Virus record (IMG/VR): IMGVR_UViG_3300022602_000152
Span: 1-48,699 of that record
Strand: one strand, 5' to 3'
DNA: 48,699 bases
DNA from: a virus
The translations under genes were made by a program, and so were the position numbers. The notes beneath the pieces are model-generated. The model saw only the letters and a list, made by a program, of their open reading frames with translations. It was not told the DNA's origin and did no database searches. Shown here in pieces: positions 1 through 48,699 of the stretch. Numbering within the stretch: the first letter of the stretch is position 1; every line of letters starts with the position of its first letter.

Positions 1-372
1 GGCGGTTCTCCAAGATTGTTTGGTGCAAAAGAACAAGAAGGCACCCTTCGTGGTGATATTGGCAATACATTTGTAGATGATGGCACTCGTCAAAAACGCA
101 GTGTGTGGACGGTTAATACCAAACCATACAAAGAAGCGCATTTTGCTACTTTCCCAACTGAATTGATTGAGCCAGCAATTCTTGCTGGTTGCCCAAAGGG
201 TGGAATGGTGCTTGATCCATTTGGTGGTTCGGGAACAACAGGTTATGTTAGTGATAAGCTAGGACGCAATGCAACCCTAATTGAACTTAACCCATCATAT
301 ATCGATATTGCCGAAAATCGCATTGATCCACCAGAAAAACGGCTTGATCCAAATTTATTTGAAATTTTATAA
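1..372 (+). CDS. DNA methyltransferase, C-terminal part (5' end outside window)
   Basis: The frame is open to the first base, so the visible 123 codons are the end of a longer gene. The product is the C-terminal part of a site-specific DNA methyltransferase of the N4-cytosine/N6-adenine beta group. A stretch with HFATFP (motif X-like) is followed by the AdoMet-binding motif I, DPFGGSGTT, and then by an acidic IELNPSYI strand. The catalytic (D/S)PPY motif would lie upstream of the window in this motif order. Phages use such enzymes to mask their DNA from restriction. The gene ends just before a TTGACA-type promoter, so it closes a transcription unit. The family is clear; the target base and recognition site are not visible. 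Confidence 0.85.
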   Translation, partial: GGSPRLFGAKEQEGTLRGDIGNTFVDDGTRQKRSVWTVNTKPYKEAHFATFPTELIEPAILAGCPKGGMVLDPFGGSGTTGYVSDKLGRNATLIELNPSYIDIAENRIDPPEKRLDPNLFEIL

Positions 373-380
373 AAAAGTTC

Positions 381-410
381 TTGACAAATATTTTTTATCG
401 TGTATAAATA
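381..410 (+). promoter_or_regulatory. Promoter: sigma70-like -35/-10 that also matches the T4 late motif
   Basis: TTGACA (381-386) lies 16 nt before TATAAA (403-408). The same -10 extends to TATAAATA (403-410), the T4 late-promoter consensus. It could therefore be read early by host polymerase and late by a gp55-type sigma factor. It sits 23 nt upstream of the short ORF at 433. Confidence 0.6.
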
Positions 411-432
411 GAACTACAAATTGAGAGCAAAC

Positions 433-519
433 ATGACTAACACGCCTAAACATTATGATTACAATATTTGCCGCATGCCAGAAGGTTTCTGGGTGGTGGG
501 GGCGTGTGCCTTGATGTGA
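433..519 (+). CDS. Short ORF, possible 28-aa leader peptide
   Basis: This ATG ORF of 28 codons lies 22 nt downstream of the 381-410 promoter, with a weak GAGAG ribosome-binding site (423-427). The peptide begins MTNTPKHYDYNICRM and ends VVGACALM. I recognise no family. Its last codons contain GGGGGC (498-503), which can pair with GCCCCC (544-549) of the downstream terminator, so translation of the ORF could change which hairpin forms. This is the layout of a transcription-attenuation leader. It may also be a chance ORF inside a small RNA. Confidence 0.35.
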   Translation: MTNTPKHYDYNICRMPEGFWVVGACALM

Positions 520-549
520 TATGCACATCATAGTATGCACTTAGCCCCC
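498..549 (+). promoter_or_regulatory. Candidate antiterminator hairpin (attenuator)
   Basis: GGGGGC (498-503) is complementary to GCCCCC (544-549). GTGTG (504-508) can continue the helix with 536-540 across a 3-nt bulge. A second small hairpin, GATGTG/CACATC (513-518/524-529), is nested inside. The helix uses the same C-run that forms the left arm of the terminator, so the two structures exclude each other. Confidence 0.4.
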
Positions 550-576
550 GAAGCGCAAGTTTCGGGGGTTTTTTTA
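544..576 (+). terminator. Rho-independent terminator
   Basis: The stem is CCCCCGAA (545-552) with TTCGGGGG (561-568). It is extended by a G-U and a C-G pair that close a GCAA tetraloop (555-558), and it is followed by seven T residues (569-575). It is a strong intrinsic terminator about 135 nt after the predicted start of the 381-410 promoter. Confidence 0.85.
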
Positions 577-691
577 TATCTACGGGACGCTACTCCCCAA
601 GCATAAGAGTAGCCCTTGACTAGTACTGGCTCCAAATGGATGCAGGTGGTTTCAGCAAGGCAGAACTTTTGTTCAACTCCTTTCACTGGTG
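577..691 (+). other. Structured non-coding stretch before the GIY-YIG gene
   Basis: No gene is supported in this stretch. It can form GCTACTC/GAGTAGC (589-595/607-613). It can also form a compound hairpin of AAGG (657-660) with CCTT (679-682) enclosing GAAC-TTTT-GTTC (663-674). Together with the attenuator it may be one untranslated RNA. I tested it as a tRNA and as a group I intron fragment and neither fits well. Confidence 0.3.
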
Positions 692-699
692 CATAAATA
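692..699 (+). promoter_or_regulatory. T4-type late promoter abutting a start codon
   Basis: CATAAATA is followed by five bases (ACTAT) and then the ATG of the GIY-YIG gene at 705. In T4 the start site lies about six bases after this motif, so the transcript would start at or next to the ATG. Confidence 0.5.
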
Positions 700-704
700 A
701 CTAT

Positions 705-1331
705 ATGTATTACACGATTTATAAAATTACAAACAAAATTAATAAAAAATATTATATTGGAAAACATCAAACTACTGATCTTAATGATGATTATATGGGA
801 AGTGGAAAACTTCTTAAAAGAGCAATTATAAAATATGGTATTGAAAATTTTATTAAAGAAATACTTTTTGTTTTTGACAATGAAGAAGATATGAACAAAA
901 AAGAAAAAGAACTTGTCATTATCTCCGAAGAAACATATAATTTGTGCGAGGGTGGCAAGGGTGGATTTAGTTATCTTAATAAAAATGGTCTTAATAAATC
1001 AGATAAACAAAAACAAGTAGCAAGAGAACTCATATTAAAACTTCATAAGACAGTAAATTATTCCGACGAATATAAAGAATCAAGATTAAAAAGATTAAAA
1101 TTAGCAACTGAAAAAATGCGAGAAAAGTTTCCAGAAGGAACTTGGTTCGGCAAAAAACATACGCCAGAGACTATTGAAAAAATAAAAAAATCAACCAAAG
1201 GAAAACAAACGGGAGAAAAAAATTCCCAATTTGGAACCTGTTGGATTACAAATGGTCAAGAAAATAAAAAAATTAAAAAAGAAGATATTCAAAATTATAA
1301 AAATTTAGGATATTACAAAGGAAGAATATAG
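705..1331 (+). CDS. GIY-YIG homing endonuclease (Seg-like), NUMOD3 motif
   Basis: This 208-aa protein begins MYYTIYKITN. The GIY-YIG nuclease signature is YTIYKI at residues 3-8 and YYIG at 16-19, followed by the GSG...KY.IENF region of the fold. Near residues 145-160 it has a FGKKHTPETIEKI repeat of the NUMOD3 DNA-binding type. It should nick or cut DNA at a site close by and so spread itself. I chose the ATG at 705 because the fold starts there; an upstream in-frame ATG at 636 lies in the structured leader. The stop codon overlaps the first bases of tRNA-Trp, so the gene was probably inserted exactly at the tRNA 5' end. It is AT-rich and lysine-rich compared with its neighbours. Confidence 0.85.
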   Translation: MYYTIYKITNKINKKYYIGKHQTTDLNDDYMGSGKLLKRAIIKYGIENFIKEILFVFDNEEDMNKKEKELVIISEETYNLCEGGKGGFSYLNKNGLNKSDKQKQVARELILKLHKTVNYSDEYKESRLKRLKLATEKMREKFPEGTWFGKKHTPETIEKIKKSTKGKQTGEKNSQFGTCWITNGQENKKIKKEDIQNYKNLGYYKGRI

Positions 1332-1402
1332 GGGTAGGTTAATTGGCAAACCGCAAGTCTCCAAAACTTGAATTCTCAGATCGTTGCTGAGTCCCTGTGC
1401 CA
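1328..1402 (+). tRNA. trnW: tRNA-Trp (CCA)
   Basis: Acceptor ATAGGGG pairs with TCCCTGT, the discriminator is G and CCA is encoded. The anticodon arm is CAAGT-CTCCAAA-ACTTG. The T arm CTCAG/CTGAG is intact but its loop is ATCGTTG rather than TTCGANN. The first four bases overlap the stop of the upstream endonuclease gene. Confidence 0.85.
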
Positions 1403-1410
1403 TTTTTCTC

Positions 1411-1438
1411 TTGACAAACTGTAAAAACCTGATATATT
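1411..1438 (+). promoter_or_regulatory. Sigma70-like promoter
   Basis: TTGACA (1411-1416), a 16-nt spacer and TATATT (1433-1438). The 17-nt block TGATATATTAGTAATAT around the -10 (1430-1446) is repeated exactly at the next promoter (1704-1720). The predicted start falls on the ATG at 1445. Confidence 0.75.
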
Positions 1439-1444
1439 AGTAAT

Positions 1445-1681
1445 ATGGCTAGAACTCCTAAACCACTTGACAAACCCGTTATTCCAGAGGATACCTGTCC
1501 ATATATTGATATGGTTATTGACCTTACGGAAAAGATGGCAAGCGAAAGCGATTACAGTTGGCGCTGTGAACAGGAAACACTGGTCAAGGCGTTGATGGAA
1601 TATGTGCGAGAAAGCAATAATAGACTGCGAACAGCCTCTAAATTCTGGTACGATCAGTACCAAAAATTGTCAAAAAATTGA
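1445..1681 (+). CDS. Small hypothetical phage protein (78 aa)
   Basis: This 78-aa protein begins MARTPKPLDKPVIPEDTCPY. I do not recognise the family. The N-terminus is proline-rich, and the rest looks helical and charged, with two cysteines. No ribosome-binding site precedes the ATG. The start codon sits seven bases after the -10 box of the 1411-1438 promoter, so the message may be leaderless. An early-expressed small host-takeover protein would fit the host-type promoter, but this is inference. Confidence 0.7.
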   Translation: MARTPKPLDKPVIPEDTCPYIDMVIDLTEKMASESDYSWRCEQETLVKALMEYVRESNNRLRTASKFWYDQYQKLSKN

Positions 1682-1684
1682 CAG

Positions 1685-1712
1685 TTGACAAACCTAAAAT
1701 TTGTGATATATT
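1685..1712 (+). promoter_or_regulatory. Sigma70-like promoter
   Basis: TTGACA (1685-1690), a 16-nt spacer and TATATT (1707-1712). It shares the 17-nt -10 block with the promoter at 1411. It reads into the amidotransferase-like gene, whose ribosome-binding site TAGGAG lies just before the ATG at 1741. Confidence 0.8.
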
Positions 1713-1740
1713 AGTAATATAAACAGTTTAGGAGAAATTC

Positions 1741-2373
1741 ATGCGCAAGATTGCCTTATTTTCCCATCATCCACAGTGCTCACGCGACTGTGTAAATGGT
1801 ATGATTTCCGCTCTCAGCGGCGCATATGATGTAGAAACTTTTCAAGTAGACGATGACTTTGGCGCTATCTTAGGCGAAGCTGATATCATTGCCTTTCCTG
1901 GCGGTATCGGTGACAGCATGTCATTTGACTATCTGCTTGGCGACAAGGTAGAGATGATCCAAGACTTTGTTGCCAATGGTGGCAAGTATCTTGGCATCTG
2001 CATGGGCGCATACTGGGCTGGCAGCCACTATTTCAATCTGCTTGATGGCGTAGATGCTGTTCAGTATATCAAGCGTCCTACTGCCGATATTGCTCGTCCT
2101 TATGGCACGGTAGCAGATGTTACATGGAACGGTAAGCGTGACTCTATGTACTTCTATGATGGTTGTGCATTGGTAGGCAACAAGCGTAAGTTTGAAACCG
2201 TTGCTACCTATGCTAACGGCGATGCTATGGCTATCAAGCAAGGCAATGTAGGTATCATTGGTTGTCATCCTGAGAGCCAAAAATACTGGTATGATACATG
2301 GCAGTATATGCCACAGTTCTATCACGATGGTCATCATCATACGCTGCTACGTGAGTTCGTAGATAAACTATAA
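1741..2373 (+). CDS. Class-I glutamine-amidotransferase-like protein (BPL_N-like)
   Basis: This 210-aa protein is of the flavodoxin-like DJ-1/GATase superfamily and most resembles BPL_N domains. The nucleophile elbow GICMG places Cys87 after a beta strand, following the GGIGDS loop at 54-59. A GCHPES motif supplies His176 and Glu178, so the Cys-His-Glu triad of class-I amidotransferases is complete. It is a stand-alone domain with no synthetase partner next to it. A strong TAGGAG ribosome-binding site and its own promoter precede the ATG. The substrate is unknown; it could release ammonia from glutamine or be a peptidase-like relative. tRNA-Cys starts four bases after the stop, so the two are probably co-transcribed. 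Confidence 0.75.
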   Translation: MRKIALFSHHPQCSRDCVNGMISALSGAYDVETFQVDDDFGAILGEADIIAFPGGIGDSMSFDYLLGDKVEMIQDFVANGGKYLGICMGAYWAGSHYFNLLDGVDAVQYIKRPTADIARPYGTVADVTWNGKRDSMYFYDGCALVGNKRKFETVATYANGDAMAIKQGNVGIIGCHPESQKYWYDTWQYMPQFYHDGHHHTLLREFVDKL

Positions 2374-2377
2374 TCGA

Positions 2378-2454
2378 GAGGCAGTGCGCTGGAATGGTGA
2401 CAGCAAGGTCTGCAAAACCTGATAATGTGGGTTCGACCCCCACCTGCCTCTCCA
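2378..2454 (+). tRNA. trnC: tRNA-Cys (GCA)
   Basis: Acceptor GAGGCAG/CTGCCTC, discriminator T (the normal Cys identity base), encoded CCA. The anticodon loop is CTGCAAA. The T arm GTGGG-TTCGACC-CCCAC is canonical. Confidence 0.92.
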
Positions 2455-2462
2455 ACTTTAAT

Positions 2463-2539
2463 GCTCCCTTCGTCTAGCGGTCAAGGATAACGCCCTTTCA
2501 CGGCGCAGATCATGGGTTCGAATCCCATAGGGAGCACCA
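2463..2539 (+). tRNA. trnE: tRNA-Glu (TTC)
   Basis: Acceptor GCTCCCT/AGGGAGC, discriminator A, encoded CCA. The anticodon loop is CTTTCAC, and the D-arm sequence TCGTCTAGCGG is typical of Glu. Confidence 0.93.
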
Positions 2540-2545
2540 AATTAC

Positions 2546-2620
2546 TGGCGTGTAACTCAGAGGTAGAGTAATCCCCTGATAAGGGATAAGTCGCTGGTTC
2601 AAATCCAGCCTCGCCAACCA
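2546..2620 (+). tRNA. trnI: tRNA-Ile (GAT)
   Basis: Acceptor TGGCGTG/CTCGCCA with one T-T mismatch, discriminator A, encoded CCA. The anticodon arm ATCCC-CTGATAA-GGGAT is perfect. Confidence 0.9.
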
Positions 2621-2625
2621 ATAAT

Positions 2626-2702
2626 GCTGCTGGGTCGGTGGTGGACATCGAACCACTCTCATAAGGTGGACAAAACTGCTTCGAGTGCAGTCAGCAGCAC
2701 CA
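2626..2702 (+). tRNA. tRNA with CAT anticodon (elongator Met or Ile2)
   Basis: Acceptor GCTGCTG/CAGCAGC, discriminator A, encoded CCA. The anticodon arm is CCACT-CTCATAA-GGTGG. The G1-C72 pair and the lack of three G-C pairs in the anticodon stem argue against an initiator. Whether the wobble C is converted to lysidine (Ile) cannot be read from the sequence. Confidence 0.88.
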
Positions 2703-2708
2703 ATATGC

Positions 2709-2786
2709 GGACCATTAGCTGAGTTGGTTTTAGCGGGAGACTCTTAATCTCCGTCAACGTAGGTTCGAATCCTACATGGTCTACCA
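2709..2786 (+). tRNA. trnK: tRNA-Lys (CTT)
   Basis: Acceptor GGACCAT/ATGGTCT (one G-T pair), discriminator A, encoded CCA. The anticodon arm is GGAGA-CTCTTAA-TCTCC. A second Lys tRNA, with anticodon TTT, lies at 4946. Confidence 0.9.
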
Positions 2787-2793
2787 AAATAAT

Positions 2794-2872
2794 GCACTCT
2801 TAGCTTAACTGGATAAAGCACCCGACTACGAATCGGGAGATTTTGGGAGTTCGACTCTCTCAGAGTGCGCCA
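2794..2872 (+). tRNA. trnR: tRNA-Arg (ACG)
   Basis: Acceptor GCACTCT/AGAGTGC, discriminator G, encoded CCA. The anticodon arm CCCGA-CTACGAA-TCGGG is perfect. A34 would normally need deamination to inosine by host TadA. Confidence 0.93.
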
Positions 2873-2877
2873 ATTTG

Positions 2878-3039
2878 TTAAGGGCGACCTTGACCAACAT
2901 ATGCTTTTGTAGAACGACGAACGCTTTTATTTTTAGGGCGACTGGCTTTTGCATTGCCAATACTAGTGCGCTTGTTAACGCTGCTTTTCTTGAAAGTAAC
3001 TTTTGCTGCGCCATTTGCGCCACCTTTTGCTTTTGCCAT
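2878..3039 (-). CDS. Small, very basic protein (53 aa)
   Basis: I start at the ATG at 3039 (MAKAKGGANG) because an AGGGAG ribosome-binding site lies just upstream and a late promoter (CATAAATA) lies 22 nt before it. Longer in-frame starts would precede that site. The 53 residues are rich in Lys and Arg and end SRPKNKSVRRS...YVGQGRP. This RPKNK-RRS-GQG pattern resembles small basic proteins I associate with marine T4-like phages. I cannot give a proven role; binding to nucleic acid is an inference from charge. It runs against its neighbours, tail to tail with tRNA-Arg. Confidence 0.75.
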   Translation of the reverse strand: MAKAKGGANGAAKVTFKKSSVNKRTSIGNAKASRPKNKSVRRSTKAYVGQGRP

Positions 3040-3061
3040 AGTTGATATCTCCCTATAAAAA

Positions 3062-3069
3062 TATTTATG
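3062..3069 (-). promoter_or_regulatory. T4-type late promoter
   Basis: CATAAATA on the minus strand, 22 nt before the start of the 53-aa basic protein gene. Confidence 0.6.
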
Positions 3070-3100
3070 GATAATATCAAAAATGATATATACCAATGAT

Positions 3101-3174
3101 GCGGCTATGATGTAGAGGTAACCTGCTTCGTTGCCAACGAAGATTCGCCAGTTCGATTCTGGCTAGCCGCTCCA
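3101..3174 (+). tRNA. trnG: tRNA-Gly (GCC)
   Basis: Acceptor GCGGCTA/TAGCCGC, discriminator T, encoded CCA. The anticodon arm is CTTCG-TTGCCAA-CGAAG and the T arm GCCAG-TTCGATT-CTGGC. The D stem is weak. Confidence 0.92.
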
Positions 3175-3190
3175 AAAATTAAATACAGTC

Positions 3191-3817
3191 ATGGAAGATG
3201 TAGAAACTATCTCATGGCGAAATGCTCACCCAGATGATTTATGGGTATTTGACAAACTAATCGTATCAAGAAAATTAGGATATAATTGTGGACCAGTGGG
3301 ACTAGATGTTCCTATGTCTGGAAATTATATCGTGCGTCCTTGTGTTAATATACCTGGCATGGGCAGAGGCGCAGAGATAACTCATATAGAAAAAGAAACT
3401 CTTGATTTGCCAACAGGATATTTTTGGTGCGAGTTATTCAATGGCAGACATATTAGCGTAGACTATCGTGAAGGCAAACAAGTTTTAGCTGTTGAAGGAT
3501 TTCGCAAAAGTCATGAACTATGGCGATTTAGTAAATGGCAAAAATTAGATGAAGAATTTTCACTTCCACCTATTTTTAATGACTTGACAAAACGATATGA
3601 GCATGTTAATGTAGAATATATTGATGGCAAAGTAATAGAAGTTCACTTTCGTCACAATCCAGATTTTGTCTATGGAAATACAGTGGCATATCCAGTATGG
3701 CAAGATCAAAGTGTGTTTGATGTTTATCCAGAGGTAGATTTTACAAAATTAAAATATGTAACATCTCCTGATTTCAAACGCATTGGGTTTTATATAGATA
3801 TGCCGTCTAAGTGTTAA
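3191..3817 (+). CDS. Conserved phage protein, possibly ATP-grasp-like (208 aa)
   Basis: The protein opens with WRNAHPDDLWVFDKL and has a Gly-Pro loop (YNCGPVGLDVP), then YIVRPCVNIPGMGRGA, FWCELFNGRHISVDY and a late IEVHFRHNPDF motif. I recognise this combination from marine T4-like phages, where it is usually left unannotated. The spaced RP, E-F-G-RH and EVHFR elements recall ATP-grasp folds, but the call is tentative. A degenerate late motif, ATTAAATA, lies five bases before the ATG with no ribosome-binding site. The last five codons and the stop overlap the 5' end of tRNA-His, so the gene end and the tRNA are locked together. Confidence 0.8.
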   Translation: MEDVETISWRNAHPDDLWVFDKLIVSRKLGYNCGPVGLDVPMSGNYIVRPCVNIPGMGRGAEITHIEKETLDLPTGYFWCELFNGRHISVDYREGKQVLAVEGFRKSHELWRFSKWQKLDEEFSLPPIFNDLTKRYEHVNVEYIDGKVIEVHFRHNPDFVYGNTVAYPVWQDQSVFDVYPEVDFTKLKYVTSPDFKRIGFYIDMPSKC

Positions 3818-3876
3818 AGGTTGCACACGAGTTTGTGGAACTCGTAGAACTGGATCGATACCAGTAGACGGTACCA
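3802..3876 (+). tRNA. trnH: tRNA-His (GTG)
   Basis: Acceptor GCCGTCT/AGACGGT (G1-T72 wobble), discriminator A, encoded CCA. The anticodon arm is CGAGT-TTGTGGA-ACTCG. The extra G-1 usual for His is not encoded (a T precedes). Its first 16 bases are also the last codons of the upstream CDS. Confidence 0.87.
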
Positions 3877-3905
3877 TTGTTAAATACCCATTGGAGGGTA
3901 CTAAA

Positions 3906-4220
3906 ATGAAATACCTTATACCGTTTCTATTAATAAGCACCTCGGCTATTGCAGAAGACGCAGTTCCACGCTGTGCAAGTGGTGAAAAAATATTTACATA
4001 CTTGAATACAGAATATGGTGAAATTCCTTTTGCAGAATTTCTTGATCCACAAGACCGCCATATGGTAATGACAGTAAGTCCCAAGACAAGCACGTGGACT
4101 GTATTGCTAGAAGATAGCAGTGGAAAATTTTGTGGTATTGCCAGTGGAAGTAAGTTTGAACCCGCAGACCCAAAGAAATTTGAGAAATATAAAGAGAAAA
4201 AACCTGAAACACCAGGTTAA
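3906..4220 (+). CDS. Secreted or periplasmic small protein (104 aa)
   Basis: I chose the ATG at 3906 because GGAGGGT (3892-3898) is a good ribosome-binding site and because the product then begins MKYLIPFLLISTSAIA. This is a short signal peptide with an A-I-A cleavage site near residue 16. The mature part of about 88 residues has two cysteines (RCASG and KFCGIASG) that could form a disulfide, and a lysine/glutamate/proline tail. I do not recognise a family. Export suggests a role at the host envelope, such as superinfection exclusion or lysis control, but that is inference. tRNA genes lie on both sides. Confidence 0.75.
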   Translation: MKYLIPFLLISTSAIAEDAVPRCASGEKIFTYLNTEYGEIPFAEFLDPQDRHMVMTVSPKTSTWTVLLEDSSGKFCGIASGSKFEPADPKKFEKYKEKKPETPG

Positions 4221-4227
4221 AAACTGC

Positions 4228-4255
4228 TTGACAATCTGTTAAAATATGCTATTAT
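4228..4255 (+). promoter_or_regulatory. Sigma70-like promoter for tRNA-Tyr run
   Basis: TTGACA (4228-4233), a 16-nt spacer and TATTAT (4250-4255). The predicted start lies within a few bases of the tRNA-Tyr 5' end at 4265. Confidence 0.75.
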
Positions 4256-4264
4256 AACAATATT

Positions 4265-4350
4265 GGGAGTGTGTGCCGAGCAGCGAAGGCAACGGTCTGT
4301 AAAACCGTGACATAGAAACAGCGTAGGTGCGAGTCCTACCGCTCCCACCA
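4265..4350 (+). tRNA. trnY: tRNA-Tyr (GTA)
   Basis: 86 nt with the long variable arm expected of a class II bacterial Tyr tRNA. Acceptor GGGAGTG/CGCTCCC, discriminator A, encoded CCA, anticodon loop CTGTAAA. Confidence 0.93.
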
Positions 4351-4358
4351 AGATTTAT

Positions 4359-4435
4359 TGCGGCTGTAGAGAACCAGATATCTCACCATCCTCATAAGCT
4401 GGAGATAGGGTGTGCAATTCATCCCGCCGCAACCA
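4359..4435 (+). tRNA. tRNA with CAT anticodon, irregular (Met or Ile2)
   Basis: Acceptor TGCGGC(T)/(C)GCCGCA with the seventh pair mismatched, discriminator A, encoded CCA. The anticodon arm CCATC-CTCATAA-GCTGG has one mismatch. The T loop is TGCAATT instead of TTCAANN, so tertiary contacts may be weak. It may be an Ile-lysidine or Met tRNA, or a decaying gene. Confidence 0.65.
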
Positions 4436-4555
4436 AAATTGTAGCAGTATGGCACTGCTTGTGAAGCACCTACGGAGATGGTAGGAGTGCAGATGAGCAA
4501 TCATCTAACGCAACAAATGCCAACAGTTTGCCAACAGTAGGGTTGCAAACCTACT
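4436..4555 (+). other. Hairpin-rich non-coding stretch
   Basis: No ORF or regular tRNA is present here. It holds hairpins in series: GCAGT/ACTGC (4444-4458), CCTAC/GTAGG with a 7-nt loop (4469-4485), AGATGA-GCAA-TCATCT (4491-4506) and CAGTAGG/CCTACTG (4535-4556). A direct repeat TGCCAACAGT occurs at 4518 and 4529. The stem sizes are tRNA-like, but I find no complete cloverleaf. It may be a structured small RNA or tRNA debris. Confidence 0.4.
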
Positions 4556-4630
4556 GGTCGTTCGTCTATGGGATAGGATACAACTGCGGAGTCGGTTGAG
4601 AGATGGGTTCGACCCCCATACGACAGGCAA
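4556..4630 (+). tRNA. tRNA-like gene or pseudo-tRNA, anticodon unclear
   Basis: It has GTCGT/ACGAC acceptor pairs (4557-4561/4620-4624), a Glu-like D region TCGTCTATGGGATAGGA and a perfect T arm ATGGG-TTCGACC-CCCAT. The anticodon arm CAACTG/CGGTTG encloses only six bases (CGGAGT), so no standard seven-base loop with U33 can be drawn. The 3' end reads AGGCA rather than CCA. Confidence 0.45.
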
Positions 4631-4641
4631 TCAGGCGAGAG

Positions 4642-4758
4642 GGTTGTAGGTGACCTGTATTGACTGGGAACCTTCTTATGAACAAATGTGTGATGGAATA
4701 ACTAGAACTATCACTACCAACGGTTGTAGGTGACGATGGGATTATATAGGAACCTTCT
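4642..4758 (+). repeat. Pair of split direct repeats in a gene-free gap
   Basis: GGTTGTAGGTGAC, 12-14 variable bases, then GGAACCTTCT occurs twice (4642-4676 and 4722-4758), 80 bp apart. Between the copies is GTGAT...ATCAC with a 15-nt loop. GGTT and AACC within each copy can pair. The purpose is unknown; a protein-binding pair or paired RNA elements are possible. Confidence 0.6.
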
Positions 4759-4768
4759 ATAAGTTTAT

Positions 4769-4844
4769 CTCTGTAAAGTGTTACCTGGTTGCATCCACGA
4801 TTTGGAGTCGTGTGGTTGGGGTTCGAATCCCCATACGGAGACCA
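4769..4844 (+). tRNA. trnP: tRNA-Pro (TGG)
   Basis: Acceptor CTCTGTA/TACGGAG with the C1-G72 pair typical of Pro, discriminator A, encoded CCA. The anticodon arm CACGA-TTTGGAG-TCGTG and the T arm TGGGG-TTCGAAT-CCCCA are canonical. Confidence 0.92.
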
Positions 4845-4945
4845 ATATAAAAGACGGTAAGGCACAGTAAACAATCCGCAATGGCGATGGGATGTGTCAC
4901 GGTGTGGGCGATAGATGGGGGCTGCACACTGACTTTTGAATTTTT

Positions 4946-5029
4946 GGATCGGTTACCGTAGTGGCGAACGGCCTAGGCTTTTAACCTAGTATACAAACAT
5001 CATGGGTTCGAGTCCCATCCGATCCTCCA
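4946..5029 (+). tRNA. trnK: tRNA-Lys (TTT) with an enlarged variable region
   Basis: Acceptor GGATCGG/CCGATCC, discriminator T (Lys is usually A), encoded CCA. The anticodon arm is CTAGG-CTTTTAA-CCTAG. The variable region is about 12 nt without a stem, giving an unusual length of 84 nt. The 100 nt before it hold no gene, only a 7-bp hairpin CGGTGTG/CACACTG (4900-4931). Confidence 0.8.
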
Positions 5030-5038
5030 AAAAATATA

Positions 5039-5073
5039 GGTAGAGCATAAATATAATAAAAGGATGCTCTACC
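5039..5073 (+). promoter_or_regulatory. Hairpin with an embedded late promoter (translation switch)
   Basis: GGTAGAGCAT (5039-5048) and ATGCTCTACC (5064-5073) form a perfect 10-bp stem. CATAAATA (5046-5053) lies in its left arm and loop, so a late transcript would begin near 5059 and lack the left arm. The ribosome-binding site AGGA (5061-5064) touches the right arm. Read-through RNA should therefore hide the site and late RNA expose it, as known for some T4 late genes including I-TevI. Confidence 0.65.
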
Positions 5074-5074
5074 C

Positions 5075-5503
5075 ATGCCAAGTAAAATAAAAAGTGTTTG
5101 TAAAAATTGTGGTGTTAGTTTTATACACGGAAACAGTTCATATGGAATATATTGTAGTAATAAGTGCCAAGGGGAACTTAAATCTAAAACAATTCTAGAA
5201 AATTGGTTTAATGGAACAGATAAAGGTTATAAAGTAGGATTTAGAATTAAACCTGCTATAAGAAATTACCTGTTAGAAAAAAATAATTATAGTTGCTCTC
5301 AATGTGGGTGGAATAAAATAAACCCTAAAACAGGAAAATCCCCTTTAGAAATTGATCACATTGATGGAGATTGCGCAAACAATAAAGAAGAAAATTTAAG
5401 GGTTCTTTGCCCAAATTGTCATTCTTTAACCCCAACATGGAAGGCATTAAACAAAGGAAATGGGAATAAAGAAAGTCATCGATATTCAGGTCTTATAAAA
5501 TAG
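5075..5503 (+). CDS. HNH homing endonuclease
   Basis: This 142-aa protein has an N-terminal zinc finger (Cys9, Cys12, Cys27, Cys31) followed by an HNH nuclease with C74-x2-C77, the EIDHIDGD core (Asp94, His95), ENLRVLCPNCH (Asn107, Cys112, Cys115) and His116. It would cut DNA near its own insertion site. It lies directly after tRNA-Lys, matching the tRNA-linked pattern of the other endonucleases here. Expression is probably held until late infection by the hairpin at 5039-5073. The length and domain order are typical of free-standing phage HNH enzymes. Confidence 0.9.
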   Translation: MPSKIKSVCKNCGVSFIHGNSSYGIYCSNKCQGELKSKTILENWFNGTDKGYKVGFRIKPAIRNYLLEKNNYSCSQCGWNKINPKTGKSPLEIDHIDGDCANNKEENLRVLCPNCHSLTPTWKALNKGNGNKESHRYSGLIK

Positions 5504-5548
5504 AACCCATGAGCGTTCACCAATATTACCAAACTGCAATTTTCTCCT

Positions 5549-5556
5549 CATAAATA
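5549..5556 (+). promoter_or_regulatory. T4-type late promoter
   Basis: CATAAATA, 25 nt before the ATG of the oxygenase gene at 5582. An AATAGAG stretch lies between them as a weak ribosome-binding site. Confidence 0.55.
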
Positions 5557-5581
5557 ATCTACAACAATAGAGAAAATCAAC

Positions 5582-6298
5582 ATGAGTCCTGACATTAGAG
5601 ATTATGAATCACGAGAAGCGTTTATTCGTGATCTTAAAATATGGCATCATGATAAATCCGTAAAACAAGATGAATTTACTAAACTAAAATCTACTACTAT
5701 TGATTATAGCGCAGAACTTACAAAATTAAAAAACAAGCTAGAAATAATTAAAACGACTTGGAATGACCAAAGTATTGCTACAATACGCAAACATGTTGCC
5801 CAAAGCGGCAATCAGCAAAGCGTGGAAATAATGGTTGGTCAAGATAATGACAAGATCAAAGCTGGGTTAGATATTAATAAGTCAATGTATCATGTTCAGC
5901 AAGTAAGCAATGACAGTGTTTGGTATAAGATTGCTCAACAATATCCATTTGATAATCCACTTGTTAGATTGCATGTTCAATTTCCAGGCGATGTTACTCA
6001 GTGGCATACTGATATTTTTGCGCCTTATCACAATCTTTTGCCAAAAACTGCTAATATGCCAACCGAAGAAATTGGCAAAGATGTTGGCATTAGAAGAATT
6101 TTAATCGCAATTGAAGATTGGGATTGGGGACATTGCTTTATGTTTGGTGCAAATATGTGGCATCAATGGAAAGCTGGCGAAGCAATTTACTGGAACTATG
6201 GCGTTCCTCATTGTGCCGCTAATATGGGATTTACTCCTAGAATTTCATTAAGCATAACTGGTTTGCTGAACGAAGATATTAATAATTATTTTGTATGA
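5582..6298 (+). CDS. 2OG-Fe(II) oxygenase-like protein (238 aa)
   Basis: The C-terminal half carries the iron-binding triad of 2-oxoglutarate/Fe(II) oxygenases of the aspartyl/asparaginyl hydroxylase type. It has WHTD (His142, Asp144), a distal His210 in VPHCAANMG and Arg220 for 2-oxoglutarate. The first 70 residues are charged, with coiled-coil character. The protein shares its core (WxAGEAI-W-VPHxxANMG) with the gene at 14635-15366, so the phage has two paralogues. The substrate is unknown; protein, nucleotide or small-molecule hydroxylation are all possible. Its stop overlaps the next ATG by four bases, so it leads a three-gene operon with the PP-loop enzyme. Confidence 0.8.
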   Translation: MSPDIRDYESREAFIRDLKIWHHDKSVKQDEFTKLKSTTIDYSAELTKLKNKLEIIKTTWNDQSIATIRKHVAQSGNQQSVEIMVGQDNDKIKAGLDINKSMYHVQQVSNDSVWYKIAQQYPFDNPLVRLHVQFPGDVTQWHTDIFAPYHNLLPKTANMPTEEIGKDVGIRRILIAIEDWDWGHCFMFGANMWHQWKAGEAIYWNYGVPHCAANMGFTPRISLSITGLLNEDINNYFV

Positions 6299-6585
6299 CT
6301 AAAAAATCTATTGCCGTAAAACAATCAAAAGAATTTTTAGAACTACACCAATCATTTAGTGAAGTTAAACAAAAGTTAGTTCACTTATATGTTAAAAACA
6401 ACTATGATAATAAATTTTTGCAAGCATGTGCCGATCTAGATGAATTTCAATTAAGAATTACGCAAGATTTTTTAACATACTCAACCAATGATACCGATAA
6501 AAACTTAGATGAATTTTCTGACTCTATTGGACTTATCAAAATTTATCTTAGTAATTTTTACAATGTTTACGAAAACAATTTATAA
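6295..6585 (+). CDS. Small hypothetical protein of the oxygenase/PP-loop operon (96 aa)
   Basis: This 96-aa protein is mostly helical and charged, starting MTKKSIAVKQSKEFLELHQ. No family is recognised. It overlaps the oxygenase stop by ATGA and shares its last base with the ATG of the PP-loop gene, so translation of all three is coupled. A small subunit or carrier for the flanking enzymes is possible, but it has no lipoyl- or ACP-like attachment motif that I can see. Confidence 0.8.
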   Translation: MTKKSIAVKQSKEFLELHQSFSEVKQKLVHLYVKNNYDNKFLQACADLDEFQLRITQDFLTYSTNDTDKNLDEFSDSIGLIKIYLSNFYNVYENNL

Positions 6586-7691
6586 TGAAAGCAATTCAAT
6601 CATTTTCTAATCAAACAATGTTTGATAAAATATTAAATTTACATGGCATAATTGGAAAAAATTATGATTATGAAGGATATGATGATTTAAAATTGTTATA
6701 TGATATAAACAAGATTTTTAGTAATAAGCCATATGGTGAAATAATAGACAGAACAGGATTGACAAAATATCCTTTTAAAGTTCATATTAGATTGCCATGG
6801 GTTATACCAACCAAACCCGTTGATCTAAAAACTGCATGTGAAAATAAAGTAAAAGAAATTGCCGCAACTAATCCAAATCAATTTTATATCTATTGGAGTG
6901 GCGGAATTGACAGCACCCTTATGTTGGTTAGCTTTCTTAAATTAATCGATCATAACAAAATAACTGTTATTTTAAGTAATCGATCTATTGAAGAATATCC
7001 ACACTTTTATACAAATTTTATTAAAAACAAATTAACAGTTTTAACCTTATCTGATAACATTCCAAAAGATAACGGTGTTCATATTACAGGTGATCCCGCT
7101 GACACTTTATGGGCAATTTTAGATCATTCCTTCATGGAAGGAGAAGCTGGTGCTTATCTTTATAAACCATATCAAGCTTGGTTTAAGCATCGTGGAGCAA
7201 GTGAAGATTTAATAGAAAAAACCAATGAGTTTATGAATCGTAGCGGTAAAACAATAACTACATTGTTTGAAGCCAGATGGTGGTATTATTTAAATTGCAA
7301 GTCACAAAGTAAATGCGTTAGCATAACTTCACGATTTGATATAAACAAAAATTATTGTCCATTTTTTGAAAGTAATGATTTTGATACTTGGTCATTTTAC
7401 AATACTGATCACATGATAGTTGGCAGCGATTGGAAAACTTACAAATATCCTGCAAAAGAAATAATCTATGAGTTTGCAAAAGATAGGGATTATCTGCTAA
7501 ACAAAAGCAAAGATTATAGTGATGATCCTGCTAATCAACTTAGAAAAGTTCCATCTAATTTTAGAAACAAACCGTTGTTTATAACAGATGATTATAGGCA
7601 ACCAGTACTATCAAGTGGTTTCTTTTTTAGTGAAAACATTTATAAACAAGAATTATACGAGACATATAAAGATTTATTCAAGCCTACGTAA
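6585..7691 (+). CDS. PP-loop ATP-pyrophosphatase-like protein (368 aa)
   Basis: The SGGIDST signature at residues 105-111, after a YIYW strand, is the PP-loop of the N-type ATP pyrophosphatase/asparagine-synthetase superfamily, which activates a carboxyl or carbonyl by adenylylation. A GDPADTLWAIL segment near residue 170 fits a second nucleotide-side helix. No glutaminase domain is present, so ammonia or another nucleophile must come from elsewhere. The N-terminal 100 residues are unassigned. Pairing with a 2OG oxygenase in a coupled operon suggests a modification pathway for a peptide, tRNA or metabolite. The exact reaction cannot be stated. Confidence 0.75.
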   Translation: MKAIQSFSNQTMFDKILNLHGIIGKNYDYEGYDDLKLLYDINKIFSNKPYGEIIDRTGLTKYPFKVHIRLPWVIPTKPVDLKTACENKVKEIAATNPNQFYIYWSGGIDSTLMLVSFLKLIDHNKITVILSNRSIEEYPHFYTNFIKNKLTVLTLSDNIPKDNGVHITGDPADTLWAILDHSFMEGEAGAYLYKPYQAWFKHRGASEDLIEKTNEFMNRSGKTITTLFEARWWYYLNCKSQSKCVSITSRFDINKNYCPFFESNDFDTWSFYNTDHMIVGSDWKTYKYPAKEIIYEFAKDRDYLLNKSKDYSDDPANQLRKVPSNFRNKPLFITDDYRQPVLSSGFFFSENIYKQELYETYKDLFKPT

Positions 7692-7707
7692 CTCAGTGGA
7701 ATAGAAT

Positions 7708-7786
7708 GCAACTGTATGCCGCCTGACTTCGAATCAGGAGAAAGCTAATTGGATACATGTAGGTTCGAGTCCTATCAGTTGCTCCA
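7708..7786 (+). tRNA. trnR: tRNA-Arg (TCG), rearranged: D arm out of place
   Basis: Acceptor GCAACTG/CAGTTGC pairs perfectly, discriminator T, encoded CCA. The anticodon arm CCTGA-CTTCGAA-TCAGG and the T arm GTAGG-TTCGAGT-CCTAT are good. Only seven bases (TATGCCG) stand where the D arm should be, and the variable region is about 20 nt. A D-arm-like stretch (TAACTCAGTGGAATAGAAT) lies just upstream of the acceptor strand, and another D-like stretch (AGCTAATTGGATA) lies in the variable region. Confidence 0.6.
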
Positions 7787-8441
7787 CAAACATTTTTACT
7801 TCTTCTATGTTGCCAACATATAAAGAAATTAATAATTTTAATTGATTTAGTTTATCAAAATCTTCTTTTTGTTTTATAGGATTTTTAACATCTATAAAAT
7901 AGTTGAAATTAGGTAGAAAAAAATCTGGAAGATATGTTCTATTTTTGTTTAACGTGGTGTCAAACCATTTTAATCTTGATGTTGGTCTAATCCATTTTAT
8001 ATTATTTTCTGTAAGCCAAGTGGCTATTTTCAATTCCCAACTTGATTGCAGAATTATAATCTTATCTTCATAATGATTATAATATTCAATTTTAGTTTTA
8101 ATACATTTATTTTGAGACCTAATTGAATCTCTGCATTCTACCGAACAACATTTTTGATTTGGTTTAGTTTGCCAAAATTCTTTATTACACGAATGACAAG
8201 AATACCTTCCATATAATTTAGTATATGTATGTCTTGTTAATGGTTTACGAGGTGGCGATGGTTTTGAAATTATTCCCAATTCAATATTGTTTTTCATCTT
8301 TAAAGAAGTTTTTCTTTTAGATTCCTCACTGCGAGGCACCTTTCTGTAATTATTATATGTTGCAGCACAACTTTTTGAACAAAATATTTTTTTATGTTTG
8401 GTTTTTACAATTTCAATTTCACAATGTTTACATTTAATCAT
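7734..8441 (-). CDS. Zinc-finger PD-(D/E)XK-type homing endonuclease
   Basis: I start at the ATG at 8441 (MIKCKHCEIEI). The N-terminus has zinc-finger pairs (CKHC with a later CSKSC, and CHSC with a later CCSVEC). A C-terminal nuclease region follows, with a conserved Glu in SSWELKIATWL, then RTYLPDFF and FIDVKNP. The E, PD and DxK residues match PD-(D/E)XK/VSR-like homing nucleases. The gene runs antisense to its neighbours and its last 18 codons are antisense to tRNA-Arg, so the stop was acquired from the tRNA sequence. It is AT-rich. A late motif lies four bases before the ATG and there is no ribosome-binding site. Confidence 0.8.
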   Translation of the reverse strand: MIKCKHCEIEIVKTKHKKIFCSKSCAATYNNYRKVPRSEESKRKTSLKMKNNIELGIISKPSPPRKPLTRHTYTKLYGRYSCHSCNKEFWQTKPNQKCCSVECRDSIRSQNKCIKTKIEYYNHYEDKIIILQSSWELKIATWLTENNIKWIRPTSRLKWFDTTLNKNRTYLPDFFLPNFNYFIDVKNPIKQKEDFDKLNQLKLLISLYVGNIEEVKMFVEQLIGLEPTCIQLAFS

Positions 8442-8445
8442 AATG

Positions 8446-8453
8446 TATTTATA
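8446..8453 (-). promoter_or_regulatory. T4-type late promoter abutting a start codon
   Basis: A perfect TATAAATA on the minus strand followed by CATT and the ATG at 8441. The spacing predicts a leaderless message. Confidence 0.55.
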
Positions 8454-8502
8454 CAAACGAACTAATATGTTGGAAGTTCAAATCATCCTTAAAAAATAAT
8501 GC

Positions 8503-8530
8503 TTGACAAAGTTTAAAATATAAGTATAAT
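8503..8530 (+). promoter_or_regulatory. Sigma70 consensus promoter for tRNA-Asn
   Basis: TTGACA (8503-8508), a 16-nt spacer and a perfect TATAAT (8525-8530), ending 17 nt before tRNA-Asn. Confidence 0.85.
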
Positions 8531-8547
8531 GATAATACAAAGGTTAT

Positions 8548-8623
8548 TCCCGAATAGCTCAACTGGCAGAGCACAGTGCTGTTAACACTGGGGTTACTTG
8601 TTCGAATCAAGTTTCGGGAGCCA
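8548..8623 (+). tRNA. trnN: tRNA-Asn (GTT)
   Basis: Acceptor TCCCGAA/TTCGGGA, discriminator G as expected for Asn, encoded CCA. The anticodon arm CAGTG-CTGTTAA-CACTG is perfect. Confidence 0.94.
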
Positions 8624-8626
8624 TTC

Positions 8627-9250
8627 TTAAAACGGTAGTGGAAAGAAATACCAAATTCCATCTGCTAATACAATCAAGCCAATGATACCAACCGCAATGC
8701 TGCTATACCATAGAGCCATACTAACGGCAAGGATAGCAGTGGTTGAGAAGATAATAGCAATCTGAATGATTGTACCAGCCATACCAAAGAATGGACTACG
8801 TTTCTTGGCACTATCACGGTCTGCTTCTAGCGCACGACCTTTTGTCATAATTTCTTTTTTACCATCGCCTTTTGGATCGCTTTCTAACGCATCAATATAT
8901 TTTTGATAGTTATCGGCACGTGCTTTTAAGGCTGGTATTAAACTTTTGTCTGTTGCTGGATCAGCAATTTGAACTTTTAAATCATCAAGGTTAAGTTGAT
9001 ACATGTTTTGCTTGATGCTTTTGGCTTGATAAAAACCCCAAGTATCACCAAGTTCAATATTATCAGCCATGATTTTGCCACTAACTTGACCACCAAGCCA
9101 AGACGTGATTGCTAACAATGCAGCAAATATTGTGATTGTAATAGAAGCAAGTCCTTTAAGAACAGCTTCACCTTCACTACGACTTAATACCTTACCATTC
9201 TTATCTTTCATAACCATGTCTAATAATCCTTGAATTTGTTTCAGGTCCAT
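8627..9250 (-). CDS. Membrane protein, DUF4337-like (207 aa)
   Basis: The layout is a cytoplasmic N-terminus, one membrane helix near residues 33-52 (ASITITIFAALLAITSW), a soluble middle domain and two C-terminal helices (about 153-176 and 183-203). The segment DTWGFYQAKSIKQNMYQ is the hallmark of the DUF4337 family of bacterial inner-membrane proteins of unknown role. Presence in a phage suggests capture from a host. It is transcribed against the tRNA genes and ends three bases from tRNA-Asn. No clear late motif precedes it, so its control is unknown. Confidence 0.75.
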   Translation of the reverse strand: MDLKQIQGLLDMVMKDKNGKVLSRSEGEAVLKGLASITITIFAALLAITSWLGGQVSGKIMADNIELGDTWGFYQAKSIKQNMYQLNLDDLKVQIADPATDKSLIPALKARADNYQKYIDALESDPKGDGKKEIMTKGRALEADRDSAKKRSPFFGMAGTIIQIAIIFSTTAILAVSMALWYSSIAVGIIGLIVLADGIWYFFPLPF

Positions 9251-9346
9251 GTTAAAACTTTGCTAATGTTTGTGCTATGATTGTGCATCCCAAGAATGTA
9301 TGGGCTAAAATAAACGAATAAAGAAGATAATTTATATACTTTTCTC

Positions 9347-9378
9347 TTGACATGCATAACTATTTATTGTAATATAAT
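9347..9378 (+). promoter_or_regulatory. Sigma70-like promoter for the Leu-Thr-Ser tRNA run
   Basis: TTGACA (9347-9352), with TAATAT at 17-nt spacing (9370-9375) or TATAAT at 20-nt spacing (9373-9378). tRNA-Leu begins at 9387. The preceding 90 nt (9251-9346) hold no ORF. Confidence 0.65.
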
Positions 9379-9386
9379 TAAATGAT

Positions 9387-9464
9387 GCCCCGCTGGCCCA
9401 ACTGGTTAGAGGTGCTTGACTTAGAATCAAGAGGTTCCCCGTTCGAATCGGGGGCGGGGCACCA
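9387..9464 (+). tRNA. trnL: tRNA-Leu (TAG), class I shape
   Basis: Acceptor GCCCCGC/GCGGGGC, discriminator A, encoded CCA. The anticodon arm is CTTGA-CTTAGAA-TCAAG and the T arm CCCCG-TTCGAAT-CGGGG. The variable region is only five bases, whereas bacterial Leu tRNAs have a long variable arm. The anticodon says Leu; charging by LeuRS is uncertain. Confidence 0.8.
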
Positions 9465-9483
9465 ATATTATTAAAAACGGTTA

Positions 9484-9557
9484 GCCCCGTTAATTAAATG
9501 GTATAATAATTGTTTAGTAATCAATATTTGGCAGTTCGATTCTGTCACGGGGCACCA
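9484..9557 (+). tRNA. trnT: tRNA-Thr (AGT), weak anticodon arm
   Basis: Acceptor GCCCCGT/ACGGGGC, nearly the same as the neighbouring tRNA-Leu. Discriminator A, encoded CCA, T arm GGCAG-TTCGATT-CTGTC. The best anticodon arm is ATTGT-TTAGTAA-TCAAT with a T-T mismatch next to the loop, giving AGT. The D and anticodon stems are almost all A-T. Confidence 0.7.
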
Positions 9558-9563
9558 TAATAC

Positions 9564-9647
9564 GGAGGTATGCGAGCAAGGTGCTCAAACGGTCTTGAAA
9601 ACCGTGCCACCGCAAGGTTGATGGTTCGATTCCTTGTACCTCCGCCA
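9564..9647 (+). tRNA. trnS: tRNA-Ser (TGA)
   Basis: 84 nt, class II with a long variable arm. Acceptor GGAGGTA/TACCTCC, discriminator G as expected for Ser, encoded CCA, anticodon arm ACGGT-CTTGAAA-ACCGT. Confidence 0.93.
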
Positions 9648-9667
9648 AAACAGAAAGTAAAGAGAAA

Positions 9668-9778
9668 ATGTATAAGTTTTATAGACGATTTGTAGATGAA
9701 GCCTCACGTATTTTATGGTTGATTCTTATAATTCACTGGTTAATTTCTGGGCTTGACTTGTCAAGTTTAGTTAAGTAA
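9668..9778 (+). CDS. Tiny membrane protein (36 aa)
   Basis: ATG at 9668 follows AAAGAG, a plausible ribosome-binding site. The peptide begins MYKFYRRFVDEASR, a basic and amphipathic start, and continues with one hydrophobic helix, ILWLILIIHWLISGL (15-29). This is the form of a single-span small membrane protein. No family is recognised. It fills the gap between tRNA-Ser and tRNA-Gly. It could be an envelope effector, but a chance ORF is not excluded. Confidence 0.5.
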   Translation: MYKFYRRFVDEASRILWLILIIHWLISGLDLSSLVK

Positions 9779-9785
9779 AGATGAT

Positions 9786-9859
9786 GCGGAGTTCGTATAG
9801 TGGCAATACCTCAGATTTCCAATCTGATGCGAGGAGTTCGATTCTCCTACTCCGCTCCA
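9786..9859 (+). tRNA. trnG: tRNA-Gly (TCC)
   Basis: Acceptor GCGGAGT/ACTCCGC, discriminator T, encoded CCA. The anticodon arm TCAGA-TTTCCAA-TCTGA is perfect. It is the last tRNA found in the window. Confidence 0.94.
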
Positions 9860-9883
9860 TTTTTTCTTCTGTCATAAAATTGA

Positions 9884-9891
9884 AATAAATA
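9884..9891 (+). promoter_or_regulatory. Late-promoter-like motif abutting a start codon
   Basis: AATAAATA followed by TCAT and the ATG at 9896. Confidence 0.4.
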
Positions 9892-9895
9892 TCAT

Positions 9896-10054
9896 ATGAG
9901 TTATTCAATTGCCAAGATGATTGAGTTTGCTTTCACTTATATCATTGTCAACGAATTAAAAAATGAAAAGCACGAAATGCCAAATGATCTTAGGCAAACA
10001 TTATTAGATTATATGTCCATGCGGGTTGAACAAATAAAAAAACAATACCGATGA
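9896..10054 (+). CDS. Small hypothetical protein (52 aa)
   Basis: This ORF of 52 codons begins MSYSIAKMIEFAFTYIIVNEL. Its stop overlaps the next ATG as ATGA (10051-10054), which supports both genes as a coupled pair. The sequence is helical, with a mildly hydrophobic N-terminal part and a basic end. No family is recognised. A late-type AATAAATA lies four bases before the ATG and there is no ribosome-binding site, so it may be read from a leaderless message. Confidence 0.6.
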   Translation: MSYSIAKMIEFAFTYIIVNELKNEKHEMPNDLRQTLLDYMSMRVEQIKKQYR

Positions 10055-10347
10055 CGCCTACAATAGATGATATAGAAATAGGTTTATTAACCTCTCTTGC
10101 CCCAGACAAATATCTTATTAAAATATATCCAAATCTTTCTGGTACAGTTTTTCTACCACCGCTTAGCACAAATTTTCTCAAAGAAACAATTCAACAACCA
10201 TTAAAGAAATGGTGTGACGAATGTTTTAGTGGCAGTTATTCATTAAATTATAGATTCAATAGCGGCGATCCATATTGGTCGCTACTTTTTAATAATAGCG
10301 AAGATGTTAATATCTTTATGTTGCGCTTCGGCTCAAATAAACTCTAA
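10051..10347 (+). CDS. Hypothetical protein (98 aa)
   Basis: This 98-aa protein of mixed alpha/beta character begins MTPTIDDIEIGLLTSLAPDK. It has two cysteines (WCDEC) in a CxxC-like spacing, with no other sign of metal binding. No family is recognised. It is coupled by ATGA to the upstream 52-aa ORF. Its last 32 bases overlap the end of the convergent sulfotransferase-like gene. Confidence 0.7.
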   Translation: MTPTIDDIEIGLLTSLAPDKYLIKIYPNLSGTVFLPPLSTNFLKETIQQPLKKWCDECFSGSYSLNYRFNSGDPYWSLLFNNSEDVNIFMLRFGSNKL

Positions 10348-10948
10348 TATCATTTGCCGCATAGTTTTGAATATTCAATTGTAATGGCGTAGCAATTCCT
10401 AACTTTTCACATAATTCAATATTGTCATACATCATTGATGATTGATTATTTTTTACAAACTTCTTTAAGTCTTCGTTTTGTTTATCAATATGATGACTCA
10501 TATCACGCAAATTCTTATAATATCCTTCATAACTAGGATAAGTTATGTTAAAGTGTCCACAACGGACCCACCAGCCCAAACAAGCATCATTGTCTCGGTG
10601 AACGAGAATGATTGGGCAATCTGGCCAAGTCTTGCGAATAAAATCAAGATGATGGCAGAACACATGACTCTTAATGATGCGAACTCCCTCACCACTAAAC
10701 GGACGATCAAATTCCTCTTCTAATTCGTGCTTGCTCATATATTCCATTAGATTAAGTTTGTCACCAAATTCCATACCTGTATCAAAATACGCACCAAGAT
10801 GCATAAGCTGATTGGTACCACTGGCGTCATGATAATAGGTTCTCTTATCGCTATAATCACTGGTATCAATGCTTGAAGAAAAATAAATGTTTTTTACTAC
10901 ACTACTCCACTTACTGCCTGGTGCGCCCGCAACAAAAATATATTTCAT
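10316..10948 (-). CDS. Sulfotransferase-like P-loop protein (210 aa)
   Basis: The start MKYIFVAGAPGSKWSS has a glycine-rich PAPS-type loop (GAPGSKWS, residues 8-15) after a first beta strand. A central CPIILVHRDNDACLGWW fits the strand-helix that holds the 3'-phosphate site in sulfotransferase folds. Two other genes here (13889 and 16183) share the same layout. The acceptor could be a lipid, a sugar or a protein; nothing in the sequence decides. It is the last gene of the minus-strand accessory operon. Its ATG overlaps the stop of the inserted GIY-YIG gene by four bases and is preceded by AGAGGT. Confidence 0.65.
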   Translation of the reverse strand: MKYIFVAGAPGSKWSSVVKNIYFSSSIDTSDYSDKRTYYHDASGTNQLMHLGAYFDTGMEFGDKLNLMEYMSKHELEEEFDRPFSGEGVRIIKSHVFCHHLDFIRKTWPDCPIILVHRDNDACLGWWVRCGHFNITYPSYEGYYKNLRDMSHHIDKQNEDLKKFVKNNQSSMMYDNIELCEKLGIATPLQLNIQNYAANDIRVYLSRSAT

Positions 10949-11592
10949 AGCCGACCTCTTGTATAACCAGAAGGTTGTTGATTTTCATAAAATCTTCTTG
11001 ATTTATTTCCATCATTATACCACAATTTGCCTTTACAAGCGTTCGAGTATGCGGTAATTAATTCTTCCGTTAAATTTACTTTTGATTTTTTTCTACTATT
11101 GCTTATTTGTTTTCTTGTTTCTTCTGTATGATGTTTGCCATACATTCCGTTTTCTTTACCTTTTAATTTTGGATTTTTTGGATTAGGTTTGCCATACCTA
11201 TGATTTTTTTGACCTGTTTGTGCTAACGATTTTTTTCTACTATGTTCTTCTGTAAATTTTCTACCTTTTAATTTAGAAGAAACTTGATTTTTCCATTGTT
11301 CTGTTTTCACAGAACTTCCCAATCCGCCAACTGTCATATTATAATTGTCAGAATTTTGAATAAATTGCTCATTTACTAATAAAAATTCCTTTTCAAACGC
11401 TTGTTTTCTAGTTTCAAAAAATTCTAATATTTCAAAAGTAAAATTTTCTAACCCATATTTTTTAATTGCTTGTTTTATTTGAATTCCAGAACCATAATAA
11501 TTATCATGAATATTATTTGTGCTATGTGCTCCAATATAAAACTTACCAGTAACTTTATTTGTTGTTCTATATACATAGTGATATTTTTTCAC
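10945..11592 (-). CDS. GIY-YIG homing endonuclease, NUMOD3 motif
   Basis: This 215-aa protein has YVYR at residues 6-9 and FYIG at 18-21, the GIY and YIG elements, then YGSG and KYGLENF. NUMOD3-type repeats follow (GRKFTEEHSRKKS and GKHHTEETRKQIS). It sits inside the accessory operon with no gap. Its GTG start overlaps the stop of the nucleotidyltransferase gene (TAGTG) and has an AAAGGA ribosome-binding site. Its stop overlaps the ATG of the next gene. The insertion therefore kept translational coupling on both sides. The AT-rich, lysine-rich composition differs from its neighbours. Confidence 0.88.
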   Translation of the reverse strand: MKKYHYVYRTTNKVTGKFYIGAHSTNNIHDNYYGSGIQIKQAIKKYGLENFTFEILEFFETRKQAFEKEFLLVNEQFIQNSDNYNMTVGGLGSSVKTEQWKNQVSSKLKGRKFTEEHSRKKSLAQTGQKNHRYGKPNPKNPKLKGKENGMYGKHHTEETRKQISNSRKKSKVNLTEELITAYSNACKGKLWYNDGNKSRRFYENQQPSGYTRGRL

Positions 11593-11969
11593 TACAATAA
11601 TCCTTTTTGTTTCATATCCTCTCTAATTTTTGTAGCAGATATTGCTTCTATTTCATCAGGAAGTTCTATCTTATTTATCTTGTATCCCACATCTCTACCA
11701 TAAAAAATTTCTGTAATATTAGAAACTAGATTGACTAAAAAATCATGTTTAAATTTAAAACCTTCTGCTTCTAAATCTTTTATAATTTTTTCTTTAACAA
11801 ATGAATAATCAAACGGATTTTTCTCATCTGTTCCGCCAGTGTCACGAACCATAATCATAACTTGACCTGTCTTGGCATGTGCTCGCTTAAACAATTCAGT
11901 ATGACCTGGATGCCATGGCTGGTATCTTCCTAATAATTGTACAGTTGGTGCTTGATTATTCCATGTCAT
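11592..11969 (-). CDS. HxGH nucleotidyltransferase (cytidylyltransferase-like, 125 aa)
   Basis: The protein has the nucleotidylyltransferase motifs GRYQPWHPGH (HPGH at residues 20-23) and ISATKIR (110-116). These correspond to the HIGH and ISSTxxR motifs of the NadM, TagD and ATP-sulfurylase-like superfamily, which join a nucleotide to a phosphate-bearing substrate. A VRDTGG loop at 41-46 fits the fold. It directly follows the adenylylsulfate-kinase-like gene with ATGA coupling, so the two may act in sequence on sulfate or on an NMN- or phosphate-type substrate. The family is clear; the substrate is not. Confidence 0.75.
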   Translation of the reverse strand: MTWNNQAPTVQLLGRYQPWHPGHTELFKRAHAKTGQVMIMVRDTGGTDEKNPFDYSFVKEKIIKDLEAEGFKFKHDFLVNLVSNITEIFYGRDVGYKINKIELPDEIEAISATKIREDMKQKGLL

Positions 11970-12439
11970 GATAATTTTAATCCCTTAAACATTGCTTTAA
12001 TCCAAGTTGGATGAGTGTCGAAATCTAGTTCTTCCATAATATACTTTGACCAGAAATCCGCATCTTGTGTGTCTACACGAAAATAATAACTGCCTGGTTC
12101 TGGATTCACAAACATTTTGTTCGTGTCTTCAAATCGCCCTTCTTTGATCGTGTCAACCCAAATAACGGTAGCAGGTCCGAAGGCTGCACGAGTAGCTGGT
12201 GTGGGACAAACAAAATCGGCTATCACCCATGAACCTGCTGCCGTAACTTGGTCACAAAGCCATCCCATTCGTCTGGCTTGTTCAATTCTATCTGCTTCAC
12301 TGAATCCAAGATGACTGTTAATGTTTGCACGAACAGCATCAGCGTTCCAGTGAACTGCTTTTAATTTTGGTGCTAAGGCTTTCGCCAGAGTGGTTTTACC
12401 CGACCCTGGCAAGCCCATTATGAGTATCTTCTTGTTCAT
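11966..12439 (-). CDS. Adenylylsulfate-kinase-like P-loop kinase (157 aa)
   Basis: Walker A is GLPGSGKTT (9-17). The segment NADAVRANINSHLGFSEADRIEQARR matches the APS-kinase pattern (D-x-VR, N..LGFS..DR..) and ADFVCP matches the strand after it. APS kinase makes PAPS, the sulfate donor for sulfotransferases, and three sulfotransferase-like proteins are encoded nearby. The C-terminal third, with WVDTIKEGRFEDTNKMF, is less conserved, so a related small-molecule kinase is possible. It overlaps the symporter stop by four bases and the next gene by four bases. Confidence 0.72.
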   Translation of the reverse strand: MNKKILIMGLPGSGKTTLAKALAPKLKAVHWNADAVRANINSHLGFSEADRIEQARRMGWLCDQVTAAGSWVIADFVCPTPATRAAFGPATVIWVDTIKEGRFEDTNKMFVNPEPGSYYFRVDTQDADFWSKYIMEELDFDTHPTWIKAMFKGLKLS

Positions 12440-13905
12440 GTGGAAGCCTTACTAATTTGTGTGATGGCAAGTGATAAAACACCACTGCCAAATACAGCAA
12501 GCATAGTTCCTAGAACCGCAATGTTTGGTCCACCACCAAAGTTCATGCCATAAACATAAGTGGTAAATCCAACTAGGTATGCAATCAACACACCCCAAAA
12601 CATTCCACGCTCGTTAACCAATCTATCATTCCATAGGCTCAGCATGAGTGGGAACCATACTGTTGCACGAAGAATACCAAAGAACAAGAAGATGGTTACC
12701 AGAGTCATACCAGGCCAGTTAGCAAGGGTTAAACCAGCAACAATAAGACCTAACATACCAAACCGTGCATAGGTAATGCTTTTTACATTGCCAATATCAG
12801 TTGGCAAATCGTTGACCATGTTTTTAATATCATGCCCAACAAGGTTACCAACACTGCTCAACTGGCTGTCAAGGACGCTTACAAGCCCAGCAAACAGCAT
12901 AAACAAGAATAACATAGTTGCCCAATGAGGAAGAATTGCTCCAATAGTTACAATGTTTGTGTATCCAACCAATGCCTTTGGAATATCATAATGCATACCA
13001 GCAGCAAGGAAACCTAATACGCCCGTTAATAGTGGAACGATAACAAAGATACATGCGCCGCCGACGAATGCACGGATTACATTTTCACGCTTGATAGCAA
13101 ATGCTCGTTGATAGAAACTATTATCTCCCCACGGTGCACCAAGATGTCCAATTGCAGTTGAGAAACCAACACTCATGAATACGCCAAGAGCAAAATCAGT
13201 TCCATAGATAGACGAACCGTTACCTGTAATGCCACCGAGACCAGCACTTACAATATCCCATCCACCAACACTAGATACTGCCCAAGGAACAAGAATAACC
13301 AAGCCAAGAATAAGCATACTTAACTTGAACATTTCTGTAATCACGCTTGCTTTTAAACCACCACGAAGAGTATATGTGAGAGCGATTGCAGCAAGGATGA
13401 AACTTACCGTATGATAATCCATACCTGTTAACACTTCAACACTCTTACTACCAGCAAGAACATTAATAGCAAATGAGCAGATTGCTAGCATACCAAGTTC
13501 AATCATGAATAGAATCTGCACACGATTACTGAATCGTTCTTTCAGGTATCCACTGATTGTAAATCCATCTGGTTTACGATCACGAAGACGAGAGGCAAAC
13601 CAACTGAATACAATGAGTGATAGGAAGTTACCGATTGTAAACCAGAACAATCCTACTACGCCATTTTGATAGGCTTGCTGTGCACTAATAAACATGCCTG
13701 GTGCCCACATCCAAGCAGCACCTGTGCTCATGGCACCTTGCAGCGTCGTTAATTCACGCTTTGCTACAAGAAATCCTTCTTTGGTATTAGCAAATCCACG
13801 TGCAAACCAATATGTTAGTCCAAAAATAACAGCAGCATATACTGCCAAAATTGTCATTCCTGTTCCGCTGTCAAATAGCGGAAACAATTTAGTGAAGTCC
13901 ATCAT
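12436..13905 (-). CDS. Sodium:solute symporter family protein (489 aa)
   Basis: This long, strongly hydrophobic protein has about 13 membrane helices spread from residue 15 to the end, as in the SSS (LeuT-fold) family. The helices include the sequences TILAVYAAVIFGLTYWF, GVLGFLAAGM and LFAGLVSVLDSQLSSVGN. The last matches the family region containing the Na+-site serines. An ATG at 13905 (and another at 13902) follows AGGAG. It is full length with no break. Import of a solute into the infected cell, or out of it, is the expected job; the substrate is unknown. Placement with kinase, transferase and oxygenase genes in one overlapping operon suggests an auxiliary metabolic module. Confidence 0.85.
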   Translation of the reverse strand: MMDFTKLFPLFDSGTGMTILAVYAAVIFGLTYWFARGFANTKEGFLVAKRELTTLQGAMSTGAAWMWAPGMFISAQQAYQNGVVGLFWFTIGNFLSLIVFSWFASRLRDRKPDGFTISGYLKERFSNRVQILFMIELGMLAICSFAINVLAGSKSVEVLTGMDYHTVSFILAAIALTYTLRGGLKASVITEMFKLSMLILGLVILVPWAVSSVGGWDIVSAGLGGITGNGSSIYGTDFALGVFMSVGFSTAIGHLGAPWGDNSFYQRAFAIKRENVIRAFVGGACIFVIVPLLTGVLGFLAAGMHYDIPKALVGYTNIVTIGAILPHWATMLFLFMLFAGLVSVLDSQLSSVGNLVGHDIKNMVNDLPTDIGNVKSITYARFGMLGLIVAGLTLANWPGMTLVTIFLFFGILRATVWFPLMLSLWNDRLVNERGMFWGVLIAYLVGFTTYVYGMNFGGGPNIAVLGTMLAVFGSGVLSLAITQISKAST

Positions 13906-14638
13906 TATACTCCTTAAAAATATTATAAATTGATTGTTGTGCAGCGGTCAAATCCGCCAATTTGTTGCTATACAAGTCATCAAGAACTTGTAAATTGTTT
14001 TGCATACTAACCATGCGAGCATGAACATTAGTAAAATCTAACGCATCTACGATATCCCAATCTAAATGCGTATATAACTTTTGAAGTAATTTAGTTGGAT
14101 CGCCATTTAAAATATCACTGACGCTGACTCTAACAATACGAGAATCTGATACATCGCACGAACGATTATCAATCTCTTGCTGCAATCGTTCTGTTAATTG
14201 TGCATCATCCCTAATGTCAAGCATACCATACCAACGCTCACGAGTCATCTTTGTTTCATTGTTTAACCAACATAAGAATACCTCATGTAGGGTAGGTCTT
14301 TCAATAAAAATAATTCGATCATCACTATTCATCCAACGAAGTATTTGGTGGATGGCTGGGTCAATATCCTCTCCGATAGCCGCTGGCCATCCACCATAGA
14401 TGCTGTAACCCCAGTGGGAAATGGCATTACGGCATTTTTCTAATTCTTCCATAAACGAATCGGTATCACGCACTTTGCAAAAACTTGCATAACCATGACT
14501 ACTGCCATCTGGTTGCAAAGGATTATCCATTATAGGTGGCTGATGCGTTTTTCTAATAGCATTAAAACGGTCTAATGCCCAACCAATAAAACTGCCATAG
14601 GCACCAGGCGCATATACTATGGTAATAACTCGATTCAA
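13889..14638 (-). CDS. P-loop, sulfotransferase-like protein (249 aa)
   Basis: The start MNRVITIVYAPGAYGSFIGW resembles the strand-loop-helix PAPS-binding element of sulfotransferases, with APGAYGSF in place of a classic PKxGTT loop. RIIFIERPTLHEVFLCWL (around residue 90-125) fits the core strand with the Arg that binds the 3'-phosphate. RIVRVSVSDIL is a later strand. The fit is weaker than for the other two, so a general P-loop family call is safer. It overlaps the oxygenase stop by four bases and the symporter start by 17. Confidence 0.55.
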   Translation of the reverse strand: MNRVITIVYAPGAYGSFIGWALDRFNAIRKTHQPPIMDNPLQPDGSSHGYASFCKVRDTDSFMEELEKCRNAISHWGYSIYGGWPAAIGEDIDPAIHQILRWMNSDDRIIFIERPTLHEVFLCWLNNETKMTRERWYGMLDIRDDAQLTERLQQEIDNRSCDVSDSRIVRVSVSDILNGDPTKLLQKLYTHLDWDIVDALDFTNVHARMVSMQNNLQVLDDLYSNKLADLTAAQQSIYNIFKEYNDGLH

Positions 14639-15366
14639 AGTTTTACCACCAATTGTTTGCTAGCACCACCAACTACATCACGAGTTCTATCTGTAACATA
14701 TCCAGTGATTTGTAACATAGGACGATCCCACCAACCCATGTTAGCGGTGGCATGTGGCATATCTTGCCATTCCCATGTGATACAATCTCCTGCTCGCCAT
14801 TGAGTAAAGTTGGCATTGCCTAGTTGAAATACTTGTCCCATTTCCCAATCTGCTAACATGATGGCAAACCTACGCATAATGTCTGGATTCTTATCCATCT
14901 CTGTTACTTTAAAACTGTTTTCACGTTCTGGTCTGGCTGCAAAATTATCAATATGAGTATGCAGCATTTGTCCTGTTGTTTGATTATGAAATTTAATCAT
15001 GCTTTCATCCATGCCAAGCCAATCGCTTACTTTTTGAAAAATTTCAATATCTTCTGCTGCGGTGCGATTAAACACTTCTTGATCAGGGTTGGCTCCTGCA
15101 CGAATCAAATCTTGTTCTTCTGCGGTTGCACTATACAAACCTTTATCCGCAATATCTTTGTTAAAATTGTTGCGAGTTCCCCAACTACTGGCTTTTGTAC
15201 GAGGCAAGCATTCACGGATTGCATCCGTAAAATCTGCGTCAAATTTACAAACGTGAGTGTAACTGTCTATGCCTGGTGCTGGTGGTCGTTTAGTATCAAA
15301 ATGCCAACGGCTACGGCTTTTAGTAAATTCCCAACGACTATCGCCCCAATTTTCATATTCTGTCAT
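14635..15366 (-). CDS. 2OG-Fe(II) oxygenase-like protein (243 aa)
   Basis: HTHID supplies His138 and Asp140, DMPHATANMG supplies His205, and Arg215 follows in DRPMLQITG. This is the complete Fe(II)/2-oxoglutarate set. The N-terminal 60 residues are rich in Trp and Arg (WGDSRWEFTKSRSRWHFD). It is a paralogue of the 5582-6298 gene with the same core spacing but a different N-terminus. It is the first gene of the minus-strand accessory operon, with a late promoter 50 nt upstream and a GGGAAA ribosome-binding site. The substrate is not known. Confidence 0.8.
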   Translation of the reverse strand: MTEYENWGDSRWEFTKSRSRWHFDTKRPPAPGIDSYTHVCKFDADFTDAIRECLPRTKASSWGTRNNFNKDIADKGLYSATAEEQDLIRAGANPDQEVFNRTAAEDIEIFQKVSDWLGMDESMIKFHNQTTGQMLHTHIDNFAARPERENSFKVTEMDKNPDIMRRFAIMLADWEMGQVFQLGNANFTQWRAGDCITWEWQDMPHATANMGWWDRPMLQITGYVTDRTRDVVGGASKQLVVKL

Positions 15367-15396
15367 AAATTTTTTCCCAAGTTAATTTTTTTCTAA

Positions 15397-15424
15397 GATA
15401 AATAATTTTATAAAGATATTTATA
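15397..15424. promoter_or_regulatory. Divergent late promoters
   Basis: GATAAATA on the plus strand (15397-15404) points to the methyltransferase at 15453. TATAAATA on the minus strand (15417-15424) points to the oxygenase at 15366. The gap 15367-15452 is otherwise very AT-rich and gene-free. Confidence 0.55.
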
Positions 15425-15452
15425 AAAAAATTCAAAAAGTAGGAAAAAATCT

Positions 15453-16190
15453 GTGAATAGAAAAATTTATAACTTTTTATATAAAAATTTGCATGATGCG
15501 TTTAATTTACCAAAGTATGATGATTTTAATAAAACGATGACACAATGGACTATTGTCAATGCATTGCCGTGGACTCCCAAGCGTTGGGAGAAATTTTGCA
15601 ACCAGATTAATAATGAATTTGATTTAGAAATAAATTTTAATGGCACTATTGCAGATATAACGCATGATATTGACCAAAAATATAGTGCAAGATTTTGGGG
15701 AGGCATCTGGCAACCTCGCACCGAAGTTTATCAATTTACAGGTTGGAATATTGTAGAACTTATTAACAAAACAAATCCAAAAGCAGTGTTAGATGTTGGA
15801 TGTGGATTTAACCAGTTTAAGGCTCGTATTCCAAATCTAATAGGCATTGATGCTTATAATAACAGTGCTGATTATATGGTTGATATTCTAGATTATACAG
15901 TTCCTAATGAATCATATGACCATGTTATTGTTTTTGGCAGCATTAATTTTGGCGAGTTTGACGATATCAATGCTAGATTTAAAAAAGTAATAGATTTAAC
16001 TATGGTAGGTGGCAAGATTTATGTTCGTGCAAATCCTGGACATGTTCATAAGAATGGTCAATGGATTGATATCTATCCTTGGGATTTTGACACTGCTTAT
16101 AGAATTTCTCAACTTCATAATTGTGAGTTAAGTTCTTTCAAGAAAGATAATGGCGACAGACTTTATTTTGAGTTAACGAAAAATGCCTAA
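15453..16190 (+). CDS. Class I AdoMet methyltransferase (245 aa)
   Basis: The start is GTG at 15453 with AGGA ten bases upstream. After about 105 residues the Rossmann motif I appears, AVLDVGCGFNQFK, then IGIDAYN (motif II), MVDILDYTVPNESYDHVIVFGSI (motifs III-IV) and VGGKIYVRANPG. This is the full order of a small-molecule or protein methyltransferase. It lacks a DNA-methylase catalytic motif. The substrate is unknown. It overlaps the sulfotransferase-like gene by eight bases, so the two are probably partners. Confidence 0.8.
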   Translation: MNRKIYNFLYKNLHDAFNLPKYDDFNKTMTQWTIVNALPWTPKRWEKFCNQINNEFDLEINFNGTIADITHDIDQKYSARFWGGIWQPRTEVYQFTGWNIVELINKTNPKAVLDVGCGFNQFKARIPNLIGIDAYNNSADYMVDILDYTVPNESYDHVIVFGSINFGEFDDINARFKKVIDLTMVGGKIYVRANPGHVHKNGQWIDIYPWDFDTAYRISQLHNCELSSFKKDNGDRLYFELTKNA

Positions 16191-16824
16191 ACTAATCGTA
16201 TTATTTGGTCCACAGGGAAGTGGCAATCATTTATTTGGTAAAATATTTTCAATGCATCCTGATGTTCATGGATGGAAAGATGCTTTAAAACCAGATGGAT
16301 ATTTCATTCCACACTATAAAGAACCATTTAATTGGTATTGGAATAATATTGATGAGATTGATATGGATATTATGGGCGGTAAAGAATATGCTGTCACTAG
16401 TATATCAAACCCATATGTAGAAAAATGGTTACCAAAAGTTCCACCAATCTATGAGTTTATGGAAAAATGCGAAAGCATTGGCATTGAAGTTCAACCAGTT
16501 GTAATAGGACGTGATAGAAATATTCTTACTCATCAACAAACACGATTACGAGGTGGACCAACTTGGGGCAATATGCCACAATTAATACAATGGATGAAAG
16601 TTCCACCGTTTTATATTTCACAAGAATTGCTATATCTGTATCGCAAACATTATGTTAAAAGCTTATCGCATTGGTTAGATTTTCCTCTTCTTTGGGATGA
16701 TCCACAAATTGAAGAAATTCTTAAAGAAGATGCTAATGAGAAATATATTAAAGCAAGTGATGGCACAGACTTAGATGAGCATGTTAAAATAATTTTAACT
16801 CCGCCATGGTTAAAAACACAATAG
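16183..16824 (+). CDS. Sulfotransferase-like P-loop protein (213 aa)
   Basis: LIVLFGPQGSGNHLFGKIF (residues 4-22) is a good sulfotransferase-type 5'-phosphosulfate loop. The next segment, MHPDVHGW, is also typical. IGIEVQPVVIGRDRNIL (residues 99-115) fits the strand with the 3'-phosphate-binding Arg. It is the third such gene here, after those at 10316 and 13889. It follows and overlaps a methyltransferase, which suggests that a methylated and sulfated product is possible, although this is inference. It ends 33 bases before the neck gene. Confidence 0.65.
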   Translation: MPKLIVLFGPQGSGNHLFGKIFSMHPDVHGWKDALKPDGYFIPHYKEPFNWYWNNIDEIDMDIMGGKEYAVTSISNPYVEKWLPKVPPIYEFMEKCESIGIEVQPVVIGRDRNILTHQQTRLRGGPTWGNMPQLIQWMKVPPFYISQELLYLYRKHYVKSLSHWLDFPLLWDDPQIEEILKEDANEKYIKASDGTDLDEHVKIILTPPWLKTQ

Positions 16825-16833
16825 TTTATTTCC

Positions 16834-16841
16834 CATAAATA
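16834..16841 (+). promoter_or_regulatory. T4-type late promoter
   Basis: CATAAATA, 16 nt before the ATG of the neck-like protein at 16858. TGGGAAATAA lies between them. Confidence 0.65.
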
Positions 16842-16857
16842 TCATTGGGAAATAATT

Positions 16858-17952
16858 ATGCCACGTTTAAGTTTATATAGAGAAAATCATAGTAACGATT
16901 TTAAATTTCAGGATAATCGTATCCGTGAAGTGTTTACTGCTGGTGGCGTTGGAATCAATGTTCACAAATATCTTGGTCCAAAAGATCAAGGTCTAACAAC
17001 TGACTTGACTCAGCCACAATATAGTAGTCAAAGTGTGCAAAACATTCAAGATTTACTATTTTTAGAAAACCGTGATCGTGCATATGACAAAGACATTTAT
17101 GCGCTGCGTGGACATTATACCATTCAAGATAATGACTTTAATTTAAGTCAGTTTGGTCTTATGGTAACCAATGATACTCTTTATATCACCTTTCATATCA
17201 ATGATATGAGCGAACGCATGGGCAGAAAAATTATGCCAGGCGATGTATTTGAATTGCCGCATCTTCGTGATTTTAATCCGCTTGATTCATCTATACCAGT
17301 TGCATTAAAGAAGTTTTATGTTGTTCAAGAAACTACTCGTGCAGCAGAAGGGTATGCTCAAACTTGGTGGCCTCATCTTTGGCGTTGCAAAGTTACGCCA
17401 ATGGTTGATAGCCAAGAGTATCGTGATATTCTTGATCAGGAAGCAGTTAAAGCCGATGGAACTCCAACTGGAAGCACTCTTGGTGATTTCCTAAGCAGTT
17501 ATAACCTGAATGTTCAAATTAATAATGCAGTGATTGCACAAGCTGAAAGTGATGTTCCAAATAGCGGATACAGTGTTAATAAGTTGTTTATTTTACCAAC
17601 GCAAGATGGAATTAGCCCAGTAACAGTTATTAATGCATATTTAAGTGGTGATGGAACTGCTCCAAATGGATTGCCTGTTAATGTTGATACAGCATTTCCA
17701 TTAAATCCAACACAAGGCGAATATGCGTTGCGCACTGATTATATTCCAGCAAGATTGTTTCGTTATAATGGAACAAGTTGGACTGCAATTCAAGATGTTC
17801 AACGTGCAGATATCACTGGTGCAAACACTAATACGCAACTTGGTGGATTTATTAATAACACTGGAACTGTTAAACTTGCAAATGGTTATGCAATACCAAG
17901 TAGTCAAACACTAAGTAATTTGTTTAATCTAACACCAGATAAACTAGGATAA
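16858..17952 (+). CDS. Neck/virion structural protein, gp14-like (364 aa)
   Basis: The N-terminal 200 residues carry NIQDLLFLENRDR, IQDNDFNLSQFG, GRKIMPGDVFELPHLRDFNPLD, FYVVQET and GYAQTWWPHLWRCKV. This combination is characteristic of a conserved head-tail joining protein in T4-like marine phages. The GD-F-LP then F-V order parallels T4 gp14, the neck protein that closes the filled head, but the identity is by position and pattern only. About 120 extra C-terminal residues (a YRYNGTSW-type module) are beta-rich and may decorate the virion. It lies directly before the gp15-type gene, as neck genes do in T4. Confidence 0.7.
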   Translation: MPRLSLYRENHSNDFKFQDNRIREVFTAGGVGINVHKYLGPKDQGLTTDLTQPQYSSQSVQNIQDLLFLENRDRAYDKDIYALRGHYTIQDNDFNLSQFGLMVTNDTLYITFHINDMSERMGRKIMPGDVFELPHLRDFNPLDSSIPVALKKFYVVQETTRAAEGYAQTWWPHLWRCKVTPMVDSQEYRDILDQEAVKADGTPTGSTLGDFLSSYNLNVQINNAVIAQAESDVPNSGYSVNKLFILPTQDGISPVTVINAYLSGDGTAPNGLPVNVDTAFPLNPTQGEYALRTDYIPARLFRYNGTSWTAIQDVQRADITGANTNTQLGGFINNTGTVKLANGYAIPSSQTLSNLFNLTPDKLG

Positions 17953-17956
17953 TCAA

Positions 17957-19348
17957 GTGGGTCAATATTTTTACGATAAACAAATACGCAGATTTATGAA
18001 TCAATTCATTCGCATCTTTGATGAGATGTATGTAGAATTTGGCAAAGATGCCAATGGAAACAGTATTCTTTCTCGTGTTCCAGTTCGCTATGCTGATACT
18101 AACCGTCAGGTTGGTTCTATCTTAAAAAATAACAGTGATACGACCACATTAAATGTTCCTATGATGGTTTGTTATATCAAGGAAGTTGATTATGATCGTC
18201 AGCGTATTCAAGAACCAAAATATGTTGATAACAAAAGCGTAAGAAGTCGTGCCACTGATCCACTAACTGGCAATGTAACTACTCAACAAGGTCAAAACTA
18301 TACCCTAAAACGATTGATGCCAGCACCATATAAGCTAACAGTTGTAGTTGAACTATGGACAAGCAACTTTGATCAAAAATGTCAACTACTTGAACAAATT
18401 GGATGTATGTTTAATCCAGATATGGAACTTCAAAGTTCTCAAAATTATTATGATTGGTCAAGTTTAAGTTATATTTTGCTTAATAATTTTAACTGGACAA
18501 CTCGTAGTATTCCAGTAGGTGCAGATGACCCAATTGATGTTGCTACATTTACCTTTGAGATGCCTATTTGGTTATCCACGCCAGCTAAGATTTTGCGTCT
18601 TGGCATTATTCAAAGCGTAGTTTCTAATACATATGATGCCAATGGACAGCCGCTATCAACGGCAATTCAAGATGCGGTCAATGATCTTGGCAGTCGCCAA
18701 TACTTTACTCCAACTGGATATGGAGTTATTGTAAATGGCGAGAATGTTACTCTAACTCCACAGGGCGGTCCTATTCTTAATAATACAACTTTCTCTGATC
18801 CTTCTACTAATACCGCTCCAATTGAATGGCCACCTGTTATTAGTTTGTTTGGAAATATTGCAAACAATTATAGCATGATGTATTTGACAAATGCCACTAC
18901 TGAAAGATTAATCACTGGCACAGTTGCATATGATCCAAATAATTTAGCCAACTTAAAGTTTAATGTTGATCCAGCAACTATTCCAACTAACATACTGCCA
19001 AGCATTAATGCTATCGTAGACCCAAGAATAAATGGTCCAACCATTGGATTGCCAGCAGCTTCTACTGGTCAGCGTTATTTGATTGTTAATCCGCTAGGAA
19101 ACGCAAGTGTTGGCAATGGTGCCATTGTATGGCAAAATACTGATAGTTCTATAACACCAGCGTTGACCAATGATATTATCCAATATGACGGCAGTAAGTG
19201 GAACATTTCTTATCGTCCAAATGCAACAAGCAATGCTTCATATGTTACAAATACATTCTCATCACATCAGTATGCATGGAATGGCGCACAATGGGTTAAA
19301 TCATGGGAAGGTTATTATTCAGCAGGACTTTGGTCAATAGTAATTTGA
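17957..19348 (+). CDS. 15: Tail sheath stabiliser / tail completion protein (gp15-type)
   Basis: The GTG start at 17957 follows AGGA. The first 245 residues match the T4 gp15 layout: GQYFYDKQIRRFMNQFIRIF, then VPVRYAD, LNVPMMVCYIKEVDYDR, APYKLTVVVELWTSNFDQ.CQLLEQIGCMF.P and VATFTFEMPIWLSTP. The protein forms the ring at the head-proximal end of the contractile tail and holds sheath and tube. About 215 C-terminal residues extend beyond the T4 length, including a tail with TGQRYLIVNPLG and a Trp-rich end, similar in style to the extension on the neck-like protein. This pair is the strongest proof of myovirus identity. Confidence 0.85.
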   Translation: MGQYFYDKQIRRFMNQFIRIFDEMYVEFGKDANGNSILSRVPVRYADTNRQVGSILKNNSDTTTLNVPMMVCYIKEVDYDRQRIQEPKYVDNKSVRSRATDPLTGNVTTQQGQNYTLKRLMPAPYKLTVVVELWTSNFDQKCQLLEQIGCMFNPDMELQSSQNYYDWSSLSYILLNNFNWTTRSIPVGADDPIDVATFTFEMPIWLSTPAKILRLGIIQSVVSNTYDANGQPLSTAIQDAVNDLGSRQYFTPTGYGVIVNGENVTLTPQGGPILNNTTFSDPSTNTAPIEWPPVISLFGNIANNYSMMYLTNATTERLITGTVAYDPNNLANLKFNVDPATIPTNILPSINAIVDPRINGPTIGLPAASTGQRYLIVNPLGNASVGNGAIVWQNTDSSITPALTNDIIQYDGSKWNISYRPNATSNASYVTNTFSSHQYAWNGAQWVKSWEGYYSAGLWSIVI

Positions 19349-19379
19349 TTTAATCATCTATTAGTGTTATTGTATATCT

Positions 19380-19838
19380 ATGAAAAAGAAAAAAGTTTTT
19401 ATTTCACGAGAATTGACAGCAGTTGGTGCGCTTTTTATTAGCCAACAGTCTGGTCGTGCGCTATTTCTTTTGCGAGATCAAGACACATATAGCAATACTT
19501 GGTCATTGGTTGGCGGTCAAATTGAAGTTGGTGAAACTCTTTATGGCGGTTTAATGCGAGAAGTTCGTGAAGAAGTTGGGTTTGAACCGACCATTCAAAA
19601 AGTGTTACCACTAGAATATTTCAGCAGTCCAGATGGACATTTTTCTTATCATACATTTGTAGTGATTGTGCCAACAGAATTTATTCCAACGCTAAGCAAT
19701 GAACACAAAGGTTATTCTTGGTGCGATTTAAGTGCTACACCAAAGCCACTACATCCTGGTTTGTATAATAGCTTATCTAATAAAGTTATTCGCGATAAGT
19801 TAAAAACTATAAAAGAAATATTAAAAATCACCCAATAG
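19380..19838 (+). CDS. Nudix hydrolase (152 aa)
   Basis: A complete Nudix box, GGQIEVGETLYGGLMREVRE with EEVGF following, occupies residues 45-68 and contains the catalytic Glu residues (REVREEVG). It is a single-domain enzyme that hydrolyses a nucleoside diphosphate linked to another moiety. Phage versions may clean up nucleotides, remove mRNA caps or decap NAD-RNA; the substrate is not evident. It follows gp15 by 31 bases and its last 18 bases overlap the end of the convergent DUF115-like gene. Confidence 0.9.
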   Translation: MKKKKVFISRELTAVGALFISQQSGRALFLLRDQDTYSNTWSLVGGQIEVGETLYGGLMREVREEVGFEPTIQKVLPLEYFSSPDGHFSYHTFVVIVPTEFIPTLSNEHKGYSWCDLSATPKPLHPGLYNSLSNKVIRDKLKTIKEILKITQ

Positions 19839-20528
19839 CACAGCTTCACGAACTGTTACTTCATGATAGTTTGGTAAACTGTTTATTTGACTAATAAAAT
19901 CAAAACTATGATGATTTCTAACACGATAAAATTCTACATCGGTATAAATTCTACATACATTCGTTAAATGAGCATTATGCTTATCATATGTATAATCGCT
20001 ATCATTATAACCTAATGTATTTGCATAGATGTTATTGTTAACATCACCACTTCCATCAAAACCAAATAAGAATACTTTTTTAGCACCATCAAATGCTGCA
20101 AGAAATGCAGCCGTGCTGCCACTATCCATATACCAAACATTTGGTATTAAATTTGTATCACGATAAGATACCCATAGATCATTTTGTAAAAATATCTTTG
20201 CCTGATCTATTGGATAGGTAGAATCACCAAAGAATATGTTATTTTTAAAAATATAATAATCAGCAGCGGTATCACGATATGCAGCATTACAAGCATAGGT
20301 TGTTTTATAACCTTCTGCCACACGCTTGTTGTTTTGATTTAAGATAATCTGAATATCAGGAGATAATCTACTGATGCCATTTCCTATGACAATCGCACTA
20401 TCAACGCTACGATCATATGGAAATTCACGAGGATTAACAAACAGCGATTTTAATTGACCATTCTCAACATGAGTAAGGGTTTCACCTGTATAGTCTCTAC
20501 GATAGATGGGTGTGTTTAACTGTGGCAT
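19821..20528 (-). CDS. DUF115/GT42-like glycan-related protein (235 aa)
   Basis: SAIVIGNGISRLSPD (about 45-60) begins a Rossmann-like domain with the loop seen in DUF115 proteins and in sialyltransferases of the CST-I type. YACNAAYRDTAADYYIF and GSTAAFLAAFDGAKKVFLFGFDG follow in the same order. This suggests sugar or nucleotide-sugar chemistry, perhaps tail or surface glycosylation, but catalytic residues are not assigned. It is the last gene of the minus-strand tail block. A late motif lies five bases before the ATG and there is no ribosome-binding site, so the message may be leaderless. Confidence 0.55.
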   Translation of the reverse strand: MPQLNTPIYRRDYTGETLTHVENGQLKSLFVNPREFPYDRSVDSAIVIGNGISRLSPDIQIILNQNNKRVAEGYKTTYACNAAYRDTAADYYIFKNNIFFGDSTYPIDQAKIFLQNDLWVSYRDTNLIPNVWYMDSGSTAAFLAAFDGAKKVFLFGFDGSGDVNNNIYANTLGYNDSDYTYDKHNAHLTNVCRIYTDVEFYRVRNHHSFDFISQINSLPNYHEVTVREAVLLGDF

Positions 20529-20533
20529 AATGA

Positions 20534-20541
20534 TATTTATG
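20534..20541 (-). promoter_or_regulatory. T4-type late promoter abutting a start codon
   Basis: CATAAATA followed by TCATT and the ATG at 20528. It overlaps the last codons of the 82-aa ORF upstream. Confidence 0.5.
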
Positions 20542-20785
20542 GTATAATTACTTCGGCAGGGAAATCATTTAAGCTATATTTCATTTGACTAAATTGAGTT
20601 GCAATAAATCTGCCATTTTGTTCATCAATGGCATAATTTTCAAGTTCAAAGTCAGGCCAGTTTCCTTGTGCCTTCCATGCTTGATATTCTTGAAAATGAC
20701 GGTTATCCGCATCTTGTGGAATATTCCATCCATCTTCATTGTCAATAATAGTTCCGTGCCAACATAATGTATATTTTTTCATCAC
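20537..20785 (-). CDS. Small tail-associated protein (81-82 aa)
   Basis: The frame can start with GTG (20785) or the next ATG (20782); I favour the ATG. The protein begins MKKYTLCWHGTI. DADNRHFQEYQAWKAQGNWPDF resembles the N-D-x-EYxAWxAxGN segment common in short phage tail-fibre or tail-assembly proteins. It ends before the DUF115-like gene and starts right after the stop of the 444-aa fibre gene, so it is likely translated with it. No enzyme motif is present. Confidence 0.65.
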   Translation of the reverse strand: MMKKYTLCWHGTIIDNEDGWNIPQDADNRHFQEYQAWKAQGNWPDFELENYAIDEQNGRFIATQFSQMKYSLNDFPAEVIIP

Positions 20786-22120
20786 TTACATATCCGCATC
20801 TGCATAAACAATAATACCTTGATTACTTCCCCAAACTAAGTTAGTTCCTTGACTTGAGATACTTGCAGTAGAAATACTCCAACTATCAACAGTTACTGCC
20901 GCAGCAGTCACGCTTGTCATTGACACATTGGCTGGTGAGTATGGAGTAGTTGTTGATGTTCCAACACCAATCATATTCCAACTTGTTGTGTTAAATGTAA
21001 TTGATGGTGCTGCTCGCATTGTGGTAGGATGCGACACTCGTCCACGAGTATCGCCGTTTGATGTATAAGTTATCCACATCCAATCTTTGATATTTGTATT
21101 TGCAGTAGAATAATAATATCGTTGGCAAAGTTGCGATTCTGCTGGATAATGTCTATATTCATATGGAGTTGGCACATTGCCTGGTTCTAATTGCACACCA
21201 GTCCATTGCATAGTGCTACCGATTGCAGTTAGCACATTGCCACTTAATGCAAGGCTATTTGCACCAGTAAAGTTTCCCGTTGTCCAAGTATTTGAGGTTG
21301 CTGGTGCATAAACAGAACCGTTCCAAATAGCAAAGCCTAGTTCTAACCCTACGCCGTTGCCACCGCCCCAAGTTCCACTTGTCGGTGCTGTTACGGGAAT
21401 AGCAACATAAGTCCAAGTATTTGACGATGGTATATTATATGTAAAACTTAAACCGCTATTAAAGTTGGGATTATTTCTTATAAATCCACTATATACGCCA
21501 GCATTGCTGCTGCGTGTCCAGAAACTTAAAGTGGCATTTCTTGCCCAACTTTGTCCCCAACCTAAATCACGAGCAAAATATCCTTCAATTTTTTGAGATA
21601 AAAATAGATAATCACCGCTGGTTAGTGTTGAAGGAACAGCAGTTGTTGTCCAACCATAGTAACTAAAAAATCCTGATGGGCTTGAAACACTGCCTTGATT
21701 TAATCCAGTATAACCTTTATTTTGAGTATTAGAACCACTTATATTCCAAATCCAACGATCAATATAATATGCGGCACTGCCAGTAGTAACAGCAACATTT
21801 GCGCCGCCGTTGCGTTGGTCAATTTTAAAATCACCATTGATAACACGATTTCTAGCACCCAATGACAACACAGTATTAAAAACTGTTCCATCAGCGAAAC
21901 CAACATTGGCTGCATATACATTGCCTTGAACACCAATGCCGCCTACAACTTGTAGCGCACCTGTTCCTGTGCTTGTTGCAGCAGTGTTTGCAGAGATAGT
22001 AATAGGTGTGCGAACACCAGCCTGAGTAGCACTCCATGTGCCTTGTGAGGCACTGTATGTGTAACTTGTATTGTTAATTACTGCGGTTTGACCATCGGTT
22101 GGACTAGTTGGAAATGCCAT
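20786..22120 (-). CDS. Tail fibre/receptor-binding protein (444 aa)
   Basis: The N-terminus MAFPTSPTDGQTAVINNTSY is a short attachment domain, followed by one copy of the block-wide STTTGALQVVGG-type linker. From about residue 90 a long carbohydrate-binding-type domain begins with GARNRVINGDFKIDQRNGG and ends with LEPGNVPTPYEYRHYPAESQLCQRYY. This is a widespread phage tail tip or baseplate fibre module. It is a candidate receptor-binding tip. Its ATG overlaps the stop of the 487-aa fibre gene by one base (TAATG). Confidence 0.75.
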   Translation of the reverse strand: MAFPTSPTDGQTAVINNTSYTYSASQGTWSATQAGVRTPITISANTAATSTGTGALQVVGGIGVQGNVYAANVGFADGTVFNTVLSLGARNRVINGDFKIDQRNGGANVAVTTGSAAYYIDRWIWNISGSNTQNKGYTGLNQGSVSSPSGFFSYYGWTTTAVPSTLTSGDYLFLSQKIEGYFARDLGWGQSWARNATLSFWTRSSNAGVYSGFIRNNPNFNSGLSFTYNIPSSNTWTYVAIPVTAPTSGTWGGGNGVGLELGFAIWNGSVYAPATSNTWTTGNFTGANSLALSGNVLTAIGSTMQWTGVQLEPGNVPTPYEYRHYPAESQLCQRYYYSTANTNIKDWMWITYTSNGDTRGRVSHPTTMRAAPSITFNTTSWNMIGVGTSTTTPYSPANVSMTSVTAAAVTVDSWSISTASISSQGTNLVWGSNQGIIVYADADM

Positions 22121-23583
22121 TAGAACCTACCTATTGCTATTTCAATTTTTTTTGTAGAATTATCAAGGATAATTTCCATGCTTTTTCCAATAACACAACC
22201 TGGTTCATATAATGATTTATCTAACGCACAAGCAACACCCTTTACATCGCTGCTAACAAGTAGCGTTCCTTTTGCAACTGGACCACGCACCATACACGGA
22301 ACACGACCAGTTAGCGCGATTGGCAACCAGTTATCATGTTCAAAATTATCATTCATGAGATAAGCAGGATTGGTAGACACAACGCCAGCAACCGCAGTAT
22401 CATGAGATTGGGTTGAAACCGTGACATCAAGGTCGCCACCAAATATCATAACAGTGCCAGGTGCATAATAATCATCACTATGATACATTTCGGCCAAATC
22501 GGCGTATTTTGCTGTTGTGCTTGTTCCAACAAAGTTTACACCATAAATTGTGCTCCAATATGCAGTTGCACTTCCAAGTGTAACGGCATTATTACTGCCT
22601 GGCGTCAATGCACCTGCCACAGTAGTTGCTCCACTATCAGCAATTGTAAAAATTACTGCATTATATGCATTATTGACAACTTCAATACCACCCGCACTGT
22701 TCAAACGAATATATTTGTTTGGAGTGGTTGCACTTGGATACGTGTTAGTAAGTGTAAACATACCAGCATAGCCAGCACTTCCATATGTATTATAGTTTGT
22801 TATGGTAATAGCACTTGTTCCGCTACTACCACCATTTGAACTTATGATTGAACCAACATATAAATTTTGCCAACTTGAACTTGTACTACCAAGATTATAA
22901 GTTAGATTTGCGGATGGTGTATGAGTAGAACTGTTTAAAGTTGTAAATGTAGCACCAGCACCAGTAAATGAGGCACCACTGTTGCCAATTGTACCAGCGT
23001 ATACCGCAACACCAGTATGCGTATTTGCTTGAACTGCACCAGTAAGAGTAGCAGAGGCTCCACTAAATGTAGCACCACTGTTGCCAATAGTTGTGCCAAG
23101 AATTGATGTACCATTAATTGTCTGTCCGTTTATAGCACCACTCATCGTTAAACTTGTTAATGCACCAACACTTGTAATATTAGTTTGCGCCGCAGTTGAT
23201 AGAGTTCCTGTTAATGTAGCACCGCTATTACCAATTGTGCCAGCGTATACCGCAACACCAGTATGAGTATTTGCCTGAACTGCGCCCGTAAGAGTTGCAG
23301 AGGCTCCACTAAATGTAGCACCACTGTTGCCAATAGTTCCAGCATTGATAATCGGAGCAGCAATTGTATCTGTCGTTGTAATAGTCTGAGTATTGATAAA
23401 TGTAGTATTGCCAGCGATAGATAAGTTACCACCAACATATAAGTTACCAGTTATGCCAGCGCCACCAAGTAACTGCAAACTACCTGTTGTAGTGCTAGTC
23501 GCAGCATAGCCGCCATTGATATAGATATTGCTATCAATTGTTGCGTTACCATAAATGCGGGTACCATTAAGTAAATTTGCCAT
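22120..23583 (-). CDS. Tail fibre protein with a KYADLAE-type C-terminal domain (487 aa)
   Basis: The shaft contains repeats of the type AGTIGNSGATFSGASATLTGAVQANTHTG, two copies nearly identical in DNA. The C-terminal 130 residues start KYADLAEMYHSDDYYAPGTV and contain VAGVVSTNPAYLMN, ALTGRVPCMVRGPV and IGKSMEII. The same C-terminal domain ends the 537-aa protein at 28091. I read it as a shared fibre tip or trimerisation domain. A degenerate late promoter (CCTAAATA) lies 16 nt upstream of the start. Confidence 0.75.
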   Translation of the reverse strand: MANLLNGTRIYGNATIDSNIYINGGYAATSTTTGSLQLLGGAGITGNLYVGGNLSIAGNTTFINTQTITTTDTIAAPIINAGTIGNSGATFSGASATLTGAVQANTHTGVAVYAGTIGNSGATLTGTLSTAAQTNITSVGALTSLTMSGAINGQTINGTSILGTTIGNSGATFSGASATLTGAVQANTHTGVAVYAGTIGNSGASFTGAGATFTTLNSSTHTPSANLTYNLGSTSSSWQNLYVGSIISSNGGSSGTSAITITNYNTYGSAGYAGMFTLTNTYPSATTPNKYIRLNSAGGIEVVNNAYNAVIFTIADSGATTVAGALTPGSNNAVTLGSATAYWSTIYGVNFVGTSTTAKYADLAEMYHSDDYYAPGTVMIFGGDLDVTVSTQSHDTAVAGVVSTNPAYLMNDNFEHDNWLPIALTGRVPCMVRGPVAKGTLLVSSDVKGVACALDKSLYEPGCVIGKSMEIILDNSTKKIEIAIGRF

Positions 23584-23599
23584 TAATTATTCCACTGTA

Positions 23600-23607
23600 T
23601 ATTTAGG
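23600..23607 (-). promoter_or_regulatory. Late-promoter variant
   Basis: CCTAAATA on the minus strand, 16 nt before the ATG at 23583. Confidence 0.45.
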
Positions 23608-23637
23608 TGGTAATTTTATTACATATCATATTAAAAA

Positions 23638-24828
23638 TTAAATTAAATTAGGAAAAGTAACACCCCAATTAATAAGGACTGCACCTTGTCCACCATTAGC
23701 TGAAGCAATTCCGCCTTGTCCGCCTCCTCCGCCGTAAATACCACCGGCACCGGCAGTACTGCCAGTTGCAGCAGTGTTGCCTGTTTGTCCTCCTGAACCA
23801 CCGCCTCCGCCACTATTTACGGTACCACCACTGCCGTTTAACCCTATTCCATTTATACCAACTCCGCCGCCTCCTCCCGAACCACTTGCGCTGCTGGCAC
23901 CACCACCAGCACCGCCACCTACACCAGAGGTAGCCGCAATAGTTGCATTACCGCCATTTCCTCCATTTCCCGTGTAACCAGCAGCACCGCCGCCACCACT
24001 GGATTGGATATTAGAATTTCCACCAACTCCGCCGCCGTATGTGCCGTAAGCGGTGCTTGGCCAACTTCGTCCACCTGCGCCAATACCAAGTGAGTTTCCA
24101 ATACTTCCTCCACCGCCACCTTCTGCCATACATAAAACATTTGCTGCAGTCATAATTTGCGAGGCATAAGTTCCACCAATAGAAACTGTCCAAGAAGTTC
24201 CGCTTCCACTTACTATAGTTCCAAGATAAACTTGTCCACTATTCACAGTTGATCCAGAAAATATAGATGTTCCAACAGTAAAAGATTGAGAAATAGATGT
24301 TGTTAAAGTTGTTCCACTACACGATGCCGTAAAAGTTGTAACTGAAGATAATGGTGCAACATAACTACATCCTCCAGCACCTCCATTACCTACTCCTACA
24401 CCACCAAGTCCTACATAGACGGTGTAGGCGGTGCCAGGTGTTACAGTAACGTTATTTACCCAAGCAAATCCGCCGCCACCACCAGCATAGTTAAAAGTTG
24501 TAGCACGTCCACCGCCACCACCACCGATAGTAGCTATATTAATGGATGTAATAGGATTAGGAATTACAACAGTGCTGTTAGCAGTATATTGTCTATAACT
24601 TATAGCAGTCTCATCAAATATTCCAGATATTTGCATATTACCATTTGGATATAATCGTTGAGCAACACTACCACCGTATATAGTATATTCGTCAAATATG
24701 CCAGATATTTGCATATTACCATTTGGATATAATCGTTGAGCAACACTACCACCGTATATAGTATATTCGTCAAACCCACCGGCAACTTGTAGATTGCCAC
24801 CTTTAATTAATTTAGAAGCTAGTGCCAT
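23638..24828 (-). CDS. Glycine-rich tail adhesin (396 aa)
   Basis: The N-terminus carries two perfect copies of a 26-residue repeat (DEYTIYGGSVAQRLYPNG and following). The remaining 300 residues are a glycine-rich domain. It opens INIATIGGGGGGRATTF, runs through repeated GGGGG blocks and ends GGQGAVLINWG, the usual closing strand of this domain class. Such domains form polyglycine-II packs at fibre tips, as in T4-like gp38 adhesins, and bind outer-membrane receptors. The start overlaps the stop of the 1077-aa gene by one base. Confidence 0.75.
   Translation of the reverse strand: MALASKLIKGGNLQVAGGFDEYTIYGGSVAQRLYPNGNMQISGIFDEYTIYGGSVAQRLYPNGNMQISGIFDETAISYRQYTANSTVVIPNPITSINIATIGGGGGGRATTFNYAGGGGGFAWVNNVTVTPGTAYTVYVGLGGVGVGNGGAGGCSYVAPLSSVTTFTASCSGTTLTTSISQSFTVGTSIFSGSTVNSGQVYLGTIVSGSGTSWTVSIGGTYASQIMTAANVLCMAEGGGGGSIGNSLGIGAGGRSWPSTAYGTYGGGVGGNSNIQSSGGGGAAGYTGNGGNGGNATIAATSGVGGGAGGGASSASGSGGGGGVGINGIGLNGSGGTVNSGGGGGSGGQTGNTAATGSTAGAGGIYGGGGGQGGIASANGGQGAVLINWGVTFPNLI
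24614..24769 (-). repeat. 78-bp tandem repeat, two copies
   Basis: Two adjacent 78-bp copies (24614-24691, 24692-24769) differ at one base and encode the 26-residue repeat near the N-terminus of the glycine-rich adhesin. A third partial copy starts at 24770. Being in frame, copy number can change without breaking the gene. Confidence 0.9.
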
Positions 24829-27800
24829 TATCCAAATACCGTATCTAAACTGCCAGTTGTAGCATTGTAGTAAGTGTAAGCAACACTTGTATTATTACCA
24901 CTATAAGTAAACCCTTGACGCTGCTGTGTATATATATTACCACCAACATATGCATTAGCATTAATACCAATACCACCATTAACAACCAACGCACCAGTTG
25001 TAGTAGATGTGCTTTGAGTTGTGCTGTTTGATATAAGATTACCGCTTGTTAAGTTATATTGTAAGTATGTTGCTCCACCAAATACACCAGCATTATTAAA
25101 CTGAATCATGGTGTTTGTGCCACCTGGTGTGCCACCTCCACCGCCGCCAGCAGTTGCTCCATTTGGATAGAAAATACCACTTGTCGTAACAATGTTGCCA
25201 GCATACAATGCACCAGCAATACCAGCACCACCAGAAACAGTAAAAGCACCAGTTGTAGTAGATGTGCTTACAGAAGTATTGGTAATAGACATTGCACCAG
25301 GCAAAAATAAGTTACCGAAATAATCTATGGTCAAACGAAGATTATTAGGATTAAAAATTCTAAAAGAGCCAAGACTATTGTCAATTTCCCAAGTAACAGA
25401 TGAATTTCCGTTTACTAAGGCAATTCTTGGAGTGCTGTTTACATTGCCAATATAAGCACCTGGCACAGTTGTAGTTTCACTAAATGCACCATTTGCTGTT
25501 ATATAACCACCTGAAAAGATATTGCCGCCGATGCCAGCACCGCCACTTAATACAAGAGCGCCTGTTGTAGTGCTCGTAGAAGCAGTTGTGCTGTTTGATA
25601 CTAAGTTGCCACTTGTTATGTTATATTGTAAGTATGTTGCACCAGCAGTAACACCACCATTGTTAAATTGAACCATAGTATTGGCACCACCAGAAGTAGC
25701 ACTTACTGGAATCCAACTTAATGCACCACTGCCATTTGTGCTTAGCACATAACCAGAAGAACCACCAGTTAACGTAACTTGACTCGTAGAACCAAGATTA
25801 ATTGTTCCATTGTTATTAGTAGTTCCATTTAATGTAAGAGTATTAGCAACAGTTAAATTGCCATAGCTGCTAGGATTAGATGTTAAATCAAGCCAAAATT
25901 TATTGTTTGCAGCATCTTGAACATATTCAAACAGAATATCAGCATTTCCCTGATACCAACTATCACCAAGATTAGGTCCAGTTGGAGCAGTATTGCCTGT
26001 ATAAAAACGACCAACCGCTGTTCCACCAACATAGATGTTGCTACCAACATAAAGATTGCCACTTATGCCAGCACCACCTACAACTTGCAAAGCGCCAGTT
26101 GAAATTGATGTTGAATTGGTTCCGCTGCTTACTACGAAGCTGTTTGTATTGGCACGGAAACGACCAATTTCATTGCCTTTTAATGTTCCACCAGTTGCAA
26201 AAACAATATCTTTTGCCGTATAGGTATTAAGAATAAGATTACCACCTTGAGTGGTCGTGTTGCCAGAAACAATTAAGTAACCATCATTGGCACCATAAAG
26301 ATTGTATATGCTTTGGTTATAAGTGCTACTAGTAATACCCATATCAACATAGGTATCGTTATCACTGCCATTATTTGCAACTGCTGCAATATCAGTGCTT
26401 GCATTTGTTCCGCTATTGGCGTTTTGAATTGCTACCTGAACATAGTTGTTTACATTGGAACCAATCTGTAAGAAACCATTTGCTGGCGTGTATGTTAATG
26501 GAGTGCCAAGCACTACTGTGCTTGCAACATAAAGATTTCCACTAATGCCAGCGCCACCCTGAACAACTAGCGCACCGCTAGTAGTAGATATAGAATTTGT
26601 GCCACTTGCAGCAACAATATTGCCGCCAGCATATAGGTTGCTAGTAGTAACTACTGTTGTGAAATTTCCTGTATTTGCAGTGTTTGCACCAATAGCACCA
26701 GTGAAATAACCTGTAAATAAGTTAGCCGAGATTGTTCCATGTATTGCAGTCGTAGCAGTAACGGTTGTAAAAGTTCCTGTGTTTGGCGTGTTTGCACCAA
26801 TAGCACCAGTGAAATAACCACCAACAATATTACCATAAACAATAGCATTTCCCACCTTGATGGTATCATATACTATGTTAGCATTTGAAAGATCAACTGT
26901 TAAACCTGGTTCAGTGCGAATATTACTAAACAAATACCAAGCATTGTCTATGTGATTTCTTACAAGACCTGTATGATTATATCCTTCAACTGCATCATAT
27001 TTGTGACTATAAAAGCCAATTTCATAGTTATAAGTGCTGATTCCGCTTGCTTCAAGATAAAGCAGCGGTGCATTGGCAACTAATGAAGTGCTACCAAGAC
27101 TTGTTAAATTTGCAACAACAAGATTGCCTGCAATGAAGCTATCGCCACCAGCATAGAAACCACCAGATATCTGTAACGCACCTTGTCCGCTTCCATAAGA
27201 ATTTGCTGCCCCTGAAAGTGTTACAGTAGAAGCAGTTAAGTTACCGTTAAATGTTGGCAAGTATGAAGCAACATTAGAATTACTGTAAGTTCCTGTAATA
27301 GTAGTAGCAAGCGGCGAATTATTATTATACCAAAGATAAGAATTGCCATACACATTGTTATTTGCTACCAAATAACCGCTTACGATATATCCAGTGTTTG
27401 TTCCTGTAATATTACCACCGCTTCCGCTAGTTGTAATAGTTGTAAAGTTACCAGTATTGGCTGTATTTGCACCAATAACACCAGTAAAATAACCAGATAA
27501 TTGTCCACCATTTGAAGTAGTCACAGAAGTAGCAATAACTGTATTAGGCGTATTTGCGCCAATAGCACCAGTTAAATAACCAGTAATTTGTCCACCACTG
27601 CTTGTTGTAAAACTTGCAGCAGTTATTGGATTTGTAGTTATATTACCATAATTGGTTACGCTTTGTAGCGGAGCAGTAGTATCAATTAAAGTATAAAGAT
27701 TAGCAAAAGTAATAGCAGTTGAACCAACGGTTACATTAGGTTCACCACCAGGAATATAATAAAATATATTGCCGCTTATTGAACCTTGTTCAACAAAGGT

Positions 27801-28061
27801 AAGTGCACCACTTGTAATTGTTCGCCAATCATTAAAATCACCAGTTCTAGTCCAAACACCATTTGAACCAGTTCCCAATGTAGCAACACGATAGATACCG
27901 TTTAGGGTATTTGGTGATTGGTCTTTAACAAGAATACGATCACCAACACTTAGTGATACACCGTCAAGAGTATTGGGTGCTGCTGCAAGATTGATATTTG
28001 CACCAACGGTTGCGGCTTTGACGCTATCTTTATAATCTGAAACTTGACGAGTTAATGCCAT
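24828..28061 (-). CDS. Large tail fibre protein (1077 aa)
   Basis: The N-terminus MALTRQVSDYKDSVKAATVG with LDGVSLSVGDRILVKDQ and NGVWTRTGDFNDW is a phage baseplate/fibre attachment domain. The rest is a chain of beta-rich repeats: GYFTGAIGANTPNTGTFTT, TTTGALVVSGGAGISGNLY and a HTGLVRNHIDNAWYLFSN block also present in the 1503-aa gene. It has no transmembrane or enzyme motif. It is a long trimeric shaft by analogy. A GGTAAATA late variant lies 18 nt upstream. Confidence 0.75.
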   Translation of the reverse strand: MALTRQVSDYKDSVKAATVGANINLAAAPNTLDGVSLSVGDRILVKDQSPNTLNGIYRVATLGTGSNGVWTRTGDFNDWRTITSGALTFVEQGSISGNIFYYIPGGEPNVTVGSTAITFANLYTLIDTTAPLQSVTNYGNITTNPITAASFTTSSGGQITGYLTGAIGANTPNTVIATSVTTSNGGQLSGYFTGVIGANTANTGNFTTITTSGSGGNITGTNTGYIVSGYLVANNNVYGNSYLWYNNNSPLATTITGTYSNSNVASYLPTFNGNLTASTVTLSGAANSYGSGQGALQISGGFYAGGDSFIAGNLVVANLTSLGSTSLVANAPLLYLEASGISTYNYEIGFYSHKYDAVEGYNHTGLVRNHIDNAWYLFSNIRTEPGLTVDLSNANIVYDTIKVGNAIVYGNIVGGYFTGAIGANTPNTGTFTTVTATTAIHGTISANLFTGYFTGAIGANTANTGNFTTVVTTSNLYAGGNIVAASGTNSISTTSGALVVQGGAGISGNLYVASTVVLGTPLTYTPANGFLQIGSNVNNYVQVAIQNANSGTNASTDIAAVANNGSDNDTYVDMGITSSTYNQSIYNLYGANDGYLIVSGNTTTQGGNLILNTYTAKDIVFATGGTLKGNEIGRFRANTNSFVVSSGTNSTSISTGALQVVGGAGISGNLYVGSNIYVGGTAVGRFYTGNTAPTGPNLGDSWYQGNADILFEYVQDAANNKFWLDLTSNPSSYGNLTVANTLTLNGTTNNNGTINLGSTSQVTLTGGSSGYVLSTNGSGALSWIPVSATSGGANTMVQFNNGGVTAGATYLQYNITSGNLVSNSTTASTSTTTGALVLSGGAGIGGNIFSGGYITANGAFSETTTVPGAYIGNVNSTPRIALVNGNSSVTWEIDNSLGSFRIFNPNNLRLTIDYFGNLFLPGAMSITNTSVSTSTTTGAFTVSGGAGIAGALYAGNIVTTSGIFYPNGATAGGGGGGTPGGTNTMIQFNNAGVFGGATYLQYNLTSGNLISNSTTQSTSTTTGALVVNGGIGINANAYVGGNIYTQQRQGFTYSGNNTSVAYTYYNATTGSLDTVFG

Positions 28062-28079
28062 TATGATTCTCTAATATAG

Positions 28080-28087
28080 TATTTACC
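28080..28087 (-). promoter_or_regulatory. Late-promoter variant
   Basis: GGTAAATA on the minus strand, 18 nt before the ATG at 28061. Confidence 0.4.
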
Positions 28088-28090
28088 CTA

Positions 28091-29704
28091 TTAAAGACGA
28101 CCAACAACAACCTCTATAACACCCGTTCCATCTGGGAAGTTTTCAAGTGATTTTCCAATGACACTGCCCATTGTTGGATTATTTTCAGCACGAGCAGTTC
28201 CATCACCATTTGATACCATCATTTGACCTTTGCGAACAGGTCCAGTAACCTTACAAGGAACACGACCAGTTAACGCAACAGCAACAGAACCTTCTTCTAA
28301 ACCACTATTCATAAGATAAGCAGGATTAGTTGAAACTACGCCAGCAACATATTGACTGCCATTAATATTACTGATGGTAACTTCATATTCGCCACCAAAA
28401 TCTAAAACAGTGCCTGGTTCATAATCTGCATCACTTGTATAACGTTCGGCCAAGTCGGCATATTTTGCTGTGGTTGATGTTCCGAGGAAGTTTACAGCAT
28501 ATACGTTATTCCAGTATCCAGAACCTGTGCTACCTAGATTAGAAACTGCGTTACCTGTTGGAACAAAGTTTACACCACCACTTGCGCCTACGTTGATAGT
28601 GGTTGCAGCACCGCCAAAATTAATTGTAGTGGCTGTTGCATTGACTAGTGGAAATGTAGTTTGGTTGGTCGTAATACCACTGCTATTATTGACAGCAACT
28701 GCACCGCTAAATGTTCCAGTAGTTCCGCTAATACCGCCACTTGCCGTGACAGTTCCAACATAAATTGTATTCCAATAGTTACTGCTACCACCAAGATTTA
28801 ATGCGTTATTTGTTGATGGTAAAAGATTTTGATTACTTTGCCAGCTTGTTGTAGCATTATTGTAAACAAAACTTGCAACAGTTGGTGAACCAAGAAGAAC
28901 ACCAGCACCATCAATACCAGCACCAGTTGTTTGATTATTTGCTAACACTAAATTTTTATTAGTGGTAGTAATATTATTACTGCCAGTAGTAGTAATTGCA
29001 CCACTAACAACTAAGTTACCAGTAACATATAAACTATTAACAACATTTACGTTACCGCTTGTATCGATATATGCTTGTGTTGTGTTGTTTTGTTTTAAGT
29101 TAAATTGACTATTGGTTACTGTTCCAACGTGAAAACTAACAGCATCAGTAATTGCCATACCAACAGCGGCACCAGTATTGTTACGAACAAACAGGTTACC
29201 AGCGCCACTACTGTTTAGAGATGAGTTACCAGTAATTACAACACTGCCGTTTGCAGCAACGAATGCAGGAGTTTGACCTGCAACTTTCCAGTTTAATTGG
29301 GTAGCAGATGCTGCACCAATATGAACATAGTTTGCATCGGCAGTAAGATATCCAACATTTGTTCCACTAACAGATGCGACATTTGCAGCGGTTACAGTAC
29401 CACCAACACCAACGCCACCTGATCCACTTACAACTAGTGCACCAGTTGTTAAACTTGTGCTTGCTGTTCCACTTGCTGCAATTATATTGCCACCACCATA
29501 TATATTACCAGTAGTAACTAATGTAGCACCTGTAAATGCAGCACCACTATTACCTATGGTGCCAGCATTAATAGTAGAAAATGCCATTGGGCTTGCATTT
29601 GTAGACGTAATAGTACCACTAGTAGAAATACTACCAGTTGATGCATCAATAGAAAGTGGTCCTACGGTAAGACCGTTATGTACCGTAAAATTCGTATTTG
29701 CCAT
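28091..29704 (-). CDS. Tail fibre protein with a KYADLAE-type C-terminal domain (537 aa)
   Basis: It begins MANTNFTVHNGLTVGPLSID and continues through STSLTTGALVVSGSGGVGVGG-type linkers and coil-like NNALNLGGSSNYWNTIYVGTV repeats. The last 130 residues start KYADLAERYTSDADYEPGTV and include VAGVVSTNPAYLMN and IGKSLENFPDGTGV, a clear paralogue of the end of the 487-aa protein. Its start lies 24 bases after the stop of the 1503-aa gene and follows a GGGAGATATGG segment, so it is probably translated from the same message. Confidence 0.75.
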   Translation of the reverse strand: MANTNFTVHNGLTVGPLSIDASTGSISTSGTITSTNASPMAFSTINAGTIGNSGAAFTGATLVTTGNIYGGGNIIAASGTASTSLTTGALVVSGSGGVGVGGTVTAANVASVSGTNVGYLTADANYVHIGAASATQLNWKVAGQTPAFVAANGSVVITGNSSLNSSGAGNLFVRNNTGAAVGMAITDAVSFHVGTVTNSQFNLKQNNTTQAYIDTSGNVNVVNSLYVTGNLVVSGAITTTGSNNITTTNKNLVLANNQTTGAGIDGAGVLLGSPTVASFVYNNATTSWQSNQNLLPSTNNALNLGGSSNYWNTIYVGTVTASGGISGTTGTFSGAVAVNNSSGITTNQTTFPLVNATATTINFGGAATTINVGASGGVNFVPTGNAVSNLGSTGSGYWNNVYAVNFLGTSTTAKYADLAERYTSDADYEPGTVLDFGGEYEVTISNINGSQYVAGVVSTNPAYLMNSGLEEGSVAVALTGRVPCKVTGPVRKGQMMVSNGDGTARAENNPTMGSVIGKSLENFPDGTGVIEVVVGRL

Positions 29705-29728
29705 AGTTCCATATCTCCCTGCTGGCTA

Positions 29729-32700
29729 TTATACTGGCATATAAGTTGGGAACATTGTAGCAGATGCCGTGCTGCTCCAAGTGTTTGCGTTCATGTAGAC
29801 AATACCGCCGCTCAGTGAAGTAGAGAAGTTTGCAAGAGCATTTGCACCTGTGTTTACTACTCCATAAATTTGGCTAGTTGGCGTTGTTCCGTCATGAACA
29901 ACAATTAATTCTGCCATACTATAACGGTTATTTGTGCCATCAGTTACCTTGATTACATACTTGGCACCACGGAAAGCACTAGCTGAGAAACTATCAATTG
30001 CGGTAGGAGTATTTTGAGTAAGAGCAATATTGCCCATAGTTGGTGCTTGACCACCATTGAAATAATTGCTACCAGTTGTTCCAGTGTTAGCAATATATCT
30101 TACGGTGTTGTTAACAATTGTAGATGCATTACCTGTGCCAGCGCCAGAATCACTTATGTTAATTGCACTAGTGCCAGCAGTAAGAGCAGTGACGGTTGTT
30201 GATGTAGTTATTACACGAGCATCAATAATATCGGTTGATAGCGGTGCTTCGGTAAATGTTAATGTTGTTCCACTTACACTATAAGCAGTTATAGGAATTT
30301 GAACAACACCGTTGATCATAACAAGTGTGGCATTAGTAGTTGAACTTTGAGTCAACGTAAATGCAGTCGTAGTTCCATCGCCAGTATAAGTGTTTTCACT
30401 GATTACAGTGAATGAACCAGCAGTAGTTGACCATTGAGAACCAGTCCAAAATTCAATTTGTGAAACCTGTGTGTTAAAACGCATCATACCAACAGTAGTA
30501 TTAGTTGGGCGCTGAGAAGTAGTACCAACTGGAATTATAATACTATCAGTAGAATTAACTTGGAATGATGCATTGCCAATGAATGAACCAATTGGTTGTT
30601 TTACGCCAACCTGCCCAGTTGAACCGTTGACAATTAATAGGTTACCATAATTTGCAGCAGTATTACCATTTACGATAACATTAGCAACAACACCATTATA
30701 GTTAATCCAAAGATTTCCATTTGTACCAGTATTCTTATAAAGATCGCTGCCACTTGCTGGATAAATGTTACTATTATACATATTTGGAGCAATAACAGAA
30801 CTTGCTGCTACAATATTTGCGCCACTATAAATGTTACCAGTAATACCAGTGCCACCACGAACTTGTAAGGCACCTGTTGATGTAGATGTTGAAGATGTAG
30901 TGCTACTAATAATAAAACTATTTGTATTTGCTCTCATACGAGCAAATTCATTTGCAGCGGTAGTACCAGCAAGAGAAAATACTATATCATTTAATGTTGT
31001 AGTAGAGAATACTAAATTACCACCACCAGTTGTTGTATTGCCAGCAACATAAAGGTAACCATCATTTGCTTGTGTTATACTAAATGCAGCTTGGTTATAT
31101 CCGCTGCTATTAATACCCATGTCAATATAGGTGTCATTATCGCTACCATTATTTGCAGTTGCTACATAATCAGTAGATGCTTGCGCACCAGCATTTGCAT
31201 TTTGACTGTTTATTTGAGCAAAGTTATTGACATTTGCACTAAATTGTGCTATAACATTTGATAGCTGTGTATATGAACTTAAACCAGCATACAATGCGTT
31301 CATGCCAGTGCCAGGTGCACCATAGAAGATACCACCTTGTGTATAAACATTTGCTGTTACAGCATTAAGGTTTCCAGTAACTGTTAAGTTACCACCAACT
31401 GTTAAGTTGCCATTTGTGCTTGCTGTTGTGAATACACCACTGTTAGGAGTATTAGCACCAATTGCACCAGTAAAGTAACCAATATGTTGTCCACCATTAG
31501 AAGTAGTAACACTTGTAGCAACAACAGTATTAGGAATATTTGCTCCCAATGCACCATTTAGATAACCGCTTATGTTACCATTTGAGTTACCAATGAAACT
31601 TCCTGCTGTTACTGCACCAGTTACTGTTAAGCTTGCGCCGCTAAATGTAGTTCCAGTATTGCCGATTGTGCCAGCATTAATTGTTGCTGCGTTTAATGTT
31701 CCATTAATGTTTGCATTAGTAAACACACCGCTATTTGCAACATTGGCACCAATAGCACCAGTAAGATAACCAACATATTGTCCACCGCCACTAGTAGTAA
31801 AACTTGCCGCTTGACTTGCACCAGTTAAAGTAGAACTTGCGCCAGTAAATGTAGCACCTGTATTACCAATAGTACCAGCATTAATTGTTGGCGCAGAGAT
31901 AGTTCCTTGTGAAACAATTGTGCTACTTGTTGTTAGCGTAGTAAATGCACCAGTTGCAGCAGTTGTAGAACCAATTGGAGTGTTTTGTATACTACCAGCA
32001 TATAAAGAACCAACAATGCCAGCACCACCAGCAACTTGTAAAGCGCCAGTAGTTGAACTACTTGAAGTTGTAGTATTTTGAACTAGTAATGCACCAAGTT
32101 TAAGAGTATCATATACAGTGTTGCTTCCAAATGTAACAACGTTTCCACTTGGTTCACCAGCGTTACTGAATAGATACCAATCATTATCAATATAATTTCT
32201 TACAAGACCAGTATGTTGGTAATTATTATTATTGCCACCAATAAAGTGACCATAGAAACCAATATCATAGTTGTATGTGCCAATGCCATAACTTTCAAGA
32301 TATAACAGTGGTTCTTGAATTGTTAGTATTGATTGTTGAACAGCTTGAAGATTGGCAACAATAAGATTACCTGCAATATAAGAATCACCGCCAGCATAGA
32401 AACCACCAGTAATTTGTAAGGCACCTTGGCCAGCAGCAGATGAGTTTGCAGTTCCAGTGATGGTTGCAGTTGATGCAGTCAATGCTGCACCAGTATTGCC
32501 GATTGTGCCAGCATTAATACTTGGAGCAGAAATAGTTCCTTGTGCAGTAATAGTGCTACTTGCAGATACTGTGGTAAAGATACCGCTGTTTGGAGTATTT
32601 GCGCCAATAGCACCAGTGTGATAACCAGTTAATTGTCCGCCATTTGTTGTGGTTACGGAAGTAGCAACAACAGTATTAGGAACATTGGCACCTAGCGCAC

Positions 32701-34240
32701 CATTTAAATAACCATTAATATTACCAGCAGATAAATTACCATGAATAGCATTAGTTGCAGTAATTGTAGTAAATGTTCCAATATTTGCAACATTAGCACC
32801 AATTACACCGTTAATATAGCCAATAACTTGACCAGCACTGTTAAGATTGCCAACTGTTGAATTACCAGTTAAAGTAGAACTTGCGCCAGTAAATGTCGCA
32901 CCTGTATTTCCAATAGCACTGGCATTTACAGTTGCAGCATTTAGCGTTCCGTTGACATTGGCTGTTGTAAAATAACCAACATTTGGAACATTCGCGCCGA
33001 TTGCGCCTTGCACATTACCAATAAATTGTCCAGCACTGCTATTAACAATAAAATTATCCGCAGAAGCATCATTATTGATGCTAGTTCTTCCGCTAATGGC
33101 ACCAATGCTAACAGCAGTTGCTGCTCCACCAATATTGAGGGTAGTAGCATTTGCATTAAAAAGAGATGCAGTTCCAGTATTGCTTGTATCAATAACTGGA
33201 TTTGTGCCATTTATTAACAATTGTGTACCATTTGGTAATGCTAATACAGGATTATTAATTGTTGCAGCACCAGTAGCCGCACCCATATTAAGAGAAGTTG
33301 CAGCGCCAGCAAAGTTCATTGTAGTCGCAACAGTATTATAAAGATTTTGTGTAGATTGACTACCGATTACTGTTGGGTTTGCAATATTTGCTGTTCCGCT
33401 TGTAGCACCAATATTAATTGTGGTTGCTGCACCAGCAAAGTTCACAGTAGTTGCAACAGTATTATATAAAGTGATGGTGGATGACGCACCACGAACAGTC
33501 GTTGGGTTTAATACTAATGCAGCACCAGAAGTAGAACCAATTGTAATAGAAGTTCCAGAAGCAAATGCAGATATTGTTGTTGCAGTTCCAAATAAGTTTG
33601 CACTAGATTGGTCAGTTGTAATATAACCGTTACCACGTAAGTTTACACCACTACCAACATTAAGAGCACCACTTATACCAGCACCACCAGTTACGACTAA
33701 CGCACCAGTTGTTGTTGTTGTAGATGCAGTTCCACTGTCTGCCCAGATATTTCCAGTTGCAGTAATAGTTCCACTAGTATTAAGAGTGGTTAAACTTGCA
33801 GTTCCAATAGTAGCATTATTAAGAGAAACGCCATATGCTTGTAAATTAGCAAATCCACTATTGTTAATTTGTCCATATGTAGTAGCAGAAGTAGATTCAG
33901 TGGTATATTGCAATTGAAATTGTTGGGCATTTTCTTCCCAAATCATAGCAACATTGTTTTGATTACCACGACCCATAACGAAACCAAGATCATATGTAGG
34001 AGTGCCGCTTTGGTTTCTGTTAATAGCTAATAGTGGGTCTGCAATAACAAGATTAGTCGTATCAACGGTAGTTGTTTGACCATTAACCGTGAGATTGCCA
34101 ATAGTCATATTGCCAGTATAGGTAAAATTATCCGCTAATAAACCACCAACAATTGTTTTTGTTGTAATTTTATATTGTGCATTAATGTCACTGTTGTAAA
34201 CTTGGTTATTGCGAATTCTCGTTAATGCATTCGTCGCCAT
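29729..34240 (-). CDS. Giant tail fibre protein (1503 aa)
   Basis: This is the largest ORF of the window. The N-terminus is MATNALTRIRNNQVYNSDI. It is a mosaic of every module in the block: IGNLTVNGQTT, TTTGALVVTGGAGISGAL, NAGTIGNTGATFTGASS, GQLTGYHTGAIGANTPNSG, HTGLVRNYIDNDWYLFSN, GYNQAAFSITQANDGYLYV, ARMRANTNSFII, and a TYTGDGTTTAFTLTQ / VMINGVVQIPI loop shared with the 760-aa protein. The composition is Thr/Gly/Asn/Ala-rich, as in trimeric fibre shafts. A late variant (CCTAAATA) lies 19 nt upstream. The many internal repeats make it a likely hotspot for recombination. Confidence 0.75.
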   Translation of the reverse strand: MATNALTRIRNNQVYNSDINAQYKITTKTIVGGLLADNFTYTGNMTIGNLTVNGQTTTVDTTNLVIADPLLAINRNQSGTPTYDLGFVMGRGNQNNVAMIWEENAQQFQLQYTTESTSATTYGQINNSGFANLQAYGVSLNNATIGTASLTTLNTSGTITATGNIWADSGTASTTTTTGALVVTGGAGISGALNVGSGVNLRGNGYITTDQSSANLFGTATTISAFASGTSITIGSTSGAALVLNPTTVRGASSTITLYNTVATTVNFAGAATTINIGATSGTANIANPTVIGSQSTQNLYNTVATTMNFAGAATSLNMGAATGAATINNPVLALPNGTQLLINGTNPVIDTSNTGTASLFNANATTLNIGGAATAVSIGAISGRTSINNDASADNFIVNSSAGQFIGNVQGAIGANVPNVGYFTTANVNGTLNAATVNASAIGNTGATFTGASSTLTGNSTVGNLNSAGQVIGYINGVIGANVANIGTFTTITATNAIHGNLSAGNINGYLNGALGANVPNTVVATSVTTTNGGQLTGYHTGAIGANTPNSGIFTTVSASSTITAQGTISAPSINAGTIGNTGAALTASTATITGTANSSAAGQGALQITGGFYAGGDSYIAGNLIVANLQAVQQSILTIQEPLLYLESYGIGTYNYDIGFYGHFIGGNNNNYQHTGLVRNYIDNDWYLFSNAGEPSGNVVTFGSNTVYDTLKLGALLVQNTTTSSSSTTGALQVAGGAGIVGSLYAGSIQNTPIGSTTAATGAFTTLTTSSTIVSQGTISAPTINAGTIGNTGATFTGASSTLTGASQAASFTTSGGGQYVGYLTGAIGANVANSGVFTNANINGTLNAATINAGTIGNTGTTFSGASLTVTGAVTAGSFIGNSNGNISGYLNGALGANIPNTVVATSVTTSNGGQHIGYFTGAIGANTPNSGVFTTASTNGNLTVGGNLTVTGNLNAVTANVYTQGGIFYGAPGTGMNALYAGLSSYTQLSNVIAQFSANVNNFAQINSQNANAGAQASTDYVATANNGSDNDTYIDMGINSSGYNQAAFSITQANDGYLYVAGNTTTGGGNLVFSTTTLNDIVFSLAGTTAANEFARMRANTNSFIISSTTSSTSTSTGALQVRGGTGITGNIYSGANIVAASSVIAPNMYNSNIYPASGSDLYKNTGTNGNLWINYNGVVANVIVNGNTAANYGNLLIVNGSTGQVGVKQPIGSFIGNASFQVNSTDSIIIPVGTTSQRPTNTTVGMMRFNTQVSQIEFWTGSQWSTTAGSFTVISENTYTGDGTTTAFTLTQSSTTNATLVMINGVVQIPITAYSVSGTTLTFTEAPLSTDIIDARVITTSTTVTALTAGTSAINISDSGAGTGNASTIVNNTVRYIANTGTTGSNYFNGGQAPTMGNIALTQNTPTAIDSFSASAFRGAKYVIKVTDGTNNRYSMAELIVVHDGTTPTSQIYGVVNTGANALANFSTSLSGGIVYMNANTWSSTASATMFPTYMPV

Positions 34241-34259
34241 CTATAAACTCCCACACTGA

Positions 34260-34267
34260 TATTTAGG
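34260..34267 (-). promoter_or_regulatory. Late-promoter variant
   Basis: CCTAAATA on the minus strand, 19 nt before the ATG at 34240. Confidence 0.45.
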
Positions 34268-34281
34268 GGCAGTTTAGATTT

Positions 34282-34824
34282 TTAAGTTACATAGAAACTT
34301 GCCAACTTACAATTTGTTGATGGAGTAATAGTTACTTCATTATAAACACATGCAAATGGCTTTAATGCTACATTATCATTGCCATTAACATTCAAATCAA
34401 TATTACTGACATATAATCTGCCTCGTTGTAAAGTAAATGGTTGATTTGCAACTAAATCAAATTGTTCATCATTCATTGTGTTTATATTTTCATTTAGTGG
34501 CAAAATACAATAGTATGCACTATTTTCAACCAATGCAGTTAATTTAATAGCATCACTTGGTTGATGTTTGAATGGATAAACCATTAAATCAGTTAAAATA
34601 TCATCTTCTGTATGTAGATTATATAAACCTAATACACTTCCACCAGCCATCCAATCAATTTTAAAAGAACCATTAGTTACAATATGGCGACGATTATAAA
34701 GATGTGGACTAAATCCACCATTAGTGATAGCATGAACTAAATCATCACCAACTTCTGTATAGGTTGCTTTTGCATATTGTAATTTAATTTCTTTTATAAA
34801 AACTTTTTCAGACATGTTTATCAT
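34282..34824 (-). CDS. Tail-associated hypothetical protein (177-180 aa)
   Basis: The frame opens with an ATG that overlaps the stop of the 106-aa gene (ATGA). A second ATG three codons on (MSEKVFIKEIKL) is equally likely. The protein is beta-rich, with HIVTNGSFKIDWMAGGSVLGLY and LYVSNIDLNVNG. It is not repetitive, unlike the fibres around it. No family is recognised. Its place between fibre genes suggests a fibre connector or chaperone. Confidence 0.7.
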   Translation of the reverse strand: MINMSEKVFIKEIKLQYAKATYTEVGDDLVHAITNGGFSPHLYNRRHIVTNGSFKIDWMAGGSVLGLYNLHTEDDILTDLMVYPFKHQPSDAIKLTALVENSAYYCILPLNENINTMNDEQFDLVANQPFTLQRGRLYVSNIDLNVNGNDNVALKPFACVYNEVTITPSTNCKLASFYVT

Positions 34825-35141
34825 GTGATAACAATATCCTTTGGCAACAGATCAGCAATTTGATAATTATAAACTTTACCTACCACATCTTTTGCTGCAC
34901 CTACTATATCAGCATTATTTTTACTTTGTTCTGCTAACCATTTTTGATGAGCAATTTGCGCACCTTGCTTGGTGATTTGAATCAAGGTATCTTCCATATC
35001 GCTTGGATTGTAGTTAGCAATCTCAAAGCTATATCTTTCACTTTCATCAACACTCATCTCGCTTGCGTCAGTTGCAAAACTAACGATTAAACTATGTGTA
35101 TCTTCATCATATTCATGAACTTTTACAGTTAATGTATCCAT
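34821..35141 (-). CDS. Tail-associated hypothetical protein (106 aa)
   Basis: This 106-aa acidic protein begins MDTLTVKVHEYDEDTHSLIVSFATD, a beta hairpin start. It continues with SFEIANYNPSDMEDTLIQITKQGAQIAHQKWLAEQ, an amphipathic helix. I associate this arrangement with small conserved tail or fibre-assembly proteins of marine T4-like phages, without a known role. It starts nine bases after the stop of the glycine-rich adhesin gene and is coupled by ATGA to the following gene. Confidence 0.7.
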   Translation of the reverse strand: MDTLTVKVHEYDEDTHSLIVSFATDASEMSVDESERYSFEIANYNPSDMEDTLIQITKQGAQIAHQKWLAEQSKNNADIVGAAKDVVGKVYNYQIADLLPKDIVIT

Positions 35142-35150
35142 TTTAATTCC

Positions 35151-35984
35151 TTATAAACTTCCGCCTAATCGGGTTCCAGTCACTATCCAGTTAGCATAAC
35201 TTGAACCTACTATATAGTTACCTGCTGCGCCGCCTGCTCTACCATTACTACTAGTGCCACCAGCCAATCCAGGTCCACCACCAGTTGCTGCACCAGCACC
35301 ACCAGCAGTTCTTGTTCCACTGCTACCACTGCTGTCACCACTACCGCCGCTGCCTGGATTATAACCAGCACCGCCGCCGCCGCCGTTACCGTTATAACTA
35401 TGTCCGCCGCCAAGACAACTTCCATATGTTGAGCCACCATCGCTGGCACCACCGCCACCGCCGCCGCCAGCAATAGTTCCATTGTTTGTTATATTAGTAG
35501 CATATGTTAAAGTTAATGCATTTCCGCCAGCAGCGCCTGCATTGCCTGCTCCACCAGTTCCATTTCCACCGTTACCGCCGCAACCAATAATTACACCATT
35601 GTTGATAATATTAATAGTATCGCCAGTTGTAAAACCAGTTACAGTAAGAGAATACGTTCCAGTAGATGTGCTACCCACATATATTCCGCTGTTAATTGTT
35701 AAATTAATCGTCGTAAAACCAGCAACATAAGTTGGGCTAACACTACCATTTGAAGGATTTAAAACATAGTTTTGTGTGTCGCTACTAATGGTTATATTAA
35801 TGATAATACCATTTTGAGTGCCATAAAAATCACTCATGTGTAGTGTATTGGTACTAAAATTACCTAGAGTAGAAGTGCTTGGTTTATAAAATTTAACACC
35901 ATGATAAGGCGCAAAGTCACGACCTTTACTAAATTCACCATTGATATTGTTTAAACTTATATGTCCAGTGGTTTGAAGGGTCAT
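35151..35984 (-). CDS. Glycine-rich tail adhesin with DFYG N-terminal module (277 aa)
   Basis: The N-terminal 55 residues, GHISLNNINGEFSKG ... YHGVKFYKP ... TLHMSDFYG, form a short attachment module shared with the 204-aa protein upstream (MSDFFG). A beta domain follows, with SGIYVGSTSTGTYSLTVTG. From residue 133 a glycine-rich pack takes over (GCGGNGGNGTGGAGNAGAAGG, GGGGGGGASDGG). This is the architecture of a receptor-binding fibre tip. A late promoter lies 22 nt upstream. Confidence 0.75.
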   Translation of the reverse strand: MTLQTTGHISLNNINGEFSKGRDFAPYHGVKFYKPSTSTLGNFSTNTLHMSDFYGTQNGIIINITISSDTQNYVLNPSNGSVSPTYVAGFTTINLTINSGIYVGSTSTGTYSLTVTGFTTGDTINIINNGVIIGCGGNGGNGTGGAGNAGAAGGNALTLTYATNITNNGTIAGGGGGGGASDGGSTYGSCLGGGHSYNGNGGGGGAGYNPGSGGSGDSSGSSGTRTAGGAGAATGGGPGLAGGTSSNGRAGGAAGNYIVGSSYANWIVTGTRLGGSL

Positions 35985-36006
35985 TATACTTTACCTGATT
36001 GTAAAA

Positions 36007-36014
36007 TATTTATG
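36007..36014 (-). promoter_or_regulatory. T4-type late promoter
   Basis: CATAAATA on the minus strand, 22 nt before the ATG at 35984. It overlaps the end of the upstream ORF. Confidence 0.65.
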
Positions 36015-36369
36015 CCCATGTAATTTTAATACCGCCACTGGCACCAGAAGTTGCTCCGCCAATGCCAGCAGCACCTAGTGTATAATTTAGCGAATAACCA
36101 TTGGGAATTTGTCCACCGTTGTAGATAATTTCTACATATGCACCACTGCCGCCGCTTCCACCAGTTGCACTGCCATAAGAAGTGCTAGCAGAGGCTCCGC
36201 CACCACCATAACCAACATTAGCATTATTTGCGCTATTATTTTGTGCAGTAGAACCAGTTACACCACTATTACCATTCAAAAATACAAACGTTTGTGGATT
36301 TACAATGCTTGGACTAGGATTTGCATTTATTGTTCCGCCACTTCCGCCGCCACCGTTTGACATAATCAT
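36010..36369 (-). CDS. Glycine-rich adhesin, C-terminal half as a separate ORF (119 aa)
   Basis: It starts MIMSNGGGGSGGTINANPS and ends GGATSGASGGIKITWA, the typical last strand of a glycine-rich fibre domain. It has no attachment module of its own. It overlaps the stop of the 204-aa ORF by four bases (ATGA), with AGAGGAG just before the ATG. The two ORFs together make one full adhesin of the 35151 type, so they are either two chains of one tip, joined by a frameshift, or a gene split by mutation. Confidence 0.65.
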   Translation of the reverse strand: MIMSNGGGGSGGTINANPSPSIVNPQTFVFLNGNSGVTGSTAQNNSANNANVGYGGGGASASTSYGSATGGSGGSGAYVEIIYNGGQIPNGYSLNYTLGAAGIGGATSGASGGIKITWA

Positions 36370-36980
36370 TCTCCTCTCTGCGTTAAACCGTAATTTCCAT
36401 TGAAAGAAGGGCTTGTTTGGGTTTCTGGTGTTGATGGAGAAGTTCCTTGTGGTAAACCAGAGAATGTTGCGTTAGGATTTGCAGGAAAACCAATATAATT
36501 TGTATTTGCAGCAGTCCAAGTTTGTGGATCAAGTGTTTGTTGACCGCCATGTCCACTTACAGTAACATCAACTGGTGGAGGAGGAACAGGAATATTACCA
36601 GCACCACCACCGCTACCGCCACCAGCAGTTACACCTAAAATGTTACTATCGCCACCATTACCACCGTTGCCACCATTGCCACCGCCACCGCTTCCACCTG
36701 CTCCCCATATTTCTATCTTAATATAGTTGCGATAAAGTGGAATAGTAAAACTGCCGCTGCCAGCAACGTTAGCAAAATATGTGCCCGCAGTTGCAGGATC
36801 AGTTCCTTGTTTACCAAAGAAATCACTCATTTTTATAGTAGATGTGCTAAACAGTCCAGTGGTTAAATTAGCGGGATAATACCAACGAACGCCTTTGTAA
36901 AGATTAATATCTTCACCAAGACCAAAAGCTGCATTGATCATAGTAGTATTGATTGGTCCGCTATTTGGAACAAAGGTCAT
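36366..36980 (-). CDS. Glycine-rich adhesin, N-terminal half (204 aa)
   Basis: The N-terminus has the fibre attachment module GPINTTMINAAFGLGEDINLYKGVRWYYP ... STIKMSDFFG. FANVAGSGSFTIPLYRNYIKIEIWGAGGSGGGG then opens a glycine-rich domain that is not closed before the stop (LTQRGE). The closing strand lies in the next ORF. Its start follows the stop of the S74 gene by four bases, so it is in the same transcript. Confidence 0.7.
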   Translation of the reverse strand: MTFVPNSGPINTTMINAAFGLGEDINLYKGVRWYYPANLTTGLFSTSTIKMSDFFGKQGTDPATAGTYFANVAGSGSFTIPLYRNYIKIEIWGAGGSGGGGNGGNGGNGGDSNILGVTAGGGSGGGAGNIPVPPPPVDVTVSGHGGQQTLDPQTWTAANTNYIGFPANPNATFSGLPQGTSPSTPETQTSPSFNGNYGLTQRGE

Positions 36981-36984
36981 TTAA

Positions 36985-38841
36985 TTATCCCTTTGCTTTT
37001 AATGCTTCCACTTCTGCACTCAATTCCTTAATTGCCTGAATCAATAGAGGAATAATCTTATCATACTGAACTGTCAAATAATTTTCACCGCTCTTACTTT
37101 GACCATTTTCATCCAAGTCAAATGGAGCAGCTTTAATAACTTGTGGCAGAACAGCTTGAATTTCTTGAGCAAGAACACCAACATGCTCATTGTCATCGCC
37201 AATACCAAGTGCAGCCGCAACTTCATTAGTATGATAAGTTACGCCGTTAATAGCATTAACTTTTTGTAGCGCATTAGGAATAGGAGCAATATCTGTTTTA
37301 AGTCTGCGATCTGAATAGAAAGCTACGATATCTTGTGTAGCAGTAATGCCACCAGTAACCGCAAGGTTAGCACTATTATATGTAACGCCAGTGTTACCAG
37401 AAAGGTTTGTAGCACTTGTATAAATTGCAAGCTGACCAGCAGTTGCTCCACCACTAACTGGAGTTGGAATTGTATACCAACTTAAATTTGAACTTCCGTC
37501 AGTTGTTAGAACTTGTCCGCTTGAACCACCCGCAATTTGAACATTGCCAACATCGCCCATAATAACTTTATAAGTGCTTGTTGGATTAAATGTAACAGTT
37601 CCACCAGTAAAACCAGCAGAACCACTAACAGCAAGTGATGTAAGTGTTCCAACTGTTGTAATATTTGTTTGTGAATTGCTACTACTATTAAGTGTTCCAT
37701 AAAGAATAGCGCCAGCATTACCAATAGTGCCAGCATTTACATAATTTGCATAAACATTTCCGTTATTAGCACTTCCATTGGCAATTAGGTTACCAACATA
37801 AACATTGCCAGTAAATGCGTTAGTTGGTCCTCCGACAATAATATCGCCACCAATACCAACGCCACCAACTACTTGAAGAGCACCGCTTGTTGTATTGTAA
37901 GCAGACTGTGAACCGCTGATAATAGTAGTTTCATTGCTTGTCGTAACATCAAGATTACCAAGAACAAATAAGTTACCATTGATTTGAACATCTGCGTTTG
38001 CAAGAATATCGAGTGCATCTGTTACCGCATTACTACCATTGCGAGTGCGAAGACGAATAATGCCATTTGGAGTTGTGTTTTCTATACGAACTTCGTTACC
38101 AGATATATTAAAAGAACCATATCCACTTGAACCGACAGTGATACCACTGTTATTTGTAACACTTAAAATACCACTGGTAGAAGTATTTTGGTCGCTTCGC
38201 ATGAATGAACTGCCGCTAACTCCATTAAGTGCAGCACTATCGCTTGCCTGACCCCAAAATTTGTTATTACTAACATATGCAGTAGAAGCAATATTAAAAC
38301 CTGGATTGATAGTACTGAAACCTGGAATAGTTGTTGCTGGCGTAAATGTTGCATCCTTGCTTAGGATGGCATAACGAATATTATTGATCTGCATTGAAAT
38401 AATACTGTGAGTATTAGTGCCATCAGAGATATTTTCACTTACTACCTGACCAGCGCCACCAAGAGGACCAACAACAACCCAACCTGTTCCACTATAAACT
38501 TCAAGTTGTTGATTTGCGGTATTCCACCATAAGTCACCTTGAACTGCACCAGTTGGAGGCGTTGCACTGCTTGTAGCACTTGCAATATTTTTAAATACAG
38601 CACCATTATAAACCTGTAAACCACCTTTTGTGGTGTTGTACCAAATTTGACCAACGATTGGATTAGTTGGTTGACTACCATTTGCAAAGTTTTCCAACAT
38701 GTTAAGGAAGTTCTGGTCTAAGTATTGACCATAGTTTGCGGTATTCTTACCAACAAGTGCTATGCTTGTGCTTGTATCGACTGTTCCATCGGCAATAACG
38801 ATAGAATTAGCACCATTTGCGTGTGTAATGGTATATGACAT
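36985..38841 (-). CDS. Tail fibre with C-terminal peptidase S74 chaperone (618 aa)
   Basis: The shaft has NMLENFANGSQPTNPIVGQIWYNTTKGGLQVYNG and linker repeats. The last 109 residues are an intramolecular chaperone of the endosialidase/peptidase S74 class: SDRRLKTDI with the catalytic Ser510 and Lys515 five residues apart, then HVGVLAQEIQAVLPQVI and YLTVQYDKIIPLLIQAIKEL. This domain drives trimer folding and then cuts itself off before the Ser. The C-terminal helix is a coiled coil. A late promoter lies 20 nt upstream with a GGAG ribosome-binding site. Confidence 0.9.
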   Translation of the reverse strand: MSYTITHANGANSIVIADGTVDTSTSIALVGKNTANYGQYLDQNFLNMLENFANGSQPTNPIVGQIWYNTTKGGLQVYNGAVFKNIASATSSATPPTGAVQGDLWWNTANQQLEVYSGTGWVVVGPLGGAGQVVSENISDGTNTHSIISMQINNIRYAILSKDATFTPATTIPGFSTINPGFNIASTAYVSNNKFWGQASDSAALNGVSGSSFMRSDQNTSTSGILSVTNNSGITVGSSGYGSFNISGNEVRIENTTPNGIIRLRTRNGSNAVTDALDILANADVQINGNLFVLGNLDVTTSNETTIISGSQSAYNTTSGALQVVGGVGIGGDIIVGGPTNAFTGNVYVGNLIANGSANNGNVYANYVNAGTIGNAGAILYGTLNSSSNSQTNITTVGTLTSLAVSGSAGFTGGTVTFNPTSTYKVIMGDVGNVQIAGGSSGQVLTTDGSSNLSWYTIPTPVSGGATAGQLAIYTSATNLSGNTGVTYNSANLAVTGGITATQDIVAFYSDRRLKTDIAPIPNALQKVNAINGVTYHTNEVAAALGIGDDNEHVGVLAQEIQAVLPQVIKAAPFDLDENGQSKSGENYLTVQYDKIIPLLIQAIKELSAEVEALKAKG

Positions 38842-38861
38842 AAATGCGGCTCCGTTAGGAA

Positions 38862-38869
38862 TATTTATG
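38862..38869 (-). promoter_or_regulatory. T4-type late promoter
   Basis: CATAAATA on the minus strand, 20 nt before the ATG at 38841. Confidence 0.65.
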
Positions 38870-38885
38870 CAGTATTAACCAGATA

Positions 38886-41168
38886 TTAAACTGGGATGTA
38901 AGTTTGAATAATTTTAAAGTTAGCAGATGTAGTTGTAGTTGCCCATAGAGTAACATTACCACTATAAACATTGGCACTTAATGTAAAAAATTGAGAATTT
39001 GTTGCAATTACACCATAAGTTACAATATTTGCGGTTGATCCATTTTGAATAACCAAACTTTCTGCTGCTTGATAATAACTATCAGTAGTATCTGTTGCGC
39101 TTATTAAATATTTTACTGTTCTATATAAACTTGGATTAAAACTATCAAGTGGCAATGTAGTAGAATTAACTGTTATTGGACTAACATTAGCAACAATAGC
39201 ATTGCTTAACTGTAATGTATTATTAACATTGGTATTGGCATTATCAACAGAAAATTTTGGAATAGCACTGATTAATGTTTGAACAGTGGGAACACCATTA
39301 ATTGAAGTTGTTAATAATTCTGCATTACCATTCTTAATAGCGGCAACCTGAGAAATTGCAGAAACACTTCTAGCTTCAACAACATCTGTCGATAATGGTG
39401 CTTCGGTAAGAGTTAATACATTTCCACTAACACTATAAGATATTGTTGGAATTTGTAAAACACCGTTAATACTAACAAGTGTACCCTGTGTAGTATTGTT
39501 TTGACTTAATGTAAAATTTGTTTGTGAACCATTTCCAGTAAAAACATCGCTGGTAACAAGACCGCCATTACCAGTTTCAATACCAGTCCACTGAGTTCCG
39601 TTATATACTTCCATATAACCAAGATCAGTATTCCAACGCATCATACCAGCAATTGAATATGATGGATAATTAGAAGTATTTCCAATTGGCATAAGAACAG
39701 CACTATTGCTGTTGACTGCAACTATTCCCTGATAAGAAGGATCAATATTGATATTTGGATTATAGCTTGTAGCATAAATGTTGTTAGTAATAAGATTAGC
39801 ATTTACATTGTAAGCAGAAATATTTCCACCATAAACTGGAAGATAAGCGGCAACTTGTGCATTACCATATTGATCCATGCCAGTCAGTGCATAACCGTTT
39901 CCATAATAATAAGCTGCTGTTATATTTCCAAGAGTAGATATATTACCAGCATAAAGATTACCGCTGACACCAGCGCCACCTAATGTATAAAATGATCCGC
40001 TTGTAACATTTGCTGCTTGTGTTGTGCTACTAATAATAAAGCTATTTGTGTTTGCTCTCATGCGAGCAAATTCATTCGCAGTAGCTGTTCCACCAAGAGA
40101 AAATATAATGTCATTAAGAGTAGTAGTGCTTAAAATAAGATTGCCGCCACCAGTTACTGTATTGCCAGCAACATAAAGATAGCCATCATTTGGCATTGTT
40201 AAGCTAAACGCAGGTTGGTTATAACCACTGCTGTTGATACCCATGTCAATATAGGTATCGTTTTGATTTCCATTATTTGCAGTTGCTACATAATCAGTAG
40301 ATGCTTGCGCACCACTATTGCTATTCTGAGCATTTATTTGAGAAAAGTTATTAATATTTCCACTAACTTGAACAATTGTATTTGCTAAGGGAGTAAAATT
40401 AGATTGACCAGCATACAGTGCGTTCATACCAGTAATTGACACACCATAGAAAATACCGCCCTGAGTATAAACATTACTTAAAATATTATTAATATTTCCA
40501 GTAACATTTAGATTTCCGCCAACTTGAACATTGCCATTTGCTTGAAAATTATTAGCATACAAATTGCCATTATGAACAACAACATTGTTAAATGTAATAG
40601 GAGATGCAAAGGTTGAAATACCACTTTGTCCAGTATATCGTGCACCAACCATATAAACAACGTTACCAGTTGAACCATTCCAAGTTACTGCGCTTGGCAC
40701 GTTTGTGTCAGCAAAGTTTAGTATACCTGCCTGATAATCAAAATACCAACTATCGCTATTGCCACTGCCTGCCTGTGGAAGAGATACGCCATAAGTTTGT
40801 GGCGCAGTGTTTCCACTTGGTGCAGCATATATCTGCAATTGATAACCAGCACCATACTGTGTTGGAATCCAGTTAGTTAAGTTAGTTGCCCAAGTTTGGT
40901 TAGTTGTACTTTCAGCAAGGTTAACGCTTTGAACAGTTGTAGATAAACTATCACGATAAACAGTAACAACAGCACTATTTGCACTTGGTAAAGTAGTAAC
41001 ACTTGGAATTAAAGAATCTTGTTGCCAAATAGTAGAACCAGGACTTAAAAATGGGCTTGCGTTACTTTCGTTACTTGGACCTTTCGCTGTACTGGTATCA
41101 GTTTTGGCAACGCCATAACCAACTTTTTTCAGCAAATAATCAACAATCTGTGCTTGTGAAATAGCCAT
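38886..41168 (-). CDS. Large tail fibre protein (760 aa)
   Basis: The N-terminal 200 residues, MAISQAQIVDYLLKKVGYGVAKT ... WYFDYQAGILNFADTNVPSAV, are an attachment domain not repeated elsewhere in the window. After that come modules shared with the 1503-aa protein: GMNALYAGQSNF, ASTDYVATANNGNQNDTYI, ARMRANTNSFIISST, and a FTGNGSQTNFTLSQNNTT ... LTEAPLSTDV loop. The end, with QTYIPV, matches the end of the 1503-aa protein (FPTYMPV). The two are modular paralogues. It is coupled to the 663-aa gene by a one-base overlap. Confidence 0.75.
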   Translation of the reverse strand: MAISQAQIVDYLLKKVGYGVAKTDTSTAKGPSNESNASPFLSPGSTIWQQDSLIPSVTTLPSANSAVVTVYRDSLSTTVQSVNLAESTTNQTWATNLTNWIPTQYGAGYQLQIYAAPSGNTAPQTYGVSLPQAGSGNSDSWYFDYQAGILNFADTNVPSAVTWNGSTGNVVYMVGARYTGQSGISTFASPITFNNVVVHNGNLYANNFQANGNVQVGGNLNVTGNINNILSNVYTQGGIFYGVSITGMNALYAGQSNFTPLANTIVQVSGNINNFSQINAQNSNSGAQASTDYVATANNGNQNDTYIDMGINSSGYNQPAFSLTMPNDGYLYVAGNTVTGGGNLILSTTTLNDIIFSLGGTATANEFARMRANTNSFIISSTTQAANVTSGSFYTLGGAGVSGNLYAGNISTLGNITAAYYYGNGYALTGMDQYGNAQVAAYLPVYGGNISAYNVNANLITNNIYATSYNPNINIDPSYQGIVAVNSNSAVLMPIGNTSNYPSYSIAGMMRWNTDLGYMEVYNGTQWTGIETGNGGLVTSDVFTGNGSQTNFTLSQNNTTQGTLVSINGVLQIPTISYSVSGNVLTLTEAPLSTDVVEARSVSAISQVAAIKNGNAELLTTSINGVPTVQTLISAIPKFSVDNANTNVNNTLQLSNAIVANVSPITVNSTTLPLDSFNPSLYRTVKYLISATDTTDSYYQAAESLVIQNGSTANIVTYGVIATNSQFFTLSANVYSGNVTLWATTTTSANFKIIQTYIPV

Positions 41169-43159
41169 TAGTTAGTTGCCACCTGTATGCTCAACGCAGT
41201 CAAACTTTGACCACTGGTTAATTTTACACGAACATAAACTTCATTGCTTATGTTTCCAGCACTACTAGTATTAACTGTTCCAAATGTGCAAGTATAACTT
41301 CCGTTTGAAACCAATGATCCAAGAACAGCGTTACCACCAACCGCACAACCGTTGCTTCCATTACCACCAGGACCAGCACCTGGAATACCACTACCTGCAT
41401 AGGCAGTGCTCATACTATACCAACCATTCAAAGTGCTATAAGTTGGAGAAATGCCAGGCAATGCTACCCAAAGACCAGCAATTGTTCCACTATATTGAAT
41501 GTTAAACTTTGCAAGTGCTGATTTAGTAAACTTAAATGTAAAATATTGTGCAGAACCTTGTCCACTTAAATTTGGTCCAACTGGTTGATATCCAGTGCTA
41601 TAATTTGTTTGATCAAATTTTAATACAGTTGCAACAACAGTTGCATCAGTTGTATAAAATGGTCCAGTCTGACTGTTAAATGCTGATTCACTGCCAGTAA
41701 ATGATGGAGTATCGCTTGCTGTTCCACCATCTGGATTTACAATACGAAATACTGTTGTAGATAGTGCGTTTGTTAAACTTGTTTCTTCAATTTGGGTTGA
41801 TGTTCCTGTTTTATAAAGAACCGTTACACCAGGTGAAAATGATTGTGCAGCACTAGTATAACTGTTATATGCCGTTAAACTAGGTGCGCCGCTACTACTA
41901 CCAAATCCAGCTATACCAGTGGCAGTTGTTAGGAAATATGCACTTCCACTACTTACATAAGCATTGCGAACAAGAGGAGTGGTAACACCAGCCTGTGTAT
42001 ATGTAACACTTGTTGGTGTAGATATTGCTCCACCAGCAGAACCAACAATAAATGTATCGCTAGTATAATATGTGTCGCCACTTAACTTTGCTACGTTACC
42101 AACAAGTCTCCACACTGAACTGCTGTTAAGATGTGGAACAGTAGAACTAAATGTTGCACTATTTGTTGTTAACGCAATACTACTATTGCTCCATACAGGT
42201 GCACCAGGATTGTTGTTATCATAATACCAACTTACTGCATTAGTATTTGCGCCAGCAGAATCAGTTAGATATACTTGATTCCAACCAGCTACTGCGTTGG
42301 CACCACTACCTTGTGCAGAAAAACTGCTCCAAAATCCGCCAGCACCGCCACTTAATACACTATAATCTTGGTTTAAGGTAATAATAAGTTGACCATATGT
42401 TCCATTATTGTTGTTGCCTGGTGTCATTATATGATAACCAGTAGCAACACCATTGACTATAACTTGAACATTTCCGCTATCGCCTGGTCCTTGACGAGAA
42501 AAAGTATTGGTAGTTAATGTGGCAGCACGTATGCCATTTGTAACACTTGTGCCAGCACTCACACTTAAATTGCCCCAACCACTATTGTCAGTTTGAGTAA
42601 AGTTAGTCATACGACCAATAGTAGATAATCCACTTAAACTTAATGCACCACTATTTGGAAAATTGCCTGGTGATGGAGGAACAAGTTTGCCTAATACCTG
42701 ATTCAATTTTGCGATACCATCTGTTACATAAGTTGAGGTTGTCAGCGTGACTGCGTTACTTACTAATTGTCCAGAAGAATTTGAACCCAAAGGAATTGTA
42801 TTACCGATAACATCTGTTGCAATCTGTGTATCAACATATGACTTTGTAGCTGCATCTGTTGCATAAATTGGTGTTGCTAAATTTCCAATTCTTAAATTAG
42901 AAACATCAATATTTCCAGCATAACTGTAAAGAAATAAATTTCCAGTAGTAGCAGCAATAGTGTTGCCACTTATGAAAATATTACTTAAAGTAGTAGTTCC
43001 ATTTACACTTAAAGAATTGCCAGGTAGGTTGTTATTAATGCCAACACGACGATTGTTAGTATCATAATACATTAAATTGCCGTCGATAATAAGATCAACA
43101 TTAAATCGCAGAAGGTTGTCCTTCAACATATTTCCGCCAATTTTACCGATTACTGCCAT
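41168..43159 (-). CDS. Virion structural/tail fibre protein (663 aa)
   Basis: The N-terminus GKIGGNMLKDNLLRFNVDLIIDGNLMYYD ... RVGINNNLPGNSL is a conserved virion attachment domain seen in fibre proteins of marine T4-like phages. DAATKSYVDTQIA follows as a coiled-coil linker. The long C-terminal region is beta-rich and not repetitive, with several immunoglobulin-like stretches (TATVVATVLKFDQTNYS, ...). It ends QSLTALSIQVATN. A late promoter lies 19 nt upstream, making this the first gene of a fibre message. Confidence 0.75.
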   Translation of the reverse strand: MAVIGKIGGNMLKDNLLRFNVDLIIDGNLMYYDTNNRRVGINNNLPGNSLSVNGTTTLSNIFISGNTIAATTGNLFLYSYAGNIDVSNLRIGNLATPIYATDAATKSYVDTQIATDVIGNTIPLGSNSSGQLVSNAVTLTTSTYVTDGIAKLNQVLGKLVPPSPGNFPNSGALSLSGLSTIGRMTNFTQTDNSGWGNLSVSAGTSVTNGIRAATLTTNTFSRQGPGDSGNVQVIVNGVATGYHIMTPGNNNNGTYGQLIITLNQDYSVLSGGAGGFWSSFSAQGSGANAVAGWNQVYLTDSAGANTNAVSWYYDNNNPGAPVWSNSSIALTTNSATFSSTVPHLNSSSVWRLVGNVAKLSGDTYYTSDTFIVGSAGGAISTPTSVTYTQAGVTTPLVRNAYVSSGSAYFLTTATGIAGFGSSSGAPSLTAYNSYTSAAQSFSPGVTVLYKTGTSTQIEETSLTNALSTTVFRIVNPDGGTASDTPSFTGSESAFNSQTGPFYTTDATVVATVLKFDQTNYSTGYQPVGPNLSGQGSAQYFTFKFTKSALAKFNIQYSGTIAGLWVALPGISPTYSTLNGWYSMSTAYAGSGIPGAGPGGNGSNGCAVGGNAVLGSLVSNGSYTCTFGTVNTSSAGNISNEVYVRVKLTSGQSLTALSIQVATN

Positions 43160-43178
43160 CTTTTATACCCTATTTTTA

Positions 43179-43186
43179 TATTTATG
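43179..43186 (-). promoter_or_regulatory. T4-type late promoter
   Basis: CATAAATA on the minus strand, 19 nt before the ATG at 43159. Confidence 0.65.
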
Positions 43187-43207
43187 GAAAAATAATTTTT
43201 AACTTTT

Positions 43208-43248
43208 TATAAATAATAGTGTAGGTCACGGGTTGCCGCCCCACCTAC
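43208..43248 (+). promoter_or_regulatory. T4 late promoter plus 5'-end hairpin
   Basis: A perfect TATAAATA (43208-43215) is followed at the expected start site by the hairpin GTAGGT/ACCTAC (43221-43226/43243-43248). It reads into the plus-strand GIY-YIG gene, which has AAGAGGAA as ribosome-binding site. Confidence 0.6.
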
Positions 43249-43274
43249 TCTATGTTTAAGAGGAACACAGCGCA

Positions 43275-43931
43275 ATGGTATTTACCAGCACTAATCCGCC
43301 AAGCGGATATTATGTATATGCTTATATAAGAGCAAGCAATTTAACTCCATACTATATTGGAAAAGGTTACAAAAATAGAGCCTGGTCCAAAAACCATTTG
43401 ATATCTTTACCAAAAAATAAAAATAACATTGTTATTTTAGAACACAATTTAACAGAAATAGGTGCATTAGCAATTGAAAGACGAATGATTCTTTGGTATG
43501 GCAGAAAAGATATGAAAACTGGTATATTGAGAAATAAAACGGATGGCGGTGATGGAACGAGTGGGGCTATTCAATCTGAAACAACTATTGAAAAAAGAAG
43601 AAAATCAATGATTGGGAAGCCAAGTTTATTAAAAGGTAAAAAACAATCTACCGAACATATTAAAAAAGCAGCAGATTCTCGCAGAGGATGTAAACAATCA
43701 AAAGAATCTAATGAAAAAAGATCAAAGGCGCATACGGGAAAAAAACATACACCCGAACACATTAAAAATGCTGCATTAGCAAAACGAGGAATTAAACAAT
43801 CTGATGAACACAGATTAAAAAGATCAATTGCACAAAAAGGTAAACATTGGTGGAATGACGGAGAAAAATCTTATTTTACAAAAGATTGTCCAATAAATTG
43901 CGTTAAGGGTAGATTATCAAGTGCCTGGTAG
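43275..43931 (+). CDS. GIY-YIG homing endonuclease, NUMOD3 repeats
   Basis: YYVYAYIRA (12-20) and PYYIGKG (25-31) are the GIY and YIG elements; the ERRMILWYGRKD region follows. After residue 110 there are several NUMOD3-type repeats (GKKQSTEHIKKAADSRRG, GKKHTPEHIKNAALAKRG, IKQSDEHRLKRS). It is the only plus-strand gene inside the minus-strand fibre block, and it lies between two fibre genes. Its last 15 bases overlap the end of the 139-aa gene. The composition is AT-rich and lysine-rich, unlike its neighbours, which is typical of a recent mobile insert. Confidence 0.9.
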   Translation: MVFTSTNPPSGYYVYAYIRASNLTPYYIGKGYKNRAWSKNHLISLPKNKNNIVILEHNLTEIGALAIERRMILWYGRKDMKTGILRNKTDGGDGTSGAIQSETTIEKRRKSMIGKPSLLKGKKQSTEHIKKAADSRRGCKQSKESNEKRSKAHTGKKHTPEHIKNAALAKRGIKQSDEHRLKRSIAQKGKHWWNDGEKSYFTKDCPINCVKGRLSSAW

Positions 43932-44336
43932 ATTTGCATCCGTAGATGAAAACTTATGGAAAACAACAACACTATAAGTTGCAGGAGGAGGGTTAGCAAA
44001 TGTAATTACTGAACCCGCAAGTGTAAAAGCATCACCTGGATTTTGTTGAACGTTACCAACAAATACAAGGATACTGTTTTGATCTGGTGGAACATAACTT
44101 AATGTAAATTGTGTTTGAACGCCGTCACCTGTAAAGGTATCTTTGTAAATTGTAACATTACCAAGAATGGCAATGCTTTGCCAAGCATTATAATAAATTT
44201 CAAAACGCTGTAAATCAGTATTATAACGAATTTGCCCGTTAACTGGATTCAATGGGCGATCTGCGGTTGCACCAAGTGGCAACTGAATCGCAGTGCTACC
44301 AGATTGTAATTTTGCATTTTTAAGTAATGTAGCCAT
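43917..44336 (-). CDS. Tail fibre-associated protein (139 aa)
   Basis: MATLLKNAKLQSGSTAIQLPLG ... GQIRYNTDLQRFEIYYNAWQ is a fibre attachment segment also found inside the larger fibres. It is followed by a single loop domain (DTFTGDGVQTQFTLSYVPPDQNSILVFVGNVQQNP) that is a paralogue of the FTGDG-type domain in the 760- and 1503-aa proteins. It appears to be a minimal, free-standing version of that module. It is coupled to the 105-aa gene by a one-base overlap and its end overlaps the GIY-YIG gene. Confidence 0.75.
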   Translation of the reverse strand: MATLLKNAKLQSGSTAIQLPLGATADRPLNPVNGQIRYNTDLQRFEIYYNAWQSIAILGNVTIYKDTFTGDGVQTQFTLSYVPPDQNSILVFVGNVQQNPGDAFTLAGSVITFANPPPATYSVVVFHKFSSTDANLPGT

Positions 44337-44653
44337 TATAGTGCAAAATATCCTACGGTTGCAGTTATTGCAGTAGAAGCATTGGCATTTGCATAAAGAG
44401 CATCGCCATTACCTAACACTACTTTTTCTTGATTTACAACTAATGTATCACTTGAAGTAATTGAATAGTTGTTATAAATTTGATTGTATGTTTGTGCACC
44501 AACGCCGCTTTGTGCTGCTGGCACCATATAAAGATTTACAGTTTTTGTGCTACCACTAAAATTACAGAAATAAAGCAAGCTAACAACAGTATTACCTGTG
44601 CTAGTATAAATTGCTGTTGCTGATGTTCCTAGATTTGCATTTACGATTGCCAT
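44336..44653 (-). CDS. Small virion-associated protein (105 aa)
   Basis: It is beta-rich: MAIVNANLGTSATAIYTSTGNTVVSLLYFCNFSGSTKTVNLYMVP, then VVNQEKVVLGNGDALYANANASTAI. The pattern fits a small beta-sandwich such as a collar or fibre accessory subunit. I do not recognise a named family. It begins ten bases after the stop of the 233-aa gene, in the same message. Confidence 0.7.
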   Translation of the reverse strand: MAIVNANLGTSATAIYTSTGNTVVSLLYFCNFSGSTKTVNLYMVPAAQSGVGAQTYNQIYNNYSITSSDTLVVNQEKVVLGNGDALYANANASTAITATVGYFAL

Positions 44654-44662
44654 TTTTATTCC

Positions 44663-45364
44663 TTAATACGATAACAGCAAACTCATACCAATGGCACGAT
44701 TCTTGCTAATCAATTCATCTGTTGTATTACTATTTACCACGAACAAACCAGTGTTTCCACTTCCTACTGTATTTGCAAATATTTGCGTAGTTCTTGCTAT
44801 GTTTGTTGGAGCAGTATTTTGGTATGATAATTTTAAAGTGCTGTTAACATAAACTGTTCCGTTTGGAGCAAAAAATGATAAATCTTGTCCAGTTCCAGTT
44901 GCATAAACATTACCATTACCGATATTAGTTCCAAATACACTTAAATTACCACTGCCAAATGTAAAGTTGTTGCTTGCAGCAAGAAGATTTGCACTATTAA
45001 ATTGAACGCTGGCATTATAACCAGCAGCAGGAGTTGATCCACCGCTAGTTGTTGAAATCTTTCCATAAGTTGTTCCGTCATTGGTCAATTGCCAATAACC
45101 AAGTGTTTCACTCCATTGAATAGTAACATTTGGAGAAGTTCCACGATCAACTGTAATATTTGCACCTTTTGGATTAGGAGCATTTGCACCACTTAATCCA
45201 GCATTAAGAATAATAGAGTTATTGGTAATCGCAAGATCATTGGTTGAAGTAGTGTTCGTGTTACCAGTAACATATAAATTACCATAGATATAAACTGGGT
45301 CTGCGATGATTGAATAACCACCTACACCACCACTTGTATTTGTAACACGCTTAATACTAGTCAT
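44663..45364 (-). CDS. Tail fibre protein, short (233 aa)
   Basis: MTSIKRVTNTSGGVGGYSIIADPVYIYGNLYVTGNTN opens a module (NDLAITNNSIILNAGL ... NVTIQWSETLGYWQLTNDG) that is also found in the N-terminal part of the 1503-aa protein. RTTQIFANTVGSGNTGLFVVNSNT ends it with AIGMSLLLSY. It resembles a fibre base or hinge unit. A late promoter (CATAAATA) lies 18 nt upstream. Confidence 0.75.
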   Translation of the reverse strand: MTSIKRVTNTSGGVGGYSIIADPVYIYGNLYVTGNTNTTSTNDLAITNNSIILNAGLSGANAPNPKGANITVDRGTSPNVTIQWSETLGYWQLTNDGTTYGKISTTSGGSTPAAGYNASVQFNSANLLAASNNFTFGSGNLSVFGTNIGNGNVYATGTGQDLSFFAPNGTVYVNSTLKLSYQNTAPTNIARTTQIFANTVGSGNTGLFVVNSNTTDELISKNRAIGMSLLLSY

Positions 45365-45382
45365 TTAAAATTTCCTACCAAA

Positions 45383-45390
45383 TATTTATG
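45383..45390 (-). promoter_or_regulatory. T4-type late promoter
   Basis: CATAAATA on the minus strand, 18 nt before the ATG at 45364, directly after the terminator of the previous unit. Confidence 0.65.
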
Positions 45391-45403
45391 CGAAGGGCAT
45401 TAT

Positions 45404-45434
45404 ATAAAAAAATAGCAGCCCGAAGGCTGCTATT
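45404..45434 (-). terminator. Rho-independent terminator with UUCG tetraloop
   Basis: On the minus strand AATAGCAGCC-TTCG-GGCTGCTATT is a perfect 10-bp stem with the very stable UUCG tetraloop, followed by a T-run. It closes the transcript of the 276-aa gene. It is the only strong terminator I see in the fibre block. Confidence 0.9.
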
Positions 45435-45455
45435 GTAGTCAGTATCTTTATTAAC

Positions 45456-46286
45456 TTATGCGCCTTGAAGCTGAACAGTAGTAGCAGTTGGAGCATTGAA
45501 TGACCATGTATACTTGTTTAGACTGAAATCAAACACAAACTTGTTTGAAAGTCTACGAGCAAATAGAGTAGTATTCATGCTAGTATTTGTTACATTGCTT
45601 ACAGTTTGGCTACCGAATGATACGTTAGCATTTGATAAACCACCAGCGGTTGAAATAGTTGCAATAGTTACGTTACCACTTAAACCAGTTCCAGTAATGA
45701 AGCTACCAGTTGTAGGTGTTGTAACACCAGAAACGTTTGCAGCAGCAAATGTTAGATAAGCAAAAGTAGTTGGAGTAGAATTGTTAACTGTTGCAGTTAG
45801 GTTAGCATACTTTAAGTTTGCAGTATTGAATGGAAGACTCATTGAGCCTGAACCATATGCTGCAAGATTTGCTGCTGGAATGTTCTGGAGTGTGCAAACG
45901 CCTAATAGATTTACTACACCGTTAGTAGTGAGACTTGGAAGGCTAACAAGTGGAGTGAAGACATCACCAGCAGTAGGTGCTGATGCTGGACCACCAAAAG
46001 CTGCCCAATTTGTATTGCCAGGACTAGTGATAATATAAGCATTACCATTGCCTGCACGAATGTTTTCGTCTTGAATTGCAGTAGAATCTGCAACAAGGAA
46101 CTTATGACGACCTTTTTGACGAATGATACTTCCTGATGCACCTGCTGTTCCATATTGAACATAAACATTTGCAGCAACAACAGTTGGGGTAAGTGAACTA
46201 GCTAGACCACCAGTGCCGCCAACAAGGTTTGTTGCGTCAAAATATTCGTTAACTGTATTTGTTTTTTCAATTTTAAACTTAGCCAT
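45456..46286 (-). CDS. Virion structural protein in its own transcription unit (276 aa)
   Basis: I start at the ATG at 46286 (MAKFKIEKTNTVNEYFDATN), with AGGAG upstream; the frame extends further 5' without support. It contains SIIRQKGRHKFLVADSTAIQDENIRAGNGNAYIITSPGNTNW, then a beta domain (TTPTTGSFITGTGLSGNV), and ends with FVFDFSLNKYTWSFNAPTATTVQLQ. It is the only gene here with both its own late promoter and a strong terminator, which suggests high, independent expression as for a capsid-decoration or major fibre subunit. The role is inferred, not shown. Confidence 0.75.
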   Translation of the reverse strand: MAKFKIEKTNTVNEYFDATNLVGGTGGLASSLTPTVVAANVYVQYGTAGASGSIIRQKGRHKFLVADSTAIQDENIRAGNGNAYIITSPGNTNWAAFGGPASAPTAGDVFTPLVSLPSLTTNGVVNLLGVCTLQNIPAANLAAYGSGSMSLPFNTANLKYANLTATVNNSTPTTFAYLTFAAANVSGVTTPTTGSFITGTGLSGNVTIATISTAGGLSNANVSFGSQTVSNVTNTSMNTTLFARRLSNKFVFDFSLNKYTWSFNAPTATTVQLQGA

Positions 46287-46355
46287 TTTTATTCTCCTGT
46301 AATGACGTTCTAGGTCAGTCGGCTGGCTATAACCGCATTCTTTAAACGACAAAGA

Positions 46356-46363
46356 TATTTATG
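46356..46363 (-). promoter_or_regulatory. T4-type late promoter
   Basis: CATAAATA on the minus strand, 69 nt before the ATG at 46286. It begins right at the end of the upstream LamG gene. Confidence 0.6.
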
Positions 46364-47074
46364 TTAAGCAGGAGTAGAACCACTATATCTTGTGGTATAA
46401 TAGTTATAATTTGATAAATGTTCTGCTGCTGTAAGTGCTCTGGTATAAACATGCGCCACTGCAATACTTCCTGAAAAATTATAACTACTAGCGAAAGCAC
46501 CAATTTGCGGAGTGCTTGCTAATTTTCCAACAGTTGAAGCACTAAATGTAGTAACAGGACTGCCATTGACATAAAATTGCCATCCTGTTCCAGTAATAAA
46601 TGTCATACTAAGATAATACCACACATTATATGCTTCGGTTCCACTGGTTTGATATGATGTATTAACACCATCACCATTGTTATTTCCGCCATATAGGGCA
46701 TTGCCACCATTAAAATACCATGCTTCTTGCCCAGTGCTGCTTATAAGATTGCCTGTTCCAAAACTTGATCCATTGCCACGAACAACAATGCCTTTACTAT
46801 AATTTGCAACAGCACCAAATATTGCACCACCAGTTGCCGTAGCATACACACTACCAGAAGTAAAATAAGAATTTGTAGTTCCTAAATTAGTAACGGTTGG
46901 CGTTGCAGAAAATGTAAAATTATTATTGTTTCCGCTGGTATCAAGCCAAGTAGTGCCACTTGTATAATTTTGCATATCAAGATTAAACAATAATCCATTA
47001 GTTATTAAACCAGCGGATGTTATTGACCATCCACTTCCAATAGTATAACCGCTGCCTATTACAAATGCTACCAC
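46364..47074 (-). CDS. LamG/ConA-like lectin-domain tail protein (236 aa)
   Basis: The start is GTG at 47074 with AAGGAA upstream. The N-terminal 20 residues have the motif VIGSGYTIGSGWSI. This is followed by a laminin-G/concanavalin-like sandwich: LLFNLDMQNYTSGTTWLDTSGNNNNFTF, NVWYYLSMTFITGTGWQFYVNGSPV and GSIAVAHVYTRALTAAEHLSNYNYY. It is a near full-length paralogue of the 249-aa protein upstream. It is a likely sugar- or surface-binding tip. Its stop abuts the late promoter of the next gene. Confidence 0.8.
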   Translation of the reverse strand: MVAFVIGSGYTIGSGWSITSAGLITNGLLFNLDMQNYTSGTTWLDTSGNNNNFTFSATPTVTNLGTTNSYFTSGSVYATATGGAIFGAVANYSKGIVVRGNGSSFGTGNLISSTGQEAWYFNGGNALYGGNNNGDGVNTSYQTSGTEAYNVWYYLSMTFITGTGWQFYVNGSPVTTFSASTVGKLASTPQIGAFASSYNFSGSIAVAHVYTRALTAAEHLSNYNYYTTRYSGSTPA

Positions 47075-47083
47075 TACAATTCC

Positions 47084-47833
47084 TTATGCTGGCGTTGCAC
47101 CATTGTATCTAGTTAGCCAATAACTTGCGTTTTGATAATGTTCTAATTGTGATAATGCTCTTGTATAACAATGTGCTGCTGCAATATCGCCATAAAATGC
47201 TGGCGATGTTTGTGTAGCAGCAATTACAGGAGTAGTAGGATTTTGTCCAACATTCAGTGTAGCACTTGCACCAACTAGCGCACCATTTACGTATATTTTC
47301 CATCCAAGTCCTGTATCGAATGACACGCTTACATAATACCAAGTGTTTAATGCTACTGTTCCAACATTTTGCGCCACATCAGTATAAGACGAAGTTAAAT
47401 GGTTACCAGCACAGAAAACATTTTGACCATTGTTAAACCAAGTTGTGTCTCTGGCTTCTTGACTGCATTGCAAATACCCTGGACCAAATGGAGCAGAAAC
47501 AGTATTATGCCCACGAATGACTGCACCTTTACTATAACTAACAGAACCGTTCATAATAGCACTTGGTGCTTTTGCCCAAACATTGCCAGCAGTTGTAAAA
47601 TATGCTTGGTTAGTTCCTACACCAGTTACACTTGGTGTAACAACATTACCAGTGCCAGTTCCATTGTAAAAAGTAAATGTATAACTATTCTTACTGTCAA
47701 CCCAAGTATTGGCTGATGCTGAATAGTTCTGCATATCAAGATTGTATAAGATACTATCGTTTACAATAGCATCGTAACTATTGATATTCCAATTACCGCC
47801 AATATTAAATCCACTTGGTATAGTAAATGCCAT
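47084..47833 (-). CDS. LamG/ConA-like lectin-domain tail protein (249 aa)
   Basis: The N-terminus FTIPSGFNIGGNWNINSYD carries the same short motif as its neighbours. The LamG-like body is LYNLDMQNYSASANTWVDSKNSYTFTFYNGTG, NTWYYVSVSFDTGLGWKIYVNGALVG and GDIAAAHCYTRALSQLEHYQNASYWLTRYNGATPA. About half of its residues look shared with the 236-aa protein, so this is a tandem duplication. It starts nine bases after the upstream stop. Confidence 0.8.
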   Translation of the reverse strand: MAFTIPSGFNIGGNWNINSYDAIVNDSILYNLDMQNYSASANTWVDSKNSYTFTFYNGTGTGNVVTPSVTGVGTNQAYFTTAGNVWAKAPSAIMNGSVSYSKGAVIRGHNTVSAPFGPGYLQCSQEARDTTWFNNGQNVFCAGNHLTSSYTDVAQNVGTVALNTWYYVSVSFDTGLGWKIYVNGALVGASATLNVGQNPTTPVIAATQTSPAFYGDIAAAHCYTRALSQLEHYQNASYWLTRYNGATPA

Positions 47834-47842
47834 TTCTAGTCC

Positions 47843-48574
47843 TTAAAACGGTTTTTGTGATGAACTTTGTGTTACAGTTCCGTGAGATGTAACAGTTTGA
47901 ACACCACTTGCATCACGAGTAATCGTATCACCAAGCATCAAGTATTGTGTATTTGTAATAGCAGTAAGTGCTGAATTAGGAACTGTTATACTTGTTAAAT
48001 TAGGATCATATGGTGTTGATCCATTTATAACACGGATGTTGGTAAGATAACCTGGCCATTCTTGCCCATAATATGTTGCGATATCATTAGTAGTATTACC
48101 AGAAGTATTATAATTTAAGGTATTTGTGTTTAAACCAGTGGTGCTTCTTGTAGCAGTTCCGCCAGCCGTGCTTCCTAAAAATAGTGTTTCTTTGTTACTG
48201 CTATTTCTGGTAAGAGCAAAATAATACCAAGTATTGATACTCATGGTAGGCACTGTATAAGAAAATGCTCCTCGTCCACCATAACTATCTGTTGAAATAT
48301 TTGTTGAATTTGTAACAAATAAACTCAAGCCATAATCAGCATTAGCACCCATTATGCCATATGCTTGTGTAAAGTTAGGCAATTGAAACCAACCTTCTAT
48401 GCAATAAGCACCACCACCAATCGTAATACCTGGACTTAAACTCAGATAAGAACCAGTGTGACTTGTGCTGCCACCAGCAAATAGTAAACTGCCAACTATA
48501 CCTGTAAATGGTACGCTTGGAGCAACGGATATACCACCTCCAATTGTAATACCAGGTTCAATTATAAGTGCCAT
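47843..48574 (-). CDS. LamG-like lectin-domain tail protein (243 aa)
   Basis: The N-terminus LIIEPGITIGGGISVAP is a third version of the short motif. The body is a more distant LamG sandwich: GSLLFAGGSTSHTGSYLSLSPGITIGGGAYCIEGWFQLP, NTWYYFALTRNSSNKETLFLGS and GYLTNIRVINGSTPYDPNLT. The GWFQ, WYYFALTR and ITNIRV-type strands are typical of Laminin_G_3. It overlaps the stop of the partial upstream gene by one base, so the three LamG genes and that gene form one message. Confidence 0.8.
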   Translation of the reverse strand: MALIIEPGITIGGGISVAPSVPFTGIVGSLLFAGGSTSHTGSYLSLSPGITIGGGAYCIEGWFQLPNFTQAYGIMGANADYGLSLFVTNSTNISTDSYGGRGAFSYTVPTMSINTWYYFALTRNSSNKETLFLGSTAGGTATRSTTGLNTNTLNYNTSGNTTNDIATYYGQEWPGYLTNIRVINGSTPYDPNLTSITVPNSALTAITNTQYLMLGDTITRDASGVQTVTSHGTVTQSSSQKPF

Positions 48575-48699
48575 TACACCAATCTCTCAATACTAATTAG
48601 GTTGTTGCTATAACCATTACCAGTTATTGCACTAATACGATAAGCATTAGTTCCAACGGTTGTAGTGACCATATACATATCACCAGCAGTTCCGCTTGT
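48574..48699 (-). CDS. Tail protein, C-terminal fragment (5' end outside window)
   Basis: The frame is open to the window edge. The visible 41 residues begin TSGTAGDMYMVTTTVGTNAYRIS and end LISIERLV, followed by TAA overlapping the next ATG. The composition (Thr, Gly, Asn) fits a fibre protein like its neighbours. Nothing more can be said without the rest. Confidence 0.6.
   Translation of the reverse strand, partial: TSGTAGDMYMVTTTVGTNAYRISAITGNGYSNNLISIERLV

Follow-up and report, generated by a model that had tools for sequence, protein, structure and literature searches.

A recurrent phage cassette of a 2OG oxygenase, a small protein and an asparagine-synthetase-like ligase

Described systems and the phage locus

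Two described systems are precedents for the locus reported here. In the first, CmoY of Synechococcus phage S-B43 ligates glycine to 5-carboxymethylcytosine in DNA (PMC12783734), while in the second a peptide is the shared target of the asparagine-synthetase-like enzyme PesC and a 2OG-dependent hydroxylase (PMC13060819). The clavulanic acid pathway provides a further point of reference, as background: a ligase of the β-lactam synthetase (BLS) type is followed by a 2OG oxygenase (clavaminate synthase) on the same molecule (PMC6097109).

The locus lies in the DNA of a freshwater phage, a 48.7-kb IMG/VR virus fragment that is referred to, in its entirety, as the window; it carries T4-type structural genes, such as that of a gp15-like tail sheath stabiliser. 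Three genes follow one another on the plus strand, encoding a 2OG-Fe(II) oxygenase (5582-6298, 238 aa), a small protein (6295-6585, 96 aa) and a PP-loop protein (6585-7691, 368 aa), the last of which is called the ligase below. A first-pass annotation had noted that the oxygenase gene overlaps the small ORF by four bases and the small ORF the PP-loop gene by one, and both overlaps were confirmed at exactly these coordinates.

The ligase shares its predicted fold, an SGGxDS loop, a GEGxDE-like second motif and the position of a catalytic lysine with the C-terminal domain of AsnB, BLS and carbapenam synthetase (CarA). Unlike these enzymes, to which it is about 12% identical, it has no N-terminal Ntn domain, and it alone possesses additional conserved DRT, WW and YKxxxK motifs and a dedicated upstream partner gene. 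CmoY is likewise a phage asparagine-synthetase-like amide ligase devoid of a glutaminase domain; however, it measures 271 aa as against 368 aa, no sequence kinship between the two was detected, no small partner or oxygenase has been described for it, and CmoA and CmoX are not linked to the family of the window ligase.

The CmoY precedent leads to the question as to whether the cassette serves DNA hypermodification, with the ligase joining an amine to a carboxylated DNA base. DNA was among the targets named in the first-pass annotation, and the CmoY of S-B43 is of the same glutaminase-less type (PMC12783734). The similarity nevertheless ends at short motifs (BLASTP E 0.46; 20 columns in hhalign). 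When CmoA and CmoX were searched for in the window and in the contigs of 31 relatives, a search in which the positive control was detected, the two were found together in one of these 32 contigs, far from its ligase, and were absent from the window record and from the contigs of 30 of the 31 relatives, the records being fragments; as the window too is one, a methyltransferase may lie farther away in the same genome. Bacterial homologues of the ligase, moreover, reside in chromosomal cassettes, and we regard a DNA target as very unlikely.

The pes (nitrilobacillin) cluster resembles the cassette in that an asparagine-synthetase-like enzyme (PesC), a 2OG-dependent oxygenase (PesO) and a small gene product (PesA) are encoded together. 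It differs in that PesO is an α-KG HExxH enzyme, in its additional MNIO, peptidases and transporter, and in the conserved C-terminal motif of its precursor, which has no counterpart in the small ORF of the cassette. As for clavulanic acid, the likeness is in working principle only; the cassette lacks other pathway enzymes, and BLS retains an Ntn-derived domain. We would therefore place the cassette beside the CmoY and pes systems as similar in principle, rather than as a member of either. Literature searches on phage oxygenases with PP-loop proteins and on cupins with asparagine synthetases gave no description of it, and for the viral 'Asparagine synthase' models of UniProt the papers searched describe neither the partner, nor the oxygenase, nor the bacterial cassette discussed below. 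The cassette combines ordinary enzyme folds in a recurrent and apparently undescribed arrangement.

Conservation of the cassette and its two enzymes

The same gene order is present in the window and in three more viral contigs (L001, L005 and L010), and the genes are co-conserved. Relative to L001, a phage contig that is 87% identical, dN/dS is lowest in the oxygenase (0.10, over the part present in L001), similar in the PP-loop gene (0.11) and highest in the small ORF (0.16); all three genes are real and under purifying selection. Identity to the window falls to 45% for both the oxygenase and the PP-loop protein and to 19% for the small ORF in L005, and to 41% for the oxygenase and 31% for the PP-loop protein in L010, the lowest value for the ligase. 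The small ORF of L010 comprises approximately 80 aa and ends at position 5938, in an ATGA overlap with the PP-loop start. When 2.9 million viral contigs were searched using the alignment of the oxygenase, L005 and L010 came up again and no others did; hence, every detected member of the cassette oxygenase (four of four) adjoins a ligase.

Of 70 non-redundant PP-loop genes, 68 have a same-strand gene directly upstream, overlapping in 50 cases, and translational coupling of the PP-loop gene to its upstream gene is, judging by gene arrangement, general. The one-base overlap itself is not kept: the small ORF of L001 extends 26 nt into the PP-loop gene, as measured to the homologous PP-loop start codon.

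The ligase was modelled from an alignment of 57 relatives (pLDDT 92.1, pTM 0.92). The top structural match of the model is β-lactam synthetase (1mc1; Z 13.8 over 192 residues), with ASNS (11.9), carbapenam synthetase (11.9) and AsnB (11.3) among the further matches and lower values for GMP synthetase (9.8), LarE (8.0) and TilS (7.6); overall, Z ranges from 11.2 to 13.8 for BLS, CarA, ASNS and AsnB, as against at most 9.8 for GMP and NAD synthetases and LarE. The synthetase match covers residues 67-317. Model, matches and motifs (SGGIDST at 105-111, GDPADT at 169-174, K287 and K309) together point to a glutaminase-less, asparagine-synthetase-like ATP pyrophosphatase, a putative amide ligase, which agrees with the earlier call of a PP-loop ATP-pyrophosphatase. 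Nucleotide binding, on which that call depended, is predicted by a motif whose residues S105, G106, G107, D109, S110 and T111 are invariant in 57 of 57 relatives. Among these relatives, E137 and K287 are also invariant, D173 is nearly so, and residue 309 is a lysine in 55. In the structural alignment K309 pairs with residue 443 of β-lactam synthetase 1mb9, the last aligned pair; this residue we take to be K443, the catalytic lysine of that enzyme. The second motif aligns, in the family profile, with GEGSDEL of human ASNS.

An Ntn glutaminase domain is not discernible, with no cysteine at position 2 in any of the 57 relatives and only 66 residues preceding the matched domain, and the absence of this domain implies that the amine would come from elsewhere. 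Pfam Asn_synthase (PF00733) gave no match for the window ligase, while relatives matched at E 0.03-0.21, below the gathering threshold. A full-length structural match was obtained to BFVD/UniProt entries named 'Asparagine synthase [uncultured Caudovirales phage]' (A0A6J7WLZ2 and similar; TM 0.73, E 9.5e-23), which makes the window ligase part of a viral family already databased under that name by homology only. Fold and motifs make ATP-dependent amide-type chemistry probable for the third gene, whose product is most likely, as modelled, an acyl-adenylate-forming amide ligase with no ammonia source of its own.

These comparisons bear on thiolation, in which the PP-loop protein would act on a tRNA or cofactor as a sulfur-transfer enzyme of the LarE, MnmA or TilS kind. 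LarE is indeed a weak sequence match to the PP-loop segment, and distant ligase relatives are annotated as mnmA in phage Cygsa01; on the other hand, the structural scores of LarE and TilS lie below the 13.8 reached by β-lactam synthetase, and a GEGxDE-like second motif is of the asparagine synthetase type. Resemblance to the asparagine synthetase/β-lactam synthetase type thus favours amide formation over thiolation as the reaction of the PP-loop protein. The first-pass annotation had proposed hydroxylation coupled to ATP-driven amidation or thiolation; the former pairing stands, whereas the thiolation part is hardly credible. Assignment of the protein as a thiolase or as QueC is disfavoured on the same structural grounds.

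The oxygenase (5582-6298, +) was predicted to adopt a double-stranded β-helix (pLDDT 82.8, pTM 0.81), with structural Z scores of 12.0 to SnoN (over 157 residues), 11.8 to PHD2 and 11.5 to proline 3-hydroxylase. It possesses the HxD...H metal triad and distal arginine, with H142, D144, H210 and R220 as the predicted metal and 2OG ligands; in the alignment of its family (A8), H142 and D144 are conserved at 90% or more and H210 and R220 at 100%. Fold and ligands both bear out its earlier identification, even though its sole Pfam match is below threshold (PF05118, E 0.018). A second 2OG oxygenase, 24% identical to that of the cassette, is encoded as a separate single gene at 14635-15366 (-) of the window, and its relatives occur at 44 freshwater viral loci, some on contigs of approximately 158 kb.

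The small protein and the wider ligase family

An alignment scan for relatives of the ligase yielded at least 402 candidate viral loci, of which 80 were kept. In a maximum-likelihood tree calculated for 43 ligases, the four that are linked to an oxygenase group together, set apart by a single branch (support 93/85), and their sister group consists of 18 ligases with a 90-aa partner, termed the c1 family, encoded upstream (97/92). In the clade of 23 ligases (100/99), each of the 23 is immediately preceded by an ORF of 80-117 aa that in most cases overlaps the ligase gene; this implies that the pairing of small protein and ligase predates the association with the oxygenase.

The 96-aa protein (6295-6585, +) is, judging by its sequence, probably helical, and its selection and its position upstream of the ligase make it a candidate subunit or adaptor of that enzyme. 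The first-pass annotation had considered it as carrier or substrate. A role as acyl or peptidyl carrier finds no support, as neither the small-ORF alignment (A5) nor the c1 family contains a conserved phosphopantetheine serine column. Homology between the small ORF and the c1 family is weak and not secure by sequence: hhalign gives E 2e-4 as a single comparison, and among 100 shuffled sequences 0-9 attain the HMM score, with 6 doing so for the c1 HMM.

Were the 96-aa protein instead the substrate, the cassette would make a ribosomal peptide, one residue being hydroxylated and a carboxylate amidated or cyclised as in the pes cluster, which has the same three types of part (precursor, 2OG-dependent oxygenase and asparagine-synthetase-like enzyme; PMC13060819). 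The small ORF is indeed the fastest-evolving of the three genes, by both dN/dS and identity to L005, and members of the c1 family end in a conserved small residue, often as RSA or RGA; the last c1 codon is, however, partly constrained by the ATGA overlap. The C-termini of the small ORFs are unrelated within the oxygenase clade (YENNL in the window, YENNSIIS in the 87%-identical L001 and FFKL in L005), and the end is therefore not a conserved core. Furthermore, neither a peptidase nor a transporter was found adjoining the cassette, and in other lineages unrelated N-terminal domains are fused to the ligase, an arrangement that suits a subunit or adaptor more than a consumed substrate. A ribosomal peptide is thus an unlikely reading. 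The position and length of the small ORF, which are kept across the clade, and these fusions make a ligase subunit or adaptor the most likely role of the 96-aa protein, in preference to a substrate. A single conserved subunit role explains poorly that other ligase clades have unrelated upstream partners: in pairwise comparisons of the families c1, c4, c89 and c98 and the bacterial 127-aa and 160-aa families, the only relationships found were between c4 and c89 and, weakly, between c1 and the window small ORF.

One such fusion, found once (L062, 5308-6912), joins a Phage_tail_APC domain (PF16778, E 2.3e-13) to the ligase and suggests that the partner, as an adaptor resembling a tail chaperone, could recruit the ligase to a tail fibre and so enable it to modify a virion protein. 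The ligase also adjoins tail or structural genes in phage Cygsa01 (L004), in L034, in L061 and in a Xanthomonas prophage (L117). The ligases of the window and of the c1 clade, by contrast, lie in a tRNA-rich cargo region outside the tail module; no consistent tail signal emerged among 105 neighbouring proteins (PHROGs and Pfam), and bacterial cassettes lie outside a phage context, which renders a virion target improbable.

Other arrangements were seen across the viral family. Direct homologues were absent from INPHARED phages at E 1e-3, while a weak match in Pseudomonas phage Cygsa01 is a genuine distant relative of the ligase, next to which lies a 90-aa protein that shows no homology to the small ORF; two 'mnmA' genes of this phage (4670-6819) are ligase family members and probably misannotated. 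Within the c1 clade (L018, L021-L032), 17 loci encode, after the c1-ligase pair, a conserved protein of 160-190 aa (cluster 2, no Pfam match). What looks like a virus-borne biosynthetic cluster is present in L067/L069 (1815-9546), where 8 kb accommodate four to five ligase paralogues together with a cupin and one partner protein, and L061/L063 (3315-6837) encode a glycine-rich tail-like protein followed by a ligase, a cupin and a second, fused ligase. Of the c1-type contigs, five have a further neighbour, with one of the five represented by two near-copies (L011/L012): the ligase adjoins a homologue of the 'amidinotransferase' gene of cyanophage S-SCSM2R, where the gene so annotated follows a relative of the cassette oxygenase; these neighbours weakly suggest amino-acid-type chemistry or substrates.

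Relatives of the ligase were also found at 45 loci in bacterial genomes, accompanied by a cupin in 25. In Tenacibaculum, Aquimarina, Fulvivirga and others, a stand-alone cassette consists of a cupin (210 aa), a 127-aa ORF and, last, the ligase, while in Neolewinella and others the cupin is placed after the ligase. These cassettes are chromosomal, and the cupin, ~127-aa ORF and ligase form a self-contained unit in L084-L095 and L128; that of Tenacibaculum sits between two genes judged by eye to encode aconitases. An hmmsearch of the bacterial cassettes with the small-ORF and c1 profiles returned nothing. Sets of a β-barrel metal protein, a small protein and a ligase thus arise in phages as well as in bacteria, the small proteins of the two being unrelated. 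Known anti-phage defence was considered and rejected, as PADLOC gave no credible match for either cassette, only a chance PbeC stretch. Perhaps these sets belong to one broad, undescribed class, spread over hundreds of viruses and, as stand-alone cassettes, among Bacteroidota and further bacteria. Each would pair a glutaminase-less ligase with an obligate small partner, accompanied in one lineage by an oxygenase, in another by a cupin and in a third by an amidinotransferase-like enzyme, and would install an amide on some metabolite or on a macromolecule; we put this forward as a tentative and somewhat doubtful generalisation.

Insertion between tRNA genes and proposed working

The window has 18 tRNA calls between 1.3 and 9.9 kb. 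Two relatives that share its flanks (G004 and G005) retain the tRNAs but are devoid of the cassette, and in L185 (from G005) the interval from tRNA-Lys to tRNA-Arg measures 766 bp and holds another gene, whereas that of the window extends over 2.66 kb. The reading frame of the ligase finishes, stop codon included, within what is left of the resident tRNA-Arg(TCG), a piece of its 5' half (7682-7707, +). Compared with the 5' end of the complete tRNA-Arg in L185, this remnant is identical at 24 of 26 positions in the window and at 26 of 26 in L001. The G+C content of the cassette is 0.308, compared with 0.376 for the whole window. Together these features mark the tRNA neighbourhood as an insertion site and give no evidence for a tRNA target; the cassette is, on this comparison of sequences, accessory cargo between tRNA genes. 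That the ligase gene abuts a tRNA gene within a tRNA cluster would suit the thiolation discussed above, but the presence of the tRNAs in close relatives without the cassette argues against it, and no tRNAs were found near distant ligase relatives. The tRNA suggested earlier as a possible target accordingly finds no support.

The tRNA-Arg(tcg) called by ARAGORN at 7694-7782 (+) looks chimeric, its acceptor at 7708-7714 pairing with 7776-7782 in the absence of a normal D arm. Across 7682-7786, the 5' half of the resident tRNA-Arg is followed by GCAACTG...CAGTTGC, with an anticodon arm preceding a D-arm-like piece, and the same structure occurs at 1561-1665 of L001. An HNH endonuclease gene (5075-5503, +; PHROG HNH families, E 1.9e-16) lies in the same tRNA-Lys/tRNA-Arg interval and, like the cassette, is absent from L185; it is possibly a mobilising neighbour outside the pathway. 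Elsewhere in the window, 10316-15366 (-) is operon-like, encoding sulfotransferase-like, GIY-YIG/NUMOD3, cytidylyltransferase-like and APS-kinase-like proteins, a sodium:solute symporter, a 249-aa protein and an oxygenase.

The reading we prefer is that of a two-enzyme tailoring unit, in which the ligase amidates and the oxygenase hydroxylates the same substrate, aided by the 96-aa protein as subunit or adaptor; to this model in full we assign a probability of about one half. The sequences establish gene order, selection, predicted folds, motifs and joint inheritance, from which amide chemistry, the role as subunit and a common substrate are inferred, similarity of fold being no proof of activity. 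The ligase would bind MgATP at SGGIDST and adenylate a carboxylate of the substrate, most likely an amino-acid-like or peptidyl one, with release of pyrophosphate. Attack by an amine on the adenylate would then yield the amide, K309 being placed as is the catalytic lysine of β-lactam synthetase; the amine may be an amino compound, free ammonia or an internal amine, rather than ammonia derived from glutamine on the same chain. The 96-aa protein, translated in a coupled fashion with the ligase, would be its obligate small subunit or adaptor and either stabilise it or present the substrate, and the oxygenase may hydroxylate that substrate before or after ligation. The view that the genes form a tailoring set rather than serve phage housekeeping, first put forward from the sequence of the window, is supported.

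Phage asparagine-synthetase-like ligases have recently been shown to perform new chemistry on DNA. The family of the window ligase is a separate, large branch of that fold, with at least 402 candidate viral and 45 genome loci and with partners and oxidative enzymes of its own. As its minimal unit comprises three genes in 2.1 kb, the product and the role of the partner are open to direct test.

Follow-up and report, generated by a model that had tools for sequence, protein, structure and literature searches.

A candidate solute import-and-tailoring operon with an exchangeable transporter gene in a phage genome fragment

Gene content of the locus

The window, which means the whole 48.7-kb stretch of DNA analysed here, is an IMG/VR virus record that carries 18 tRNA genes and tail-fibre genes. 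It also encodes a tail sheath stabiliser-like protein, to which the most similar proteins are those of jumbo myoviruses such as Sinorhizobium phage Phosso, Agrobacterium phage Atu_ph07 and Pseudomonas phage PA5oct. The best reading of the window is that it is a piece of a jumbo myovirus (giant phage) genome, and a 338-kb contig (L075) holds the operon beside the same neighbour genes as in the window. The Gp23 major capsid protein was found in only 10 of 50 records, most of which are fragments.

Seven minus-strand ORFs run from 15366 to 10316 and overlap head to tail by 1–17 bases, as a preliminary description of an overlapping minus-strand operon had stated. In the 5' to 3' order of that strand, they encode a 2OG-Fe(II) oxygenase-like protein of 243 aa, which is the first gene of the operon (OX, 14635–15366), a P-loop-like protein of 249 aa (P2, 13889–14638), an SSS-family transporter of the A subtype with 489 aa (SSS, 12436–13905), an APS-kinase-like P-loop kinase of 157 aa (KIN, 11966–12439), an HxGH nucleotidyltransferase of 125 aa (NTase, 11592–11969), a GIY-YIG/NUMOD3 homing endonuclease of 215 aa that represents an insertion in the operon (10945–11592; phrog_314, 6e-49), and a sulfotransferase-like P-loop protein of 210 aa (P1, 10316–10948). 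A divergent plus-strand arm (15453–16824) forms part of the same conserved block and contains a class I SAM methyltransferase-like gene of 245 aa (MT, 15453–16190), followed by a further sulfotransferase-like P-loop protein of 213 aa (ST2, 16183–16824). The minus-strand genes listed in the preliminary description were recovered, but the homing endonuclease and the plus-strand MT and ST2 had been overlooked there.

The two arms are separated by an A+T-rich intergenic region (15367–15452, read directly from the sequence), in which OX is preceded by the motif TATAAATA at a distance of 51 nt; the same motif recurs in the intergenic region of seven kin loci. A T4-type late promoter at this motif was considered and rejected, as the window holds fewer copies than shuffled sequences and displays no enrichment, and searches for sigma-70 promoters and terminators likewise revealed no excess. 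The OX residues H138, D140, H205 and R215, corresponding to the HxD...H triad and the 2OG-binding arginine, are invariant in 24 phage homologues, which upholds the proposed 2OG oxygenase although the window copy has no match among the Pfam oxygenase models (best homologue, 2OG-FeII_Oxy_3 at 0.03). Homologues of MT matched Methyltransf_23 in 15 of 25 cases, the best at 1.3e-6.

Family, ion site and ancestry of the transporter

The transporter ORF matched PF00474 over profile positions 1–405 of 406 with an E-value of 1.1e-24 and a score of 87.6 bits (cut-off 22.8), TIGR00813 at 5.5e-37 (127.8 bits, under the NCBIfam superfamily cut-off of 184) and phrog_20720 at 5.6e-92, and its 489-aa product contains 12 hydrophobic segments. 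By these profile matches it is a full-length, intact-looking member of the SSS family, in agreement with the symporter first proposed. The rarity then attributed to a phage-borne symporter did not hold, as relatives with 47–81% identity are encoded in 63 IMG/VR viral contigs, and SGLT-like SSS genes had already been described in Aeromonas phages (PMC6163359). The latter, from phages 44RR2, 31 and Riv-10, are SSS-family 'sodium/glucose' transporters reported to be 48% identical to a bacterial protein (PMC6163359); they share with the window's transporter its family and its phage setting, whereas for the window SSS no close cellular kin were found and no Aeromonas phage matched even at E 10. In other members of the window's lineage, the same slot is occupied by a B-type SSS with 37–41% identity to the A type.

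The solved structure nearest to the phage SSS is the DUR3 urea-proton symporter (PDB 9j7c; 3.9e-36), with SGLT1 well behind (7.4e-20). Hydroxyl ligands at the Na2 site are a feature expected of sodium-coupled SSS members. The corresponding positions were read in core TM8 (vSGLT S364/S365), with the register taken from the SGLT1 alignment. Of the 35 phage copies, 22 carry Ser and 13 carry Ala at the first hydroxyl position (343), all carry Val or Ile at the second (344), and Asp346 is invariant. DUR3 has also lost the second hydroxyl, but its similarity to the phage proteins is low in two stretches, and the invariant Asp346 aligns with a DUR3 Ser. Loss of Na2 ligands bears on coupling and not on family membership, since CbrA is an SSS protein that lacks the Na2 residues and is proton-driven (PMC7918813). 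Because position 344 is Val or Ile in 35/35 copies, sodium coupling is doubtful and should not be assumed for the phage SSS, for which we infer that the driving ion may be the proton. In the term 'sodium:solute symporter' used at the outset, the sodium part is doubtful.

When 35 phage sequences were placed in a tree with 17 cellular ones, the phage SSS copies grouped in a single clade (100/99), to which a human-gut contig was sister; a long stem lies under the phage clade, and the placement of the long cellular branches is unsure. The phage SSS copies make up one old clade for which close cellular kin were not found, and cellular matches to its profile reached at most 196 bits, against at least 650 bits for the aligned phage members. 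A pattern scan of genome contigs with the family patterns yielded no relative. When a second scan was run and about 700 genomes were searched by profile, along with plasmids, no homologue scored above 196 bits, and the top plasmid hit was 27% identical. Phylogeny had been suggested as a way to the host donor; the tree returned a phage-only clade, and the donor cannot be named because the genome and plasmid searches gave only distant homologues. Exchange within the operon was seen in locus L064, the flanks of which have 88–92% DNA identity to the window. In this locus, a B-type SSS with 38% identity stands in place of both SSS and P2 (12440–14640 in the window), and the segment with the endonuclease gene (about 10950–11680 in the window) is missing.

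Sulfotransferase-like proteins, kinase and nucleotidyltransferase

The AlphaFold models of ST2 and P1 are of high confidence, with pLDDT values of 93.8 and 91.4, respectively. The best PDB match of ST2 was tyrosylprotein sulfotransferase-1 (1.8e-4), followed by gluconate kinase, and that of P1 was a sulfotransferase (8e-3), with polynucleotide kinase close behind; sulfotransferases were prominent among the P1 matches, none of which fell under E 0.001. P1 matched Sulfotransfer_3 at 9e-5 with 23.3 bits, short of the cut-off of 27, and the sulfotransferase models gave no match among 39 ST2 members. The loop GPQGSGNH is invariant in ST2 and the canonical GxxxxGK is absent from P1, indicating a PAPS-type loop rather than one with a Walker A lysine, which argues against both being ATP kinases. 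An invariant KxH and an arginine are kept in P1, and these we take to resemble the ones of cytosolic sulfotransferases. Sulfotransferases are also expected to carry a serine eight residues after the 3'-phosphate arginine, and this serine was not found in the ST2 or P1 alignments. Judging from the models, whose best fold matches are of the tyrosylprotein sulfotransferase/SULT type, a sulfotransferase fold is plausible for ST2 and P1, although both stay under the family thresholds. P2 had no match among the family models and cannot be called a sulfotransferase on that account, so that of the two sulfotransferase-like proteins originally assigned to the operon, the 210-aa P1 keeps a plausible fold and a sub-threshold Sulfotransfer_3 match, and the 249-aa P2 is left as a P-loop-like protein. 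The idea that ST2, P1 and P2 are three paralogous sulfotransferases is not put forward, as the profile comparison gave no support for kinship beyond the P-loop.

The APS_kinase match of KIN (1.3e-14) is confined to the N-terminal half (residues 4–85), the matches ending at residue 85–94, and the apsK score of KIN, 53.4 bits, was far under the cut-off of 138.7. The substrate-binding residues of Mtb CysC are K456, D480, R483, F492 and R497, and its lid holds K562 and F576 (PMC4373884). The equivalents of the first five in KIN are K15, D34, R37, F46 and R51, of which F46 is present in at least 90% of the KIN homologues and the other four are invariant, but nothing in KIN aligns with the lid. The likeness to APS kinase noted earlier therefore extends to half of the APS site. 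The NTase carries an invariant HxGH and matched CTP_transf_like (2.5e-6), which confirms it as a nucleotidyltransferase of the HxGH type; its nearest solved structures are NMN adenylyltransferases, and the ATP-sulfurylase model PF01747 gave E 0.039 with 13.8 bits, under the cut-off of 24.3. KIN and NTase correspond to the N-terminal and C-terminal halves of phrog_10255, which are fused in that order in other phage contigs, and KIN-NTase lies after ST2/P1/OX in other phages. The N-half of KIN and the kinase-then-nucleotidyltransferase order of the fused forms are shared with APS kinase/PAPS synthetase, from which the phage proteins differ in the non-alignable lid and in a short, NMNAT-like NTase.

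Conserved partners and exchange of the uptake gene

The genes of the block were found together in dozens of contigs with varied surroundings, and every gene tested had a dN/dS of 0.03–0.34, indicating purifying selection; on both grounds the grouping exceeds chance. Counted over whole records, ST2 was present in 45 of 48 SSS records, and in one of the three exceptions the SSS gene runs off the contig end. Among 33 non-redundant A-type loci, the SSS gene had ST2 nearby in 30, MT in 28, OX in 16, P1 in 13 and KIN in 3. The seven B-type loci all carried ST2, MT, KIN and NTase, the counts of KIN and NTase being biased because these loci came from the KIN search, and within this set of loci P2 occurred only with A-type symporters. 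MT and ST2 are thus the most constant partners of SSS. No match to KIN was obtained in most of the SSS-bearing contigs examined, many of which are fragments. The neighbourhoods also contain carbamoyltransferase, radical SAM and ADI-superfamily genes.

Three further scans were selected on ST2 alone and took the best 80 matches each, which lean to relatives of their queries, from virus records that are mostly fragments. Only loci flanked on each side by 4 kb or more were kept, giving 75 non-redundant ST2 loci, and transporters were called within 6 kb using profiles built from these loci. Among these best matches, 24 of the 75 loci had SSS, 25 had TctC, 15 had TctA and TctC, and 11 had neither family. 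SSS and Tct never occurred together (0/75), and 64 of the 75 loci held exactly one of the two families (Fisher p 1.6e-11, a test that ignores kinship and is inflated by it). Mapped onto the ST2 tree, the SSS label has to change five times, and well-supported branches force three or more of these changes. Loci of the Tct type carry the same MT, P1, ST2, OX and KIN-NTase genes without SSS, and their uptake genes are phage versions of the tripartite-tricarboxylate components (TctA, 2.6e-84; TctC, 8.2e-18). The TctC receptors, many with an evident signal peptide, stand alone or with the TctA permease, and for the 25 loci in which only TctC was recognised a host permease must be assumed. Five of the 11 loci without SSS or Tct also lacked MT, OX and P1, and one of the 11 (L341) has a TRAP DctP receptor beside ST2 (2.3e-44).

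Within the enzyme block, the uptake gene is therefore constant as a role but can be exchanged, with unrelated families repeatedly taking its place; that these families share one slot of the operon is the principal new finding here. No description of the combined exchangeable operon was found in the open-access library searched, although its individual parts are known in phages. In the consulted portions of a report on SUP05 virus contigs, tctA and a 2OG-FeII oxygenase appear as separate phage accessory genes (PMC4164917); those contigs share TctA and the 2OG oxygenase with the present loci, but neither an operon nor SSS exchange appears in the same portions. A search of 50,697 phage records with two ST2 family members as queries gave no significant match, which places the system outside the present laboratory phages.

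Interpretation of the operon

The operon is read here, with a probability of about 0.52, as a phage system that imports and tailors an organic-acid-like solute. In this reading, the phage would supply the host inner membrane with a transporter, here SSS, that takes up a single small solute, which is most likely an organic acid or a comparable anion; ST2, P1, MT and OX, and in some phages P2, would modify this solute or attach it to something, and some phages would add KIN and NTase to provide an activated nucleotide donor. The data show the gene block, its conservation and selection, and the repeated replacement of its uptake gene; we infer import by the transporter, action of the enzymes on the solute taken up, and the chemical class of this solute. 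The occurrence of unrelated uptake families in one slot is the main reason to believe that the enzymes use what is imported, and an organic-acid-like solute is suggested because the SSS, TTT and TRAP families overlap in carboxylate transport, each of them carrying other solutes too. Of the early proposal that the operon imports a solute and processes it, import followed by processing gains support from the constant but exchangeable uptake gene, and the sulfation step is weak.

Sulfation, in which NTase and KIN would make PAPS for ST2, P1 and P2 to sulfate an imported or host molecule, is unlikely as the purpose of the operon. It draws on the five CysC APS/ATP-binding residues retained in KIN (PMC4373884), on the KIN-NTase fusion located after ST2/P1/OX in other phages, and on the best fold matches of ST2 (TPST1) and P1 (a sulfotransferase, E 0.008), so that half of an APS site and plausible folds survive from the sulfation link drawn initially. 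On the other hand, the missing lid and the apsK score (53.4 vs 138.7 bits), the NMNAT-like NTase with an ATP-sulfurylase match of only 0.039, the family thresholds missed by ST2 and P1, the P-loop kinases that score nearly as well, and the absence of the expected serine in their alignments all weaken it, as does the absence of KIN from most SSS contigs, though the host could supply PAPS. Sulfation is possible, but the import-and-tailor reading does not require it. Plain nutrient or osmolyte scavenging by the transporter, with neighbour enzymes that independently decorate the virion or host glycans, is similarly improbable: such an unlinked role does not predict a transporter that stays with ST2 and MT in unrelated surroundings and is exchanged in place, even though phages are known to carry transporters as accessory genes (PMC6163359), osmoregulation has been the reading of virome SSS genes (PMC13288924), and carbamoyltransferase, radical SAM and ADI-superfamily genes lie nearby as well.

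It is also conceivable, if very unlikely, that NTase and KIN build a 3'-phospho-nucleoside-5'-diphospho-X from which the sulfotransferase-like enzymes would transfer X instead of sulfate. The methyl-phosphoramidate pathway of Campylobacter comprises a kinase, a cytidylyltransferase, methyltransferases and transferases, and the same enzyme classes occur here in one operon, with a KIN that retains ribose- and phosphate-binding residues without the lid; the likeness is an analogy by enzyme class. Host DNA that hitch-hikes without phage function, as the mobile endonuclease and the mosaic alleles of the operon might suggest, is hardly credible given that the clade (100/99) contains only phage copies, that the searches turned up no close cellular kin, and that the genes are under purifying selection.

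Returning to the import-and-tailor reading, SSS, TctA with TctC, TctC alone with a borrowed host permease, and a TRAP receptor might tentatively be regarded as interchangeable front ends of one tailoring-enzyme set, a solute-capture slot through which a small molecule from the environment would come to modify phage or host material in widespread, uncultivated phages. Phage transporters are usually listed singly as accessory genes, whereas here the transporter is a fixed operon role while its family changes several times. Uptake is thereby connected to a defined set of enzymes, and several independent transporters together offer a way to test what the substrate is. For the TRAP DctP receptor of L341, the nearest PDB protein is an isethionate receptor, and many dicarboxylate receptors are also close.

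Allele mosaic and neighbourhood of the operon

The sulfotransferase-like P-loop gene ST2 (16183–16824) shares only 58% identity with its counterpart in the closely related virus contig L064 (L064:4396–5034), against 90% for the adjacent methyltransferase-like gene MT and 98–99% for the flanking genes. A window-like ST2 is combined with a B-type sodium:solute symporter (SSS) in the related contig L078, and the alleles are therefore mosaic. An SSS gene of 36% identity is carried by the human-gut phage contig MT836198 (L147:7918–9321) and was placed in the tree as sister to the remaining viral SSS copies.

The divergent intergenic region between the oxygenase-like gene OX and MT contains the motif TATAAATA (15417–15424), which is lineage-conserved and found at the same place in the related contigs L001, L002, L064, L069, L073, L078 and L079, lying 20–62 nt upstream of the OX start as called in the window and its kin loci.

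Proteins resembling the ADI/amidinotransferase superfamily adjoin the operon in two other contigs, at L066:4745–5821 (ADI match, 6.9e-5) and at L337:7648–8895, the latter assigned by resemblance only and giving no match in the Pfam search; in cyanophage S-SCSM2R, too, the stretch matched by OX overlaps a gene that bears the annotation inosamine amidinotransferase. Carbamoyltransferase and radical SAM genes were likewise observed close to the operon in several phages (L015:5716–7227, L062:3934–4860, L272:1006–1992).

The plus-strand 98-aa ORF at 10051–10347, which overlaps the end of the sulfotransferase-like gene P1, apparently belongs to family F9, kept beside the operon in 17 related loci. 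The 368-aa protein encoded at 6585–7691 contains a PP-loop motif, SGGxDS, exhibits weak likeness to PAPS reductase or QueC (phrog_424, E 0.0057) and has a copy of 87% identity in contig L103. The left part of the window (1328–9859) also harbors 18 tRNA genes, the majority clustered, a set typical for large phages.
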